A model generated the notes under the pieces. The model made no database searches. It was not told where the DNA came from and saw only the letters and a list, made by a program, of their open reading frames with translations. A stretch of DNA of 64,000 nt from Aerosticca soli (lineage in GTDB: Bacteria > Pseudomonadota > Gammaproteobacteria > Xanthomonadales > Rhodanobacteraceae). This document shows positions 1-64,000 of the stretch, in pieces. The DNA is taken from contig NZ_AP018560.1 of NCBI RefSeq assembly GCF_003967035.1, forward strand, positions 1,697,001-1,761,000, given 5' to 3'. Within the stretch, counting starts at the first letter, position 1, and each line of letters starts with the position of its first letter. Both the position numbers and the translations under genes were made by a program.

Positions 1-395
1 TCGAAATGGGTCAGCGCGCACTGCGCGCGACTGCGCCGGCGCGGCCCCCAGCGCGCGATGTCGGCCATCTGGCGGGCGTTGAGTGCGCGCTTGAGCGCCG
101 GATATCGCGCCCACACCAGCGCATTGAAGAGGTCGTGCCAGTTCGCCTCGCGGGTGGCCACCACGGCGCATTGGGCGATGCGTTGTTCGTAATGCAGGCC
201 ATCCGCGAGCAGTGCGCGGGTCTGGGCCAGAAAACGCACGCCAGCGGCGCCGCACAGGCGGGCGTTAAGTTCGCTCACCGGCGGCCACTGCGGGCCGTCG
301 AGCAGTTCGGCATGGCTTGCATGCCAGGGCGCGAGTGGCGGCCGTCCGAACACCTCGCGGTCGAGCCGTTCGCGTGCCGGCGCATGGTGGCGCAT
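1..395 (-). CDS. DUF3025 domain protein, 3' part cut by the window edge
   Basis: Reading the minus strand from an ATG at 395 gives MRHHAPARERLDREVFGRPP and stays open to base 1, so the C-terminus lies outside the window. The stretch with YEQRIAQ, followed by NWHDLFNALVW and then RYPALKRALN, is typical of DUF3025 proteins, which are small and of unknown biochemical role. The start lies 10 bases after the rimO stop and on the same strand, so the gene is probably the second member of a rimO operon. No function can be assigned beyond the family. About 131 residues are visible. Confidence 0.75.
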   Translation of the reverse strand, partial: MRHHAPARERLDREVFGRPPLAPWHASHAELLDGPQWPPVSELNARLCGAAGVRFLAQTRALLADGLHYEQRIAQCAVVATREANWHDLFNALVWARYPALKRALNARQMADIARWGPRRRSRAQCALTHF

Positions 396-405
396 GCGCT
401 TGAAG

Positions 406-1740
406 TCAGGCCGTGCCGGAAGCCGGCGTGGCGAGGCGTGCATACAGGTCGTGCGCGTCGCTGTCCTCGACGAGGATCTCGACGAACTGACCGGGACGCA
501 GCCCCTGCCCGCCGACGATGCGCACGACGCCGTCGATCTCCGGCGCATCGGCGCTCGAGCGCGCCAGCGCACCGTCGGCGTCCACCTCGTCCACCAGCAC
601 GCGCAGCCTGTGGCCGACCTTGCGCGCGAGCCGGGCCGCGGAGACCTCCGCCTGCACCGACATGAAGCGTTCGAGCCGATCCTCCTTGAGCTCCTCGGGG
701 ATCGCGCCGGGCAAGGCGTTGGCGCGCGCGCCCTCGACCGGCGAATAGGCGAAGGCACCGACGCGATCGAGCTCGGCCTCGCGCAGGAAATCGAGCAGGG
801 CCTCGAATTCGGCCTCGGTCTCGCCGGGAAAACCGACGATGAAGGTGCTGCGCAGGGTCAGCTCCGGCACCGCCTTGCGCCAGGCGCGGATGCGCTCGAG
901 CGTGCGTTCCACGTCACCCGGACGCTTCATCAGTTTCAGGATGCGCGGGCTGGCGTGCTGGAAGGGTATGTCGAGGTAGGGAAGGATGCCTCCCGAGGCC
1001 ATCAACGGCATCAGTTCGTCCACGTGCGGGTACGGATAGACGTAATGCAACCGTACCCACACGCCGAGCTCGGCGAGACCTTTGCACAACTCGGTCATCC
1101 GCGTGCGATAGACGCGATCGCGCCAGGGACGCTCGGCATAGTGGAGGTCGACGCCGTAGGCACTGGTGTCCTGGGAGATCACCAGGAGCTCCTTGACCCC
1201 GCTCTTGACCAGCCGCTCGGCCTCGGCGAGCACTTCGTCCACCGGACGCGACACCAACCGCCCGCGCAGCGAGGGAATGATGCAGAAGCTGCAGCGGTGA
1301 TTGCAGCCCTCGGCAATCTTCAAGTAGGCGTAATGCCTGGGCGTCAGCTTGACGCCGGTGTCGGGCAAAAGATCGAGAAAGCGGTCGCGCCGCGGTGGCA
1401 GCGCCTGGTGCACCGCGCGCATCACGCTCTCGTAGTCCTGCGGGCCGCCGATCGCGAGCACCTCGGGATAGGCCTCGCGGATCAGTCCGGCGCGCTTGCC
1501 CAGACAGCCGGTGACGATCACCTTGCCGTTCTCGTGCAGCGCCTCGCCGATCGCGTCCAGGGATTCCTGCACCGCCGCGTCGATGAATCCGCAGGTATTG
1601 ACTACCACCGCGTCGGCGGCCTGGTAACTCGGCACGATCTCGTATCCCTCCGCCTTGAGCTGGGTGAGGATGCGCTCCGAGTCGACCAGCGCCTTGGGGC
1701 AGCCCAGGCTGACGAAACCGATTTTCTGCGTGGCGGGCAC
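406..1740 (-). CDS. rimO: Ribosomal protein S12 methylthiotransferase RimO
   Basis: This radical-SAM enzyme adds a methylthio group to the conserved aspartate of ribosomal protein S12. From the GTG at 1740 the protein has 444 residues, the normal RimO length. The N-terminal MTTase domain carries three cluster cysteines (C14 in SLGCPK, C50 in NTCGF, C79 in TGCLG). The radical-SAM motif CNHRCSFC gives C146, C150 and C153, and a TRAM-like RNA-binding tail follows. An upstream GTG at 1800 would add 20 residues, but a TATAAT sequence lies inside that extension and an AGGA Shine-Dalgarno precedes 1740, so the shorter start is preferred. The gene is followed closely by the DUF3025 gene. Confidence 0.96.
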
Positions 1741-1776
1741 CGTGGACGTCCTGCGCGGCGGGGTTGATAACCGTCC

Positions 1777-1782
1777 ATTATA
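1777..1782 (-). promoter_or_regulatory. Putative -10 box of rimO
   Basis: A perfect TATAAT reads towards rimO and ends about 37 bases before its preferred GTG start. I see no good -35 hexamer at 16-18 bases, so the call rests on the -10 sequence and its position between two divergent genes. Confidence 0.45.
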
Positions 1783-1870
1783 GCTTTGCGTCCCTTGCAC
1801 GCCCGCCGGCTAGAATTTTCGAGGCATCGGCCCCGGGCCTTCGGGTCCGGACGTTCTTCGGAGACCATCG

Positions 1871-2554
1871 ATGGGCGAACAGATCAGCATTCCGACCACC
1901 GGCACGCAGTGCATCGGCGCCTATGTGGCGCGCGCCCCCGGCAAGCCCCAGGGAGGCGTCGTGGTGATCCAGGAGATCTTCGGCGTCACCGCGCACATCC
2001 GCAGTGTCGCCGACCGTCTGGCGGCAGCGGGGTTCACTGCCATCGCGCCGTGTTTCTTCGATCATCTGGAAACCGGCGTGGAGTTGCCCTACGACCAGGC
2101 CGGCACCGAGCGCGGTCGCGCGCTGGTCCAGGAACTGGGCATGGACCGCGCGGTCGCCGATGTGGCCGCCGCGGCCGAAGCGATCGCCTCGGCCGGCCGC
2201 ATCGGCACGGTGGGTTTCTGCTGGGGCGGCACCGTGGCCTTTCTCGCCGCGACCCGGCTGGGCTTGCCCTCGGTGAGCTATTACGGCGCCCGCAACGTCG
2301 CCTATCTCGACGAGCAACCGAAGGCGCCGGTGATGTTCCATTTCGGCGAGAAGGACCCGAGCATCCCGCCCGAAGCGATCGCCCGGCACCGGGCCAAGCT
2401 GCCGCAGATGCCGATCTACACCTACCCGGCCGGACACGCCTTCAATCGCGATGCCGATCCGCACGTCTACGACCGTGCCAGCGCGGAACTGGCATGGCAG
2501 CGCACTTTGGCGTTCTTCGAGGAACACCTCGCCGGCGCCGCCGTCAAGCCATGA
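1871..2554 (+). CDS. Dienelactone hydrolase family protein
   Basis: An alpha/beta hydrolase of the dienelactone hydrolase family, 227 residues and cytoplasmic with no signal peptide. The catalytic triad is visible as C117 in GFCWGG, D162 in GEKDPSIP and H189 in PAGHAFNR. The QEIFG motif near residue 34 carries the glutamate that holds the nucleophile. The substrate is unknown; bacterial relatives act on a range of lactones and esters and many have no assigned substrate. The stop overlaps the start of the HIT gene by four bases (ATGA), so the two are translationally coupled. Confidence 0.9.
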   Translation: MGEQISIPTTGTQCIGAYVARAPGKPQGGVVVIQEIFGVTAHIRSVADRLAAAGFTAIAPCFFDHLETGVELPYDQAGTERGRALVQELGMDRAVADVAAAAEAIASAGRIGTVGFCWGGTVAFLAATRLGLPSVSYYGARNVAYLDEQPKAPVMFHFGEKDPSIPPEAIARHRAKLPQMPIYTYPAGHAFNRDADPHVYDRASAELAWQRTLAFFEEHLAGAAVKP

Positions 2555-2967
2555 ACGATCCGGGCTTCGCACTCGATGCGCGCCTGGCGGCCGATACCGT
2601 TCCGCTCGGCGTGTTCGAGCTCTGCCAGGTGAGGCTGATGGACGATGCGCGCTTTCCCTGGCTGGTGCTGGTGCCGCAACGGCCAGGCCTGAGCGAAGTG
2701 CTCGATCTAGAGCCCGCCGACCGCGATCTTCTGTGGCGGGAAACGCTGGCAGCGGCCGATGCCCTGCGCCGCCATGTCCCTTGCGACAAGCTCAACTTCG
2801 GCATGCTCGGCAATCTCGTGCGGCAGCTGCACGTGCACGTGGTCGCCCGAAGCGAAGGTGACGCGGCCTGGCCCGGTCCGGTATGGGGTAGCGGCGCCGC
2901 CGTGCGCCATGCGCCGTCGGCACTCGCCGAGCGGGCGGGACATCTTCGCGCCGTGCTGGGTCTGTAG
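2551..2967 (+). CDS. HIT-family nucleotide hydrolase/transferase-like protein
   Basis: A 138-residue histidine-triad (HIT) protein. The signature is QLHVHVVAR at residues 92-100, giving H94 and H96; the third triad position is valine, as I recall for a bacterial HIT branch. NFGMLGNLV precedes it in the usual place. HIT proteins bind nucleotides and hydrolyse or transfer nucleotidyl groups, but the substrate here is not known. The ATG lies within the stop codon region of the dienelactone hydrolase gene, so the genes form a two-gene unit. A GC-rich hairpin follows downstream. Confidence 0.88.
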   Translation: MNDPGFALDARLAADTVPLGVFELCQVRLMDDARFPWLVLVPQRPGLSEVLDLEPADRDLLWRETLAAADALRRHVPCDKLNFGMLGNLVRQLHVHVVARSEGDAAWPGPVWGSGAAVRHAPSALAERAGHLRAVLGL

Positions 2968-3075
2968 CCGACGCGCGCACCCTTGCCAGCCGTTTGCAAA
3001 TACACTCGCCCGCACTTGGGCGTTCTGCTCGCCGCAGCGACGGATCGTGGCTGCGCATAAGCGGACACCGGACCC

Positions 3076-3103
3076 GCGGGACGTGCCCACAGGCCCGTCC
3101 CGC
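3076..3103. terminator. Hairpin between convergent genes
   Basis: GCGGGACG pairs perfectly with CGTCCCGC, with a further GCC/GGC pairing inside the loop. It sits between the convergent HIT and lipoprotein genes, where a shared terminator would be expected. No T-run follows on either strand, so it may work with Rho or only protect the 3' ends. Confidence 0.4.
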
Positions 3104-3135
3104 CCACGCCAAGGGTCGCCCGAAGCAACGCTCGG

Positions 3136-3645
3136 TCAGTGCTGCTCCGGCGAGAAACCGCCGCCACTGGCACTCTTGCCCTGCTGTTCGTCGTTCATCT
3201 TGACCGGCGCGTGATAGTCCTCGAGGTCGCGTGCCTCGGTCTCGATCGGGTCGATCTTCTTCAGCGTGCCCTTGTCGTCGTAATAGACGATAAAGCCGTA
3301 GTCGAGCTGCAGCCTCGCCATGTATTGAAGATGCTGCTTGCGCACCTTGGAATCGTCGCTCGGCACCAACAGCACGGTTTTGGGCAGCTGTCCGGTTTCC
3401 TTGAGATAGGCGAAGTGACTGCCGGTATCCAGCGCCGAAAGCACTGCGCCGTCGACCAGGAACTGGCCGCTCTTGTACGCCTGAATGGTGGCGTCGAACT
3501 GCTGCTGGCCCTGCGGCGTCAGGTAGGGATCGTCCTTGGTCGAGCCACGGTGACATCCGGCCAGGACGAGCACGGCGGCCAGCAGGCAAGCGGCCGCGAG
3601 GCGGCGGAATAGACAAACGGCATTCATGGCTTTCATCGATTTCAT
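3136..3645 (-). CDS. Small lipoprotein of unknown function
   Basis: The N-terminus is a lipoprotein signal: basic residues, a hydrophobic stretch, and the lipobox LAGC with the lipidated cysteine at residue 31 if the first ATG is used. Internal ATGs three and six codons later (MKAMNAV, MNAV) are equally possible starts. The mature part of about 138 residues is hydrophilic and has no motif I recognise. It should be anchored in the inner or outer membrane facing the periplasm. The next upstream gene on the strand, dcd, is 63 bases away and unrelated in function. Confidence 0.8.
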   Translation of the reverse strand: MKSMKAMNAVCLFRRLAAACLLAAVLVLAGCHRGSTKDDPYLTPQGQQQFDATIQAYKSGQFLVDGAVLSALDTGSHFAYLKETGQLPKTVLLVPSDDSKVRKQHLQYMARLQLDYGFIVYYDDKGTLKKIDPIETEARDLEDYHAPVKMNDEQQGKSASGGGFSPEQH

Positions 3646-3708
3646 GCGGTCAATGGGCGATGGACGCCCAAGTGTACCCTGCCGGCCGATCTTCGAGGCC
3701 GCGTCGCC

Positions 3709-4275
3709 TCAGGTGCGCGGCAGCGTCACGCCGCGCTGGCCCTGGTACTTGCCGCCGCGGTCGCGATAGCTCACCTCGCACACCTCGTCGGACTCGAAGA
3801 ACAGCATCTGCGCCACGCCCTCGTTGGCGTAGATGCGCGCCGGCAGCGGCGTGGTGTTGGAGAACTCCAGGGTCACGTGCCCTTCCCATTCCGGCTCCAG
3901 CGGCGTCACGTTGACGATGATGCCGCAGCGGGCATAAGTGCTCTTGCCCAGGCACACCACCAGCACGTCGCGCGGAATGCGGAAGTACTCCACCGTACGG
4001 GCCAGCGCGAAGCTGTTGGGCGGGATGATGCACTGATCCGCCTCCACGTCGACGAAACTCTTGGAGTCGAAGTGCTTGGGATCGACGATGGTGGAATTGA
4101 TGTTGGTGAACACCTTGAACTCGCGCGAGCAGCGCACGTCGTAGCCGTAGCTGGAGGTGCCGTAGCTGACGATGCGCTCACCGCCCGCCTGCTTGACCTG
4201 GCCGGGCTCGAACGGCTCGATCATGCCGTGGCTTTCAGCCATGCGGCGGATCCATTTGTCGGACTTGATGCTCAC
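3709..4275 (-). CDS. dcd: dCTP deaminase
   Basis: Deaminates dCTP to dUTP, which feeds dTMP synthesis. The protein starts [11 protein letters not shown] after a GTG at 4275, matching the Xanthomonadales form of Dcd and giving 188 residues. A longer ATG start at 4302 would add nine residues not seen in the family. The core GKSTYARCG followed by [15 protein letters not shown] contains the nucleotide-binding serine and arginine and the catalytic glutamate region. A GGAG precedes the GTG at slightly long spacing. The gene lies 43 bases downstream of the ftsK start-side region on the other flank and is on the same strand as ftsK, though ftsK ends upstream of it only after 4319. Confidence 0.95.
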
Positions 4276-4318
4276 GCTGCTTTCAGCTCCGGTGGATGCC
4301 ATGCGCCCGCGGCAAGAC

Positions 4319-6655
4319 TCACGCTTTGGGCGGCGGCGGGGCGAGGACCTCGCGGTTGCCGTTGTGCTGCGGCGCGCTGACCACGCCTTCGGCCTCCATC
4401 TGCTCGATCAGCCGCGCGGCGCGGTTGTAGCCGATGCGCAGATGCCGCTGCACGCCGGAGATCGAGGCGCGCCGGGTCTGGGTGACGATGGCCACCGCCT
4501 TGTCGTAGAGCTGTGCATCGGCATCGCCGCCCTCCTCGGCGCTCTGCGGCAGGCCGGCCTCATCGATGAACTTGCCGTCGGCGGTGGACTGCACCTCCTC
4601 CAGCACGCCATCGATGTACTGCGGCGCACCCTGCGCTTTCAGCCAGGCGACCACGTTGTGCACCTCGTGGTCGTCGACGAAGGCCCCATGCACGCGCTCG
4701 GGCATCGCGGTGCCGGGCGGCAGGTAGAGCATGTCGCCGTGGCCGAGCAGGGTCTCGGCGCCGGACTGGTCGAGAATGGTGCGCGAATCGATCTTGCTCG
4801 ACACCTGGAAGGCGATGCGGGTCGGGATGTTGGCCTTGATGAGACCGGTGATGACGTCCACCGACGGGCGCTGCGTGGCCAGCACCAGATGCACCCCGGC
4901 GGCGCGCGCCTTCTGCGCCAGCCGCGCGATCAGCTCTTCCACCTTCTTGCCGACGATCATCATCATGTCGGCGAACTCGTCGATGATGACGACGATGTAT
5001 GGCAGGGTTTCCAGCGGCTCGGCGACCAGGCTCGGCATCTCCGGATTGGGCCGGAACAGCGGATCGAGCAGCGGCTGGCCGGCCTTGTCGGCTTCGATCA
5101 CCTTTTTGTTGAAGCCGGCCAGGTTGCGCACGCCGACGGCAGCCATCAGCTTGTAGCGGCGCTCCATCTCGGCCACGCACCAGCGCAGCGCGTTGGCCGC
5201 TTCCTTCATGTCGGTGACCACCGGCGCGAGCAGATGCGGGATGCCTTCATACACCGAAAGCTCCAGCATCTTCGGGTCGATCATGAGCATGCGCACGTCT
5301 TTCGGGCTCGCCTTGTACAGCAGCGAGAGCACCATCGCGTTGACCGCCACCGACTTGCCCGAGCCGGTCGTGCCGGCGACCAGCAGATGCGGCATCTTGG
5401 CCAGGTCCGCCACCACCGGCCGCCCGCCGATGTCCTTGCCGAGCGCGAGCGTGAGCGGCGACTTCATCTGGTCGTAACGGTCCGAGCGCAGGATCTCGGA
5501 CAAGTACACGATCTGCTTCTTCGCGTTGGGGATCTCCAGCCCGATCACGTTCTTGCCTGGGATCACGTCGACCACGCGCACGCTGACCACGGAAAGCCCA
5601 CGCGCGATGTCCTTGTCCAGGCTCGACACCTGCGCGCCGCGCACGCCGGCGGCCGGTTCCAGCTCGAAGCGGGTGATGACCGGGCCGGGATAGACGCCGA
5701 CCACCTTGGCCTCGATGCGGAAATCCTTGAGCTTGAGCTCGACCTGGCGCGAAAGCACTTCCAGGGTTTCTTCCGAATAGCCCGGCCCCTGCTCGGGCGC
5801 CTCGTCGAGCAGCGACAGCGGCGGCAGCTCGCCCGGCGCGGCGGCGCCGGTGAACAGCGGAATCTGCGTCTCGACGCGGGCGCGTTCGCTGCGCACCACC
5901 GGCGCCGGCGGCGTCTCGATGCGCACCGGCTCGCGTTTGGCCTGGCGGGCGGCGTCGGTCTTCTTGACCACGTCGCGCTCGGCCCGCGCCTGCTGGGCGA
6001 TGATCGCCTCCGGCGCGCGCTTCAGCGCCTGGCGCATCCTGGCGAACAGTGCCAGCGCGGCCTGCCCGGTCCAGTCCATCAGCCGGAACCAGGACAAGCC
6101 GGTCGCCAGGGTCACCGCGCCCAGGAACAGCGCCAACAGCAGGAGCGGCGCGCCGGTCGGGCCGAAGGCCCGCAGCAGCGCACCACCCACCCACTGTCCG
6201 ACGATGCCACCGACGCCCTGCGGCAACACCGGCCAGCGACTGAAATTGATGTAGAGCAGCGCCGGCGCGGTGATGAAGAAGAACACCCAGCCGATCAGTC
6301 GCAGCGACGGTTCCCACGGATGCGTGTGGCGCACGCCGTGCTGGCGCAGGACCTGCACGCCGAGCAGCACCAACAGCAGCGGAAACGCATAGGCCACGAG
6401 GCCGAAGATGTAGCGCAGCAGGTTGGCGATGTTGGCGCCCACCGCGCCGCCGATGTTGCGGGCGTGGGCCACCGTGCCGGCATGGCCCCAGCTGGGGTCG
6501 AGATCGTCGTAGCTGAACAAGCAGACCAGCAGATAGATCGCCAGCGGCAACAGCAGCAGGGCGCCGGTCTCGCGCAGACGCCGCCGCGCCTCCTCGCTCA
6601 GTGCGACGGTTTCCGCGGATTTCTTGTTGGCACTAGCGCTGCGCGCTGCCGGCAT
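4319..6655 (-). CDS. ftsK: DNA translocase FtsK
   Basis: The septal DNA pump that clears chromosome termini and activates XerCD at dif. The protein has about 778 residues. The N-terminus holds four membrane segments (about residues 30-190), followed by a short charged linker and the motor domain, with Walker [10 protein letters not shown] near residue 427 and a Walker B-like [13 protein letters not shown]. The C-terminal winged-helix gamma domain is intact ([37 protein letters not shown] spans it), the part that reads KOPS sites. The ATG at 6655 gives MPAARSAS; an ATG seven codons earlier is also open. The linker is short compared with E. coli, as is usual outside the enterics. Confidence 0.96.
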
Positions 6656-7003
6656 GGATTTCCAACCACGATGCAAAGACTCGAAAAGATGCTGAAAATC
6701 CCGTCCATGACTTTTTCAGCTCGCCGCGGCGCGGTACACGCCCGCCGCGCTCCATGAATCCAAGGGCTTGCGCCCCTCCGATTCATGCCGGGGCATCCTG
6801 CCCCAGACAGGAAACGCTGAATAGATCAGCGCTTACTTTAAGTTTCCAAGTCTACACGGCCCGCAGGCGGTCCCAAGGCAATCCCCTGGCTTGCGGCAAG
6901 AGAGCGGCCCGGCGCCGATTTGCCCGACGTGCGCCCACCGTGCCAACCAGGCCCCGAGCCTGCGAGCCTGGCGGTACGGTGGGCGAGCGTACGTCGCAGA
7001 CCA
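6656..7003. other. 348-base stretch without a gene, upstream of ftsK
   Basis: No convincing coding sequence is seen here. The ftsK-proximal part should hold the ftsK promoter, but I see no clear -10/-35 pair. The middle carries three back-to-back hairpins, listed separately. The ald-proximal part is GC-rich without obvious structure. Confidence 0.6.
6753..6834. repeat. Three consecutive hairpins, REP/MITE-like
   Basis: Hairpin 1 pairs CATGAATC (6753-6760) with GATTCATG (6780-6787) and has an inner GGGC/GCCC stem. Hairpin 2 pairs GGGGCA (6790-6795) with TGCCCC (6799-6804). Hairpin 3 pairs CGCTGA (6815-6820) with TCAGCG (6826-6831). Such arrays are typical of non-autonomous repeated elements, but I noticed no second copy in this window, so membership of a repeat family is inferred. 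Confidence 0.4.
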
Positions 7004-9210
<2,207 letters not shown>

Positions 9211-9221
9211 AAGCCCGCACA

Positions 9222-10352
9222 GTGATCGAGGCACGCTTCCACGATCGCATCGACCGCATCCCCGCGGCCGCCTGGGACGCGTTGCGGCCGGACGACAACC
9301 CGTTCCTCGCGCACGCCTTCCTGCATGCGCTGGAACGCGACGGTTGCATCCGCGAAGCCTGGGGCTGGCGGCCGCATCACCTGGGCCTGTACGAACAGGA
9401 CCGGCTGGTCGCCGCCGCGCCGGTCTACCTCAAGGACAACTCGCACGGCGAGTTCGTCTTCGACTGGAGCTGGGCACACGCTTGGGAGCGTGCCGGTGGC
9501 GACTACTATCCCAAGCTGCTTGGCGCCGTGCCCTACTCGCCCGTGCCCGGTCCGCGCCTGCTCGTCGGCACCGGTGCGCGCGCGCCGACGCTGCGGCATG
9601 CGCTGGCGACAGCCCTGCGCGATGAAACCGACCGGCGCGGGCTGTCCTCCGCGCACGTCAATTTCCTGCCCGCGGAGGAAGCCGCCGCATTCGATGCCGA
9701 CTGGCTCGCGCGCTTCGACGTGCAGTTCCACTGGCCCAACCGCGGCTATCGCGATTTCGAGGATTTCCTCGCCGCGCTCAACCACAAGAAGCGCAAGAAC
9801 ATCCGCCGCGAACGCGCCGAGGTCGCCGCGAGCGGCCTTGCCATCGAGATGCGCGCCGGCGACACGCTGTCGGCGGACGCCTGGCGCAGCGTGCATGCGC
9901 TCTATCGCGCCACCTTCGAGGCCAAGGGCAACCATGCGGCGCTGACCGCGCGTTTCTTTGCGCATCTCGCCGAGCTGGGAGACACCGTGCAGCTTGCGCT
10001 GGCCCGCGATCGCGACCGCATCGTGGCGATGGCCTTGTTCCTGCGCAGCGGGCGCGTGCTGTACGGACGCTACTGGGGCAGCGCGGTGGAATTGCCCGGC
10101 CTGCACTTCGAGCTCTGCTACTACCAGGGCATCGACTACGCCATCGGGCACGGTCTGGAACGCTTCGAGCCGGGCGCGCAGGGCGAGCACAAGCTCGCGC
10201 GCGGCTTCCTGCCGGCGCGCACGCATTCGCGGCACTACCTCGCCGATGCGCGCCTGCGCGATGCGGTGCGCGCGGCACTGGCCCGCGAGGCGCGCGCGCT
10301 CGAAACCTACATCGACGAATGCCTCGCGCATTCGCCCTACGCGCAACGATGA
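9222..10352 (+). CDS. FemAB-like/GNAT-family protein (DUF482 type)
   Basis: A 376-residue protein of the family sometimes called peptidogalycan biosynthesis or DUF482, with a FemAB/GNAT-like acyltransferase fold in its second half. Conserved-looking blocks are NPFLAHAFLHALE near the start, NHKKRKNIRRERAEV in the middle and FEPGAQGEHKLARGF near the end. No substrate is established. The start is taken as the GTG at 9222 because the frame is open through trxB and no ATG lies close to the trxB stop. Its stop overlaps the aat start (ATGA), and the pairing with aat supports a link to aminoacyl transfer, though this is only context. Confidence 0.82.
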   Translation: MIEARFHDRIDRIPAAAWDALRPDDNPFLAHAFLHALERDGCIREAWGWRPHHLGLYEQDRLVAAAPVYLKDNSHGEFVFDWSWAHAWERAGGDYYPKLLGAVPYSPVPGPRLLVGTGARAPTLRHALATALRDETDRRGLSSAHVNFLPAEEAAAFDADWLARFDVQFHWPNRGYRDFEDFLAALNHKKRKNIRRERAEVAASGLAIEMRAGDTLSADAWRSVHALYRATFEAKGNHAALTARFFAHLAELGDTVQLALARDRDRIVAMALFLRSGRVLYGRYWGSAVELPGLHFELCYYQGIDYAIGHGLERFEPGAQGEHKLARGFLPARTHSRHYLADARLRDAVRAALAREARALETYIDECLAHSPYAQR

Positions 10353-11092
10353 TCCGCCTGCCGCTGCTGCGCGACGATGCGCCGGAGCACTTTCCCGACC
10401 CGGTGCGCGCGCTCGTCGAGCCGAACGGCCTGCTCGCCTTCGGCGGCGACCTCTCGCCGCGGCGCCTGCTCGCCGCCTATCGCCAGGGCATCTTCCCGTG
10501 GTTCAACGAAGGCGAGCCGATCCTGTGGTGGTCGCCCGATCCGCGCTGCGTGTTTATTGTCGAACGTCTGCGGCCCAATCGCAGCCTGCGTCGGCAACTG
10601 CGCGACAGGCCCTGGACGGTGACCATCGACCGCGCCTTTCGCGCGGTGATGGAAGCCTGCGCCGCGCCGCGTCCCGGACAACACGGCACCTGGATCAGCG
10701 ACGCGATGATCGATGCCTACGCCGCGCTGCATGCGCAAGGTCACGCGCACAGCGTGGAAGTGTGGGATGAAGATGCTCGCCTCGTCGGCGGCCTCTACGG
10801 CGTCGCGGTCGGGCGATTGTTCTGCGGCGAATCGATGTTCAGCGCCGAAAGCGGCGGCTCCAGACTGGCGCTGGTCGCGCTCGGACGGCTGCTGCGCGAG
10901 CGTGGCTTTCCGCTGCTGGACGCGCAGGTGAGCAACGCTCATCTGCTCGGGCTGGGCGCCATCGAGCTGCCGCGCGCGAGGTTCCTCGCACAAGTCCACA
11001 CGCTGCGCGATCTGCCCGACGCGGGGCCGCCGTGGCGCGACACGCCGCCGCTCACCGCCGCCGAGCTGCTGGCCGCCAAAGCGGCGCGTTGA
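10349..11092 (+). CDS. aat: Leucyl/phenylalanyl-tRNA--protein transferase
   Basis: Adds leucine or phenylalanine from charged tRNA to proteins with N-terminal lysine or arginine, making them ClpS/ClpAP substrates. The 247-residue protein shows the family blocks LLAFGGDLSPRRLLAAYRQGIFPW, split here by position as residues 27-50, then WWSPDPRCV and GGLYGVAVGRLFCGESMFS. The ATG at 10349 overlaps the stop of the upstream FemAB-like gene. An in-frame start 30 bases earlier exists but lies inside that gene and is less likely. Confidence 0.95.
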   Translation: MIRLPLLRDDAPEHFPDPVRALVEPNGLLAFGGDLSPRRLLAAYRQGIFPWFNEGEPILWWSPDPRCVFIVERLRPNRSLRRQLRDRPWTVTIDRAFRAVMEACAAPRPGQHGTWISDAMIDAYAALHAQGHAHSVEVWDEDARLVGGLYGVAVGRLFCGESMFSAESGGSRLALVALGRLLRERGFPLLDAQVSNAHLLGLGAIELPRARFLAQVHTLRDLPDAGPPWRDTPPLTAAELLAAKAAR

Positions 11093-11110
11093 ACGGCTTG
11101 AGCCGTCGCC

Positions 11111-11782
11111 TCAAGCGGCTTCGGCGATCAGTATCAGCGACGCAGGCCGGCCGGTATGCGGATGCGCGGGTTCGACCACCCGCGTCACCCGCAAGCGTGC
11201 CTGCGACAACGCATCGAGCCAGCCGGCGAGCGTGCGGAAATACCACGGCGCCGCGCGACCGAAGCCTTCGCCGCAGCCCTGCCACGAGCCTTCGCGCCAA
11301 CTATCCGCATACGGCGCATCGCCGCAGACGGTGAACGGATGCAAGGTCTGCACGATCAACGCGCCGTCGGGCGCCAGCAAGGCCGGCACCGCGCGCAGCA
11401 AGGCATCGACGGAAGCGCCGCCGAGCAGCGAGAAGTTGCACGTCACCACGTCGGCACGCTCGCGCAGGCTGCCGGCGGCGATCGCGGCGTAGTCCATCGC
11501 GAGGAAACGGCCACCACCGACATCACGCGCCGCCGCGATCAGCGCCGGCACCGCGTCGATGCCCAGCGTCTCGATGCCCTCGGCCGCCAGTGCGCGCACC
11601 AGCCAGCCTTCGCCGCATCCAAGGTCGATCGCCGTGCGCGGCCGCCGCGCACGCACGGCATCCAGCATCGCGCGGTCGGTCACCAGCCGGCGGCTGGCGA
11701 TCATCTTTCCACGCACCGCCTGCGTCCACGGCGCCGCGTTTTCGTGCCAGACCTCGAGAATGTCGCGTTCGTGCGCGTCCAC
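11111..11782 (-). CDS. Class I SAM-dependent methyltransferase
   Basis: A cytoplasmic Rossmann methyltransferase of about 223 residues. Motif I is AIDLGCGEGWL, followed by an acidic loop LGIDAVPALI and motif IV-like ADVVTCNFSLL. The substrate is not predictable. The start is uncertain: the GTG at 11782 gives VDAHERDILEVW, like many relatives, while the frame stays open to a TTG at 11845 with no better ribosome-binding site. Convergent with aat. Confidence 0.82.
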   Translation of the reverse strand: MDAHERDILEVWHENAAPWTQAVRGKMIASRRLVTDRAMLDAVRARRPRTAIDLGCGEGWLVRALAAEGIETLGIDAVPALIAAARDVGGGRFLAMDYAAIAAGSLRERADVVTCNFSLLGGASVDALLRAVPALLAPDGALIVQTLHPFTVCGDAPYADSWREGSWQGCGEGFGRAAPWYFRTLAGWLDALSQARLRVTRVVEPAHPHTGRPASLILIAEAA

Positions 11783-11910
11783 TGTGCTTGGCCGTGAGAT
11801 ACCGCGCGCCACTGTGCCACATCGCCGCTGCTTGAGCTGGATCAATACCGGGCGCGCAAGCGCGGTCTAGCTTTGCAGGCCTGTTCATCAATCCCGAAGA
11901 GGACGCGACG

Positions 11911-12948
11911 ATGAAAGCACTCGTATATCAGGGCCCCGGCAAGAAAGCGCTGGAAGAGCGGCCCAGGCCCGCGATCCAGACGCCCAGCGACGCCATCGTC
12001 AAGGTGCTCAAGACCACCATCTGCGGCACCGACCTGCACATCCTCAAGGGCGACGTGCCGACCTGCACGCCCGGCCGCATCCTCGGGCACGAGGGCGTCG
12101 GCGTGGTCGAGGAGGTCGGCGCAGCCGTCACCGCCTTTAAGCCGGGCGATCACGTGCTGATCTCGTGCATTTCCTCGTGCGGCAAGTGCGACTACTGCCG
12201 GCGCGGCATGTATTCGCACTGCACCACCGGCGGCTGGATCCTCGGCAACGAGATCGACGGCACCCAGGCCGAATACGTGCGCACGCCGCACGCCGACACC
12301 AGCCTGTATCACGTGCCGGCCGGCGCCGACGAGGAGGCACTGGTGATGCTGAGCGACATCCTGCCCACCGGCTTCGAATGCGGCGTGCTCAACGGCAAGG
12401 TCGCGCCCGGTTCGAGCGTGGCCATCGTCGGCGCGGGCCCGGTCGGCCTCGCCGCGCTGCTCACCGCGCAGTTCTACTCGCCGGCGCAGCTCATCATGCT
12501 CGACCTCGACGACAACCGCCTGGAGATCGCCCGCCGCTTCGGCGCCACCCACGCGATCAACAGCGGCAAGGCCAACGTGGTGGACGAGGTCAAGGCGATC
12601 ACCGACGGCCGCGGCGTCGATACCGCGATCGAGGCGGTCGGCGTGCCGGCGACTTTCCACCTGTGCGAGGACCTGGTCGCGCCCGGCGGCGTGATCGCCA
12701 ACGTCGGCGTGCACGGCGCCAAGGTCGACCTGCACCTGGAGCGGCTGTGGTCGCACAACATCAGCATCACCACGCGACTGGTGGACACCGCGACCACGCC
12801 GATGCTGCTCAAGACCGTGCAGGCGCAGAAGATCGACCCCAAGCGCCTGATCACCCATCACTTCCGCCTCGACCAGATCATCGAGGCCTACGACACCTTC
12901 GGCCAGGCCGCGCGCAACAAGGCGCTCAAGGTCATCATCACGCCCTGA
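11911..12948 (+). CDS. Zinc-dependent alcohol dehydrogenase, MDR family
   Basis: A 345-residue medium-chain dehydrogenase. Catalytic zinc ligands are C38 (ICGTD) and H60/E61 (GHEG). Structural zinc cysteines are C90, C93, C96 and C104. The NAD-binding IVGAGPVGLAALLTAQ follows. It resembles the Tdh/butanediol branch and the alcohol dehydrogenases annotated as zinc-dependent, NAD type. The actual alcohol is unknown. RBS: GAAGAGGACGCG before the ATG. Single gene, divergent from the methyltransferase. Confidence 0.9.
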   Translation: MKALVYQGPGKKALEERPRPAIQTPSDAIVKVLKTTICGTDLHILKGDVPTCTPGRILGHEGVGVVEEVGAAVTAFKPGDHVLISCISSCGKCDYCRRGMYSHCTTGGWILGNEIDGTQAEYVRTPHADTSLYHVPAGADEEALVMLSDILPTGFECGVLNGKVAPGSSVAIVGAGPVGLAALLTAQFYSPAQLIMLDLDDNRLEIARRFGATHAINSGKANVVDEVKAITDGRGVDTAIEAVGVPATFHLCEDLVAPGGVIANVGVHGAKVDLHLERLWSHNISITTRLVDTATTPMLLKTVQAQKIDPKRLITHHFRLDQIIEAYDTFGQAARNKALKVIITP

Positions 12949-13004
12949 CGCCTCGTGACGAGGCCGGCGTCGCGCTCTCCGGCGCGACGTCGGCTTCGCG
13001 GGCT

Positions 13005-13508
13005 TCACGACGCCGGCGGAACGGTGGTGTCTTGTGCCGGCGTGGCAAACGTCTTGCGGATGGCGTCCTCGTCCGGAAGTGCCTTCGCCTGCCAGCGCAG
13101 GATGCGGATGCCGGCCGCGGTCAGCGCCTTGTCCTTCTTCGCATCCGCCGCCTGACGATCGGCCTTGGCATGCGTCGCATCGTCCAGCTCGATGACGGCG
13201 AGGATGCTCGCATCCTTGGCGCACACCACGAAGTCCGCACTCATGCGGTTGATGCGGTTGAACCACTCGTTGAAGTTGTGGCCCTTGCGGACGCCCAGCA
13301 GGCGCGAAAGCCCGACCTGCGCGAGCACGATGTGGTCCGGCAAGGCCTTGCACAGGCGGAAATACAGCACCTGCTCGGGCGCGGACAGCGGCTTTTTCGC
13401 ATAGAACGGCCACGGCGCTTCCTTGCGCGGCGCCTGCCTGGCCTTGGCCGCCAGCGCGAACGCGGCAAGCACGAGGAAAACCAGCACGAGGACAACGACG
13501 ATCAGCAT
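13005..13508 (-). CDS. DUF2726 domain protein with N-terminal membrane anchor
   Basis: The ATG at 13508 follows AAAGGAGATACGC, a strong ribosome-binding site, and opens with one hydrophobic helix (MLIVVVLVLVFLVLAAFALA). The soluble part, with EQVLYFRLCKALPDHIVLAQVGLSRL and later FVVCAKDASILAVIELDDATH, is a DUF2726 domain, which resembles a small restriction-endonuclease-type fold. The role is unknown. About 167 residues, with the soluble part predicted in the cytoplasm. Confidence 0.82.
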   Translation of the reverse strand: MLIVVVLVLVFLVLAAFALAAKARQAPRKEAPWPFYAKKPLSAPEQVLYFRLCKALPDHIVLAQVGLSRLLGVRKGHNFNEWFNRINRMSADFVVCAKDASILAVIELDDATHAKADRQAADAKKDKALTAAGIRILRWQAKALPDEDAIRKTFATPAQDTTVPPAS

Positions 13509-13573
13509 GCGTATCTCCTTTCGCAACGATGGCAACGACGACGGCGCGGGCTTTGCGCGACCGGCCGCAGCAC

Positions 13574-13589
13574 TGACACACCAGTGTCA
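13574..13589. promoter_or_regulatory. Perfect dyad TGACAC-N4-GTGTCA
   Basis: A 6-4-6 inverted repeat lies in the 180-base gap between the divergent DUF2726 and ppk1 genes. It is the shape of an operator, but I cannot name the regulator. It lies about 65 bases upstream of the DUF2726 start and 100 bases upstream of ppk1. Confidence 0.35.
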
Positions 13590-13688
13590 ACCACTGCGTG
13601 ATATCACGTTCGTTCGATCCTGCAAGAGGCGATGCCGCTGCGACGGGAGGCACCCGGGTCCGCGGCCCTCGGCTAGCATGGACAGCCT

Positions 13689-15821
13689 ATGACCTCAGCC
13701 AACCAGCCAGCGCATCCCGTCCCGTCACCGGCGGCGGCTGAAACGCCTGCGGTCGATCTCAACGACCCCGCGCTCTACATCAACCGCGAGATCTCGCAGC
13801 TCAAGTTCAACGTCCGCGTGCTGGACCAGTCCCTGGACGAGCGCACGCCGCTCCTGGAACGGCTCAAGTTCCTGCTGATCTTCTCGCGCAACATGGACGA
13901 GTTCTTCGAGATCCGTGTCGCCGGGCTCAAGCACCAGATCGCCTTCGGCCACGAGCTGGTGGGCGCGGATGGCTTGCCGCCGCAGCGCGTGCTGGCCGAG
14001 ATCAGCGCGATCGCGCACCGGCAGATCGAACGCCAGTACGCGATCCTGAACGAGCGCATCCTGCCCGAGCTCGACGCGCACGGCATCCGCATCGTCCGAC
14101 GCTCGCAGTGGACGCCGCGGCAAAAACGCTGGATCGCCCGCCACTTCCACCACGAAGTGGCGCCGCTGTTGACGCCGATCGGGCTCGACCCGACCCATCC
14201 GTTTCCATTGCTGGTCAACAAGAGCCTCAACTTCATCGTCAAGCTGGAAGGCGCCGATGCCTTCGGGCGCGATTCCGGCCTGGCCATCCTGCCCGCGCCG
14301 CGCATCCTGCCGCGGCTGGTACGTCTGCCCGACGAGGTCTGCGACGGCGGCCACAACTACGTGCTGCTGTCCTCGATCATGCATGCGCATGCCCAGGAGC
14401 TCTTTCCCGGCATGAAGGTGCTCGGTTGCTACCAGTTCCGGCTGACCCGCAACGCCGACCTCAGCATCGACCCCGAGGATGTCGAGGATCTCGCCCTGGC
14501 CTTGCGCGGCGAGCTCGCCTCGCGGCGCTTCGGCGACGCGGTGCGACTGGAGGTGGCCGACAATTGCCCGCGCGAGCTTGCCGACTATCTCCTGCACCGC
14601 TTCGGCCTGGGCCCCGACGAGCTCTATGAAGTCAACGGACCGGTGAACCTGGCGCGCCTGTTCGGCATCGTCAACCAGGTGAACTTCCCCGAGCTGCAAT
14701 ACCGGCCGTTCACGCCAAGCCTGCCCAAGGTGCTGCAAAAGAGCGAGGACCTGTTCCGCGCGATCGCCCGGCAGGACATCCTGCTGCTGCATCCCTACGA
14801 ATCCTTCGCGCCGGTGGTCGACCTGCTGCGCCAGGCGGCGAAGGATCCCGCCGTGCTGACCATCAAGCAGACGCTCTATCGCAGCGGCGCCGATTCGGAG
14901 ATCGTCGACGCGCTGGTCGAGGCCGCACGCGCCGGCAAGGAAGTGACCGCCGTGGTCGAACTGCGCGCGCGCTTCGACGAGGAATCCAACCTGAGCCTCG
15001 CCGCCCGCCTGCAACAGGCCGGCGCGATCGTCGTCTACGGCGTGGTCGGCATGAAGACGCACGCCAAGCTGATGCTGATCCAGCGCCGCGAGGGCGATGA
15101 ACTGGTGCGCTATGCGCATCTGGGCACCGGCAACTACCACACCGGCAACGCGCGGCTGTACACCGACTACAGCCTGCTGACCTCGGATGAGGCCTTGTGC
15201 GAGGACGTGCACAAGCTGTTCGGACTGTTGACCGGCATGGGCAAGCTGCAACCGATGAAAAAACTGCTGCATGCGCCGTTCACGCTGAAGAAGACCCTGC
15301 TCGAACTGATCGCCGCCGAGGCTCGCCATGCCGAGGCCGGGCGGCCAGCGCAGATCGTCATCAAGGTCAACGCGATCACCGAGGCCGGCATGATCCGCGC
15401 GCTGTACAAGGCCAGCATGGCCGGGGTGAAGATCGATCTCATCGTGCGCGGCATGTGTTGTCTGCGGCCCGGCGTGCCCGGCGTGTCGCACAACATCCGC
15501 GTGCGCTCGGTGATCGGTCGTTTCCTGGAGCACAGCCGGGTGTACTGGTTCGCCAACGGTGGTGAGCCCAGGATCTATCTGGGCAGCGCGGATCTCATGG
15601 AGCGCAACCTGGACCGACGCGTCGAGGCGGTCTTCCCGATCGAGGGCAAAAAGCTGCAACAGCGCATCCGCAAGGAGCTGGATCTGTATCTGGCCGACAA
15701 CAGCAGCGCCTCGGTACTGTTGCCGAACGGCGAATATCAACGCCTGCAGCCCGGCGCCGGGCAGAGCGTGCGCAACGTGCAGGAACAGTTGCTGGAACGC
15801 CTGAGCGGTCTTGCCGGCTGA
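13689..15821 (+). CDS. ppk1: Polyphosphate kinase 1
   Basis: Reversibly polymerises the gamma-phosphate of ATP into polyphosphate. The 710-residue protein has all PPK1 parts: the N-terminal domain ([19 protein letters not shown]), the head domain, and two phospholipase-D-like domains. H458 in [10 protein letters not shown] is the residue that becomes phosphorylated, and H615 in [10 protein letters not shown] is the second active-site histidine. Cytoplasmic or membrane-associated. The ATG at 13689 has a weak Shine-Dalgarno. No ppx is adjacent. Confidence 0.96.
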
Positions 15822-15890
15822 GCCTGCGGCCTCTCGAGGCGCATCCGATTCGCATGGCAGCTGCTCGCGGCCAACTCTCGCGCGAGCGGC

Positions 15891-16499
15891 TCATGCCGGC
15901 CAGCGCGCCACCTCCAACGCGGCGATGCGCCGCCCGAGCCGCGGCGCGAGATAGCCGTGCGAGCCGCAGGGCAACAGGCCGGCCTCGGCGAACGTGCGCA
16001 GGTACCAGGCCGGCGTGCGCCGGTGGAATCCTTCCAGGTCGCCTTCGGCGCCGTCGCGGCTGGTGAAGACCTCCAGAAAGGCCACGCCCTCGAGCATGTC
16101 GACCACGCCGGTCAAGCCGGCACGGATCTCGGCGGCGGACAGGTAATGCAGCACGTCGCTGCAGACGATCAGGTCGAAGCGATGGTCGAAGCGAAGCTCG
16201 GCGAGCTGTCCGAAGCGGGCGAGTCCGATGTCGCGGCGGCGGCCGTAGCGCGCCACCACGTAGGGGCTCGGGTCCAGCCCCCGATAACTGACGCCCGGAC
16301 GCAACCGGCGCAGCACCGCGCGCCAGGGCGCCTCGCCGCAGCCGACGTCGAGCACGTTGCGCAGCGTCCGGCCGAGGTAATACTCGGCCTGCGCCACCGC
16401 CAGCGCCACCTTGCGGCGCAGGGCGGCGGCCGAACCCACGGCATGCGCCGGATCACGGTACCAGCGATCGAAGTACGCCCGGTCATAGGCCTTGCGCAT
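15891..16499 (-). CDS. Class I SAM-dependent methyltransferase
   Basis: A 202-residue methyltransferase with motif I VLDVGCGEAPW, LDPSPYVVARYG after it, and LIVCSDVLHYL as the motif IV region. It starts MRKAYDRAYFDRWYRD. The domain layout resembles small-molecule methyltransferases, but the substrate is not known. It has no operon partner; ppk1 is convergent on one side and a small gene divergent on the other. Confidence 0.85.
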   Translation of the reverse strand: MRKAYDRAYFDRWYRDPAHAVGSAAALRRKVALAVAQAEYYLGRTLRNVLDVGCGEAPWRAVLRRLRPGVSYRGLDPSPYVVARYGRRRDIGLARFGQLAELRFDHRFDLIVCSDVLHYLSAAEIRAGLTGVVDMLEGVAFLEVFTSRDGAEGDLEGFHRRTPAWYLRTFAEAGLLPCGSHGYLAPRLGRRIAALEVARWPA

Positions 16500-16599
16500 G
16501 GCCTGTCATCCTCACGAGAAGCACGCAGCATCACCTTTCGCCCACGCGCGGGGCGACAGCATGCCGGCCTCGTGTGTGATTCGCCAAGGGATTTCGCCC

Positions 16600-16887
16600 A
16601 TGCCCATGATCCGCATCCGAATGATCGGCAGCCGCGACGATGCCGACCTCCTGCTGGCTACGCTGCACGGCATCGACGGCATCGAGCACGTCGAGGAAGT
16701 CGACGAACCGATGGACGCCATCCGCGACGATTCGAGTTCCAATGCACTCGTCGACGACAACACCGGGTCGCTGTACCGCATCGAGGTGCAGGTACCGGAC
16801 CGTCTGCGCAGCGATGCCGTGCACGCGGTGGCCGAGACCCAGGCCGAACAGCGCGGCTATGCGCTGGAATTCGTCGACGAGTTCTGA
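16600..16887 (+). CDS. Small conserved-type hypothetical protein
   Basis: A 95-residue acidic protein starting MPMIRIRMIGSRDDADLLL at an ATG preceded by AAGGGA. The pattern of alternating beta and helix, with many acidic residues and a VQVPDRLRSDAVHAV segment, suggests a small ferredoxin-like alpha/beta fold, but I do not recognise a family. A longer in-frame start at 16492 lacks a ribosome-binding site. Function unknown. Confidence 0.7.
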   Translation: MPMIRIRMIGSRDDADLLLATLHGIDGIEHVEEVDEPMDAIRDDSSSNALVDDNTGSLYRIEVQVPDRLRSDAVHAVAETQAEQRGYALEFVDEF

Positions 16888-16920
16888 CGCGCTTGCCCCA
16901 AAGATGCCCCGCGCCGCGGC

Positions 16921-16971
16921 GCATCCAGGGTGCGGCTTTGCAAGCCCAAGCAAAGCCGCGGTGCTGGATGC
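16921..16971. terminator. Long two-step hairpin between convergent genes
   Basis: GCATCCAG pairs with CTGGATGC, and inside it GCGGCTTTGC pairs with GCAAAGCCGC. It lies in the gap between the convergent 16600-16887 gene and the glucoamylase gene. It has no T-run, so it is a bidirectional end structure rather than a textbook intrinsic terminator. Confidence 0.5.
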
Positions 16972-16981
16972 CTCGTCACTT

Positions 16982-19336
16982 TCAGTCCTGCGCATCCGGC
17001 GCGGCGGGCACCACGGTGAGTGCGTAGTCGCGGCCTTCCCAGCGACCGTCGCGCTGCCACTGGAAGGTGAACACGATGCGCTGGCCAACGGCGAGATCGG
17101 CCGTCGGCAGGTCCACGTACCACACGTCCAGGCCGCAATCGCGGGCGAGCACGTCGGTGGGCGTATGCCAGTCGTCGTAACCGAAGTGCACCAGCGCCGG
17201 CGCCGGCAGCACTAGCCTGAGCATCAGCCCCTGCGGCAGCCGGTGATGCGGATGGCGCGGATTCCAGCTGCAGAAGGGACGCCGCGGAACCTTGCCGCCA
17301 TAGCGCTGCCAGACGCCCTCCGGACGGTCGATGGCATGGCCTGCGGCCTGACTGTAGGCCAGCTTGATGAACTCACCGTGCGCCCACACCAGCGGCTGCA
17401 CCGAGCCCGTCGGCCGACCGGGGAAAAGCCCGAGCGCGGGGATCGGGTCGGTATCCCAGACCTGCTCGGGCAACAAGCCGCCGCGGCCGGCCATCGCGTC
17501 CATGGCCTCGAGGTAAGGCTGCGCGTCCTCGCCGGCGGCCAGCGCGTAGTGGCCACGCTCTCCGGTCAGCAGCGGCCAGCCGCGGCCGATCCCAGTGCCG
17601 TCGTAGGGCGTGCCGTCGGCATGTTCGCCGTAGCCGTCGCCGGTGTAGCGGTGCCACACCGGGCCGCATGGCGTGTCGACCTTGAGCAGGGCATCGGCGA
17701 CCTTGAGCGTGTCGCGGATGCGCACGTCGTCCGCACGACGCAGGCCAAAGCGCACCAGCTGCAGGAAGTCGAGCGCGACCTGGTCGGCCGCCGGCGGCGC
17801 GGCGCCGTCCGCGCGGTTGCGGATCGGCAGCGGCATGGCGAGCGCGGCATGGTCGTCGAGTACCTCCGGCGGCGCGATGCGCACGTAGTAGCCGTGCACG
17901 CCGATGCGCGCGGCAATGGCGGTGCCGCTGACGTAGAGCCAGTCCTCGATGCAAGCGTTCCATTCATCGGCCAGGCCGAGCACGAAGTCGCGGGTCTGCT
18001 GGTCGAGAAACGCCGCGCCCTCGACCAGCGCGGCGATGATCACGGCCAGGGTGAAGGCGTTGAGGCCCGGATCCTCCTCCCAGCGATCCTGTGGCGAGAC
18101 CGGCCCCTCCAGCAGCAGAAAACGCAAGGCGGCGCGGATCATCGGCAGCACCGGCGTGCCGCCGAGCGCGTCGCAGGCGGCGAGCTTGGCGGCGAGCAGC
18201 ACCGGGAAGCCGACCTCGTCGAGCTGGATGCCCGACCAGTACGGCTTGCCGCCCAGCCACTGGTTCTGGTGCCAGTGGCCGTCGGGCTGCTGGGTGGCGA
18301 TCAGATAGCGCAGCACCTCGTGCGCCTCGCCCGGCAGCGCAAGCGCGAAGAAGGCGCCGGCGCTTTCCACCAGGTCGCGCGCCCACACCAGGTGATAGCC
18401 GCCGCGCTGGGTGGAGACGTGCCCCCAGGGCGTGCTCAGGCTCGCCACCATGGCGCCGGTGAAGGTATGGTCCTTATGCGTCTTCAGCACCATCGCCGAG
18501 CGCAGCAGCTGTGCCCACAGCCGGGGCGCCATGCCTTCCGGCGGGATGATCTGCGCAAGCCAGCTGCGCCACTGGCGGATGTGGGTGTCCCAGGCGTCGT
18601 CGAAGGGATCGACCAGGGCGCTGTGGGCCAGGGTGGCGGCCGATTGGGCGCTGGTGCAGAAACCGAGCGCCAGCGTCACCCGGCGCGGCAGTTCGCCGCC
18701 GAGCACGACCTGCCCGGGACCGGCCTGGTCGTAGGTCCAGGTCATGCGGCCGTGACGGCGAAAATCGCTGGCCAGATCGCTGGCCTCCAGATGTCCCACG
18801 CTCAACCGGCGCCAGCCGTCCTCGCCTTCGTGGGCCGCCATCAGCGCAAGCCCGAAAGGCCCCTGCCAGGCCAGCAGCGCGCGCAGGTTGGCGCTCTGGC
18901 CGATCGCGGCCTGGTTGTGCTCGGCGTTTTCGCCCACGCGCGGCAAGGCGTAGGCATAGGGCCGCAGGGTCGGGTCACCCTCCAGGTGCGCGTCGATCAG
19001 GATCACGTCGCGCGCCGGGTCGGGGCAGATCTTCAAGGTGAACTCGAACCGTGGATGGCGATGGCGGACGATGAGCGCCGGCACACCGACCATCGGCTCC
19101 TCGATCACGTGACCGTCCATGCCGCCGAGCTCGCACCAGAAGCCGGCATCGTCGGCGATGATGAAGTTGAGCAGTTTCAGCTGCGGGATGTCGATGCGCG
19201 GGTAGAACACCTCGGTCAACATGCCCTCGGCGGCGGTGAACCATACCCGCGGCCCCTGCAGGGTGCTGCCTACGGAGTCCTTGTTGGCCCGCGTCCAGGT
19301 GGCGGGCGGAGCTTGCGGCGGAGCCGGTGCCTGCAT
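16982..19336 (-). CDS. Glycoside hydrolase family 15 glucoamylase
   Basis: Releases glucose from the non-reducing ends of alpha-glucans. The protein has 784 residues: an N-terminal beta-sandwich (residues about 1-270, with VWFTAAEGMLTEVFYPRID) and a C-terminal alpha/alpha toroid. The catalytic-acid glutamate is in WSGIQLDEVGFPVLL and the base glutamate in LLPEQVWDTDP. No signal peptide is present at the ATG at 19336, so it is probably cytoplasmic. The frame stays open 180 bases further upstream but that part overlaps the divergent gene's promoter. It has no maltose or glycogen genes beside it. Confidence 0.92.
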   Translation of the reverse strand: MQAPAPPQAPPATWTRANKDSVGSTLQGPRVWFTAAEGMLTEVFYPRIDIPQLKLLNFIIADDAGFWCELGGMDGHVIEEPMVGVPALIVRHRHPRFEFTLKICPDPARDVILIDAHLEGDPTLRPYAYALPRVGENAEHNQAAIGQSANLRALLAWQGPFGLALMAAHEGEDGWRRLSVGHLEASDLASDFRRHGRMTWTYDQAGPGQVVLGGELPRRVTLALGFCTSAQSAATLAHSALVDPFDDAWDTHIRQWRSWLAQIIPPEGMAPRLWAQLLRSAMVLKTHKDHTFTGAMVASLSTPWGHVSTQRGGYHLVWARDLVESAGAFFALALPGEAHEVLRYLIATQQPDGHWHQNQWLGGKPYWSGIQLDEVGFPVLLAAKLAACDALGGTPVLPMIRAALRFLLLEGPVSPQDRWEEDPGLNAFTLAVIIAALVEGAAFLDQQTRDFVLGLADEWNACIEDWLYVSGTAIAARIGVHGYYVRIAPPEVLDDHAALAMPLPIRNRADGAAPPAADQVALDFLQLVRFGLRRADDVRIRDTLKVADALLKVDTPCGPVWHRYTGDGYGEHADGTPYDGTGIGRGWPLLTGERGHYALAAGEDAQPYLEAMDAMAGRGGLLPEQVWDTDPIPALGLFPGRPTGSVQPLVWAHGEFIKLAYSQAAGHAIDRPEGVWQRYGGKVPRRPFCSWNPRHPHHRLPQGLMLRLVLPAPALVHFGYDDWHTPTDVLARDCGLDVWYVDLPTADLAVGQRIVFTFQWQRDGRWEGRDYALTVVPAAPDAQD

Positions 19337-19463
19337 GGCGAAATCTCGCTTGGGGGAGGAGACTTGAATGGCCGCGGCAAGCGGCGTCCGCCCGAATGAT
19401 AGCCCGCCCAAGCCCCGCTTCCCGACGCTTGCTATGCTTGTCGCGCATGGCAGGGGGAACTGC

Positions 19464-20528
19464 ATGACGACCGTATCGACGGCACCGCAGGCGGTCCGCA
19501 ACGACCCGGTGCACAAACATCACCTGCAGACGCTCTACCGGCGCGTGTGGGGGCTGCGCGCGCTCGGCATGGGGTTGGGCAGCCTGGCGCCCCTGGTGGT
19601 GCTGCACGAACTCAAGTCGCCGGTGGCGGCATGGGCCTGGGTCATCTTCGTCGGCTATGGCTGGCCGCATCTGGCCTACGTGCTGGCGGCGCGCAGCCGC
19701 GACGCCTATCGGGCGGAACAACGCAATCTAGTCTTCGACACCGTGCTTGCTGGCAGTTGCGTGCCGCTCATGCACTTCAACGTGCTGCCCTCGGTCGTGC
19801 TGTTGACGATGGTGATGGCCGATCGGCTGAGCGCCGGCATCCGCGGACTCTGGCACCGCGGCCTGATCGGCATGCTCGCCGGTGTGCTGCTCGGCGGCAT
19901 GGCGACCGGTTTCGCCTTCGCTCCGCAAACGCGCATGCCGGTGGTGCTCGCCTGCCTGCCGATTCTGGTCATCCACACACTTGCGGTGAGTCTCAACAGC
20001 TACGCGCTGGTACGCAGGACGCAGCAGCAGAACATTCTCCTGAAAAAACTCAGCCGTACGGATGCCCTCACCGGCCTGGTCAACCGCGGTCACTGGGAAC
20101 AGGCCGCCACCACCCTGCTCGCCACCGTGCCAGCGGGCGAGGCGAGCCTGCTGATGATGGATCTGGATGCCTTCAAGCAGATCAACGACGACTACGGGCA
20201 CCTGGTCGGCGACGATGTGCTGCAGGCGGTTTCCGGCGTCGTGCTTTGCCATGCCGGCGCAGGCATCGCCGGACGGCTGGGCGGCGACGAGCTGGTGCTG
20301 GCGGTGACGGCGGATGCCGCGACCGCGGCCGCCATCGCCGAGGACATCCGTGCCGGCGTGGAGGCGCTGCGTTTCGTGCACGCACCGGCCTTGCGTTGCT
20401 CGGTCAGCATCGGCCTGGCGACCAACGGCACCGCCGGGGGCAGCCTGCGTGTCTGGCTGGATGCCGCCGACCAGGCGCTGTACCGCGCCAAGGCGCAAGG
20501 GCGCAACCGCGCCAGCGCCCCGGCTTGA
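19464..20528 (+). CDS. MASE2-GGDEF diguanylate cyclase
   Basis: Makes cyclic di-GMP from two GTP. The N-terminal half (residues about 30-180) holds several membrane helices of the MASE2 sensor type, as in DgcC/AdrA. The C-terminal GGDEF domain has DALTGLVNRGHW and the catalytic loop RLGGDELVLAV near residue 275. The motif is GGDEL rather than GGDEF, a variant accepted by active cyclases. No RxxD inhibitory site is apparent. The ATG at 19464 follows CAGGGGGAA. 354 residues, divergent from the glucoamylase gene. Confidence 0.9.
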   Translation: MTTVSTAPQAVRNDPVHKHHLQTLYRRVWGLRALGMGLGSLAPLVVLHELKSPVAAWAWVIFVGYGWPHLAYVLAARSRDAYRAEQRNLVFDTVLAGSCVPLMHFNVLPSVVLLTMVMADRLSAGIRGLWHRGLIGMLAGVLLGGMATGFAFAPQTRMPVVLACLPILVIHTLAVSLNSYALVRRTQQQNILLKKLSRTDALTGLVNRGHWEQAATTLLATVPAGEASLLMMDLDAFKQINDDYGHLVGDDVLQAVSGVVLCHAGAGIAGRLGGDELVLAVTADAATAAAIAEDIRAGVEALRFVHAPALRCSVSIGLATNGTAGGSLRVWLDAADQALYRAKAQGRNRASAPA

Positions 20529-20654
20529 GCGTCCTCCCGACACCGGCGCCAGCAGGACAGGCTGAATCGCGCCGATACGGCGTTGGCCCGCGCGTCCACC
20601 GCGAAGACTATCGTTGCGTTCTGCTCGAAGGTCCGCCGCCCTTGGGTCAGCGCC

Positions 20655-22232
20655 ATGTCCCGCGTCGTCCGTTTTCGTCGTTTCGCCTGCATCCTGCTGT
20701 CGGTGGCGGGCATGTGCGTCGCGTGCGCCGGGGCGTGGGCGGCGCAACCTGCTCCGCTCGGCCAGGAGGACCTCCTCTGGCTGCGCCGCTCGGGATTCGG
20801 CATCGATAGCACGACGCTCGCGCGCTACCGCGACCTGGGCCGCGAGCGCTATCTCGATGCGCTGCTCGCCGGCGCAGACGACACTCTGCCGCCGGCGGTG
20901 GCCCGATACCTCGCCGCGCTGCCCGCGCTGAGCACGTCTCCGGAGGCGCTATTTAAGGACTTCGTGCAGCGCCGGCGTGCACTCCAGACACAGCCAGCCG
21001 GCGATGCCCATGCCGCGGCCAAGCGCGCGCTCCTGCGTGACGGCCGCCGCCTGCTCGGACAGGCCCAGCAGGCGGTGATGCTGCATGCGGTGTATGGCGC
21101 CAATCCGCTCAAAGAACAGATGGTGTGGTTCTGGCTCAACCATTTCAGCGTGTACGGGCTCAAAGGCCGCGTGCGGCTATTCGCGGCCGACTACGCCGAG
21201 CACGTGATCCGGCCGCATGCGCTCGGCAAGTTCCGCGACCTGGTGATGGCAACGCTGGAAAGCCCGGCCATGCTGGAGTTTCTGGACAACGCCAAGAACG
21301 CGCGCGGCCACGTCAACGAGAACTACGCGCGCGAGCTGATGGAGCTGCATACGCTGGGCGTCGATGCCGGCTACACGCAGCAGGACGTCGAGGCGCTGGC
21401 GCGCATTCTGACCGGTGTCGGCATCGCCCCGCCGGGTCTGTTGCGGCACACCGGCGCACCGCTGCCGCCCGGCGCGGTACGCGAAGGTCTGTTCTATTTC
21501 GATCCGCGCCGGCACGAGGGCGGCGACAAGCGGCTGCTCGGCCAGACCATCCACGGCGGCGGGTTCGACGAGGTCGAAAAAGCCGTGGATCTTCTGGTGC
21601 GCCAGCCGGCCTGCGCGCGCTTCGTCTCGCGCAAGCTCGCCGAGTACTTCGTCGCCGACCAGCCGCCGCCCGCGCTGGTCGAGGCGATGGCACGCACCTT
21701 CCAGCGCAGCGACGGCGACATCGCCCAGGTGCTGCGCACGATGCTCACCGACCCGGCGTTCACCGACGCACGGATGCACAAGTTCACCGACCCCGTGCGC
21801 TTCGTCACCGCGTCCATGCGCCTGGCCCTGGACGGTCAGCCGGTGAGCAACGCCGCGCCCCTGGTCAACTGGATGAAGCAGATGGGCGAGGCGCCCTTCG
21901 GCCGCATCACGCCGGACGGCTGGCCGCTGGACGGCGCGAGCTGGTCCAGCTCCGGCCAGCTCGCCAAGCGCTTCGACATCGCGGCCATCATCGGCAGCGG
22001 CCGGCACCGGCTGTTCGAGCCGGCGCAGGACGACGCGGACGAAGCCCCGCCCGCCGGCGGCACCGTCGGCCGACCTGCCCGCGCGGTGCCGCCGACGCTG
22101 GATACGCCGCTGTTCCGCCAGACCCTCGCGCCCTGGCTGTCCGCCGCCACCCGCGAGGCCTTGGCCAAGGCGCGCAATGCGCAGGAATGGAACACCTACC
22201 TGCTCGCCTCTCCCGATTTCAACACGCTGTAG
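20655..22232 (+). CDS. DUF1800 protein, first copy
   Basis: A 525-residue exported protein: a Sec-type signal covers about residues 8-30 (FACILLSVAGMCVACAGAWA). The DUF1800 core includes YGANPLKEQMVWFWLNHFS, then HVNENYARELMELHTLGVD and SRKLAEYFVADQPP. DUF1800 genes commonly stand next to DUF1501 genes, and their joint role is not known. The gene is followed 12 bases later by a Tat-type DUF1501 gene and then by a second DUF1800 gene with near-identical patches. Start ATG at 20655. Confidence 0.9.
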   Translation: MSRVVRFRRFACILLSVAGMCVACAGAWAAQPAPLGQEDLLWLRRSGFGIDSTTLARYRDLGRERYLDALLAGADDTLPPAVARYLAALPALSTSPEALFKDFVQRRRALQTQPAGDAHAAAKRALLRDGRRLLGQAQQAVMLHAVYGANPLKEQMVWFWLNHFSVYGLKGRVRLFAADYAEHVIRPHALGKFRDLVMATLESPAMLEFLDNAKNARGHVNENYARELMELHTLGVDAGYTQQDVEALARILTGVGIAPPGLLRHTGAPLPPGAVREGLFYFDPRRHEGGDKRLLGQTIHGGGFDEVEKAVDLLVRQPACARFVSRKLAEYFVADQPPPALVEAMARTFQRSDGDIAQVLRTMLTDPAFTDARMHKFTDPVRFVTASMRLALDGQPVSNAAPLVNWMKQMGEAPFGRITPDGWPLDGASWSSSGQLAKRFDIAAIIGSGRHRLFEPAQDDADEAPPAGGTVGRPARAVPPTLDTPLFRQTLAPWLSAATREALAKARNAQEWNTYLLASPDFNTL

Positions 22233-22244
22233 CGAGGTACCGCC

Positions 22245-23453
22245 ATGAACCGTCGCCAATTCCTGCGCAATGCCGCCGTCGCGGCGGCCGCCTTGCCGGC
22301 GTTTTCCTTTTCGACGCAGCTGTTTGCCGCACCGGCCGACTCGCCGCGCCTGCTGTTCGTCTTTCTGCGCGGCGGCTACGACTGCAACAACCTGCTGATT
22401 CCCCATAGCAGCGATTTCTACTACGAGGCGCGTCCGTCCCTGGCGATCGCCAAGCCCGATCCGAACGATCCCAACAGTGCGTTGGAACTCGATGGCCAAT
22501 GGGGTCTCAACCCGGTGCTGCGCGATTCGCTCCATCCGCTGTGGCAGAAGCAGCAGCTCGCCTTCATCCCCTTCGCCGGCACCGACGATCTTTCGCGTAG
22601 TCATTTCGAAACCCAGGACGACATCGAACGCGGCGAACCGGCAGGCGCGGGCCAGTACCGCTCCGGCTTTCTGGCGCGGCTGTCCTCGGTGCTGACCGGC
22701 GTGCCGGCGATCGCCTTCACCAACAACCTGCCGCTCGCCTTCCAGGGCAGCGCCCAGGACGTGCCCAACATTTCCCTCAAGGGCGATCCCAAGGCGCGCT
22801 TCGACGAGCGCCAGTCGGCGATTCTGGCCGGCATGTACCAGGGCACGCCGCTCGCGCAAGCCGCCAGCGACGGCCTCGAACTGCGCCGCACGGTGTCGGG
22901 CGACCTTGCCCACCTCGAACAGGAAATGGTCGCGGCAAGTCGCGGCGCGCCGGGCGCCGGCAGCTTCGCCACCGAGACGCGGCGCATCGCCGCGCTGATG
23001 CGCGAGCGCTACCGGCTCGGCTTCGTCGACGTGGGCGGCTGGGACACCCACGTCAACCAGGGCAGCGTCACCGGCCAGCTTTCGGGCAACCTCGGCAATC
23101 TCGGCGCAGGGCTCGCCGCCTACGCGGAAGAACTCGGCAACGACTGGAACGACACCGTGGTCGTGGTGGTCTCCGAGTTCGGCCGCACCTTCCGCGAGAA
23201 CGGCGACAAGGGTACCGATCACGGACATGGCACCGTGCACTGGGTGATGGGCGGCAAGGTGGCGGGCGGACGCATCGCCGGCGAACAGGTGGCGGTCACG
23301 CGCGCCAACCTGTTCCAAGACCGCGACTATCCCGTGCTCAACAACTATCGCGATGTCTATGCGGGCCTCTTCGCGCGGCTGTGGGGCCTGAGCGCGGACC
23401 AGGTGCAGACCGTGTTCCCGCAGGCCAAGCCGCGCGACCTGCACCTGGTGTGA
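22245..23453 (+). CDS. DUF1501 protein with twin-arginine signal
   Basis: A 402-residue protein exported by the Tat pathway: MNRRQFLRNAAVAAAALPAF is a clear twin-arginine signal, so it is folded before export. The mature part opens LLFVFLRGGYDCNNLL and contains GGWDTHVNQG and SEFGRTFRENGDKGTDHGHG, DUF1501 features related to the alkaline-phosphatase/sulfatase superfamily with likely metal ligands. The substrate is unknown. It is spaced 12 and 5 bases from the flanking DUF1800 genes, so the three are one operon. Confidence 0.92.
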   Translation: MNRRQFLRNAAVAAAALPAFSFSTQLFAAPADSPRLLFVFLRGGYDCNNLLIPHSSDFYYEARPSLAIAKPDPNDPNSALELDGQWGLNPVLRDSLHPLWQKQQLAFIPFAGTDDLSRSHFETQDDIERGEPAGAGQYRSGFLARLSSVLTGVPAIAFTNNLPLAFQGSAQDVPNISLKGDPKARFDERQSAILAGMYQGTPLAQAASDGLELRRTVSGDLAHLEQEMVAASRGAPGAGSFATETRRIAALMRERYRLGFVDVGGWDTHVNQGSVTGQLSGNLGNLGAGLAAYAEELGNDWNDTVVVVVSEFGRTFRENGDKGTDHGHGTVHWVMGGKVAGGRIAGEQVAVTRANLFQDRDYPVLNNYRDVYAGLFARLWGLSADQVQTVFPQAKPRDLHLV

Positions 23454-23458
23454 CGCCC

Positions 23459-24988
23459 ATGTCCCGCGCCTACCGCACCCTTTGTGGACTCGGCCTGCTG
23501 CTGTCGTCACCGCTGCTGACGGGCGCATTGCACGCTGGCGAGCGGCTCGACCGCAAGGACATCGCCTGGCTGCGCCGCGACGGCTTCGACCTCGACAGCG
23601 CCTTGCTTGCCGATGCCGAACACCAAGGCCGGCGACGCCTGCTCGATGCCCAGCTCGCCGATCGCGTACCCGATGCCCTGCCGCCCGCCATCGCCGCGCT
23701 GATCGCCGGCTATCCGGCGATCAACACGCCGATGGATCGACTGCTCGCGCAGATGACCCAGGCGCAGAAGCAGATCCAGGCGATGCCCGACGGCCCGGCC
23801 AAGGTGGACGCACGCAACGCCTGGCAGAAACAGGGCAACGAGCTTGCGCAGCAGACGCAGCAGGCCGAATTGCTGCGCGCGGTGTACGGCGCCAATCCGC
23901 TGAAGGAACAAATGGTGTGGTTCTGGCTCAACCATTTCAGCGTATATGCGCCCAAGGGCCGCATCCGCTGGGAAGTGGCCGACTACGCCGAGCGCGTGAT
24001 CCGGCCGCATGCGCTCGGCAAGTTCCGCGACCTGGTGATGGCGACCTTGAAGAGCCCGGCGATGCTGGAGTTCCTCGACAACGCGCAGAACGCCAAGGGC
24101 CACGTCAACGAGAACTACGCACGCGAGCTGATGGAACTGCATACGCTCGGCGTCGATGCCGGCTACACGCAGAAAGACGTGCAGGAGCTGGCGCGCGTCC
24201 TGACCGGTGTCGGCATCGCGCCGGTGGACGGCCACACGGAAAACTTCGGCCCGAAGATGGCGCCGCTGGTGGTGCGCGAGGGGCTGTTCGAGTTCAACCC
24301 GAATCGCCACGACTTCGGCGACAAGGTACTGCTCGGCCAGACCATCCACGGCAGCGGGTTCGACGAGGTCGAAAAAGCCGTGGACCTCCTGATGCGCCAG
24401 CCGGCCTGCGCACGCTTCGTCTCGCGCAAGCTCGCCGAGTACTTCGTCGCCGACCAGCCGCCGCCGTCGCTGGTCGATGCGATGGCACGCACCTTCCAGC
24501 GCAGCGACGGCGACATCGCCCAGGTGCTGCGCACGCTGTTCGACTCGCGCGAACTCATCGCAAGCGCCGGCGGCAAATTCAAGGATCCCTTCCAGTTCGT
24601 CGTCTCCTCGATGCGGCTGGCGTACGACGGGCAGCCGATCGCCAACGCACAACCGTTGGTCAACTGGCTCAACCAGCTCGGCGAGCCTCTGTTCGGCCGC
24701 ATCACGCCGGATGGCTGGCCATTGGACGGCGCCAGCTGGTCGAGCTCCGGGCAACTGGAAACCCGCTTCGAGATTGCCCACGCGATCGGCTTCGGGAATC
24801 CGCAACTGATGACGCCGCCCGGCGCGACGCAGCCGCAGCCGGGCTTTCCGCTACTGACCCGCCCGCTGTTCTACGAGGCGATCGAGCCGTATCTTTCCGC
24901 CGCCACGCGCACGGCACTCGCACAGGCGCGCTCGCAGCAGGAATGGAACGCGCTGCTGCTGTCCTCGCCCGATTTCAACCAGCGCTGA
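23459..24988 (+). CDS. DUF1800 protein, second copy
   Basis: A 509-residue paralogue of the 20655-22232 product with its own signal peptide (LCGLGLLLSSPLLTGALHA). Its middle insert contains a Gln-rich helical stretch (MTQAQKQIQAM) not in the first copy. The blocks YGANPLKEQMVWFWLNHFS and SRKLAEYFVADQPP recur exactly. At DNA level one stretch (24336-24536 against 21546-21746) differs at only about eight positions, although the ends of the two genes differ strongly. The start ATG at 23459 lies 5 bases after the DUF1501 stop. Confidence 0.9.
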   Translation: MSRAYRTLCGLGLLLSSPLLTGALHAGERLDRKDIAWLRRDGFDLDSALLADAEHQGRRRLLDAQLADRVPDALPPAIAALIAGYPAINTPMDRLLAQMTQAQKQIQAMPDGPAKVDARNAWQKQGNELAQQTQQAELLRAVYGANPLKEQMVWFWLNHFSVYAPKGRIRWEVADYAERVIRPHALGKFRDLVMATLKSPAMLEFLDNAQNAKGHVNENYARELMELHTLGVDAGYTQKDVQELARVLTGVGIAPVDGHTENFGPKMAPLVVREGLFEFNPNRHDFGDKVLLGQTIHGSGFDEVEKAVDLLMRQPACARFVSRKLAEYFVADQPPPSLVDAMARTFQRSDGDIAQVLRTLFDSRELIASAGGKFKDPFQFVVSSMRLAYDGQPIANAQPLVNWLNQLGEPLFGRITPDGWPLDGASWSSSGQLETRFEIAHAIGFGNPQLMTPPGATQPQPGFPLLTRPLFYEAIEPYLSAATRTALAQARSQQEWNALLLSSPDFNQR

Positions 24989-25136
24989 CGAAAGCCAGTC
25001 GGCATCCGGCGACACGCGTCCTTGCGCACGCCGCGGGCGCGAGAGAGAGCTCCATCGCAGCCGCGCGGCTTTCGTCGAAGCAAAAATCCCACCGATGCGC
25101 CGTCTGCACATCGCCAGCATTCGCGCCAGCTAGACC

Positions 25137-25150
25137 CGGCGTATACGCCG
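25137..25150. promoter_or_regulatory. Perfect 14-base palindrome CGGCGTATACGCCG
   Basis: An uninterrupted palindrome in the 190-base gap between the DUF1800 operon and the hybrid kinase, about 65 bases before the leader ORF. It has the form of an operator for a dimeric regulator. The cognate protein is not known. Confidence 0.4.
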
Positions 25151-25214
25151 CCATCACGTTTTGGACACCCGGACTCAGCCATGGTGGCCCTTCTTGCAGC
25201 GCAGGAGGATCGCG

Positions 25215-25310
25215 ATGACCACACCGCGCGCGGGACTTTTGCCGGGTCCCGCCTCACGGCCGAACATGGCGGACGGAAACAGGCCGCTACGCCGCCAGGT
25301 GCGCCCGTGA
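25215..25310 (+). CDS. Possible 31-residue leader peptide
   Basis: The ATG follows GCAGGAGGATCGCG, the strongest ribosome-binding site in this gap. The peptide starts MTTPRAGLLPGPASR and ends RRQVRP. Its TGA at 25308-25310 overlaps the GTG at 25307 of the hybrid kinase (GTGA). The kinase start has no good ribosome-binding site of its own, so ribosomes ending here could restart on the kinase. It has six or so arginines and three or more prolines but no recognisable domain. It may be a leader or simply the product of a chance start. Confidence 0.4.
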   Translation: MTTPRAGLLPGPASRPNMADGNRPLRRQVRP

Positions 25311-27313
25311 CGCCACAGCGCCAGCATCCTCGCGACACATGCGTTCCGGCTGCCGCCCTGGCCGAGCTTTCCGATGCGGAGCGCGTCCAGTGCGCGGCCA
25401 TCAATTATCTGGTCGTCGTCATCGACGGACACGGACGCATCCTCGACTGCCAAGGCGAGGGGCGCCTGGCGGGCGCGCACCGTGTCGAGCTACTGGTGGG
25501 CAAGCGTTTTCCGGCCTTGTATGCGGGCAGCCTGCTGGAACGGCGTCTGCTGCGTGGTTTGCTGCACGCCGCGGCCCGGCGTGGTTTCGGGCTCGAAACC
25601 GGGTGGATCTTGCATCGCGATCTCGGTCGGCGTCATCTGCGTCTGTCCCTGCGGCCGCTCGGCGACGGCGGGCAAGGCCATCTGCTGACCATCGTCGACG
25701 ACAGCCCGCGACGGCGTGCCATCGAATACTGGCGCGCGGACGAGCGCCGCTTCCGCCTGCTGGCCGAGGCGCTGACCGAGCATGCCCTGTGCATGCTCGA
25801 CCCTTACGGCGTCATTCTGGACTGGAACCTCGGGATCGAGCGCCTCAGCGGCCACGGCGCACAGCATGCACTCGCCCGCCATTTCAGTATGTTTTTCGAC
25901 GAGACGGCGCTCGGGCGCGGCATCCCGAGCCAACTGCTCGACCAATCCTCGCGCACCGGCCAGGCCGCGGCCGAAATCACTTTCATGCGTCGCGACGGCA
26001 GCACGTTTCCGGCACGGATCCAGGTCGATGCCGTGCACGATGGGGATGGCCGTCTGTCCGGCTTTGCCCTGCTCGTGCAGGACCGCAGCCGCCTGCTCCA
26101 GCTGGAGCAGCGCCTCCGCGAGGCGGACCAGCAGGCCGTGCACACGCACAGACTCGAAGCGCTGGGGCAACTCACCGGCGGCATCGCGCACGATTTCAAC
26201 AACAGCCTGCAGGGCATCATCAGCTCGCTCGAAACCGCCGGCGTCTATCTCGAACGCGGCGCGATCGATCAGACCCGTCGCTATCTCGAGGTGGCGCTGG
26301 AGACGGCCATCCGTGCCGGCAGTCTCACCCGTCGCCTGCTGCAGCTGGCTCGTCGGCAATCACCCACGGACCAGTACACCGCCGTCAACGGCGTGCTGCA
26401 TTCCATGCGCGATCTTCTCGGCCGTGTCCTCGGAGACGGCGTGACGCTCGAACTCGAGGTCGACGAGCGTATCCCGCCCATGATCTGCGATGCGGCGCAG
26501 CTGGAAAGCGCGATCCTGAACCTGGCCATCAACGCCCGCGACGCAATGGCCGGCCGCGGCCGCCTGGCCATTGCCAGCCGGCTGGTCGAGGCGGCTTCAA
26601 CGGCCCCGCCGGCCTCGTCCGGTGACGGTGCGCAGGTCGAGATCAGCGTGCGCGACAATGGGCCGGGCATGAGCGAGGACATCCGCCAGCGCGTATTCGA
26701 GCCTTTCTTCACCACCAAGCCCAGCGGACAAGGCACCGGACTGGGGCTTGCCATGGTGCATGACTTCGCCACCCAGCATGGCGGTGCCGTGGACATCCAG
26801 AGCGCGCCCGGCGCGGGCACCACGGTCATCCTGCGTCTGCCATGCATCACCGCCGGCGCCGTCTCGCAGCGGGATCCGCCGCATCAATTGCACCAGCGGC
26901 TGCCAGGCCTGCGCATCCTTTTGGTGGAGGACCAGGAGGCGATACGCAAGGCCGTGGCCACGCGCCTGCGACAGCTGGGCGCCACCGTCTTTGCCGCCTC
27001 GTGCGGAAAAGAGGCGCTGCGCATGCTCGCCACCGCAGCGGCGATGGACGTATTGATCTCGGACATCGATCTGCCCGATTTCGATGGCATTGCGCTCTGC
27101 CGCGAAGCGCGCACACGCTTCTCCCACCTGCGCGTCTTGCTGACCACCGGTTACGTGGATGGTGAACTGTTGCAGCGCGAACGGCTCGAAAACGCCTGGC
27201 ACACCCTGGTCAAGCCCTTCGACATGCATGCGCTGCTTTCCAAGCTCGCCCTGCTCCTCGGCCCGCAGGGTGATCTCGCCGCTCTCGACGCGCCCCCACA
27301 CGCCGATTCATGA
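25307..27313 (+). CDS. Hybrid histidine kinase with PAS and receiver domains
   Basis: A soluble sensor kinase of 668 residues if it starts at the GTG at 25307 (VTPQRQHPRD). The frame is open further upstream and an ATG at 25181 would add 42 residues. Two PAS-like regions come first (about 30-110 and 150-270), then the phosphoacceptor H295 in GGIAHDFNNSLQGI, the N box NLAINARDAM, the G box DNGPGMS and the F/G2 region FFTTKPSGQGTGLGLAM. A C-terminal receiver has D586 in ISDIDLPDFDG and the late lysine in LVKPFD. No membrane segment is seen. No response regulator is adjacent; the KGG gene follows 137 bases later. Confidence 0.9.
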   Translation: MTPQRQHPRDTCVPAAALAELSDAERVQCAAINYLVVVIDGHGRILDCQGEGRLAGAHRVELLVGKRFPALYAGSLLERRLLRGLLHAAARRGFGLETGWILHRDLGRRHLRLSLRPLGDGGQGHLLTIVDDSPRRRAIEYWRADERRFRLLAEALTEHALCMLDPYGVILDWNLGIERLSGHGAQHALARHFSMFFDETALGRGIPSQLLDQSSRTGQAAAEITFMRRDGSTFPARIQVDAVHDGDGRLSGFALLVQDRSRLLQLEQRLREADQQAVHTHRLEALGQLTGGIAHDFNNSLQGIISSLETAGVYLERGAIDQTRRYLEVALETAIRAGSLTRRLLQLARRQSPTDQYTAVNGVLHSMRDLLGRVLGDGVTLELEVDERIPPMICDAAQLESAILNLAINARDAMAGRGRLAIASRLVEAASTAPPASSGDGAQVEISVRDNGPGMSEDIRQRVFEPFFTTKPSGQGTGLGLAMVHDFATQHGGAVDIQSAPGAGTTVILRLPCITAGAVSQRDPPHQLHQRLPGLRILLVEDQEAIRKAVATRLRQLGATVFAASCGKEALRMLATAAAMDVLISDIDLPDFDGIALCREARTRFSHLRVLLTTGYVDGELLQRERLENAWHTLVKPFDMHALLSKLALLLGPQGDLAALDAPPHADS

Positions 27314-27366
27314 ACATCGTGGCGCCTTGACGGCGGGAGCACCATGCCGCGACGCGAGCTGCGAAT

Positions 27367-27409
27367 AATGGGAAGCCTGCCGGATGGAGCACATGCGACG
27401 GCAGACGCA
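27367..27409 (+). promoter_or_regulatory. Upstream block shared by the two KGG genes, copy 1
   Basis: AATGGGAA-x-CCTGCC and GCGACGGCAGACGCA, separated by 13 bases, lie 42-84 bases before the first KGG gene. The same two blocks, separated by 12 bases, lie before the second KGG gene. This looks like a duplicated promoter or regulatory site; the GGGAA half could be a -35 for an alternative sigma factor, which is inference. Confidence 0.5.
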
Positions 27410-27450
27410 GATCCCCTCCGCTCCATCCCCTTGATGCGAGGAAACGAGCG

Positions 27451-27705
27451 ATGAGCAACGACAACAGCAAGCGGGGTTTCGGTTCGATGGATGCTGAGAA
27501 GCAGCGTGAGATCGCCTCCAAGGGCGGCAAGGCGGGCGGTGGCGATCATGCTTCCCACGAGCAGCACGTCGAGGCGGGCCGCAAGGGTGGCGGCGATCAT
27601 GCGACCCACGAGCAGCACGTCGAGGCGGGCCGCAAGGGTGGCGGTGATCATGCGAGCCACGAACAGCACGTTAAGGCGGGTCAGCAAAGCCACAAGAACG
27701 ATTGA
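27451..27705 (+). CDS. KGG-repeat stress protein, first copy
   Basis: A very hydrophilic 84-residue protein of the KGG/GsiB-type general stress family. It opens MSNDNSKRGFGSMDAEKQRE, then IASKGGKAGGG, and has three copies of a GGGDHASHEQHVEAGRK-like unit of 18 residues. Such proteins behave like hydrophilins and accumulate in stationary phase or under desiccation; the molecular role is not settled. A GAGGAAACGAGCG ribosome-binding site precedes the ATG. The repeat unit is also exact at DNA level over long stretches. A strong intrinsic terminator follows. Confidence 0.88.
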   Translation: MSNDNSKRGFGSMDAEKQREIASKGGKAGGGDHASHEQHVEAGRKGGGDHATHEQHVEAGRKGGGDHASHEQHVKAGQQSHKND

Positions 27706-27718
27706 TCGTGCGGCTTCG

Positions 27719-27752
27719 CAAAAACGGCACGCCTCGGCGTGCCGTTTTTTTT
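27719..27752. terminator. Intrinsic terminator after the first KGG gene
   Basis: ACGGCACGC pairs with GCGTGCCGT, preceded by five A and followed by eight T. It is a textbook terminator for the KGG gene, and the A-run makes it usable for the convergent SDR gene as well. Confidence 0.9.
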
Positions 27753-27767
27753 GAACATAAGGTTCCC

Positions 27768-28778
27768 TCAGCCCGGAGGTCCGCCTCGCACCGGAAGAAT
27801 GACGCCGGAGATGTAGCTCGCGCAGCTCGGCGCGGCCAGAAACACATAGGCTGGCGCGATTTCTTCCGGCTGGGCCGGCCGACCCATCGGGCTGCCGCTG
27901 CCGAATTGCTCGACGTCCGCGGCATCCCGGTCGGCGGGGTTGAGCGGCGTCCATACCGGACCGGGCGCCACCGCATTCACCCTGATGCCGCGTTTGACGA
28001 GATTGCTTGCGAGCGCAAGGGTAAAGGCGTGGATCGCCCCCTTGGTCGCCGAATAGTCCAACAGCTTCGCACTGCCGTAGAGCCCGGTTTCCGAACCGGT
28101 GTTGATGATGCTGGAACCCTCGCCCAGATAAGGCAGCGCAGCACGCGCCATGTGGAAGTATCCATAGAGGTTGGTGCGTATGGTCATGTCCAGGTGCTCG
28201 TCGGTGAGCTCTTCCAGACTGTCGGCATGTTCCTGGAAAGCGGCATTGTTGACCAGGACGTCCAGACGTCCAAACGCATTGACCACTTTGCGCACGGCCC
28301 GCTTGCAGAATGCCGCGTCGCGGACATCGCCGGCGATGAGCAGACAGCGCCTGCCTTCCGCCTCGACGGCGACTCGCGTGACCTCGGCGTCCTCGTGTTC
28401 GTCCAGGTACATCACGCCGACGTCGGCACCCTCACGCGCGAACAGCACGGCCACGGCACGACCGATGCCCGAGTCCGCTCCGGTAACGATGGCCACCCTG
28501 CCCTCGAGTTTGCCACTGCCGCGATAGTCCGGCGCCTTGAACTGTGGCGCGGGGTTGAGCTCGCTCTCCTGGCCCGGTTTGTGCTGATGCTGCCGCGGCA
28601 ACGGATTGACCGGATGCGCACGCGCACCCGCCTGGACCGCCGTCTTTCCGCTCGCCGTCGAGGTCTTCTTGGTCGCCCGCTTGCGTTGGTCCTGCGCCTC
28701 CACCTGCGTCTGGATCTCGCGTTGGCGGCGGGTGGCGCTGGTGGCGCGCGGACCTTTGGATCCGGATTTCAAAGCCAT
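27768..28778 (-). CDS. SDR family oxidoreductase, general-stress type
   Basis: A 336-residue short-chain dehydrogenase. The first 85 residues are a basic low-complexity tail (MALKSGSKGPRATSATRR). The catalytic domain follows, with TGADSGIGRAVAVLFAREGAD for NAD(P), NNAAFQEHAD, the serine in NTGSETGLYG and YSATKGAIHAF holding the catalytic Tyr and Lys. It is similar to the YhdF/YdaD/YghA group of stress oxidoreductases; the natural substrate is unknown. The ATG at 28778 has AGGAG at good spacing. It lies between two KGG stress-protein genes, which supports a stress role. Confidence 0.88.
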   Translation of the reverse strand: MALKSGSKGPRATSATRRQREIQTQVEAQDQRKRATKKTSTASGKTAVQAGARAHPVNPLPRQHQHKPGQESELNPAPQFKAPDYRGSGKLEGRVAIVTGADSGIGRAVAVLFAREGADVGVMYLDEHEDAEVTRVAVEAEGRRCLLIAGDVRDAAFCKRAVRKVVNAFGRLDVLVNNAAFQEHADSLEELTDEHLDMTIRTNLYGYFHMARAALPYLGEGSSIINTGSETGLYGSAKLLDYSATKGAIHAFTLALASNLVKRGIRVNAVAPGPVWTPLNPADRDAADVEQFGSGSPMGRPAQPEEIAPAYVFLAAPSCASYISGVILPVRGGPPG

Positions 28779-28983
28779 GGGAAGACTCCTGCTCGCGATG
28801 GGACTAATCGGCGGCGCACCTGCGCTGCAGATCCCATGCTGGCCATGCTCGGGTCGAGTCGAGGTCAACGGAGCATGGAAACGAACTTACGGATGGGGCC
28901 GTTCATGCAGACGCCCGGGTGAGTTCAGCGAGGTCGATAGCCTTTGACGCGAACCGTACGGGTTTCCAACGTGCTCTCCGGAC

Positions 28984-29024
28984 AATGGGAACCCTGCCAG
29001 GCGAAGAACCGCGACGGCAGACGC
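28984..29024 (+). promoter_or_regulatory. Upstream block shared by the two KGG genes, copy 2
   Basis: AATGGGAA-x-CCTGCC and GCGACGGCAGACGCA with 12 bases between them, lying 48-88 bases before the second KGG gene. The remaining gap from 28779 to 28983 shows no other clear element. Confidence 0.5.
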
Positions 29025-29071
29025 ATCGGGTCTTTGACATTCTTCGCTCACTAGCACGACAGGAGCCAACC

Positions 29072-29275
29072 ATGACCAACGACAACAGCAAGCGCGGTTT
29101 TGCTTCCATGGATCCTGAAAAGCAGCGCGAAATCGCCTCCAAGGGCGGCAAGGCGGGTGGCGGTGACCATGCTTCCCATGAGCAGCATGTGGAAGCCGGC
29201 CGCAAGGGCGGCGGCGACCATGCCTCGCACGAGCAGCACGTCAAGGCGGGCCAGCAGAGCCACAAGAACAGTTGA
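29072..29275 (+). CDS. KGG-repeat stress protein, second copy
   Basis: A 67-residue paralogue of the 27451-27705 product with two instead of three GGGDHASHEQHV units. It starts MTNDNSKRGFASMDPEKQRE. The ribosome-binding site is ACAGGAGCC. The loss or gain of one repeat unit is the main difference, so the pair shows how the repeat number changes. A long hairpin follows downstream. Confidence 0.88.
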   Translation: MTNDNSKRGFASMDPEKQREIASKGGKAGGGDHASHEQHVEAGRKGGGDHASHEQHVKAGQQSHKNS

Positions 29276-29314
29276 TGTAGTCCGCCTTCGCCAAAACCCA
29301 AGCCGTTCCACCCC

Positions 29315-29346
29315 GCCGGCACGTCACCTCCAGGTGGCGTGCCGGC
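29315..29346 (+). terminator. Hairpin after the second KGG gene
   Basis: GCCGGCACG pairs with CGTGCCGGC and the inner TCACCT with AGGTGG, giving about 15 pairs, followed by TTTGTG. It is a likely terminator with a weak T tail. Confidence 0.65.
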
Positions 29347-29514
29347 TTTGTGTCCGTGCCTTTCCACACGTCATCGCAGGGCTTCGATAGCGGATAGGAA
29401 GGCGCGTTCCGATACGCAGGTCGCAAACCTTCTGGAAGCACCTCGGCAAGAACGGAGGCGTGCATCAGAACTCGCAATCGGCTGTCGCGGCTTTGAGCGA
29501 ACGCCAGACATGAC

Positions 29515-29536
29515 GAAGGCGGCCGCAGCCGCCTTC
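29515..29536. terminator. Hairpin just after mdh
   Basis: GAAGGCGGC pairs perfectly with GCCGCCTTC around a CGCA loop, 23 bases past the mdh stop on the minus strand. No T-run follows. The rest of the 283-base gap from 29276 shows nothing else I can support. Confidence 0.5.
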
Positions 29537-29558
29537 GCAAGCTCATCGGACGCGACGG

Positions 29559-30542
29559 TCAGCGCGCGAACAGATGCTCGACACCGGCACGCTCCTCGCG
29601 CAGTTCCTTGTCGGTGGCATCCATGCGCGCGCGCGAGAACGCATTGATCTCCAGTCCCTGGACGATGCTGTATTGGCCGTTCTTGCAGGTCACCGGATAG
29701 CCGTAGATGACGCCCGGGGCGATGCCGTAGGAACCGTCGGACGGCACCGCCATCGACACCCAGTCGCCCTCCGGCGTGCCGAGCGCCCAGCTGCGCATGT
29801 GGTCGATCGCCGAGGACGCCGCCGATGCCGCCGACGAGGCGCCGCGTGCCTTGATGATGGCCGCGCCGCGTTGCTGCACGGTCGGGATGAACTCCTGCTC
29901 GTACCAGGCTTGGTCGACCAGACTCAGCGCCGGCTTGCCATCCACGGTGGCATGGTGCAGATCCGGATACTGGGTGGAGCTGTGGTTGCCCCAGATGATC
30001 ACTTTCTTGATCGTGGTGGTGTGCTTGCCGGTCTTTTCGGCGAGCTGCGAGAGCGCGCGGTTGTGGTCCAGCCGCACCATCGCGGTGAACTGGCGCGGGT
30101 CCAGATCCGGTGCGTTGGATTGCGCGATCAGCGCGTTGGTGTTGGCCGGGTTGCCGACCACCAGCACCTTGACGTCACGCTTGGCATGCGCATTCAGCGC
30201 CTTGCCCTGCGGGGCGAAGATGGCGCCGTTGGCTTCCAGCAGGTCCTTGCGTTCCATGCCCGGGCCACGCGGACGCGCGCCGACCAGGAGTGCGTAGTCC
30301 ACGTCCTTGAAGGCGACGTTGACGTCGTCGGTGGCGACCACGCCGGCGAGCAGCGGGAAGGCGCAGTCGTTGAGTTCCATCACCACGCCGTTGAGCGCGC
30401 CCAGCGCGGGCGTGATTTCCAGCAGATGCAGGATCACTGGCTGATCGGGACCGAGCATGTCACCGGCGGCGATGCGGAAGAGAAGCGCGTAGCCGATCTG
30501 GCCGGCGGCACCGGTGACGGCGACTCGAACGGGAGCTTTCAT
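29559..30542 (-). CDS. mdh: Malate dehydrogenase
   Basis: NAD-dependent TCA-cycle enzyme, malate to oxaloacetate. The 327-residue protein has the NAD motif [14 protein letters not shown] at the start, substrate arginines in [25 protein letters not shown], and the catalytic histidine in [13 protein letters not shown]. It is the MalateDH_TIGR01759-like type also seen in cytosolic eukaryotic enzymes. An Ala/Ser-rich segment ([15 protein letters not shown]) lies at about residue 230-245. The ATG follows AAGGAGTCATCCC. Confidence 0.96.
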
Positions 30543-30612
30543 GGGATGACTCCTTGACGACTCTCAGGGGAAATGACGCAAAAAGGCACGCGGGCAGGCA
30601 TGCCGGCGAGCA

Positions 30613-31833
30613 TCAGGCATGCCGGTCGGCGCGATCGCTCAGTTCGGCGACGAAATCGCGGATGCGCTCGAGGCCGGGCTCGAGCTGCGCCGCTGGACAG
30701 GTATAGGAAATGCGCATCGCCCGCGGCTCGCCGAAGGCCGAGCCCGGCACGCAGGCCACGCCATGGGTTTCCAGCAGCGCGGCGCAAAAGGCGACGTCGT
30801 TTTCGATCGATCGCTCGCGATGGTATTTGCCGAAGGCAAAGGAGATGTCTGGAAAAACATAGAACGCGCCCTGCGGTCGCGGGCACTGCATGCCCGGAAT
30901 GCGCGCCAGGGCGGCGAGCACGGTGTCGCGGCGCGCGGCGAACTCCGCGCATTTGGCGCGCGGGATGTCCTGTGGGCCGGTGAGCGCGGCGATGGCCGCT
31001 GCGGTGACCACCTCGGGCAGGCTGGTGATGTGGCTCGAGTTGAGCGTGGTGACCGCGCGCGCCACCTCCTGCGGGCCGGCCATGAATCCCACCCGCCAGC
31101 CGGGCATGCCGTAGGTCTTGGACAGCGAGTCGACGAAGATCAGCCGCTCCTTGAGCTCCGGCCTTGCGAACACGAAGTTGTGATAGCCCAGGTCATCGAA
31201 CACCAGTGCGTTGTAGATGTCGTCGGTGATGATCCAGGTATCCGGATGGCGCACCAGCACGTCGGCGAGCGCGGCGATTTCCTCGCGCGTGTAGACCATG
31301 CCGGTCGGATTGGAAGGGTTGTTGAACAGGAAAACCTTGGGGCGCCGGGCGAGCGCGGCGTCCAGCTGCTCGGGGCGCAATTTGTAGTGCTGATCCTGCC
31401 CGCAGTGGAGGATGTGGCTGCGCGCCCCGACGATGTCGGCGATGTCACGGTAGGTGGTCCAGAACGGCGCGGCGAAGGCGATTTCGTCGCCCTCGTCGAG
31501 CAGTGCCTCGGCCAGGTTGTAGAGCACCTGCTTGGCGCCGACACCGGTGGCGAGGTGCTCCCGCCCATAGCCGGCAAAGCCCAGCGCCTCGATGTGCGCG
31601 AGGAAGGCATCGAGCAGCGCCTCGGCGCCGCGATTGCTGCCGTATTGGCCCGAGTCGTGCGAGAGCGCCTCGCGCGCGGCGGCGTAGACATGCTCGCCGG
31701 GCAGGAAATTGGGTACGCCGATCGAGAAACTGATGATGTCGCGCCCGGAAGCCTTGAGCTGCTTGGCCTTCTCGGCGATGAGCATGATCGCGCTGGGCTT
31801 GGCGCGGCCGACGCGCTTGGCGAGTTGGGGCAT
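30613..31833 (-). CDS. Class I PLP-dependent aminotransferase
   Basis: A 406-residue fold-type I aminotransferase. It shows NPSNPTGMVYT, the aspartate in WIITDDIYNALVF, and the PLP lysine in DSLSKTYGMPGWRVGF. Members with this layout are mostly aspartate aminotransferases, and the place beside mdh would suit oxaloacetate/aspartate exchange, but alanine or aromatic activity cannot be excluded. The ATG at 31833 (MPQLAKRVGRAKPSAIM) is chosen over longer in-frame starts because the upstream part has no conserved character. Confidence 0.88.
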   Translation of the reverse strand: MPQLAKRVGRAKPSAIMLIAEKAKQLKASGRDIISFSIGVPNFLPGEHVYAAAREALSHDSGQYGSNRGAEALLDAFLAHIEALGFAGYGREHLATGVGAKQVLYNLAEALLDEGDEIAFAAPFWTTYRDIADIVGARSHILHCGQDQHYKLRPEQLDAALARRPKVFLFNNPSNPTGMVYTREEIAALADVLVRHPDTWIITDDIYNALVFDDLGYHNFVFARPELKERLIFVDSLSKTYGMPGWRVGFMAGPQEVARAVTTLNSSHITSLPEVVTAAAIAALTGPQDIPRAKCAEFAARRDTVLAALARIPGMQCPRPQGAFYVFPDISFAFGKYHRERSIENDVAFCAALLETHGVACVPGSAFGEPRAMRISYTCPAAQLEPGLERIRDFVAELSDRADRHA

Positions 31834-31982
31834 GCTTGAACTCGATCGAAACGGGGTGACGTCGGTCGGCGATGTTAGCACGCGGCATTGCAGCATCGCC
31901 GCCGAGGCCACGAGGCGCGGACGGACCAAGCAGGGACGCACCCCGCACCGGCCGCGCACCTCGATGAACCCCGGCCGGACGC

Positions 31983-32492
31983 TCAGCCGCGCGCGTCCAG
32001 CGTGGCATTCCAGGCGGCGATGCGCTCGGCCTGTGCGGCCAGCAAGGCCTCGACGTCGCCTTCGATGTCGATCGACTCGATTACGTCGCCCTGGCGGATC
32101 GCGTCGACCACGCGCTGGTCGTTCGCGTCCAGCACCTCGCCGAAGACGCTGTGCTTGCCGTCCAGCCACGGCGTGGCCACGTGGGTGATGAAGAACTGGC
32201 TGCCGTTGGTGCGCGGTCCGGCATTGGCCATGGAAAGCACGCCGGGCTTGTCATGGCGCAGCGACGGATGGAACTCGTCCTCGAACTTGTAACCCGGACC
32301 GCCGGTCCCGGTGCCCAGTGGACAGCCGCCCTGGATCATGAAGTCGGCGATGACGCGATGGAAGGTCAAGCCGTCGTAATAGCCGCGACGGGCGAGGTTG
32401 ACGAAGTTTGCCACCGTGACCGGCGTCTTGTCCTCGTGCAGACGAAGGCGGATCGGGCCACGTGAGGTGCGCAGGGTGACGGTCAGGCTCAT
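31983..32492 (-). CDS. ppiB: Cyclophilin-type peptidylprolyl isomerase
   Basis: A 169-residue cyclophilin. [15 protein letters not shown] holds the catalytic Arg, Phe, Met and Gln; [24 protein letters not shown] is also typical. No signal peptide is present, so it is the cytoplasmic PpiB type. Start ATG at 32492. The gap of about 150 bases to the aminotransferase shows no clear signal. Confidence 0.93.
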
Positions 32493-32624
32493 GCGAAGGT
32501 CTCTCGACGCAAAAAAGGTCCAAGAGCGTAGTGCATGCCAAGCCGCTGCGTCATGGCTGGAACGCGGACCATGACGCGCCCTGCCTCCGGGGCATGCCGC
32601 AGCGCCCCGGAGGCAGGCACAAGA

Positions 32625-35158
32625 TCAGAACAGATACTTGACCTGCAGGTTGACTTCACGCCCTTCCAGGGGGCGGGCCAGAATCACGCCATCGGTGCCG
32701 GCCGCCGTGCCGAAGATGCGCGAATTGCTCTCGGTAAGGCCGAGCTCATTGGTCATGTTGGTGCCCTGCAGACTGATCTGCCAGTGATCCTGAACGTGGG
32801 CGATGAGACCGAAATCCCAGGTGCTGTAAGTACCCAGCTGCTGCAAGGCCGACTGGTCCTGGGTATGCGGGCCGACGTGGGTGAAGGTGACATAGGCGGT
32901 GATGTCGCCCCAGGCGAAGGGGAGCAGATAGCTCGGCGTCACCGCATAGCGCACTTTGGGTTGGCGTTGCAGCGGCTTTCCGTTGATACGGATGCATTGA
33001 CTGCTGCCGGTCACGAGATCGGTGTAGAGAAAGCAGGAGTTGTTGTGCGAATAATGGCCATCCAGATAATTGCCCACCAGCTGCACCTTGAAGTTCTTGA
33101 ATGGCGATATCGATCCGGTCAGGTTGACGCCCTTCGAGTCTGAGCCGTAAAGCGATGGCTGCCCAACCGGGACGCCTTGGCTGTCGGTGGGCTGATACAC
33201 CAGGCCGTTGAATTGCCGGTGGTAGACGCTGATGTCCGCATAGATCAGCTCCGATTGATATTTGAAGCCGCCTTCGAAGTTCTGGATTTTCTGCAGGGGC
33301 GCGGTATTGCCGGTGGTATAGCCACGGATGGCATTGTCGAAGTCCCCGAAATGCGCACCCTTGTTGGCACGGAAATAGACGCTCATGTTGTCGGCCAATT
33401 CATAATTGATGCCGAGTGTCCATGAGGGATGGGTCTTGTCGTAACGCGTATGGGCATAGGTGCCGTTGCAAACCGGTACCGCGTTGTCGTAGAGGGTTTC
33501 GTCACGGCCATCCAGATTGACGTTGCTGAGATTGCATACATCGTTGGTGGCATTTTGGTTTTCGATGCGTCCGGAAAGATCGAACAGCCAGCGCCCGATG
33601 CGCCACACGTCCGAAAGATAAAAGACCTTGTTGTTGGCATTGCCGTGTTCGGCAATGTTGTAGCCGCCGTAGTCGAGCAGGCCCTGGCCATCGGTCAGGT
33701 AATAGGTGCGGCCGTTCTGGACGTAACTCACCTGGATAGGCCGCGCATGCGGCGTATTGGTCATGAGCATCTGGTTGCCCAGCGCCCATTTGTCGTCCAT
33801 CTCGTAGTGCGCCAGATAAACGCCGCCGGTCAGCGTGTTGCCCTCGAAAAGCTCTTTGCTGAGCCGGAATTCATTGCTCAGGTTCTTGAGGTGCTTGTGG
33901 ATGTGCCACCATCCCTGATGAATGACGCTCTGATTCGGGTCCACCGCGCCGCCGCCCTTGACATAGGTGGCCTGAGCCGATCCCATCGGCAGATTGAACG
34001 CCCCCATGCTGGCATTGCTGGTATAGAGCATGTCGTTCAGGCTGCCCGGATTGGTACCCGAAAACAGTGCATTGGTGTCGGCGTCACCGCCATCCACGAG
34101 GAACTTGTCGGAAAGACTCCAGCCGTCGCCGAGATCGTAGTCGAAATTGCCCCGAAAAAGCTGAACTTGGCGCCGCGCCCATTGGCCAGATTGGCGTCGG
34201 TGCCGCCCCCTGGATAACCGGGCAAGTGAACGTGCTGGAGTTCCTTGCCGTAATAGGTATCCGTCAAGGGATCGAAACCGGGGTACGAGTGGAATTCGTG
34301 GGTTCCCTTCTGAATCAACGGAATCGGCGTGATGAACTGGTTGCGGTCGTTCAACTGCCGGGCCCACAGCGTCATCGTGCCGTTGTCGCTGTCATGACTC
34401 AGCGTGGCGGTGAATTGCCCGCCCTTGTCCGCCGGGAACTGCGGATCGCGCACGCCGTCGGAATCGCGCCAGAAGCCGCCGATGCTGCCGAACCAGTTGT
34501 TGGCGATCGGAAACCCCAGGAAGCCGTCGATACGACGCAGGTTTTCATCGCCATAGGTGACGCCCAGACTGCCGTGGGGCACGTCCGTACCGGTCTTGAG
34601 AATGAAATTGGCGGTGGCACCGATCTGGCCGTCGCCGAAGACCACGGACGGCCCGCCCTGGACGATTTCCACGCGGTCGACGGTGTCATCCAGCCGGAAA
34701 ATCGACGTGGTCTCGAAAAACGACAGGGTCGGCATGCCATACAGCGGCGAGCCCATGACCTGCGTGGTGAAGAAAGGCGCATCGCCGCCGCCTGGAAAGC
34801 CGGCGATCTCGATGTTGGCACCGGTCTGTCCGCCAGTGGCTTCCGGCCACAGGCCGGGCGCGATCTTGAGCAGATCGGCCGTGCTTTTGGGATTGGCCCT
34901 CTTGATCTGCTCGGCCGTCGCGGTGGTCACCGTGTAGCTGGCGTCGATCTTGCGCAGACCGCCTGCGGAGGTGTTGCCGGTGACGACCACCTGGTCGAGA
35001 TTTTTGGCCGTTGCCGCATCCGCCTTGGGTGTGTCGGTCGCGGCCTTTTGCGCTGGCGCCGGCTTTGCCTGAGCCGTGCGGTCCTGTGCGACACCTCTGC
35101 CCGTGCCCAGGGCCGCCAGGATCGCGACGACGAGCGCCATTTTCTTGTGTTTTGCCAT
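32625..35158 (-). pseudogene. TonB-dependent receptor interrupted by one frameshift
   Basis: Two overlapping frames together give one receptor of about 843 residues. The first part (from 35158) has a signal peptide (MALVVAILAALGTGRGVAQ), a TonB-box region and a plug with VDRVEIVQGGPSVVFGDGQIGA. It reads correctly to GRGAKFSFF. The second part continues with RGNFDYDLGDGWSLSDKFL and runs through the barrel to the C-terminal strand EVNLQVKYLF at 32625. The break lies at a run of C and A bases at 34150-34158 (CCCCGAAAAA on the plus strand), so adding one base restores the frame. It may be a real mutation or a sequencing slip. It sits downstream of the hydroxybutyrate-oligomer hydrolase gene, a natural partner for uptake. 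Confidence 0.88.
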
Positions 35159-35185
35159 GGTTCCCTTCCCTCATCTGCGCCAATG

Positions 35186-35206
35186 CAAGACACGCATCCC
35201 GTCTTG
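35186..35206. promoter_or_regulatory. Inverted repeat CAAGAC-N9-GTCTTG before the receptor
   Basis: It lies 28-48 bases upstream of the receptor start. The sequence CAATGCAAGAC that contains the left arm is also found just downstream of the permease -10 box at 44931-44941, although in the opposite orientation to its gene. It is a candidate operator for the region. Confidence 0.3.
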
Positions 35207-35282
35207 GGAAGCGCCTTGCCCCTGTGGGCGCACCGTCTGGACGGCGCACCATGGGCTTTTTACCGGGGCATGCGCCGACCCT

Positions 35283-35334
35283 CATGTTGCGGGGCAACAT
35301 GCGTCGCCAGCCATAGCCCTGTGGTTTTCAGGGC
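35283..35334. other. Two hairpins between hydrolase and receptor genes
   Basis: CATGTTGC-GGG-GCAACATG (35283-35301) and GCCCTG-N7-CAGGGC (35316-35334, touching the hydrolase stop). They may reduce read-through into the receptor gene or stabilise the message ends. Confidence 0.35.
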
Positions 35335-37151
35335 AGATCGAGGGTGGCGCGTTCCAATGCACCGGCGCCACGCGGCCGGGCAGCGGGGACCGGCACTTCG
35401 GCAGGCCAGGGGCGGCTTTCATAAAGGTGCGCCCACAGCCGGTCGAGGGCGGCATAGCCATAGGCCAGGAGCGGCACGTGTCGCTCGCCGAAACCGGGCA
35501 GCGACAGGAAGGCGTCGAAATGCTGAGCGTGGGGAATCTTCCAGTACAGCGGCGCGCGTCCTTCCCGGTGCAACCAGGCCACGTAGGCATCGGAGGTGAA
35601 AGCCGCCGGCAGCAGGCCGTCGTCGGCGCCGTGCAACACCCATAGCGGCAGCGATGGGCGCGGCAGCCGCACGGTGGTGGCTGCGATCGCCTCGTGCAGG
35701 GCGCGGGATTGGGCCGTGTCGCCTTCCCACAGGGCGCGCAGACACAAAAGTCCCGAAAGCATCGGGTCCATGTCGAAGTCGGCACCGCCGTAAAGGCCGA
35801 TGCCGTTGCCCGGCGGGATGCCGGAGCCGTCGGCCCACCAGGACGCGCGGGTGGCCGGGTCGGCCTCGCCGGGCAATCCGCCGGCACCGACCGCGGCATA
35901 GCGGAAACCACAGGGCATGTCCCTCGGGCCGCGCCGCAGATAGGCCGAGGCATAGGCGGCAGCGATCGCCCGCCACAGGTCGAAGGCCGTGCTGGCGGCG
36001 GCGGTCCGGATCACGGGCTCCTCCCAGCCGTGGGCGCGCAAACGCGCGTAGGCTTGCGCCGCCTGCGTGGCGGGCAGGCTGCCCTCGAGCAGGCCGCGGG
36101 CGTGCAGGCCCGCGCAGCGCAGCGGCCAGGCCTGGGTGCCTGGCGCGCGGGCGAACGGCACGTCGTCGAAACGCGCATCGCCGAGCGCGCAAGGCAGATA
36201 CAGCGCCGCCTCGGTGGCGTAGTCGTAGAGCGCGCGACCCTGCCCTGGCACGTGCACGTTGGGCTCCAGCGCGACGACGCCGGCGAACAGGCCGTCATCG
36301 TCCAGGCCCGCAGCCTGCAGCGCCGCGCCGCCGCCGTTGGAGATGCCGGTGACGATGATGCGGGTGTTTTGGGCGGTGAACGGAGCCAGCGCCGGATAGG
36401 CACGGTCGAGCATGGACAGCCCGAAGCGCGCGGCCTGCAGCACGTGGCGGCCCCAGTCGGCCTCCGGGTTGTCGCCCGAATGCGCGTGCTTGACCGCGAT
36501 GCCGGTCTCGCGCGGCGCCGGCGGCGGCTCGAACTCCAGCGTCGTCTCGCCGCGATGGGCACGGGTGCCGTCCAGCGCCACGCCACTGTCGTCGGCATAG
36601 TCGAAATAGCCCGCGCCGGTACCCTTGTCGGTATAGGCCACGGCACAGCCCCGGGGCAGCCCCCAGGCGCCGGCCAGCGCGATCGCGCCATAGATGCCGC
36701 GCGAACCGGATGAGGCGGCCACCACCAGACAGCGCCGTCGGGTGTCGAAGGCATCGGGCAGCTGCAGCAGGACGCGATGCGGCGAGCGTGCGCCGGGCAG
36801 CCAGGCGAAGGCCTGATATTCGCGCCCGGGCACGTTCGGCACCGCGCCATAGACGCGGCCATAGCCGCCGAGCGGGCCGAGGTCGGCGATGCCTTTCCAG
36901 CTACTCTGGATCGCCCGCCGGCGCAGTTCAGCCGGGGTCGGATGCAGCGGATCGAAAAAAGGCACCGGCAGACCGGCAAGTCCGGTCAGGCCGAGGCCGG
37001 CGCTCAAGAGATCGTCCCCCTGCCGATGTTCGGTGACCCTCACGGGGCCGCGGACGAAATCCGGTGTGGACATGCGTTTCTCCTCGGCGGACGCGGCCGC
37101 CGTGCCGGCGAGCAGCGCGATGACGAACAGCAGGGGGCGCAGACGGGTCAT
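35328..37151 (-). CDS. 3-hydroxybutyrate oligomer hydrolase, secreted
   Basis: A 607-residue alpha/beta hydrolase of the D-(-)-3-hydroxybutyrate oligomer hydrolase family, which cuts water-soluble PHB fragments to monomer. A Sec signal covers residues 1-22 (LLFVIALLAGTAAASA), so it acts in the periplasm or outside. The family start GDDLLSAGLGLTGL is at residues 45-58. The serine nucleophile is in TGISNGGGAALQAAG near residue 270. A late acidic residue in HGADDGLLPAAF and a histidine in KIPHAQHFDAF fit the triad. The ATG is preceded by AGGG. Its promoter carries the element shared with the permease promoter. Confidence 0.85.
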   Translation of the reverse strand: MTRLRPLLFVIALLAGTAAASAEEKRMSTPDFVRGPVRVTEHRQGDDLLSAGLGLTGLAGLPVPFFDPLHPTPAELRRRAIQSSWKGIADLGPLGGYGRVYGAVPNVPGREYQAFAWLPGARSPHRVLLQLPDAFDTRRRCLVVAASSGSRGIYGAIALAGAWGLPRGCAVAYTDKGTGAGYFDYADDSGVALDGTRAHRGETTLEFEPPPAPRETGIAVKHAHSGDNPEADWGRHVLQAARFGLSMLDRAYPALAPFTAQNTRIIVTGISNGGGAALQAAGLDDDGLFAGVVALEPNVHVPGQGRALYDYATEAALYLPCALGDARFDDVPFARAPGTQAWPLRCAGLHARGLLEGSLPATQAAQAYARLRAHGWEEPVIRTAAASTAFDLWRAIAAAYASAYLRRGPRDMPCGFRYAAVGAGGLPGEADPATRASWWADGSGIPPGNGIGLYGGADFDMDPMLSGLLCLRALWEGDTAQSRALHEAIAATTVRLPRPSLPLWVLHGADDGLLPAAFTSDAYVAWLHREGRAPLYWKIPHAQHFDAFLSLPGFGERHVPLLAYGYAALDRLWAHLYESRPWPAEVPVPAARPRGAGALERATLDLP

Positions 37152-37169
37152 CCGCGTACCCTAGCCGAC

Positions 37170-37225
37170 CATCGGCAGTGTGCCATCGTACGAAAGTTCC
37201 ATATCGGCGCTCGACGCTGCCGATG
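37170..37225. promoter_or_regulatory. Inverted repeat flanking the hydrolase promoter
   Basis: CATCGGCAG at 37170-37178 is the exact reverse complement of CTGCCGATG at 37217-37225; 38 bases lie between. They bracket the shared promoter element and lie between the divergent hydrolase and response-regulator genes, where a dimeric or cooperative regulator could bind both arms. Confidence 0.35.
37183..37197 (-). promoter_or_regulatory. Shared promoter element of the hydrolase gene
   Basis: On the minus strand ACTTTCGTACGATGG places TACGAT as the -10 box, with transcription starting about 27 bases before the ATG. It matches the element at 44922-44936 in 12 of 15 bases, in the same orientation to its gene. 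No good -35 hexamer is present, so an activator is likely. The core TCGTACGA is palindromic. Confidence 0.5.
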
Positions 37226-37238
37226 ATGCCGCGCTACC

Positions 37239-37901
37239 GTGACGGAAATGCCCACGCTGCTGATCGCCGACGACCATCCACTGTTTCGCGCCGCCCTGAG
37301 CCAGGCGGCCCGCGTGGCCGTCCCCGCTTGCCTGCTTGCCGAAGCGGGCACGCTCGGCGAGGCGATCGCAACGCTGCAGGCGATGCCGGACATCGACCTC
37401 GTGCTGCTGGACCTGGGCATGCCGGGCAGTCATGGCCTCTCGGGCCTGGCCGCGCTGCGTGGCCAGTTCCCCGGCGTGGCCGTACTGGTCGTTTCGGCCC
37501 ACGACGAGCCGCGCGTGGTACGCCGCGTGCTCGACCACGGCGCGGCGGGCTTCATTCCCAAGAGCGCCCATCCGGACGAGATCGGCGCGGCCATCCGCAC
37601 CGTGCTCGACTGCGGCACCTGGCTTCCCGAGGGCCTGGCGCGGGCGCTGGACTCGATCAAGACCGACCCTGACGATCTCGCTCTCGCCGCGCGCCTGGCC
37701 CGACTCACCGAGCAGCAGTACCGCGTGCTCGCCCTGCTCGGCGAAGGGCTGCTCAACAAGCAGATCGCCGACCGGCTGGGCATCCAGGAGCGCACGGTGA
37801 AGGCGCACGTCACCGCCATCTTCGAAAAGCTCGGCGTGCGCAACCGGACCCAGGCCGGCGTACTGCTCAAGTCGCTGGCGCTGGAATCGTCGATCGACTG
37901 A
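37239..37901 (+). CDS. LuxR-type response regulator (CrbR-like)
   Basis: A 220-residue two-component regulator. The receiver domain (residues 5-120) has acidic residues D11/D12 and the phosphorylated D58 in VLLDLGMPG, with K109 in FIPKSAH. The LuxR helix-turn-helix is LTEQQYRVLALLGEGLLNKQ and ERTVKAHVTAIFEKLGV, residues about 151-200. The start is GTG at 37239 or ATG at 37248. It faces the hybrid kinase, whose stop lies 6 bases past its own stop, and is divergent from the oligomer hydrolase. The SSF-kinase/LuxR pairing is the CrbS/CrbR type, which in Vibrio and Pseudomonas controls acetate use. Confidence 0.9.
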   Translation: MTEMPTLLIADDHPLFRAALSQAARVAVPACLLAEAGTLGEAIATLQAMPDIDLVLLDLGMPGSHGLSGLAALRGQFPGVAVLVVSAHDEPRVVRRVLDHGAAGFIPKSAHPDEIGAAIRTVLDCGTWLPEGLARALDSIKTDPDDLALAARLARLTEQQYRVLALLGEGLLNKQIADRLGIQERTVKAHVTAIFEKLGVRNRTQAGVLLKSLALESSID

Positions 37902-37907
37902 AACGCT

Positions 37908-40900
37908 TCACACCGCGACGCCGCGCACGGCGATGCGCTGCAGCACCTGCCGCAGCGCGAGCGGCTTCAGCGGTTTGTAGAGCACCAGCGCGCCGCCGTC
38001 CTGCAGCCGCTGGCGCAAGTCCCCGTCGCGGTCGGCGGTGAGCAGGATGACCGGCACCTCGCCATGCCGGCGGCGCAGGGCGGCAAGCACGTCCAGCCCC
38101 GTCCGGCCGCCGTCGAGGTGGTAATCGAGCAGGTACAGATCCGGGGTCCATGGCACCGCGAGCGCCTGTCCGGCGTCGCGCGCGGCGTGCACCTGCCAGC
38201 CCCAGTCGGCGAGCAGGCCGCAGAGCGCGACGAGGGCCGCCGGCTCGTTGTCCAGCACCAGCGCCCGTCCCGCATGGACGGGCTCGGGCCGCACCACGGG
38301 CGGAGACGGCATCGCCAGGGCCCGGGCGCTGGCCACTTCGATGGCGAACACGCTGCCGCGCCCCGGCCAGGAGCGCAGCGTCAACGGATGGCCGAGCAAC
38401 CGCGCCACCCGCTGCGCGATGGACAGGCCAAGCCCCAGTCCCTGCCCGCCGGCGGCACGACCGCGGCGGAACTCCTCGAAGATGAGCCGCCGTTCCTCCG
38501 CCGCGATGCCCGGGCCGGTGTCCCACACTTCGATCCGCACGGCGTCGCGCCGGCGACGCACGCCGAGCAGCACGCGACCGCGCTCGCTGTAGCGCAGGGC
38601 ATTGGAGAGAAAGTTCTGCAGCACGCGGCGCAGCAGCTGCGGATCGGACTGCACCCAGAGGCGGGTGGCCACCACGTCGAGCCGAACGCCGCGGTCGCCG
38701 GCCAGCACGCGGAACTCGGCCGCCAGCGGTTCGAAGATCTCGGCCAGCGCAAAGGCACGGCGTTGCGGATGCAGCCGGCCGCCCTCGAGCCGGGCCATGT
38801 CGAGCAGGCCGGCGAGCAGCCCTTCGGTCGCCGTCAGCGCGCCGTTGAGATGGCGGACGGTCGTCGGCTCGGCGCCGTGCGCGGCCAGGCTGTGGGCGAA
38901 CAGCTGCGCAGCATGCAGGGGTTGCATCAGGTCGTGACTGACCGCGGCGAGGAAGCGGCTCTTGGCCTCGTTGGCGCGTTGCGCGGCGGCGCTGGCCTCG
39001 GCCAGCGCGCGGGTGCGCTCGGCCACTCGCAGCTCGAGGGTTTCGTTGGCGGCCTTGAGCGCCTGCTCGGCCTGGCGGAAGGCGGTGACATCGGTGAAGG
39101 TGGCGACGAAACCGCCGCCGGGCATCGGGTTGCCGCGGATCTCGACGATGGTGCCGTCGGCAAGGCGGCGCTCGGAAAGATGCCGGGTGCCGGCGCGCAT
39201 GTGGGCCAGTCGCCGCTCGACGCGGGCGTCGACTTCGCCGGGGCCGAGCAGGCCGCGGGCAATGATGCAGCGGGTCAGTTCGGCCACCGGCCGGCCGACC
39301 TGGAGCAGGCCCGGCGGATAGGCGAACAGATCGGCATAGCGCCGGTTCCAGGCCACCACGCGCAGCTGCGCGTCGACCACGCAGATGCCCTGGCTCATGT
39401 TCTCGAGCGCCGCCTCGAGCACGCGCTGGTTGAAGCGCAGGTCCTGCGCGGCCTCATCGACGATCGCCGCCACCGTGTCGAGCTGAGCGCGGCCCTGTTG
39501 CTGCACCACCTCGAGCAGCAGTCGGGCGGAAGCCGCGCCGATCACGGCGGCGAGCTCGTGCTCCACCGCGGCGACCTCGCCGGGCGCCGCCACGTCGCTG
39601 CCGGGTGACAGCGCAAGCAGATGATCCACCCGCTCGGCCGGCAGAAAACGCGCGGCCAGCGCGCGCAGCTCCGCACTGCCGATCGCCCCCACCCCGCCTT
39701 CGCGCCGCCGCCGGCCATAGCGCGAGCGCGCCACCAGCAGCATCACCGCCACGTTGCCGGTCAAACTGAGGGCGACCGCGCGGCCCAGCGGGCTCCACGA
39801 TTCCAGCCCGAGAAAATCGGCGCGGACCAGCCAGATCGGCGGCGGTGCGTCATGGAGCGCCGGCCACAGGCCGGGCAGCAATGCGTAGAGCCAGATCAGT
39901 GTGCCGGCGAGCAACCCCGCCGCCACCGCGCGCGGGCCGATCTGCGGCCGGTACACCGCCACCAGCAGCGCCGGCGCGAGTCCGGCCAGGGCCGAAAACG
40001 AAAGGCCGCCGATGTCGGCCAGCGCATCGTTGCGGCCGAGCACGCGGCTGTACCACCAGGCGAGCAGGATCACCACCAGGATCACCAGCCGGCGCTGGTT
40101 CAGCACCGTGCCGCGCAGGTCGCCGCCGTCGGCGCGTCCCCAGCCGGCACGCACGCGCAGCGGGGAAATGAAATGGTTGGCCACCATCAGGCTGAGTGCG
40201 AGCGTGGCCACCACCACCATGCTGGTCGCCGCGCTCAAGCCGCCCAGGAAGGCAAGCAGCGCCAGGCCGTACTGCTCGCGTGCCATCGGCAGCGCCAGCA
40301 CGTAGAGATCGGAAGGCACGCCGGCCGGGAACAGCCACGCATCGCCCAGCCGCGCCAGCGGCAGGATCGGCAGCGAGATCAGCAGCATGTAGGCCGGGAA
40401 CAGCCAGCGGGCGGTGCGCACGTGGCGGCTGTCGCGGCACTCGACCATGCCGGCATGGAACTGGTGCGGCAGCGTGAACATCGACAGCGCGCCGAGCAGG
40501 ATCAGTGCCGGGAAACCGCTGGCGTCGTGGGGCGTCGGCGGTACCGGCAAGGCGGCCGGCCGCGGCGCCAGCAGCAGGCTGCCGAGGGCGAGCATCGCGC
40601 CGAGCTTGAACAGCGACTCGAACGCCATCGCCAGCACCAGCCCGCGGTTGTGCGCCATCGCCGAGGCGCGCCGGGTGCCAAACAGCATCGCAAAGAGCGC
40701 CATCAGCAGGGCGACGTAGAGCGCGCTGTCCTGCCAGGGCGCAGCCTCGGTGAGCTGGCCGTGGCGCAGCATGGCAAAGCTCATCGCCACCGCCTTGAGC
40801 TGCAGCGCGATGTACGGAACCATGCCGATCACCACCACCGCGGTGGCGAGCGCGGCGAGTCCCGCATGGCGTCCGAGCCGCACCGCGATCAGATCGGCGA

Positions 40901-41198
40901 GCGAGCCGGCGTTGTATTCGCGGGCCAGTTCGGCCATCCGGCCCAATACCTCGACGGCGAGGAGGTACATCAGGATCGCGCCGACGAAGGTCGGTGGCAG
41001 CCACCAGCCCGAACGACTGGCCTGGGTCACCGTGCCGTAGAACGTCCACGAGGTGCAGTGGATCGCCAGCGAAAGCGCATAGACGATCGCCCAGCGCCGC
41101 TCGAACACGTGCGGACGGCGCTCACCGAAGACCGCGGCCCCGAACAGCAGTCCGAGCCAGCAGGCCGCCGCCAGGACGATGACGCCGGTGTTCAGCAT
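37908..41198 (-). CDS. SSF-transporter hybrid histidine kinase (CrbS-like)
   Basis: A 1096-residue membrane sensor. The first 480 or so residues hold about 12-13 membrane helices of the sodium/solute symporter family (WTFYGTVTQASRSGWWLPPTFVG, EYNAGSLADLIAVRLGRHAG). Then come a linker, a PAS domain (about 590-710, ALENMSQGICVVDAQLRVVAW), HisKA with the phosphoacceptor near residue 753 in AAVSHDLMQPLHAAQ, an ATPase domain with NFLSNALRYSERG and GQGLGLGLSIAQRVA, and a C-terminal receiver with its aspartate in YLLDYHLDGG near 1023. This order is that of CrbS. The transporter part may sense or carry a small acid. The ATG at 41198 follows CGGAGACGGG. Confidence 0.9.
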   Translation of the reverse strand: MLNTGVIVLAAACWLGLLFGAAVFGERRPHVFERRWAIVYALSLAIHCTSWTFYGTVTQASRSGWWLPPTFVGAILMYLLAVEVLGRMAELAREYNAGSLADLIAVRLGRHAGLAALATAVVVIGMVPYIALQLKAVAMSFAMLRHGQLTEAAPWQDSALYVALLMALFAMLFGTRRASAMAHNRGLVLAMAFESLFKLGAMLALGSLLLAPRPAALPVPPTPHDASGFPALILLGALSMFTLPHQFHAGMVECRDSRHVRTARWLFPAYMLLISLPILPLARLGDAWLFPAGVPSDLYVLALPMAREQYGLALLAFLGGLSAATSMVVVATLALSLMVANHFISPLRVRAGWGRADGGDLRGTVLNQRRLVILVVILLAWWYSRVLGRNDALADIGGLSFSALAGLAPALLVAVYRPQIGPRAVAAGLLAGTLIWLYALLPGLWPALHDAPPPIWLVRADFLGLESWSPLGRAVALSLTGNVAVMLLVARSRYGRRRREGGVGAIGSAELRALAARFLPAERVDHLLALSPGSDVAAPGEVAAVEHELAAVIGAASARLLLEVVQQQGRAQLDTVAAIVDEAAQDLRFNQRVLEAALENMSQGICVVDAQLRVVAWNRRYADLFAYPPGLLQVGRPVAELTRCIIARGLLGPGEVDARVERRLAHMRAGTRHLSERRLADGTIVEIRGNPMPGGGFVATFTDVTAFRQAEQALKAANETLELRVAERTRALAEASAAAQRANEAKSRFLAAVSHDLMQPLHAAQLFAHSLAAHGAEPTTVRHLNGALTATEGLLAGLLDMARLEGGRLHPQRRAFALAEIFEPLAAEFRVLAGDRGVRLDVVATRLWVQSDPQLLRRVLQNFLSNALRYSERGRVLLGVRRRRDAVRIEVWDTGPGIAAEERRLIFEEFRRGRAAGGQGLGLGLSIAQRVARLLGHPLTLRSWPGRGSVFAIEVASARALAMPSPPVVRPEPVHAGRALVLDNEPAALVALCGLLADWGWQVHAARDAGQALAVPWTPDLYLLDYHLDGGRTGLDVLAALRRRHGEVPVILLTADRDGDLRQRLQDGGALVLYKPLKPLALRQVLQRIAVRGVAV

Positions 41199-41325
41199 GA
41201 CCCGTCTCCGTCGCGCGGGCAGGCGTGCCCCTGGCGGGGGATCGCGGCGATGCTTGCGCAACGTCGCGGCGCCCGCATCCCGGCGCGGGAAGGCGTCCGT
41301 CCGGTCGCGGACGCCGCGACGGGGC

Positions 41326-42363
41326 TCAACGGGCGGCCGGCCCGCCGAGCGCTTGCAGGGCCGCGCGCAGCCAGCGCAATTGCACGCCCTGGCGCGTGTC
41401 GTAGTCGGCTCCCGAATAACCCCACCAGTCCCAGCATGCCTGCGGATTCAAGGGCGCCAGGCTGGCGCGCGTCTGCGGGTAGATTACCGCCACGTCGTAG
41501 GCATCGGCCCAGCGATTGAAGCCGGCATCGCGCACGAAGGCCTGGCCCACCGCGCCGGCGTTTTGCTTGCACCCGTGCAGGGCGACCAGCACGCCGCAGC
41601 GGGCGCCGGCGAGGCAGCTCGGCGGCAGGTAGACATAGCCCTCGTCGGCCAGATAGGCGTCCGCGCCGTCCGGGCGCAGCGCGTCCTGGTCGAACCGGCG
41701 CAACTCGCCGCGAGCCTGGGTGTCGGCCTCGTGCGGCGGCTTGCCGTAGAGCGCGGCGAAGATCGCGCCGGCGGCATCGAAACCGCAATGCCCGAGGAAC
41801 GGCGGCACCGATTTTTCGCAATCCTCGCCGCGGCCCACGACCGGCAGGTTGTGCGCGAACGGTCGCTCGGCGTCCTCGCTCACGTGCAGGCCGGACAGCG
41901 CAGGCAGCTCCTGGCGCAGGGTGCGGTAGAACTCGGCCGCCGCATGCGCCACCGTCGGCGCCACCACGGTGTCGAGCCGGCCATGCAGCACGTAGACCCG
42001 GTCGCCGGCAAGCGCATCGAGCGGGCCGATGCGCCCTTGTGCCGAACGCGCCTTCGCCTCGTCCACCAGCTTGCGGACGTCCGGGGGCGGCTCGCCTTTC
42101 ATGCAGCGGGTCAAGGCAATTTTCAGATCACCCTCGGCGCAGCCGTAAGGGCCGCCGGCCACCAGCGCGGCGGCGTGGAAGAGCTCCGGATAAGCCAGCT
42201 GTGCCTGCGTGGCCATGTAGGCGCCGGAGGACAGCCCCGCCACCGCCACACGCGAGGCATCGACCTTGAGTGACGGCAATGGCGGGGCTTCGCCGGCCGA
42301 GGCCAGGCCGCAGAGGAAAAGCAAACCCGGCGCGAGCGCGCGCAGGAAACGGGGCATGGTCAT
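41326..42363 (-). CDS. phaZ: Extracellular/periplasmic PHB depolymerase
   Basis: A 345-residue esterase of the PHB depolymerase family, catalytic type II. A signal peptide covers about residues 1-23 (FLRALAPGLLFLCGLASA). The lipase box is GLSSGAYMA at residues 43-51. The acid is in HGRLDTVVAP, the histidine in GHCGFDAAGAIFAALYG, and LHGCKQNAG holds the oxyanion-region histidine. CWDWWGYSGADYDTRQG at the C-terminus is typical. No substrate-binding or linker domain follows, as in the periplasmic enzyme of Rhodospirillum rather than in long enzymes for crystalline polymer. ATG at 42363 or 42357, neither with a clear ribosome-binding site. It is downstream of a TonB receptor gene on the same strand, 88 bases away. 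Confidence 0.85.
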   Translation of the reverse strand: MTMPRFLRALAPGLLFLCGLASAGEAPPLPSLKVDASRVAVAGLSSGAYMATQAQLAYPELFHAAALVAGGPYGCAEGDLKIALTRCMKGEPPPDVRKLVDEAKARSAQGRIGPLDALAGDRVYVLHGRLDTVVAPTVAHAAAEFYRTLRQELPALSGLHVSEDAERPFAHNLPVVGRGEDCEKSVPPFLGHCGFDAAGAIFAALYGKPPHEADTQARGELRRFDQDALRPDGADAYLADEGYVYLPPSCLAGARCGVLVALHGCKQNAGAVGQAFVRDAGFNRWADAYDVAVIYPQTRASLAPLNPQACWDWWGYSGADYDTRQGVQLRWLRAALQALGGPAAR

Positions 42364-42451
42364 GAGGATGCGTGGATTTCGTTGGGCAGAATGGGACCGC
42401 CGCCGCGCCGCGGCCTGCCCCAAACGCGAGGCCGGCCGCGACGCGGGCGGT

Positions 42452-44743
42452 TTAGAAGTTGTAGCGGGCGCTGACGTACCAGTTGCGCGGCATGCCGTAG
42501 TAGGCGGTGCGGATGTTGCCCACGCTGGAGAACTCCTGGCCATCGGTCTTGTAGACCTTGTCGGTCAGGTTGCGCACGCCGGTACGGAATTGCCAGTGAC
42601 CGTCGGCGGTGTCGTACACGGCGAACATGCCGACCAGGCTGTAGGCCTTTTGGCTGAGCGCATCGTAGTTGTCCACGCTGAGCCAGGTCTTGGTGCGGTA
42701 GGACCAGTCGGCGCCGACGGTGAACGCACTGCCATCGCCCAGGGTGAAGGTCTGCGTCGCCGCCAGCCGCGCGGTCCATTTCGGCGAGAACGGCACGTGG
42801 TCGTGCAGGTGCGGGTTGTACTGCGGGTCGGTCGGGTCCAGCCGGTGATCTTCGAAGCGGCCATAGCGGGCATCCAGATAGCCCACCTGCGCCGACAGCC
42901 GCGTGCCCTCGCCCACCAGCGCCGCGCCTTCGAACTCGAAGCCGTCCATGCGCAGCTTGGCCGCGTTGATCACCGGGAAGGCGAAGGTCGGGTTCATCGT
43001 GCCCGGATTCAGGACTTCCGATACCCGCGCCTGGAAATCCTTGTAGTCGCTGTGGAAGACGTCCATGTTGGCCTGCAAGCGGTTGTCCGCCGAACGCCAT
43101 TTGAGGCCGAGCTCGTAAGTCCACACGTACTCGGGCGAGTACTCGGGATTCTTCGCCTCGTTGCGGTCGTTGGCGCGGCCGTTGAAGCCGCCGGACTTGT
43201 AGCCGCGGCTGGCCGACACGTAGACCATGGTCTGCGAATCGAGCTGCTTTTGCAGGCTCACCGTGGGCGTCCATGCGTGCCAGCGCTTGTTCTTGTCCAG
43301 CGCGACGGTTTCGTCGAGGGCCGTGAACGGCACGCCCCAGAAACTGCTGGTGGTGCGGTAGTAGCTTTTCTCATCGGTGCTGTAGCGCACGCCCGCCGCC
43401 AGCGTCCAGCTCGGCACGAACTCCCAGTTGAGATGGGCAAAGCCGGCGTAGCTCGCCGTGGAGAGATCATCGTCGATGGTGCGCAGGAAGGTGATCTTGT
43501 TGCGGGCGAGCGCGAACAAGTCGTCGTCGTAGGCCTCCTGGTGCGAGGGCACCATTTCGTGCATGTAGTAGAGCCCGTAGACGGCCTGCAGGTTGCTACC
43601 GTTGTCGTACTGCAGCTGCAGTTCCTGGCTGACCTGTTTCTGGTCGAAGGCGACCAGCGAATCGGCGATCTGGAACTGGGTGGCGTCGAAATCGAGATAC
43701 GAATGGCTCTTGAGCTTGCGCAGCGCGCTGATGCTCTTCAGCGTCCACGCATCGTCGAGCTTCCAGCTCAGGTTGAGTCCGGCGCCGTAATGCCAAAGCT
43801 TCTGTCCGTCGCCCGGCGGCAACGAGGTGCGCGTGCGGTAGTTGTACTTTTTGTCCAGATTGGGGCGATAGAGCACCACCGGCCCATAGATGACGTCGGT
43901 CTGGATCAGCGGCGACACCGGCTGGCCCAGCGTCGCCTCGGTGTCCTGCTTGGTGTAGTCGAGGGTGAGCGTGCCGTCGAAGGTTTCCGAGGGGTGGTAG
44001 CGCAGCTTGGCGCGCACCGACTTGTTGTCCTCGTCGTTGTACTTGTGGTGCGTCACCGGGTCCTTGACGTAGCCGTCGGTGCGACGGATGCCGCCGGCGA
44101 TCGACGCCGACCAGCCGTTGCCGCCCAGCGGGCCGCTGAAATAGAACTGGCCCTCGCGGCGGCCATAGTTGCCGAGCATCGCCTGCACCGACCCTTGCGG
44201 CGTCTCGGACGGATTGCGGGTGACGATCTTGATCGCGCCGCCCGGCGAGTTCTTGCCGTACAGCGTGCCTTGCGGCCCGCGCAGCACTTCCACGTGGTCG
44301 ACGTCGAACAGGTCGAACAGCTGGCCCTGGATGCGCGAGTAGTAGACGTCGTCCACGTACATGCCCACGCCCGGATCGAAGGTCTGCAGCGCATCCGGCT
44401 GGCCGATGCCGCGGATGAACACGTTGACCGCCGAGGACGAGCCGCGGCCCTGCACGATATTGAGGTTGGGCACCGCGCCCTGCAGGCCGTCGACGGTGAT
44501 CGCCTGCAGGTCGCGCAGGTCCTCCTCGCTGAAGGCACTGACCGCGACCGGCACCTTCTCTATCGATTCCTCGCGCCGACGCGCGGTGACCTGGATCGCC
44601 TCGAGTTCCTTGGTGTCGGCCGCGTGGGGCGTGCCGGGCTTGGAAGACGCGGCGTCCGGCGCGGTGTCCTGCGCCCGCAACGGCGCGGCACCGAGCACGC
44701 CGATGACCAGGCCGATGGCCAGACTGAGATGGGTGCGTTGCAT
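42452..44743 (-). CDS. TonB-dependent receptor, intact
   Basis: A 763-residue outer-membrane receptor. The signal peptide is HLSLAIGLVIGVLGAAPLRA. The TonB-box region is LEAIQVTARRREESIEKVPV. The plug has VDHVEVLRGPQGTLYGKNSPGGA and the barrel ends in an aromatic strand (WYVSARYNF). It belongs to the large class used for carbohydrates, siderophores and other oligomers; no substrate is given by sequence alone. Its position next to the PHB depolymerase and the permease suggests soluble 3-hydroxybutyrate oligomers. The ATG at 44743 has AAGGGGAAATCC upstream. Confidence 0.93.
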   Translation of the reverse strand: MQRTHLSLAIGLVIGVLGAAPLRAQDTAPDAASSKPGTPHAADTKELEAIQVTARRREESIEKVPVAVSAFSEEDLRDLQAITVDGLQGAVPNLNIVQGRGSSSAVNVFIRGIGQPDALQTFDPGVGMYVDDVYYSRIQGQLFDLFDVDHVEVLRGPQGTLYGKNSPGGAIKIVTRNPSETPQGSVQAMLGNYGRREGQFYFSGPLGGNGWSASIAGGIRRTDGYVKDPVTHHKYNDEDNKSVRAKLRYHPSETFDGTLTLDYTKQDTEATLGQPVSPLIQTDVIYGPVVLYRPNLDKKYNYRTRTSLPPGDGQKLWHYGAGLNLSWKLDDAWTLKSISALRKLKSHSYLDFDATQFQIADSLVAFDQKQVSQELQLQYDNGSNLQAVYGLYYMHEMVPSHQEAYDDDLFALARNKITFLRTIDDDLSTASYAGFAHLNWEFVPSWTLAAGVRYSTDEKSYYRTTSSFWGVPFTALDETVALDKNKRWHAWTPTVSLQKQLDSQTMVYVSASRGYKSGGFNGRANDRNEAKNPEYSPEYVWTYELGLKWRSADNRLQANMDVFHSDYKDFQARVSEVLNPGTMNPTFAFPVINAAKLRMDGFEFEGAALVGEGTRLSAQVGYLDARYGRFEDHRLDPTDPQYNPHLHDHVPFSPKWTARLAATQTFTLGDGSAFTVGADWSYRTKTWLSVDNYDALSQKAYSLVGMFAVYDTADGHWQFRTGVRNLTDKVYKTDGQEFSSVGNIRTAYYGMPRNWYVSARYNF

Positions 44744-44921
44744 GGATTTCCCCTTATATGTTCGTGTGTGACTCGCCGGATGCGGCTTGCATGACGCGAC
44801 GGACCTGCGGCGCGGCCCCTGTCGATCGCGGGCTGCGCGGGCGTGGTCGCTGCCTGGGCTGCTCCAGCCCCCTTGGGATGCGCGATGCAGCTTAGGCAGC
44901 CCGCGCCGGCGCGGCAGCTGT

Positions 44922-44936
44922 ACCTTCGTACAATGC
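44922..44936 (+). promoter_or_regulatory. Shared promoter element of the permease gene
   Basis: ACCTTCGTACAATGC places TACAAT as a -10 box at 44929-44934 and gives a leader of about 72 bases. It matches the hydrolase element in 12 of 15 bases. No -35 hexamer is seen 17 bases upstream, which points to activator-dependent initiation. The intergenic region (44744-45012) also has to carry the divergent receptor promoter, which I cannot place. Confidence 0.5.
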
Positions 44937-45012
44937 AAGACGGGTCGAAGGCGCCGGATACTCGGCCATCACCGCCGTGCCGGCGGTGCCTCGAAGGGGA
45001 GGAAAAGGACCC

Positions 45013-46410
45013 ATGGCGTTCCTGATCGTATTGGCGGCGCTGGCCTTCCTGATGCTGGCAGCCTATCGCGGCTACAGCGTCATCCTGTTCGCGCCGGTGG
45101 CGGCCCTGGGCGCCGTGCTGCTCACCGACCCGGCGCTGGTCGCGCCGATGTTCACCGGCCTGTTCATGGACAAGATGGTCGGCTTTCTCAAGCTGTACTT
45201 CCCCGTGTTCATGCTGGGCGCGGTGTTCGGCAAGCTGATCGAGCTCTCGGGGTTTTCCAGGGCCATCGTCGCCGGCACCATTGGCCTGCTTGGTCGCGGC
45301 CGCGCCATGCTTTCCATCGTGCTGGTCTGCGCGCTGCTCACCTACGGCGGCGTGTCGCTGTTCGTGGTGGTGTTCGCGGTGTACCCGTTCGCCGCCGAGC
45401 TGTTCCGCCAGTCGGGCATTCCCAAGCGGCTGATTCCGGGCGCCATCGCGCTCGGTGCGTTCAGCTTCACCATGGACGCGCTGCCGGGCACGCCGCAGAT
45501 CCAGAACATCATCCCGACCGCTTATTTCGGCACCAACGCCTGGGCCGCGCCATGGCTCGGCACGCTGGGCGCGGTGTTCATCCTCGTCGCCGGGCTGGCT
45601 TATCTGGAATGGCGCCGGCGCCAGGCACTGGCCGCCCACGAAGGCTATGGCGAGACGCAGGACAACGAGCCGGCGACATCCGGCGGCGAGAAACTCGCCC
45701 ACCCGCTGGTCGCGCTGCTGCCGCTGGTGCTGGTCGGCGTGTGCAACAAACTGTTCACCGACCTCATCCCGCGCTATTACGGCAGCACGCAGTCATTTCC
45801 CTCGAGCGTGGTCGGCAAGGCCACGCCGGTGGTGCAGGAGGTTTCCAAGGTGGCGGCGATCTGGGCGGTGGAAGGCGCCCTGCTGGTCGGCATCCTGTGC
45901 GTGCTCGTGTTCGCCTGGCGTCCGGTCACGCGGCGATTCGCCGAGGGCAGCAAGGCGGCGGTGAGCGGCGCGCTGCTGGCCTCGATGAACACCGCCTCCG
46001 AATACGGCTTCGGTGCGGTGATCGCCGCCCTGCCCGGCTTCAAGCTGATCGCCGACGCGCTGCACGCGATTCCCAATCCCCTGGTCAACGAGGCGGTGAC
46101 GGTGACCGCGCTGGCCGGCATCACCGGCTCGGCTTCCGGCGGCATGGGCATCGCGCTGGCGGCGATGGCCGACACCTTCATCGCCAACGCGCACGCCGCC
46201 GGCATCCCGATGGAAGTGCTGCATCGCGTGGCGGCGATGGCCTCCGGCGGCATGGACACGCTGCCGCACAACGGCGCGGTGATCACCCTGCTGGCGGTGA
46301 CCGGGCTCACCCACCGGCAGTCCTACCGCGACATCTTCGCCGTCACCGTGATCAAGACGCTGGCGGTCTTCGTGGTGATCGCCGTCTATTCGCTGACCGG
46401 CCTGGTGTAG
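45013..46410 (+). CDS. GntP-family permease, probable 3-hydroxybutyrate importer
   Basis: A 465-residue inner-membrane protein with about 12 helices of the GntP (gluconate:proton) family. GAFSFTMDALPGTPQIQNIIPTAYFG is the family signature and later GSASGGMGIALAAMADTF is typical. This branch includes proteins annotated as D-beta-hydroxybutyrate permeases. The neighbours (PHB depolymerase, receptor, shared promoter element with the oligomer hydrolase) make that assignment more likely than gluconate. The ATG at 45013 has GAGGAAAAGGACCC. Gluconate or another hydroxy acid cannot be excluded. Confidence 0.85.
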   Translation: MAFLIVLAALAFLMLAAYRGYSVILFAPVAALGAVLLTDPALVAPMFTGLFMDKMVGFLKLYFPVFMLGAVFGKLIELSGFSRAIVAGTIGLLGRGRAMLSIVLVCALLTYGGVSLFVVVFAVYPFAAELFRQSGIPKRLIPGAIALGAFSFTMDALPGTPQIQNIIPTAYFGTNAWAAPWLGTLGAVFILVAGLAYLEWRRRQALAAHEGYGETQDNEPATSGGEKLAHPLVALLPLVLVGVCNKLFTDLIPRYYGSTQSFPSSVVGKATPVVQEVSKVAAIWAVEGALLVGILCVLVFAWRPVTRRFAEGSKAAVSGALLASMNTASEYGFGAVIAALPGFKLIADALHAIPNPLVNEAVTVTALAGITGSASGGMGIALAAMADTFIANAHAAGIPMEVLHRVAAMASGGMDTLPHNGAVITLLAVTGLTHRQSYRDIFAVTVIKTLAVFVVIAVYSLTGLV

Positions 46411-46499
46411 CGCTCCGGCGACGCAGCGACGATGCTCCCGTGCGGCGTGGTTTTGCTGTTCGTCGCCACGGCAACCCAAACTTGGTGAGGGGAAACGGC

Positions 46500-47210
46500 A
46501 TGTGCGTCAGGCAGTGCATCAGCGGATGGCTGGCCGTGCTCGTGCTGCTCGCAGCGACGGGCATGTCGCACGCCGCCTGCGTGAACACGGTCGTGCTGAT
46601 CCATGGCAACACCGGCAGCCCCGGCGATTTTGCCAATACCACCGACCTCCTGCGCCAGCACGGCTACGCCAGCACGCAGATCATCGCGCCAGCCTGGGGC
46701 AACCCGCTGTGCGCGGCCTGCAACGATCATCAGGGCAGCGAGGAAACGCCTGTACGCGATGCCCTGAACAAGGCGCTCGGCAACTCGTGCAGCGGCCACA
46801 TCGATGTCATCGGCCATTCGATGGGCGTGACCTTGGCGATGCGTGAGATCGACAAGCTCGGCGTTGCCAACCGGGTGGACCACTTCATCGGCATCGCGGG
46901 CGCCGTGCATGGCCTGTGGTCATGCGGCACCTATCCGTTCAACGTCGCCACGCTCACTTGCGGCGCCTACGGCCTGTCCGTCCACAGCCCATTGCTTGAC
47001 GGCCTGGCCGGGCATCGCTTCGGCGTGCACATGTATTCGATCAAGTCATGGATCGACGAGATCAACTGCTATGGCGGCCCGTGTCTGGTCGATGGCGTGC
47101 ACACCTCGAGCATCGGCGGCGAGGAGCGCAGCCTGGACTATCCGTACGGCCACTACGCATTGCTTTGGTACACCGCCCAGGATCAGTACAACCTGCTGCA
47201 CACGCCATGA
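46500..47210 (+). CDS. Secreted class 2 lipase-like hydrolase
   Basis: A 236-residue alpha/beta hydrolase with signal peptide (ISGWLAVLVLLAATGMSHA, then ACVNT). The oxyanion region is VLIHGNTGSPGDF, the nucleophile S107 is in VIGHSMGVTLAM, and the histidine is in DYPYGHYALLWY. Two or three disulfides are possible (CNDHQ, NSCSG, CYGGPC). It belongs to the small Lipase_2 class of Bacillus-type lipases. The native-PHB depolymerase PhaZ7 is a distant member of the same fold class, so a role on PHB granule surfaces is possible here but unproven. The ribosome-binding site is GTGAGGGGAAACGGC, and the gene lies 89 bases after the permease stop. Confidence 0.85.
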   Translation: MCVRQCISGWLAVLVLLAATGMSHAACVNTVVLIHGNTGSPGDFANTTDLLRQHGYASTQIIAPAWGNPLCAACNDHQGSEETPVRDALNKALGNSCSGHIDVIGHSMGVTLAMREIDKLGVANRVDHFIGIAGAVHGLWSCGTYPFNVATLTCGAYGLSVHSPLLDGLAGHRFGVHMYSIKSWIDEINCYGGPCLVDGVHTSSIGGEERSLDYPYGHYALLWYTAQDQYNLLHTP

Positions 47211-47225
47211 GGGAAACGAACGGCC

Positions 47226-48266
47226 TCAGCCGGCTTCGCGGCGCAGGCTGGAACGGCGCACCTTGAGCGTGACCGGCAGCAGCGTGCTCGCCACCGGCTC
47301 GCCGCGGATCAGCCGCAACAGGCTCTCGACCAGGATGCGTCCGGCCTGCTGGGTATCCTGCAGCACGCTGGTCAGCGGCGGATTGACGAAGCCGGCCAGG
47401 GCGATGTCGTCGAAGCCGGCCAGGGCGACGTCGGCGGGCACGCGCAGGCCATGCGCCCCCAGCGCGTGCAGGGCGCCGATCGCGATCAGGTCGCTGGCAG
47501 CGAATACCGCATCGAAGGCCACGCCGCGCGCCAGCAGCGTGGCGAGTGCCGCCTGGCCCGCGCTTTCGGTGCTCACCGCATCGACCTGCAGCGCCGGATC
47601 CACCGTGATGCCGGCCTGCTCCAGGGTTTCGGCATAACCTAAGTACCGGGCGAAGAATTCCGGGTAATGGCTGGAGGCGTCGCCCAGGAAGGCGATGCGC
47701 CGACACCCCTGGGCCAGCAGATGCTCGGTGACCAGGCGGCCGCCGGCATGGTTGTCGCAACCGATGGAAACGTCGCCCTGCCCCGGCAACACCGCGCCCC
47801 AGCGCACCGCGCGCGTGCCGCGTTCGGCCAGCCGCCGCAACTTGTCGCAATAAGAAAGATAGTCGCCATAACCGAGCAGGATGATGCCGTCGGCCTTGTG
47901 CGCCTCGGCATAGTCGGCATGCCAGTCGGGCGAGAACTGCTGGAAGGAAACCAGCAGGTCGTAGTCGTGCTGGGCGCAGGCCCGCGTGATCGCGCCCAGC
48001 ATCGACAGGAAGAACGGATTGATGTGCGATTCGTCGGCGGTCGGATCCTCCGACAGCAGCAGGGCCAGCGTGCCGGCGTGCTTGCGGCGCAGGTTGGAAG
48101 CGTTCTTGTCGACCTTGTAGTTGAGTTCCGCCACCGCGCGCAGCACGCGCTGACGGGTTTCCTCGTTGACCTGTGAACTGCCGCGCAATGCGCGCGACAC
48201 CGTGGATTGCGATACCCCGGCGCGGTGGGCGATATCGAACGAGGTGATGCGGCTGCGCTCGCGCAT
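47226..48266 (-). CDS. LacI-family transcriptional regulator
   Basis: A 346-residue repressor-type protein. The LacI helix-turn-helix is at residues 8-28 (SFDIAHRAGVSQSTVSRALR) and the ligand-binding domain follows with LGDASSHYPEF and AGFDDIALAGFVNPPL. The ligand is unknown. The gene is convergent with the lipase gene (15 bases apart), and no sugar-use genes lie next to it, so its target is uncertain; it could act on this locus or elsewhere. Confidence 0.9.
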   Translation of the reverse strand: MRERSRITSFDIAHRAGVSQSTVSRALRGSSQVNEETRQRVLRAVAELNYKVDKNASNLRRKHAGTLALLLSEDPTADESHINPFFLSMLGAITRACAQHDYDLLVSFQQFSPDWHADYAEAHKADGIILLGYGDYLSYCDKLRRLAERGTRAVRWGAVLPGQGDVSIGCDNHAGGRLVTEHLLAQGCRRIAFLGDASSHYPEFFARYLGYAETLEQAGITVDPALQVDAVSTESAGQAALATLLARGVAFDAVFAASDLIAIGALHALGAHGLRVPADVALAGFDDIALAGFVNPPLTSVLQDTQQAGRILVESLLRLIRGEPVASTLLPVTLKVRRSSLRREAG

Positions 48267-48317
48267 GGCGTCGGACTCAAGCTCCCTGGCAACTGCCGCG
48301 GCTCGATCTGCGCGGAC

Positions 48318-49073
48318 TCAAGGCATTGTAGCCCTGCGTTCGCGCGCGCCATGCTGCGGCAGCAGCAGGCTCACCCGCAGGCCGCCGCCTTCGCGGTTGG
48401 CCAGCAGGATGCGACCGCCATGCGCCTCCACGATCTCGCGCGCCAGCGCCAGGCCCAGGCCGGTTCCCGTGCCGCTGCGCTTGGTCGAATAGAACGGCAG
48501 CAGCGCCTGCGCGAGCACCGTCTCGCCGCGCCCCACCCACAGCACCCGCTTGCGCTCCACATCGACCACCACGGTGGCGTAGCGATGGCCCTTCTGGATC
48601 GCGAACTCGTCCATGGCGATCCGGCGCACGCCCTCCAGATCCACCGGCCCCAGATCGCGCTCCAGTGCCCGCCAGTCGATGGCCTTGGCCGTCTTCCAGT
48701 CGATGCCATGCCAACGCGCCGCGTGCAGCACCGACGTCACTGCACACAGCCGGGCCACGCTGTCGGCCAGACGCCGCGTTACCCGCGCATGCGGATCCAG
48801 CCAGTCCAACTGTTCCAGCCGGGGCCCGCAGCCCTGGCAAGCCAGCCGAAGACGCGGCACGTGCAGCTCCACCGGCGCACCGAACACGGGCAACTCGCGA
48901 ATGCGCCGCATCGTCCAGTCATGGATGGCCACGACCGCCTGCCCACAGCCCGTGCATTGCCGCTGCGCCCCCGGCGTCGGCTCCAACTCGATCACCAGCC
49001 AGCGCTGCTGCCTGCGCAGCTCATGACGCCACTTGCCAACTCGGTATCCCGTCCAGCCGCCCAGACGGGACAT
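48318..49073 (-). pseudogene. ISL3 transposase front fused to a histidine-kinase tail
   Basis: The 251-residue ORF from the ATG at 49073 has two unrelated parts. Residues 1 to about 183 are the ISL3-type transposase N-terminus: zinc-ribbon CTGCG, a second CQGCG, a helix-turn-helix region, and the first catalytic aspartate in IAMDEFAIQKGHRYATVVVD. At about residue 184 (base 48522) the sequence changes to the end of a histidine-kinase ATPase domain: LLPFYSTKRSGTGTGLGLAL and AREIVEAHGGRILLANREGG. The rest of both parents is missing. It cannot be an active transposase or kinase. A possible element end lies near 49190. Confidence 0.85.
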
Positions 49074-49326
49074 ACAATCCTGCTCGGCCACGGCCGGCCC
49101 CAGTTTGTTGCCTAGAGAACAGCAAGTCTGACCCGTCGGCCGTGCGCCTCTCTCCACTCAGTTGGGAGAAGAACTAAAATTTAGACAGCCCTTGGGCGAC
49201 TGCCCGGCTTCGATAGCAAGCCTCATGCCACCGTGGCCCATCGCGGCAATACCCGACTGGGTGGCCCATCCGGCACCGCTCGTCACTGTCCGCGGACACC
49301 CCACGCGGACAACACGGACAATCGCC

Positions 49327-49866
49327 TCAGCTCGGCAAGGACCGTTGCATCCACACGTGCTCGGCACGGGCCAGCTCGGCGGCCAGCCTGCCGCCGAGAG
49401 ACGATACCCGCGCCGGCATACAGCCCAAGACGTCCAGGCCCGCCAGGCGGCGATGCGTGAAGGCGATCAGCCGCGCCGTCCGTGCACGCAGCTGCGTCAT
49501 GGCGCGTGCGCCCTGCATGAAACGGCCTTGCATGCCGTCCCAGGCGCAGTAATCGGTATCCGGCAGCAGGTAGATGCGTGCGCGGATCGCGCCGGCATCA
49601 TCCAGCGCATCGAGCCATTCGCGCGGCCCGACGGGCGTGATCATGCTGGCGGCCTGTAACGCCGCGGCGTGCGTCAAGGGCATGAGGTCGACGTCCTCGG
49701 CCAGCACGCCATGTCTTGCCCGCGGGCACCCCCGCATCCCGGCCAGGTAAAGCACCGGACCGAGCTGCGGCAGCCAGCGCAGGCATTGCCGGGGCGACCC
49801 CGCGATCGCGCGCAGGCTGGGCTGTGCGGGGCGCAGGCGGGCGCCGAATCCGGTCAACCAGGCCAA
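49327..49866 (-). CDS. Hypothetical protein behind a Fur box
   Basis: A 179-residue cytoplasmic-looking protein of unknown family. The start is taken as TTG at 49866 (preceded by CGGAGAAAAGCC); an upstream TTG at 49902 is also open. Visible segments are LPQLGPVLYLAGMRGCPRARHG, LPDTDYCAWDGMQGRF and LAGLDVLGCMPARVSSLGG. Arginine- and leucine-rich with no membrane helix. The Fur box about 70 bases upstream says it is made under iron limitation. I do not recognise the family. Neighbours give no further hint. Confidence 0.65.
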   Translation of the reverse strand: MAWLTGFGARLRPAQPSLRAIAGSPRQCLRWLPQLGPVLYLAGMRGCPRARHGVLAEDVDLMPLTHAAALQAASMITPVGPREWLDALDDAGAIRARIYLLPDTDYCAWDGMQGRFMQGARAMTQLRARTARLIAFTHRRLAGLDVLGCMPARVSSLGGRLAAELARAEHVWMQRSLPS

Positions 49867-49933
49867 GGCTTTTCTCCGGCAGGTGGCTCGATGTCCGCGC
49901 AAGCGCGCAGCGCTTCGGGACGGTCGCCTCAGA

Positions 49934-49948
49934 TAATAATAATTCTCA
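49934..49948 (-). promoter_or_regulatory. Fur box
   Basis: On the minus strand TGAGAATTATTATTA matches the 7-1-7 Fur consensus TGATAATNATTATCA in 12 of 14 fixed positions. It lies between the aldo/keto reductase stop and the start of the 49327-49866 gene, and so most likely represses that gene when iron is plentiful. Confidence 0.75.
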
Positions 49949-49980
49949 TTTGAAGGTCAAGCCACCGGCCGTGGATTTCC

Positions 49981-50949
49981 TCAGGTCACCGCCTGCTCCA
50001 CCCGCTCCTTGAGTGAGCGATCAAAGCGCGGCAGCAAATCCAGGGCGCCGAGATTGTGTTCCAGTTGCTCGCGCCGGCTCGCCCCGAGCAGCACCGTGGA
50101 GACGTGTGGATTGGTCAGGCACCAGGCGAGCGCGAGCTGTGCCGAGGACACGCCGAGCTCCTGGGCGATGGGCCGCAGACGCCGCACCCTGGCGAGCCGC
50201 TCGTCGCCTTCACCCAGCACCTGGGCGCGCAACCATTCGTAGCCCGGCTGGGCGAGCCGGGAATCGGCCGGGATGCCCTCGTCGTACTTGCCGGACAGCA
50301 GCCCCGAGGCCAATGGCGACCAGACCGTGGTACCCATGCCGTAGGCGTCGTAGAGCAGCGCATATTCCTGCTCGACGCGTTCACGGTGCAGCAGGTTGTA
50401 CTGCGGCTGCTCGGCGACGGGCGCGGCCATGTGCATGTCGCGCGCCACGCGATGCGCTTCGTGGATGGCGGTAGCCGGCCATTCGCTGGTGCCCCAGTAC
50501 AGCACCTTGCCCTGGCGGACCAGCATGTCCATCGCCGCCACCGTTTCCGCGATCGGCGTGTCGGGGTCTGGGCGATGGCAGAAATAAAGATCCAGATGCT
50601 CGACACGCAGTCGCCGCAATGCCTGATGGCAGGCCTCGACCACGTGCTTGCGGGAAAGTCCGCGCTGGGTCGGTCGCGGCTGCTCCACGGCGCCGAAAAA
50701 GACCTTGCTGGAAACGCAAAATCCATCGCGCGGAAGGTGCAGGTCGGCCAGGGCCTCGCCCATCAGCTCCTCGGCGACGCCGTGGTTGTAGGTCTCGGCG
50801 TTGTCGAAGAAATTGATGCCGCGGTCGTAGGCCAGCGCAAGCAGTTCGCGCGCCTCGGTACGGCCGACCTGGCGCCCGAAGGTGACCCAGGCGCCGAGGG
50901 AAAAAGCGGAAAGCTGCAGTCCGGTACTGCCGAGTCGACGGTATTGCAT
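49981..50949 (-). CDS. Aldo/keto reductase, potassium-channel beta-subunit type
   Basis: A 322-residue TIM-barrel NADPH oxidoreductase. It has DNAETYNHG with catalytic Asp and Tyr, the lysine in SSKVFFG, and the histidine in YFCHRPDPDT. The closest group is the Kv-beta/YghZ class that reduces methylglyoxal and other aldehydes. The ATG at 50949 has AGGAGACCGGC. It stands alone between the Fur-box gene and alr. Confidence 0.92.
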   Translation of the reverse strand: MQYRRLGSTGLQLSAFSLGAWVTFGRQVGRTEARELLALAYDRGINFFDNAETYNHGVAEELMGEALADLHLPRDGFCVSSKVFFGAVEQPRPTQRGLSRKHVVEACHQALRRLRVEHLDLYFCHRPDPDTPIAETVAAMDMLVRQGKVLYWGTSEWPATAIHEAHRVARDMHMAAPVAEQPQYNLLHRERVEQEYALLYDAYGMGTTVWSPLASGLLSGKYDEGIPADSRLAQPGYEWLRAQVLGEGDERLARVRRLRPIAQELGVSSAQLALAWCLTNPHVSTVLLGASRREQLEHNLGALDLLPRFDRSLKERVEQAVT

Positions 50950-51040
50950 GCCGGTCTCCTGTCTGGTGGTAATGGGTAGTCGTAGCACCCTGAAGTATCG
51001 CAAGGCCGCGACGCGTACAACGGTCGGCAGACCGCAACCT

Positions 51041-52129
51041 TCAGCTTTCGTCTTCGACGAACAGCACGCGACGGGTCATGCCGCAGGTGAGGTCATAGGC
51101 GATGGTGCCGGCGTGTGCGGCCACCCGTTCGGCGGGCAGTTCCGGCCCCCACAGCGTGACCGGATCGCCCACGCGCGCGGCCGGGGCGGGACGCAGGTCG
51201 AGCGTGATGAGATCCATCGACACCCGACCGATCAGCGGCACGCAGACATCCCCGACCAGGACGGGCGTGCCCGACCTGGCGCTGCGCGGATAGCCGTCAC
51301 CGTAGCCGATCGCGGCGACGCCGACCGGCATGTCCTCGGGACATTGCCAGGTGCCGTTGTAGCCGATGCGCTCGCCGCGGCGGATGTGATTGATGGCAAT
51401 GAGACGGGTACGCAAGGTCATCGCCGGCCGGAAGCCGAAATCGGCCCCGTTGCGGCCTTCCACCACCGAAAGCCCGTACAGCAGGCCACCCGTCCGCACC
51501 CAGTCGGCGTGCGCTTGCGGCCAGCCGACCACGGCAGCCGAATTGGCCAGCGAGCGCGGCCCCTCGAGTCCCGCCGTGGCCGCCTGGAAACGCGCGATCT
51601 GCGCCGCCGTCGCCTCACCGGCAAAATGTTCGGATTCGGCAAAATGCGTCATCAAGCCGATTTCCGGATCGATGCCGGGCATGGCGCGCAGGCGCGCGTG
51701 GATCGCCGGGACGCGCTCGGGCGCAAAGCCCAGCCGGTGCATGCCGCTGTCGATCTTGAGCCAGACCCGCAGGCGTCCGCGCGCGGCCTGTGCCTCGGCA
51801 AGCCACGGCAGCTGCGCCTCGTGATGGATCGCCGCCTCCAGCCCGAGACGCTGCATCTCGGCGATGTCGGCCGGCTGATCGAGCCCGGAAAGCACGACGA
51901 TGCGCTGGCGGTGCCCCGCGGCCCGCAGGCGCAGACCGTCACCGAGCGCGGCAACCGCGAAGGCCTCGGCATCGGCATCCAGCGCGCGAGCCACGCGTTC
52001 CAGGCCATGGCCATAGGCGTCGGCCTTGACCACGGCCATCACCCGCGCCGGAGCCGCCCATGCCTTGAGTCTTGCCAGGTTGTGTCGCAGGGCCCCCAGA
52101 TGGATGGTGGCCACGGTCGTACGGCTCAT
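51041..52129 (-). CDS. alr: Alanine racemase
   Basis: PLP enzyme that makes D-alanine for peptidoglycan. The 362-residue protein has the PLP lysine K35 in VVKADAYGHG, the substrate-binding and dimer regions, and the second catalytic tyrosine in RIGYNGTW. The start ATG at 52129 (MSRTTVATIHLGALRHN) is weak in Shine-Dalgarno but fits the family. It is also near ald (alanine dehydrogenase) only by 43 kb, so no link is implied. Confidence 0.95.
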   Translation of the reverse strand: MSRTTVATIHLGALRHNLARLKAWAAPARVMAVVKADAYGHGLERVARALDADAEAFAVAALGDGLRLRAAGHRQRIVVLSGLDQPADIAEMQRLGLEAAIHHEAQLPWLAEAQAARGRLRVWLKIDSGMHRLGFAPERVPAIHARLRAMPGIDPEIGLMTHFAESEHFAGEATAAQIARFQAATAGLEGPRSLANSAAVVGWPQAHADWVRTGGLLYGLSVVEGRNGADFGFRPAMTLRTRLIAINHIRRGERIGYNGTWQCPEDMPVGVAAIGYGDGYPRSARSGTPVLVGDVCVPLIGRVSMDLITLDLRPAPAARVGDPVTLWGPELPAERVAAHAGTIAYDLTCGMTRRVLFVEDES

Positions 52130-52233
52130 GGGCAGATTGCGATGTTCAGCGGAACAGCCTGCCATCTTACGCGCCGTGCGCCGCCGGACGCGTAGCGCCC
52201 AAGTGCTCCTGGCGGCACCTGCAGGAGAGGTCG

Positions 52234-52354
52234 AAATGGCGATGCTCGAATGGTGGACTGGTTCCCCAAGCGGCCGCTGGGGCCCATCGGTCACATGCCA
52301 CCCGCCGAGGCCGCCTACTATCAACAACCCCGGGAACTCGCCATGGCGACGTGA
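52234..52354 (+). pseudogene. IS3-family transposase remnant, C-terminal end
   Basis: From 52256 one frame reads DWFPKRPLGPIGHMPPAEAA and ends YYQQPRELAMAT at a TGA (52352-52354), the typical C-terminus of IS3 OrfB transposases. Upstream, MAMLEWV continues the protein only after a one-base frameshift at about 52252. No IS ends or rest of the gene are present. The stretch from 52130 to 52233 and the 66 bases after the remnant show nothing else I can support. Confidence 0.75.
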
Positions 52355-52420
52355 CTCACGCGCCGAGCGCATGTCAGATTGACCAACCGACGTGACCCAA
52401 GCGCCCTTGCCATAGACCAC

Positions 52421-52448
52421 AAAAAACCCCTGTGAAAACAGGGGTTTT
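52421..52448 (-). terminator. Intrinsic terminator of the tRNA-Ser transcript
   Basis: On the minus strand AAAACCCCTGT pairs with ACAGGGGTTTT around a four-base loop and is followed by TTTTTT. It lies 7 bases after the tRNA 3' end. Confidence 0.85.
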
Positions 52449-52455
52449 GAGTATC

Positions 52456-52548
52456 TGGCGGAGAGAGAGGGATTCGAACCCTCGATAAGGCTTTTGACCC
52501 TATACTCCCTTAGCAGGGGAGCCCCTTCGGCCTCTCGGGCATCTCTCC
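52456..52548 (-). tRNA. tRNA-Ser (anticodon GCT)
   Basis: A class II tRNA of 93 bases including an encoded CCA. Acceptor arms GGAGAGA and TCTCTCC, discriminator G, anticodon stem CTCCC/GGGAG with loop CTGCTAA (anticodon GCT, reading AGC/AGU), a long variable arm, and the T-loop GTTCGAATC. The next genes on the strand are csrA and alaS, the common gammaproteobacterial arrangement. A TTTACT-N18-TATGCT upstream may be its promoter. Confidence 0.97.
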
Positions 52549-52621
52549 GTTTGAGGACTCGCGCAATGCGAGCCGGAAAGCATACCGACCCGCATCACCT
52601 CAAGTAAAGTCCGACGCGTCC

Positions 52622-52825
52622 TTAGTGATCGTTTTCATCCGGCGCCGCGGCGCCGGTCTCGTGCTCGCCCTTGATGCGCTGGTAGATCTCTTCGCGATGC
52701 ACGGCCACGTTTTTGGGCGCATTGATGCCAATGCGGACCTGATTGCCTTTCACTCCGAGAACGGTGACCGTCACCTCGTCACCGATCATCAGGGTTTCAC
52801 CGACCCTGCGGGTCAGAATCAACAT
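52622..52825 (-). CDS. csrA: Carbon storage regulator CsrA
   Basis: A 67-residue RNA-binding dimer that blocks or stabilises messages by binding GGA motifs. The sequence [20 protein letters not shown] and VREIY-like [12 protein letters not shown] carry the family RNA-contact residues (the start and R44 region). The tail [10 protein letters not shown] is extra. The gene lies between tRNA-Ser and alaS as in related bacteria. The 256 bases before it probably hold its own promoter, but I see no firm elements there. Confidence 0.97.
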
Positions 52826-53081
52826 GTTTGATCTCCATGATGCTAGTAGGTCTCAAGGCCTACCTGGCGGCAGCTCACCCCGGTACCACCACCAGACGAT
52901 TCGACGAATGCCCGTCAATGCCTCGACGCCTTCCCCCGGCGTGCAGCCCGGCATTGCCGGACTGGTGCGATTGCCGGATCCGGCAATACGACAACCATCG
53001 GATACTAGCCGAGCACGAACGGGACACGCAATGCGTTTGGACACCCAATCGTCCGTGACCTTTGGCACTTAAAGCACTGGC

Positions 53082-55724
53082 TCAGGCAGCGGCACTCGTC
53101 CGCGTGGCCACCCACGCGGGGAGTTCGGAGAGCAGCCTCGCCAGATGCGGCGCATCCTCGCCGCCCCCCTGGGCGAGATCGGCACGACCGCCGCCCTTGC
53201 CGCCGATCTGCCGTGCGATGTGGGCCACCACCTCACCCGCCTTGATCCGGCCGAGTGCGGCGCCGGAGACACCGGCCACCAAGGCCACCTTGCCTTCCTG
53301 CGCGCCGGCCAGCAGCACCACCACATCACCGAGTTTCTGCTTGAGCAGGTCGACGCCCTCGCGCAGCGCCTTGGCGTCGAAGCCTTCCAGCCGTGCGGCT
53401 ACCACATGGATGTCGCCGACCTTGCGGGCGGCGTCGACCAACGCCTCGATCTCGCCGCTTGCGGCCTTGGCGCGCAGTGATTCGAGCTCGCGCTCGAGCT
53501 TCTTCTGCCGCTCGAGCAATTGCCGCGCCCGGTCCACCAGATCGTCACCGCCGGCAGCGAGCAGGCGCGCCAGCTCGGCAAGTCGCCGCTCCTCCTCGGC
53601 AACGAAATCGAGCGCGGCGGCGCCGGTCACCGCTTCGATACGCCGCACACCGGCGGCCACGCCCGATTCGGCCACGATCTTGAACAGGCCGATATCACCG
53701 GTGCGCCGCACGTGCGTACCGCCACAGAGCTCGGTGGAAAACTCGCCCATGCGCAGCACGCGCACTTCGTCGCCGTATTTCTCGCCGAACAACGCCATGG
53801 CGCCGCTGGCGATGGCTTCGTCATACGGCATGTGGCGCATCTCCACCTCGGCGTTGCGTCGTATTTCGGCGTTGACCCGAGCCTCGACCTCGAGCAGCTC
53901 CTCGCGCGTCAAGGGACGCGGGTGGGAGAAATCAAAACGCAGGCGATCGGGTGCAACCAGCGAACCCTTCTGGCTCACATGCCCACCCAGCACCTGGCGC
54001 AGCGCCGCATGCAACAGATGTGTGGCCGAATGGTTGAGCGCGATGGCCTGACGCCGTGCCTCGTCGACATGTGCTTCGACCACGTCGCCGACCCGCAAGG
54101 GGCGCGCGCCATGCCAGCGTCCTGCATGGGCAAAGAACACGCCGCCGAGTTTGAAGGTATCCCCCACCTTGAGGAGGCCATGCTCGGCAATCAGCACCCC
54201 CGTGTCGCCGACCTGGCCGCCGGACTCGGCATAGAAGGGCGTGCGGTCGAGGATCACCAGTGCGTCCTCGCCGTCCGCGAGCGCATCGCGTGCGCGACCT
54301 TCATGGATGATGCCCAGGATTTTGCAATCCTTCGCCTGCAGCGCCTCGTAACCCAGAAAGGTCGTCGGCAGGAGTCTGGCCGCCAGCTCGGCCGGCATTT
54401 GCCCTCTGGCTTCGAAGCGGCTGGCCGCGCGCGCGCGTTCGCGCTGTTCGTTCATCGCCTGCTCGAAGCCGGCCATGTCCACGGCAAGGCCGCGTTCGCG
54501 CGCGATATCGGCGGTGAGATCGACCGGAAAGCCGTAAGTGTCGTACAGGCGGAACACGTCGGCGCCGGGGATGACTCTGCCCGCCCGCGCGGCCACCTCG
54601 TCGAACACGCGCATGCCGTGTTCGAGCGTTTCGCCGAAACGTTGCTCCTCGGCGCGCAGAGCCTCCTCGACCTGCGGCTGCCGGGCGATGAGCTCGGGGT
54701 AGGCCTCGCCCATCTCGGCGACCAGCGGCGCCACCATCTTCCAGAAGAATTCGCCGCGCACGCCGAGCATCCAACCATGCCGCAGCGCGCGGCGGATGAT
54801 CCGACGCAGCACGTAGCCGCGACCTTCGTTGGAAGGCAGCACGCCGTCGACGATCAGGAATGCGCTGGCACGGATGTGGTCGGCGATCACACGCAGCGAC
54901 TTGTTTTCGCGATCGGCGACGCCGGTAAGCGCGGCGGCGGCGTCGATCAGGTGCCGGAACAGATCGATCTCGTAGTTCGAATGCACGCCCTGCAGCACCG
55001 CGGCGAGCCGCTCCAGCCCCATGCCGGTGTCCACGCACGGCGCCGGCAGCGGCGAGAGCGCGCCGTCCGGCGCGCGGTCGAACTGCATGAACACCAGGTT
55101 CCAGATCTCGATGTAGCGGTCGCCGTCCTCGTCGGGCGAACCGGGCGGCCCACCGGCCACTGCCGGGCCATGGTCGTAGAAGATCTCGGTGCATGGCCCG
55201 CACGGACCGGTATCGGCCATCTGCCAGAAATTGTCCGAGGCGTACGGCGCGCCCTTGTTGTCGCCGATGCGCACGATGCGCGCGGCCGGCACGCCGACTT
55301 CGTCGTGCCAGATGCGGTAAGCCTCGTCGTCGGTGTGATAGACGGTCACCCACAAGCGCTCGGCCGGCAGCTTGAACACCTCGGTGAGCAGCTCCCACGC
55401 CCAGACGATCGCCTCACGCTTGAAGTAGTCGCCGAACGACCAGTTGCCCAGCATCTCGAAGAAGGTGTGATGGCGCGCGGTGTAACCCACCGAATCGAGG
55501 TCGTTGTGTTTGCCGCCGGCGCGCAGGCAGCGCTGTACGTCCGCCACGCGCGACCAAGGCAGTTTTTCGCTGCCGAGGAAAACGTTCTTGAACGGCACCA
55601 TGCCCGAGTTGGTGAAGAGCAGGGTCGGATCGTTGGCCGGAACGAGCGAGGCCGAGGGCACGATGGTGTGGCCCTTGGCACGGAAGAAATCGAGGAACGC
55701 GGAGCGGATGTCGGCGGTTTTCAT
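53082..55724 (-). CDS. alaS: Alanyl-tRNA synthetase
   Basis: Charges tRNA-Ala and edits Ser/Gly mischarges. The 880-residue protein has the class II catalytic core at the N-terminus ([33 protein letters not shown]), the editing domain with the metal-binding [11 protein letters not shown] and [13 protein letters not shown], and a C-terminal C-Ala domain. The ATG at 55724 ([14 protein letters not shown]) is chosen; the frame continues 25 codons further upstream without conserved character. Confidence 0.97.
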
Positions 55725-55795
55725 GCGTCGTGGCTGGCAAACGAAGGAGGCACGCCGAACGACGCCGGTGAGGATGCTTCGGGCGGCACGCCCCC

Positions 55796-56278
55796 TCAAG
55801 CATCCGTATCGGCGTCGTCCACGTCGGCGTGGGTGACCTGTCGTACTGTGGCGGCGGCAAAGCCGCGACGCAAGAGGAACTGCGCCCGGCGGGCGCGCTC
55901 CGCCGCATCGGGGGCTGCGGCAGCGCCGAAGCGGCGTCTGAGCTGACCGGCCGCCAGAACGTTCCAGTCGATATCGGCATCATCCAGCAAGGCGCGGATG
56001 CGGGCCTCCGGCAAACCGTGCCCCTTGAGCTCCAGGCGCAGGCGCAACGGCCCGTAACCCTGCGACGCGCGATGGCGAATCAGCGTCGCGGCGAAGCGCT
56101 CGTCGTCCTGATGGCGCCGCTCACCGAGCCGCCTCAACGCATCGAGCGTCTCGGCGCTCGAAAAACCCTTACGTTTGAGTTTGGCGCCCAGTTCCCGCTG
56201 CGAATGCTCGCGACGGGCAAGCAGCGCGATGGCCGTTTCGTAGGCATCGACACGCGGTTTGTCGTCGCGGCCCGGCAC
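55796..56278 (-). CDS. recX: RecA regulator RecX
   Basis: A 160-residue protein of three-helix repeats that caps and destabilises RecA filaments. Motifs are [21 protein letters not shown] near the start, [22 protein letters not shown] in the middle and [19 protein letters not shown] at the end. It lies 8 bases after the stop of the short-chain dehydrogenase gene, which separates it from recA; the three are probably one transcript. Confidence 0.92.
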
Positions 56279-56286
56279 GGCGCGGA

Positions 56287-56916
56287 TCAGTGCACCCGAT
56301 AGACCTGGCCGGTCTGCGCGCCTTCCACGCTGCGGCTGTAGGCAAGCGCGACGCGCGCGGCCGGCACTGGATCGAAGCCGCGGAAATACGGGGCATAGGC
56401 ATCCAGCGATTCGGCGACGACGCCGGGACTCACCGCATTGATGCGCAGGCCGCGCGGCAATTCGATCGCCGCCGCGCGTACGAACGATTGCAGCGCGCCA
56501 TTGACCAGACTCGAGGAACTGCCCTCGACCACCGGCTCCTCGGCGAGCAGCCCGGTGGTCAGCGTGATCGAACCACCCTCGGCGAGCACGTCACGCGCGG
56601 CGAGCGCCAGATTGACCTGGCCGAGCAGCTTGTCGGCCAACCCGAGCGTATGCAGGGACGCTCCATACGGAGCCGCGACGAAATCGGCGAGCGGCGCAAA
56701 CGCCGTGTTGCCGGCGGCGCAGATCACGGCATCCAGCGGCCCGGCGCCGGCGAGCGCCTCCCGCATGCCGGCCGGATCGGCGAGATCGAAATGCAGATCG
56801 CCGGAGCGACGCCCCGCGCCGATGATTGCATGCCGGGCACCGAGTTCGGCGGCGATGGCGCGGCCGATGGTGCCGCCGGCGCCGACCAACAGAATGCGCA
56901 GACGTCGCTCCTTCAT
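56287..56916 (-). CDS. Short-chain dehydrogenase between recA and recX
   Basis: A 209-residue SDR oxidoreductase. LLVGAGGTIGRAIAAELG is the NAD(P) site, CAAGNTAF the NNAG-like loop, and TTGLLAEEPV with the NGALQSFVRAAAIELP helix holds the region where Ser, Tyr and Lys normally stand; a canonical YxxxK is not seen (NGALQS in its place), so the catalytic set is atypical. Function unknown. It starts 5 bases after recA and ends 8 before recX. Such a gene between them is unusual. Confidence 0.82.
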   Translation of the reverse strand: MKERRLRILLVGAGGTIGRAIAAELGARHAIIGAGRRSGDLHFDLADPAGMREALAGAGPLDAVICAAGNTAFAPLADFVAAPYGASLHTLGLADKLLGQVNLALAARDVLAEGGSITLTTGLLAEEPVVEGSSSSLVNGALQSFVRAAAIELPRGLRINAVSPGVVAESLDAYAPYFRGFDPVPAARVALAYSRSVEGAQTGQVYRVH

Positions 56917-56921
56917 CAGCC

Positions 56922-57950
<1,029 letters not shown>

Positions 57951-58073
57951 CGCGGGAAGTCTCTGGTGATTGGAACTCGATGCAGGATGCCGCAAGGCCG
58001 TCTCACGGACTGCGATTGCGTGCCGCAAGCAGTATCCCACATCGCCGGATCGAGACCCGGGGCGGACGGCGCG

Positions 58074-58583
58074 TCAGGGCGTCAGTTCTTGCCACGTCCC
58101 GGTGAGCGCCGCGGCCACGGTCAGGCGCCGGACGGCATCCCGGTCGCCGTCGAAATGGAACAGCCGAGCGTGCGCATAGCCGCCGCGCCGCTTCCAGGCG
58201 ATCCATACCGTCCCCACGGGCTTGTCGGGCGTCCCGCCTGATGGCCCGGCAATGCCGGTCACCGCCACCGCCACGCCGGCCCCGAACCGGGCCAGGGCGC
58301 CCGATACCATTTCCAGCGCCGTCTCCTCGCTTACCGCGCCGAAACGCTCGAGTGTGCGCGGATTGACACCCAAAAGGGCTTCTTTGGCCTCGTAGCTGTA
58401 GGCCACGGCTCCCGCCTCGAACCAGGCGGAACTGCCGGGCAGATCGGTGAGGACCTTCGCGATCCAGCCGCCCGTACACGATTCGGCGGTGACCACCATC
58501 AAGCGGTGCTGCCGCGCCTTGTCGGCCACCTGCTCGGCCAGTTCGCGCAGTCGCTCGTCGGTGGGAAAATCGTATGCGTTCAT
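58074..58583 (-). CDS. CinA-family nicotinamide-nucleotide amidohydrolase
   Basis: A 169-residue single-domain CinA C-terminal protein (PncC type), which cleaves nicotinamide mononucleotide to recycle NAD by-products. Motifs are VVTAESCTGGWIAKVLTD with the catalytic Ser/Thr, GAVAYSYEAKEALLGV, VSEETALEMVSGAL and VTGIAGPSGGTPDKPVGTVWIAW. Start ATG at 58583. It lies directly upstream of recA, the usual cinA-recA order. Confidence 0.92.
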   Translation of the reverse strand: MNAYDFPTDERLRELAEQVADKARQHRLMVVTAESCTGGWIAKVLTDLPGSSAWFEAGAVAYSYEAKEALLGVNPRTLERFGAVSEETALEMVSGALARFGAGVAVAVTGIAGPSGGTPDKPVGTVWIAWKRRGGYAHARLFHFDGDRDAVRRLTVAAALTGTWQELTP

Positions 58584-58651
58584 CGCCACAAGGATCCGCT
58601 GGAGTGTTGTCGAGCACTTCGGGCGCCGGAGGTCGCAGATCATGCAAACAC

Positions 58652-58682
58652 GAATGCCCGCATCGATCCGATGCGGGCATTC
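58652..58682 (-). terminator. Hairpin after the OmpA-like gene
   Basis: GAATGCCCGCATCG pairs perfectly with CGATGCGGGCATTC around a three-base loop, 61 bases past the stop of the OmpA-like gene. The T tail is poor, so it is only a probable terminator. Confidence 0.55.
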
Positions 58683-58742
58683 GAAGTGACCCGTTTGCGG
58701 ATGCCGGGCCAAAGACCACCCGGCACGGCACCCCTCCCGGGC

Positions 58743-59885
58743 TTACTGCTGCACCTGAAGCTCCGTGCGACGGTTGCGCGCACGACCCTCGGGCGTGTCG
58801 TTGGTGTCGATCGGATCGTTCTCGCCATGCCCAATCGGACCCTGCAGACGACTCGGATCGATCCCGTGCTTGACCAAATAGTCATACACGATCTGCGCAC
58901 GACGCTCCGACAAGGCCTGGTTGTACTCGTCCGTACCAATCGAATCGGTGTAACCGGCCACCGTCACCTTGACGTCCGGATAACGCTTGAGCGTATCCAC
59001 CGCCTGATCCAGGATCGCCAACGACTCGCTGGTCGGCTCGGCCAAGGCCTTGGCAATCTCCTCCGCCTTCACATGACCCTTCTTCGGATAGTCGAACTTG
59101 AAGTTCACACCCCGAAGATCGATCACCACCTTCTGCGGACAACCGTCCGGACCCACCATCGTGCCCGCCGGTGTACCCGGGCACTTGTCGTCGCAATCGT
59201 TCACGCCATCGCCATCACTGTCCTTGGTCGAACAATCATTCACCGGCGCAGGCGCGGCAGCCGGTACCGGCTTGGCCGGCGGCTCGCCAAATCGCGACAC
59301 GATGCTGAAACCCAGGAACCAGTCGCCATAACCGTCTTCCTTGCGCTGCGACTTGTCATCCCAGTCATAACGATAACCCGCCTCGACACGGAAATCCGAA
59401 CTGTCCGTGATCGTCTTGGACAAGCCCGCACCCAACTCCGCCGCCGGCGACCAACCATCGTCATTCCGGTTGTTGTGATAACTGCCCATCACGCCAGCCA
59501 ACAGATACGGACGCCACGCGTTCCAGTCGCCCGCGTAAAAACGCGCCGCCACACCCACACTGTTGTTCGACCAGTTGCCACCACCCGCACGGCGGTCACG
59601 ATCACGCTTGGTGCGGTCGGCAAAAATGTCGATCGAGGCATGCGGCGATATATACCGACCCACCGCCAACCCGTAATACACCTGACGACTGCTCGTGTTG
59701 CGGTCCGTGTCGTTGTAGTAACCACCCACCGTCGGCGCAATGTACCAACGATCGTCATAGCTGGCCGCATCCATCGCCACGCCCGCACTGCTGCCCGCCG
59801 ACGCCGGCGCCGCATCCTGCGCCTGCACCACCCCGGCACCACCCAGGGCCATGGCCATCAAGATATACATACCCTTTCGCTTCAT
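58743..59885 (-). CDS. OmpA-family outer-membrane protein
   Basis: A 380-residue protein: signal peptide (residues 1-22), an eight-stranded barrel (about 25-205), a calcium-binding thrombospondin type 3-like stretch (KDSDGDGVNDCDDKCPGTPAG), and a C-terminal OmpA domain that binds peptidoglycan (VTVAGYTDSIGTDEYNQALSERR, and NDTPEGRARNRRTELQV). The ribosome-binding site is AAGGAGACACCGAG. It looks more highly expressed and less GC-rich than its neighbours, as expected for an abundant envelope protein. Confidence 0.94.
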   Translation of the reverse strand: MKRKGMYILMAMALGGAGVVQAQDAAPASAGSSAGVAMDAASYDDRWYIAPTVGGYYNDTDRNTSSRQVYYGLAVGRYISPHASIDIFADRTKRDRDRRAGGGNWSNNSVGVAARFYAGDWNAWRPYLLAGVMGSYHNNRNDDGWSPAAELGAGLSKTITDSSDFRVEAGYRYDWDDKSQRKEDGYGDWFLGFSIVSRFGEPPAKPVPAAAPAPVNDCSTKDSDGDGVNDCDDKCPGTPAGTMVGPDGCPQKVVIDLRGVNFKFDYPKKGHVKAEEIAKALAEPTSESLAILDQAVDTLKRYPDVKVTVAGYTDSIGTDEYNQALSERRAQIVYDYLVKHGIDPSRLQGPIGHGENDPIDTNDTPEGRARNRRTELQVQQ

Positions 59886-59984
59886 CTCGGTGTCTCCTTG
59901 CAAGACTTGTGAAAACCCCAAAAAAGCCACGCCGACGCCATGACGTCCGGCAGACCGGGTGTGATTAGGGCAGTAACGACATCT

Positions 59985-61436
59985 TTACGGCGTGAAGAGC
60001 TCGAGGAAACGGTGCACCGGCATGCGGTCGAAGCTGGCCGGGTCGGCCGTGGCCTCGAGAATGGCCTTGACGCGATGCGCAGGCAAATGGCCGCGCAGCG
60101 CGCCTTCGAATTTCTTGAGCAGCACCGGAATGCCTTCGGCGCGGCGCTTGCGGTGGCCGATCGGGTAATCGACGGCGACGCGCTCGGTGCTGGAGCCATC
60201 CTTGAAGAACACCTGCACCGCGTTGCCGATGTAGCGTTTGTCCGGGTCGAAATAGTCCCTGGTGAACTGCGGGTTCTCGCGCACCTCCATCTTCGCGCGC
60301 AGGGCGTCGATGCGCGGGTCGGCGGCGACGTCGTCGTTGTAGTCGTCGGCGGTCAGCCGGCCGAAGATCAAGGGCACGGCGACCATGTACTGGATGCAGT
60401 GGTCACGGTCGGCGTAATTGGCGAGCGGACCGGTCTTGTCGATGATGCGGCAGCCGGCCTCCTGGGTCTCGATCACGATGCGGTCGATCTCGTCGAGCCG
60501 CGAGGCGACCTGGGGATGCAGCTTCATCGCGCACTCGACCGCCGTCTGCGCGTGGAACTCGGCCGGGAAGCTGATCTTGAACAGCACGTTCTCCATCACG
60601 TAGCTGCCGAACGGACGCTCGAACTCGAACGGCTTGCCCTTGAAGGCGACGTCGTAATAGCCCCAGGTCTTGGCGCTCAGTGCCGACGGATAGCCCACCA
60701 CGCCGCGGTACACGGCATTGATAGCATGCGTGACCGCGCGCCGGCAGGCATCGCCCGCCGCCCAGCTCTTGCGCGGCCCGGTGTTGGGCGCGTGGCGATA
60801 GGTGCGCAGCGCGCCGTTGTCGATCCAGCTGTGCGAGACCGCGGTGACGATGCGTTCCTTGTCGCCGCCCAGCATGTGCGTGGCCACCGCGGTGGAGGCC
60901 AGCCGCACCAGGATCACGTGATCCTGCCCTACCCGGTTGAAGCTGTTCTTGAGCGCATAACAGCCTTGAATCTCGTGCGCCTTGATCGCGTAACCCAGCA
61001 CGTCGCGCACGGTCAGCGGCGTGCCGCCTTCTCGTTCGGCCTTGCGGCCGAGGTAATCGGCCACGGCGAGAATGGCACCAAGGTTGTCCGAAGGGTGTCC
61101 CCATTCGGCGGCAAGCCAGGTGTCGTTGAAATCCAGCCAGCGGATCTGCGTGCCGATGGCGAAGGCGGCCTGCGCCGGATCGAGCTCGTGACTGGTGCCC
61201 GGCACGCGTGCGCCGCCCGGCAGCGTGGCGCCTGGCACCAGCGGGCCCAGATGCTTGACGCATTCGGGAAAGCGCATCGCCAGCATGGCGCAGCCCAGCG
61301 AATCGAGCAGCATGTAGCGCGCGGTGTCGTAAGCCTCCGTCGAGTCGATCCGGTAGTCGGCCACGTAGTCGGCGATGTCCACCATCGGCTGATCGGGATC
61401 GGGACGGACGGCGGAGCGGATGTCATGCGCACTCAT
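59985..61436 (-). CDS. prpD: 2-Methylcitrate dehydratase PrpD
   Basis: Dehydrates 2-methylcitrate to cis-2-methylaconitate in the methylcitrate cycle for propionyl-CoA. The 483-residue protein of the MmgE/PrpD family has LDSLGCAMLAMRFPEC, WLDFNDTWLAAEWGHPSDNLG and VSHSWIDNGALRTYRHAP. The ATG at 61436 gives MSAHDIRSAVRPD. prpC and prpB are on the same strand, but a TerC-family gene on the other strand lies between. Confidence 0.93.
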   Translation of the reverse strand: MSAHDIRSAVRPDPDQPMVDIADYVADYRIDSTEAYDTARYMLLDSLGCAMLAMRFPECVKHLGPLVPGATLPGGARVPGTSHELDPAQAAFAIGTQIRWLDFNDTWLAAEWGHPSDNLGAILAVADYLGRKAEREGGTPLTVRDVLGYAIKAHEIQGCYALKNSFNRVGQDHVILVRLASTAVATHMLGGDKERIVTAVSHSWIDNGALRTYRHAPNTGPRKSWAAGDACRRAVTHAINAVYRGVVGYPSALSAKTWGYYDVAFKGKPFEFERPFGSYVMENVLFKISFPAEFHAQTAVECAMKLHPQVASRLDEIDRIVIETQEAGCRIIDKTGPLANYADRDHCIQYMVAVPLIFGRLTADDYNDDVAADPRIDALRAKMEVRENPQFTRDYFDPDKRYIGNAVQVFFKDGSSTERVAVDYPIGHRKRRAEGIPVLLKKFEGALRGHLPAHRVKAILEATADPASFDRMPVHRFLELFTP

Positions 61437-61503
61437 GAGCGATCTCGGCGTTGGAAAAGAATGCGGATTGTACCTTCACGCCTGGACATGAGCCGCGGCG
61501 CGC

Positions 61504-61533
61504 TTGACGATTCTCTCTCGCAACGAGGAAAAT
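61504..61533 (+). promoter_or_regulatory. Putative promoter of the TerC-family gene
   Basis: TTGACG at 61504-61509 and GAAAAT at 61528-61533, about 18 bases apart, end just before the riboswitch begins. The -10 is poor, so this is tentative. Confidence 0.35.
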
Positions 61534-61542
61534 CCAGGCACG

Positions 61543-61668
61543 TTTAAGGGAGTAGTTCCGGATACGCGCGAATCTCGGCGTATCCGCGCGGACGTCGTCA
61601 GCACGGGCATATCAAGCCCCGGCGCCGCAGCGGCAGGTTCCGCGAACGAGACTTTTACGGTGGCGAGG
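61543..61668 (+). promoter_or_regulatory. yybP-ykoY manganese riboswitch
   Basis: The leader of the TerC-family gene carries the class hallmarks in order: AAGGGAGTAG, a GC stem with CGGATACGC and GCGTATCCG, GTCGTCAGCACGGG, the CCCCGGCGCCG stem, and GGCAGGTTCCGCGAACGAGAC. A later segment GACTTTTACGG can pair with CCGTGAAAGTC at 61689-61699, close to the start codon, and may be the expression platform. Manganese binding by this class is established; the fold here is by eye. Confidence 0.85.
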
Positions 61669-61721
61669 GCCTGTGCGCCCCTTCGTCGCCGTGAAAGTCA
61701 TCGGGCGCGCGAGGAACTGCC

Positions 61722-62411
61722 GTGAGCTTCATCGACATGCTGTATGGCCTGGCGGCCATTGTTCTGCTCGACCTCGTCCTTGCCGGCGACAACGCCATCG
61801 TCATCGCGCTGGCGGCACGCAACCTGCCGCCCGCCCTGCAGCGCAAGGCGGTGTTCTGGGGCACCTTCGGCGCAATCGCGGTCCGCGTCGTGCTCACCAT
61901 CGGCGTGGTTTATCTACTCAAGCTGCCCGGCCTGATGCTCGCCGGCGGGCTGTTGCTGCTGCCCATCGCGCTCAAGCTGCTCAAGCCGGAAGATCACGAC
62001 CGCGAAGTCGACCCGGCCGCCGGGCTGTGGTCGGCGCTGCGGACCATCATCGTCGCCGATGCCCTGATGGGCATGGACAACGTGCTGGCGATCGCCGGCG
62101 CCTCGAAGGGTCATCTGCTGCTGGTGGTCGCGGGTCTCTTGATCAGCGTGCCGCTGGTGGTCTGGGGCTCGACGCTGATCCTGGTCCTGCTGCGGCGCTA
62201 TCCGGTGATCGTCTACATCGGTGCCGGCGCGATCGCCTGGACTTCAGCGCGCATGATCGCGCACGAGCACTGGCTGGGTCTGGCCGGCTGGTTCGAGCGC
62301 CGCGCATGGGCTGCCCATGCCTTCGGCGTACTGCTGGTGTTTCTGGTGTGCGGCCTGGGCTATCTGCGCGAACGCCGGCACCGCCGTATAGCCGGCGGCG
62401 CCGGAAGCTGA
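61722..62411 (+). CDS. TerC-family membrane protein, probable manganese exporter
   Basis: A 229-residue inner-membrane protein with seven or so helices. The two family motifs are LDLVLAGDNAIVIALAARN (residues 16-34) and DALMGMDNVLAIAGASKG, with acidic residues and asparagine within the membrane. YjbE/Alx-type relatives export manganese and are often preceded by this riboswitch. The GTG at 61722 has GAGGAACTGCC. It lies between prpD and prpC on the opposite strand, an unusual position. Confidence 0.9.
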   Translation: MSFIDMLYGLAAIVLLDLVLAGDNAIVIALAARNLPPALQRKAVFWGTFGAIAVRVVLTIGVVYLLKLPGLMLAGGLLLLPIALKLLKPEDHDREVDPAAGLWSALRTIIVADALMGMDNVLAIAGASKGHLLLVVAGLLISVPLVVWGSTLILVLLRRYPVIVYIGAGAIAWTSARMIAHEHWLGLAGWFERRAWAAHAFGVLLVFLVCGLGYLRERRHRRIAGGAGS

Positions 62412-62420
62412 ACCGATGGC

Positions 62421-63569
62421 TCAGGCGCGTTTGTCGATGGGCACGTAGGACAAATCCTCGGGGCCGACGTAGTTGGCGCTGGGACGGATGATCTTGCCGT
62501 CCTGGCGCTGCTCGATCACATGCGCGCTCCAGCCGGAGGTACGGGCGATCACGAACAGTGGCGTGAACATCGGTGTCGGCACACCGAGCATGTGGTAGGT
62601 GCTGGCCGAGTACCAGTCGAGGTTGGGAAACATCTTCTTGAGATCCCACATCAGCTTTTCGATGCGCTGGGAAATCTCGAACAGCACCGGGTTGCCGCCC
62701 TCATCGCAGAGCTTGCGCGAGATTTCCTTGATGATCTCGTTGCGCGGATCGGACACCGTGTAGACCGGATGGCCGAAGCCGATGATGATTTCCTTGCGCG
62801 CCACGCGCTCGCGGATGTCGGCCTCGGCCTCGTCGGCACTGCGGTAACGGCTGATGATTTCCATCGCCACCTCGTTGGCGCCGCCGTGCTTGGGGCCGCG
62901 CAGTGCGCCGATCGCGCCGGTAATGGCCGAATACATGTCCGAGCCGGTGCCGGCGATCACCCGTGCGGTGAAGGTCGAGGCGTTGAATTCGTGTTCGGCG
63001 TAGAGAATCATCGACTTGTCCAGCGACTGGGCATGCAGCTCGCTGGGGGCCTTGCCGTGCAGCAGGTGCAGGAAATGCGCGGCGATCGACTCGTCGTCGG
63101 TTTCGGTCTCGATGCGCTTGCCGTTGTGGCTGAAGTGATACCAGTACAGCAGCATGGAACCGAAACTCGCCATCAGGCGGTCGGCGATGTCGCGCGCTCC
63201 GGCCAGCGGATGGTCTTCCCGCTCCGGCAGCACGGTGCCCAGCACCGAACAGCCGGTGCGCAGCACGTCCATCGGATGGGTGGCGGCAGGCAGCAGTTCG
63301 AGCACGCGCTTGACCGGCGCCGGCAGACCGCGCAGGCGTTTGAGCTTGGTCTTGTAGTTCTGCAATTCGCGCCAGCTCGGCAGGACACCGTAGACCAGGA
63401 GATAGGCCACTTCCTCGAAGCTGCCCTTGGCGGCCAGGTCATGGATGTCGTAGCCGCGGTAATGCAGATCGTTGCCGCTGCGGCCGACGGTGCACAGCGC
63501 GGTGTTGCCCGCCGGCACACCGGACAGCGCGACCGACTTCTTGGGTTTGGGGGCGACTTGCTCGCTCAT
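62421..63569 (-). CDS. prpC: 2-Methylcitrate synthase PrpC
   Basis: Condenses propionyl-CoA and oxaloacetate to 2-methylcitrate. The 382-residue citrate-synthase-family protein has [15 protein letters not shown]-like [32 protein letters not shown] and [16 protein letters not shown] with the active-site histidines, and a late catalytic acid region. The order with prpB upstream and prpD nearby makes PrpC more likely than GltA. The ATG at 63569 follows GGAGACC. Confidence 0.94.
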
Positions 63570-63625
63570 GGAGGTCTCCAGACGGGGATGCGATGTGCCG
63601 CGCGTGCGCGGCACCAGGGATGAGA

Positions 63626-64000
63626 TCAGCGCTTCTTGTCGCTCGCGAACAGGGCGTCGAGCTTGGCCTCGTAGGCGTGGTAGTTCAAAAAGTCGTAAAG
63701 CTCGTCGCGGGTTTGCAGCTGATCGATGAGATGCTTCTGCGTACCTTCGCGGCGCACGGTCTGATAGAAATTGAGCGCGGCCTTGTTCATCGCCCGATAG
63801 GCGCCGCAGCAGTAGAGCGCGATGTCCACGTTCGCCGAACGCAATTCGTCGGTGGTGAAGAACGGGGTGGCGCCGAACTCGGTGAGGTTGGCCAGGATGG
63901 GTACTTTCACCGCGGCCTTGAAGCGGCGGTAGTCCTCCAGCGTCTTCATCGCCTCGGGGAAGATCATGTCGGCACCGGCCTCGACATAGGCGCAGGCGCG
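63626..64000 (-). CDS. prpB: Methylisocitrate lyase PrpB, 5' part beyond the window
   Basis: The C-terminal 124 residues are present, opening at the edge with [20 protein letters not shown] and ending LFASDKKR. The [15 protein letters not shown] and [21 protein letters not shown] stretches are typical of PrpB, which cuts 2-methylisocitrate to pyruvate and succinate. The KKCGH catalytic loop lies outside the window. It is followed 56 bases later by prpC, so prpBC is one operon. Confidence 0.93.

Follow-up and report, generated by a model that had tools for sequence, protein, structure and literature searches.

A candidate TonB-dependent locus for the utilisation of 3-hydroxybutyrate oligomers in Aerosticca soli and its relatives

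Results

A locus in Aerosticca soli is likely to serve the utilisation of (R)-3-hydroxybutyrate (3HB) oligomers, and probably of polyhydroxybutyrate (PHB), with the architecture of a TonB-dependent glycan locus. Its core lies at 35328-47210 of the window (the whole stretch of 64,000 nucleotides that was analysed) and comprises a 3HB-oligomer hydrolase, an SLC5-type hybrid kinase with a LuxR-type regulator, a depolymerase, a TonB receptor, a GntP-like permease and a PhaZ7-related lipase. The locus is real and conserved, and its genes are probably co-regulated. Gene content, gene order and motif placement were established from sequence, as were a motif on 3HB dehydrogenase promoters in part of Luteibacter and an export signal that tracks the locus. 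The core idea of the earlier note, a TonB-receptor-based locus analogous to glycan loci, was strengthened for 3HB oligomers by the conserved order, a common promoter site and links to 3HB dehydrogenase. Some details were overstated, one of the two receptors being frameshifted and rare.

Hydrolytic Enzymes and Permease

The three enzymes that the earlier note had named as secreted were confirmed by family and by a predicted export signal. The first, encoded at 35328-37151 (minus strand; 607 aa), matched PF10605 with 420.7 bits (cut-off 27) over residues 18-595 and is by family a 3HB-oligomer hydrolase, its activity being predicted. It begins with a hydrophobic N-terminal export signal and has no lipobox cysteine in this strain, whereas the hydrolase of most locus-bearing relatives carries a lipobox instead of a plain secretion signal. 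PF10605-type hydrolases were present in 149 of the 197 family genomes drawn. An export signal was found in 41 of 42 regulator-bearing neighbourhoods as compared to 7 of 30 regulator-less ones, the other 23 having a hydrolase without a clear signal; no row was dropped from these or from the motif counts given below. Independent pairs on the tree agreed with the association of export signal and regulator; for this comparison the window was entered as an additional row, whose three traits were assigned manually.

The second enzyme (41326-42363, minus strand) is a single-domain type 2 short-chain-length (scl) PHA depolymerase. The profile search, for which the open reading frame 41326-42543 was used, gave 317 bits with NF050059 (cut-off 280), and the nucleophile motif precedes the oxyanion motif. 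S45, D131, H171 and H263-G264-C265 were invariant in 28 depolymerase rows, with catalytic roles assigned by eye. A substrate-binding domain for solid denatured PHA is typical of the type 2 class. Neither this domain nor the linker was found in the enzyme (345 aa) or in its 27 full-length orthologues (336-350 aa). The third enzyme, a small exported lipase (46500-47210, plus strand), matched Lipase_2 with 49.2 bits (cut-off 20.3). Its best match among solved structures was PhaZ7 (E 4.8e-8); with the PhaZ7 model NF050060, its score was 49.7 bits (cut-off 450). The missing substrate-binding domain of the depolymerase and the low PhaZ7 score of the lipase make it doubtful that solid PHB is attacked, and the claim that the locus covers every step from polymer to monomer went too far. 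In the family, a PhaZ2 match occurred in 28 of 60 neighbourhoods, by definition including the 26 with the full gene order described below, and a PhaZ7-like lipase in 12 of 60; a second PhaZ2-like gene was present in two named loci.

The permease (45013-46410, plus strand) had been assigned to a hydroxybutyrate-linked branch of GntP permeases, an assignment that similarity and gene neighbourhoods support and that no profile match backs. Neither Pfam nor NCBIfam yielded a match, and when 10 orthologues were searched with E values up to 10, no GntP family appeared among their matches. Its plasmid homologues (70-77% identical among the 25 listed of 103 records) were GntP family permeases wherever the feature was annotated, and 3HB dehydrogenase was encoded within three genes of the homologue in 4 of 6 plasmid neighbourhoods opened. 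A structure model of the permease was poor (pLDDT 53.6) and was discarded.

TonB Receptors

The core receptor (42452-44743, minus strand) matched PF00593 and PF07715, with plug and barrel both found. According to the type tree, its slot holds two alternative receptor types, A and B, and the window carries type A. The comparison indicates that the types split anciently, are about one-third identical and were exchanged repeatedly at one slot, which is a new observation. The receptor tree was built without rows L040 and L069, and long-branch warnings were obtained for L078 and L088, and for L061 in the kinase tree. A clean domain swap was rejected, as DNA and protein comparisons disagree on the joints: between type A and type B loci of Rhodanobacter, DNA similarity extends into the 5' portion of the gene for the receptor, and in the protein plot the type-specific divergence begins after the signal-peptide stretch. 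Receptor exchange is therefore claimed here and its joints are not.

The other TonB receptor of the earlier note (32625-35158, minus strand) is split over two open reading frames. The plug lies in 34037-35158 and the barrel in 32625-34367, in different frames, with the change near 34160 by inspection. In L036, L154 and L160, the orthologue is uninterrupted (842-868 aa), and only in these three (with a remnant in L042), among the fetched stretches of the 60 neighbourhoods and 80 loci compared, was such a gene found near the hydrolase. Upstream of it in the window, no candidate promoter site of the kind described below was seen. Being frameshifted, rare and without this site, it was rejected for this strain as half of a working receptor pair and is regarded as accessory.

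Kinase and Regulator Pair

The response regulator (37248-37901, plus strand) is of the LuxR type with Response_reg and GerE domains, and resembles ErdR/CrbR, with 218.5 bits for NF041830, below the cut-off of 390. The hybrid histidine kinase (37908 to about 41201, minus strand; start codon uncertain) combines an SLC5-fold N-terminus with PAS, HisKA, HATPase and REC domains, of which HisKA scored 26.1 bits, just below the Pfam cut-off of 26.9. An AlphaFold2 model of its N-terminal 567 residues (pLDDT 81.2) matched SGLT2, CHT1, NIS and SMCT1 in the PDB. No STAC row appeared in the Pfam scans of the locus reading frames. The closest NCBIfam models of the pair were NahK/ErcS and ErdR, and the kinase scored 364.7 against a cut-off of 400.

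The domain make-up of a CrbS/CrbR-like pair, i.e., an SLC5-fold domain fused to a hybrid kinase and a LuxR-type regulator, was thus confirmed as earlier proposed. The association with acs and the ACTU motif was not found for the locus pair. Elsewhere in the genome, acs is adjoined by a second CrbS/CrbR-like pair (scores of 403 and 237.1), which makes the locus pair a paralogue that could respond to a different signal. The loose repeat scan gave about 6 distinct sites in 105 kb, so that the ACTU-like repeat it placed upstream of acs is only suggestive. In Luteibacter genomes, no second kinase of the locus type was found at E 1e-150, and the argument from paralogy therefore applies to the window genome.

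Gene Order and Promoter Site

The exact order GntP-TonB-PhaZ-kinase-regulator-hydrolase was found in 26 of 60 sampled Rhodanobacteraceae neighbourhoods, the other 34 not showing it in full, and in 30 of 80 named loci; the two sets have genomes in common, and several loci are cut by contig ends. Receptor, hydrolases, permease and regulator, as expected of a TonB-dependent utilisation locus, thus stand in an order conserved beyond this strain, across many genera and more than by chance, the opposite of the strain-specific order that the earlier note had named as a refutation. Outside the family, 4 of 8 stretches opened (L247, L248, L249 and L252) keep genes for the GntP-like permease, TonB receptor, kinase, regulator and hydrolase without a PhaZ of the window type. 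In L249, a type-1 scl-PHA depolymerase adjoins the permease. Between hydrolase and regulator, L248 and L252 encode a 3HB dehydrogenase, which scored 345.6 bits with TIGR01963 in L252 (cut-off 307.05); in L248, it scored 275.5 bits with NF009093 (cut-off 258) and 278.2 with TIGR01963, below the cut-off. A LacI-family regulator (47226-48266) was not supported as the locus regulator: its matches (31-34%), obtained in 5 of 60 neighbourhoods, always lay on the opposite side of the hydrolase, although many stretches end near its expected position.

A candidate regulatory site common to the locus promoters was found. One copy (ACTTTCGTACGATG; 37184-37197, minus strand) lies in the divergent promoter of hydrolase and response regulator, and the other, the palindrome TGTAC-CTTC-GTACA (44919-44932, plus strand), in that of TonB receptor and permease. 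The motif TTCGTACNATG occurs three times in the 2.87 Mb genome, two of these in the two divergent locus promoters. The third occurrence lies between a gene identified by eye as valyl-tRNA synthetase and a further reading frame.

In 46 genomes, ACYTTCGTACRRTG gave 51 matches and the reversed pattern none. Of these matches, 46 were within the locus, including 4 in loci where additional DNA separates kinase and hydrolase, and one of the five off-locus matches was in a 3HB dehydrogenase promoter. The remaining off-locus matches were not used as regulon members: L197, L198 and L203 lie inside script-listed reading frames and L204 beside reading frames without family matches. On the dehydrogenase promoter of Luteibacter, the site was present in 5 of 6 kinase-bearing genomes (missing in G061) and in none of 9 kinase-less ones (Fisher 0.002, ignoring relatedness). 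No such site was found on the dehydrogenase promoter of Aerosticca soli itself or on 13 other non-Luteibacter dehydrogenase promoters scored; hence, the link is limited to Luteibacter, plus two out-of-family loci by eye. Hydrolase promoters carried the motif in 37 of 42 regulator-bearing neighbourhoods (missing in 5) and in 2 of 30 regulator-less ones, the former count being partly circular, since locus promoters from this set had served to train the score matrix. The matrix gave no match over 12 on L247-L249. The exact TTCGTAC was absent from 11 of 28 permease promoters, and two Luteibacter stretches carry a one-base variant.

Discussion

For the operons, the receptor ligand, the kinase signal, the binding of the regulator and any activity on solid PHB, we infer the following pathway. 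The exported type 2 depolymerase, in some strains with the PhaZ7-like lipase, would cut PHB or long oligomers, which the TonB receptor would pull across the outer membrane. The exported hydrolase, mostly lipobox-bearing in relatives, would convert oligomers to monomer, and the GntP-like permease would carry 3HB into the cell, where a 3HB dehydrogenase encoded elsewhere in the genome may begin the breakdown to acetyl-CoA. The SLC5-type kinase may sense 3HB or a close product, and the regulator would bind TGTAC-N4-GTACA-like sites driving both divergent promoters, one for permease and lipase versus receptor, depolymerase and kinase, the other for hydrolase versus regulator. We slightly favour TonB-dependent uptake of PHB oligomers with cell-bound processing, active oligomer import, a 3HB sensor duplicated from the acetate switch with a changed DNA site, and a receptor slot whose types were repeatedly exchanged beside fixed neighbours.

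The most serious competitor, which we hold possible but somewhat doubtful, is that the locus scavenges short soluble 3HB oligomers and monomer freed by other organisms and does not attack PHB itself. A depolymerase that is a bare catalytic domain, also in its 27 full-length orthologues, would fit this, as would the scarcity of the PhaZ7-like lipase and the lipobox on the hydrolase of most regulator-bearing relatives, which is in keeping with processing of oligomers by a cell-bound enzyme. Moreover, tblastn detected no homologue of the window depolymerase in three of the four loci outside the family, and the few other reading frames scanned there were not depolymerases. The recurrence of PhaZ2 in nearly half of the family neighbourhoods, the type-1 depolymerase of L249 and the second PhaZ2-like gene in two loci speak against scavenging alone.

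That the locus mobilises the cell's own stored PHB, with the TonB receptor as an unrelated neighbour, appears very improbable. The genome does contain a PhaC gene (PhaC_N, 191 bits at C1:151784), most regulator-less hydrolases lack a clear export signal, as for an intracellular enzyme, and in Cupriavidus necator H16 this hydrolase is reported to process the products of intracellular depolymerases (PMC2864759). However, hydrolase, depolymerase and lipase here all begin with hydrophobic export signals, the absence of the signal goes with the absence of the regulator, and the receptor is order-locked with the hydrolytic genes over many genera, with a promoter site in common. An ordinary CrbS/CrbR acetate switch beside an ester-hydrolysis locus that frees acetate or other short acids, without specificity for 3HB, is also unlikely, if a little less so. 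Its appeal lies in the closest NCBIfam models, NahK/ErcS and ErdR, and in the AC-N4-GT core that the promoter site shares with the ACTU motif (PMC5715377). Yet acs has its own CrbS/CrbR-like pair with the suggestive repeat upstream, the site in the locus has another sequence (GTAC-N4-GTAC) and is also found on the 3HB dehydrogenase promoter of some Luteibacter, the permease is of a 3HB-linked branch, and the hydrolase is by family a 3HB-oligomer hydrolase.

PHB is widespread among microbes as a storage polymer and is also marketed as a biodegradable plastic. A limited search of the open-access literature found no description of such a locus, and a term search of two recent reviews of PHA degradation did not find 'outer membrane'. 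If receptor-driven oligomer import exists, some PHB degraders keep products to themselves, which would change the expectation of carbon sharing in bioplastic communities, and the locus would serve as a genomic marker of the process and supply a candidate site for a biosensor. The two receptor types repeatedly exchanged at one fixed slot amount to a natural experiment for studying how specific receptors are or what pressure phages exert.

Among known systems, the depolymerase resembles extracellular denatured-scl-PHA depolymerases of catalytic type 2 in a domain above cut-off, with the serine motif first and the oxyanion HGC last, but differs in having neither linker nor substrate-binding domain. 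PhaZ7 is a native-PHB depolymerase from Paucimonas lemoignei. The small lipase has the serine motif HSMG in common with it, but is only about 213 aa long when mature as compared to 335-350 aa for PhaZ7 chains. GntP/3HB dehydrogenase groups on plasmids of Azospirillum, Variovorax and Cupriavidus combine the same permease branch with a nearby dehydrogenase, in Azospirillum with CoA-transferase genes too; unlike the window locus, they showed no depolymerase, oligomer hydrolase or TonB receptor in the stretches opened, whose gene tables are incomplete. With the CrbS/CrbR (MxtR/ErdR) acetate system, the locus pair shares the SLC5-fold hybrid kinase with PAS, HisKA, HATPase and REC, the LuxR-type regulator, convergent neighbouring genes as in the Sinorhizobium CrbS/R homologue (PMC9100948) and an inverted-repeat site with an N4 spacer (PMC5715377). 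It differs in being a paralogue with another half-site, linkage to 3HB genes and scores under the NCBIfam cut-offs.

In TonB-type carbohydrate loci and glycan PULs, exported hydrolases, an inner-membrane permease and a dedicated regulator stand beside a TonB receptor. Carbohydrate-utilisation loci with TonB receptors are described for Xanthomonas (PMC1790865), and the window locus resembles these and glycan PULs in uniting receptor, exported hydrolases, permease and regulator. In contrast to glycan PULs, no SusD-like protein was found among the locus reading frames scanned. It further differs from glycan loci in its proposed substrate, a hydroxy-acid polyester, and in sensing by an SLC5-type kinase. 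If the proposed uptake is true, the utilisation-locus principle is extended from glycans to a polyester.

Gene organization of the locus

The Aerosticca soli genome is a single contig of 2.87 Mb, in which the window lies at C1:1697001-1761000; judged by its oligomer hydrolase, Fulvimonas soli DSM 14263 is the closest named relative (83% identity). An earlier note had proposed a PHB utilization locus here. ORF and profile checks upheld its core, with correct coordinates for the 3-hydroxybutyrate (3HB)-oligomer hydrolase, the depolymerase, one TonB receptor, the permease, the lipase and the CrbS/CrbR-like kinase and regulator (window 35328-47210). Its second TonB receptor had to be given up as one gene, the plug and barrel being split over two frames, with a frame change near window 34160 by inspection. 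This accessory receptor is one frame of 842-868 aa in the neighbourhoods L036, L154 and L160, and the split may represent a pseudogene or a sequencing error.

The locus contains two divergent promoter regions, one between the starts of hydrolase (37151, minus strand) and regulator (37248, plus strand), the other between those of TonB receptor (44743, minus strand) and permease (45013, plus strand). The receptor is followed after 88 bases by the depolymerase and, after about 124 more, by the kinase, whose gene meets that of the regulator tail to tail, and the PhaZ7-like lipase follows the permease after 89 bases; judged only by this spacing, the genes would form operons. Hydrophobic export signals were seen by inspection at the N-termini of hydrolase, depolymerase and lipase. 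Adjoining the locus, a single frame at window 48318-49157 joins ISL3-type transposase domains to a kinase ATPase stretch and is probably an insertion remnant.

Profile searches identified the hydrolase as a clear PF10605 member and placed the depolymerase above the NCBIfam type-2 cut-off. Depolymerase residues S45, D131, H171 and HGC 263-265, with roles assigned by eye, were invariant in 28 aligned rows. With only 336-350 aa in the 27 full-length orthologues, the enzyme is too short to include a substrate-binding domain. A second PhaZ2-like gene, 32-33% identical to the first, lies between kinase and regulator at L134:7989-9041 and L147:8047-9099. The best solved-structure match of the lipase was PhaZ7 (E 4.8e-8), followed by small lipases at E 4.5e-5 or weaker; the lipase is much shorter than PhaZ7 and scored far under the PhaZ7 equivalog cut-off. 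No Pfam or NCBIfam model matched the permease in profile searches. It matched 103 plasmid records, and all annotated ones among the best 25 are labelled GntP family permease. In six permease-homologue neighbourhoods of our own choice among these records, a 3HB dehydrogenase gene was found within three genes in four (Azospirillum twice, Variovorax and Cupriavidus taiwanensis); one of the others carried CoA-transferase genes only, and one neither.

Conservation of the gene order

The hydrolase was present in 149 of the 197 Rhodanobacteraceae genomes drawn. The exact order GntP-TonB receptor-depolymerase-kinase-regulator-hydrolase was found in 26 of 60 family neighbourhoods across genera, all from genomes with the hydrolase and some ending at contig ends, and in 30 of 80 named loci (Fulvimonas, Dyella, Rhodanobacter, Luteibacter, Oleiagrimonas and others), the two sets sharing genomes. 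Thus, the gene-order comparison that the earlier note had suggested revealed conservation beyond the window strain. Near the 60 hydrolases, any hit at E 1e-6 was obtained for the regulator in 40 neighbourhoods, the kinase in 36, the receptor in 32, the permease in 28, the depolymerase in 28 and the lipase in 12; single hits covering at least 80% of the query numbered 40, 34, 29, 26, 27 and 12, respectively.

Of 369 genomes drawn across the Gammaproteobacteria, 10 had the hydrolase at E 1e-40, and eight of these belong to other families. Eight out-of-family stretches, from seven of these eight genomes, were opened. Permease, receptor, kinase, regulator and hydrolase were retained in L247, L248 and L249 (same order) and in L252 (another family of the class); L250, L251, L253 and L254 do not keep this set. 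In L248 and L252, hydrolase and regulator are separated by a 3HB dehydrogenase gene, with GTACTTTGGTAC or GGACCTTCGTAC upstream of it by eye; the permease of L249 has a type-1 depolymerase (279.8 bits; cut-off 150) as its neighbour. In a more distant genome, from L254:4056-5212 onward, a PhaZ2-like gene (37%) adjoins a distant hydrolase (36%) in a stretch with neither kinase nor receptor.

The slot between permease and depolymerase (window 42452-44743; compared in L033-L092) holds one of two alternating receptor types, which are about one-third identical. Type A receptors, 59-81% identical to the window receptor, occur in Fulvimonas, Luteibacter, some Rhodanobacter and others; type B receptors, with only 30-34%, occur in Dyella, most Rhodanobacter and others. 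The permease, kinase and regulator of those loci are mostly 70-90% identical to the window copies. Both types were parted with full support in the receptor tree, and on the kinase tree they need six changes, at least five of them forced by supported branches (28 rows; SH-aLRT support only). Between a Rhodanobacter A and B locus, the DNA around the slot is about 83-90% identical. The exchange may reflect ligand range or phage pressure.

A promoter site linked to the regulator

The genome contains three copies of TTCGTACNATG, two of them in the two locus promoters; the third is located at L114 about 7408-7418, between a valyl-tRNA synthetase gene (by eye) and another ORF. In 31 of 60 neighbourhoods, every one of which belongs to the 40 that have a regulator nearby, TTCGTAC precedes the hydrolase by no more than 250 bases; of 28 permease promoters, 17 carry it. 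The permease-promoter version CTTGTACCTTCGTACAGTGCC is a palindrome, TGTAC-N4-GTACA, of which two Luteibacter stretches carry the variant CTTGTACCTTGGTACAGTGCC. Over 46 genomes, ACYTTCGTACRRTG gave 51 hits, with at least one in 32 genomes, and the reversed pattern gave none. Of the 51 hits, 46 fall inside the locus, including four in loci where additional DNA separates kinase from hydrolase. With a score matrix, L252 has one site above 12, ahead of the permease, and L247-L249 have none. One off-locus motif hit (L204 about 10001-10014, genome G014) lies beside ORFs without family hits.

Another of the five off-locus ACYTTCGTACRRTG hits lies 57-70 bases upstream of the 3HB dehydrogenase gene of Luteibacter G185 (NF009931, 361.4 bits; cut-off 340), and the dehydrogenase promoters were therefore scored. 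A site scoring 16.4-28.5 and starting about 72-76 bases before the dehydrogenase start was present in 5 of 15 gene-bearing Luteibacter genomes. The remaining ten promoters scored at most 5.6 with the site matrix, as did 14 dehydrogenase promoters of 13 non-Luteibacter genomes, including the window genome. A search of 18 Luteibacter genomes detected the locus kinase in six. Three of these matches were reported with one stop codon, but L064, L065 and L067 show complete reading frames. Five of six Luteibacter genomes with the kinase carried the dehydrogenase-promoter site, compared with none of nine kinase-less ones (Fisher 0.002, ignoring relatedness).

Export of the hydrolase was compared in 72 neighbourhoods (60 family and 12 Luteibacter), 42 with and 30 without the regulator. 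A hydrophobic N-terminus was found in 41/42 with the regulator and 7/30 without, and a lipobox-like cysteine in 36/42 and 5/30, counts in which single rows may be wrong because start codons were picked by script; the hydrolase promoter site was present in 37/42 and 2/30. A FastTree hydrolase tree that included the window copy yielded ten independent pairs with the regulator in only one member. Export went with the regulator in an average of 6.4 pairs and against it in no pair (median p 0.03, range 0.016-0.063); for the site the averages were 7.5 and 0.3 (median p 0.016, range 0.008-0.070). A clear export signal was lacking in 23 of the 30 regulator-less neighbourhoods (e.g., L057, L069, L070, L075, L076, L092, L237-L246), so that most of these hydrolases look cytoplasmic by sequence. 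Most simply, strains that lack the uptake locus would use the hydrolase inside the cell.

The sensor kinase and its paralogue

The structure model of the kinase N-terminus was of fair confidence (pLDDT 81.2). Its top PDB matches were SLC5 transporters, namely SGLT2 (E 1.1e-8), a choline transporter and the iodide symporter, with SMCT1 lower; PAS, HisKA (just below the cut-off), HATPase and REC domains follow (Pfam). The genome encodes a second kinase of this kind, 47% identical to the locus kinase, which adjoins an ErdR-like regulator and an acetate-CoA ligase gene, acs (L112:4132-10446; C1 about 12-18.5 kb). Since this second pair sits beside acs in the same genome, the locus pair is a paralogue. 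In the Luteibacter genomes searched, only the locus-type kinase was detected at E 1e-150, and no second one. An inverted repeat, GAC-N4-GTC, precedes the acs frame by about 84 bases and recalls the ACTU motif of Pseudomonas fluorescens CrbR (PMC5715377). Because a loose scan of 105 kb gave about six distinct sites, this repeat is only suggestive of a CrbR-type site.

Comparison with known systems

No TonB-based locus for PHB or 3HB oligomers was described in the open-access titles and abstract beginnings among the matches listed, a set covering few subscription journals. TonB terms concern siderophore receptors of C. metallidurans in PMC2864759, receptors within a granule proteome table in PMC11150862 and iron uptake in PMC12892942. 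Among the terms searched in two PHA-degradation reviews, uptake, outer membrane, transport and regulat- did not occur in PMC11893044, nor did outer membrane, transporter, permease and two-component in PMC13372988, which uses the word uptake 12 times, chiefly for water or for carbon taken up by communities. Given the coverage of the search, this silence is weak evidence that the locus is new to the literature as a TonB-based system.

Comparison of genomes gives good support to a predicted TonB-based locus for 3HB oligomers, governed by a two-component system of its own. The TonB receptor would import 3HB oligomers, and the locus enzymes may attack solid PHB. According to PMC2864759, the oligomer hydrolase of C. 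necator H16 works on what intracellular depolymerases release. For two SLC5-type sensor systems in one organism there is a precedent in Sinorhizobium, where one SLC5/STAC system has acetate as its substrate and another has pyruvate (PMC9100948).
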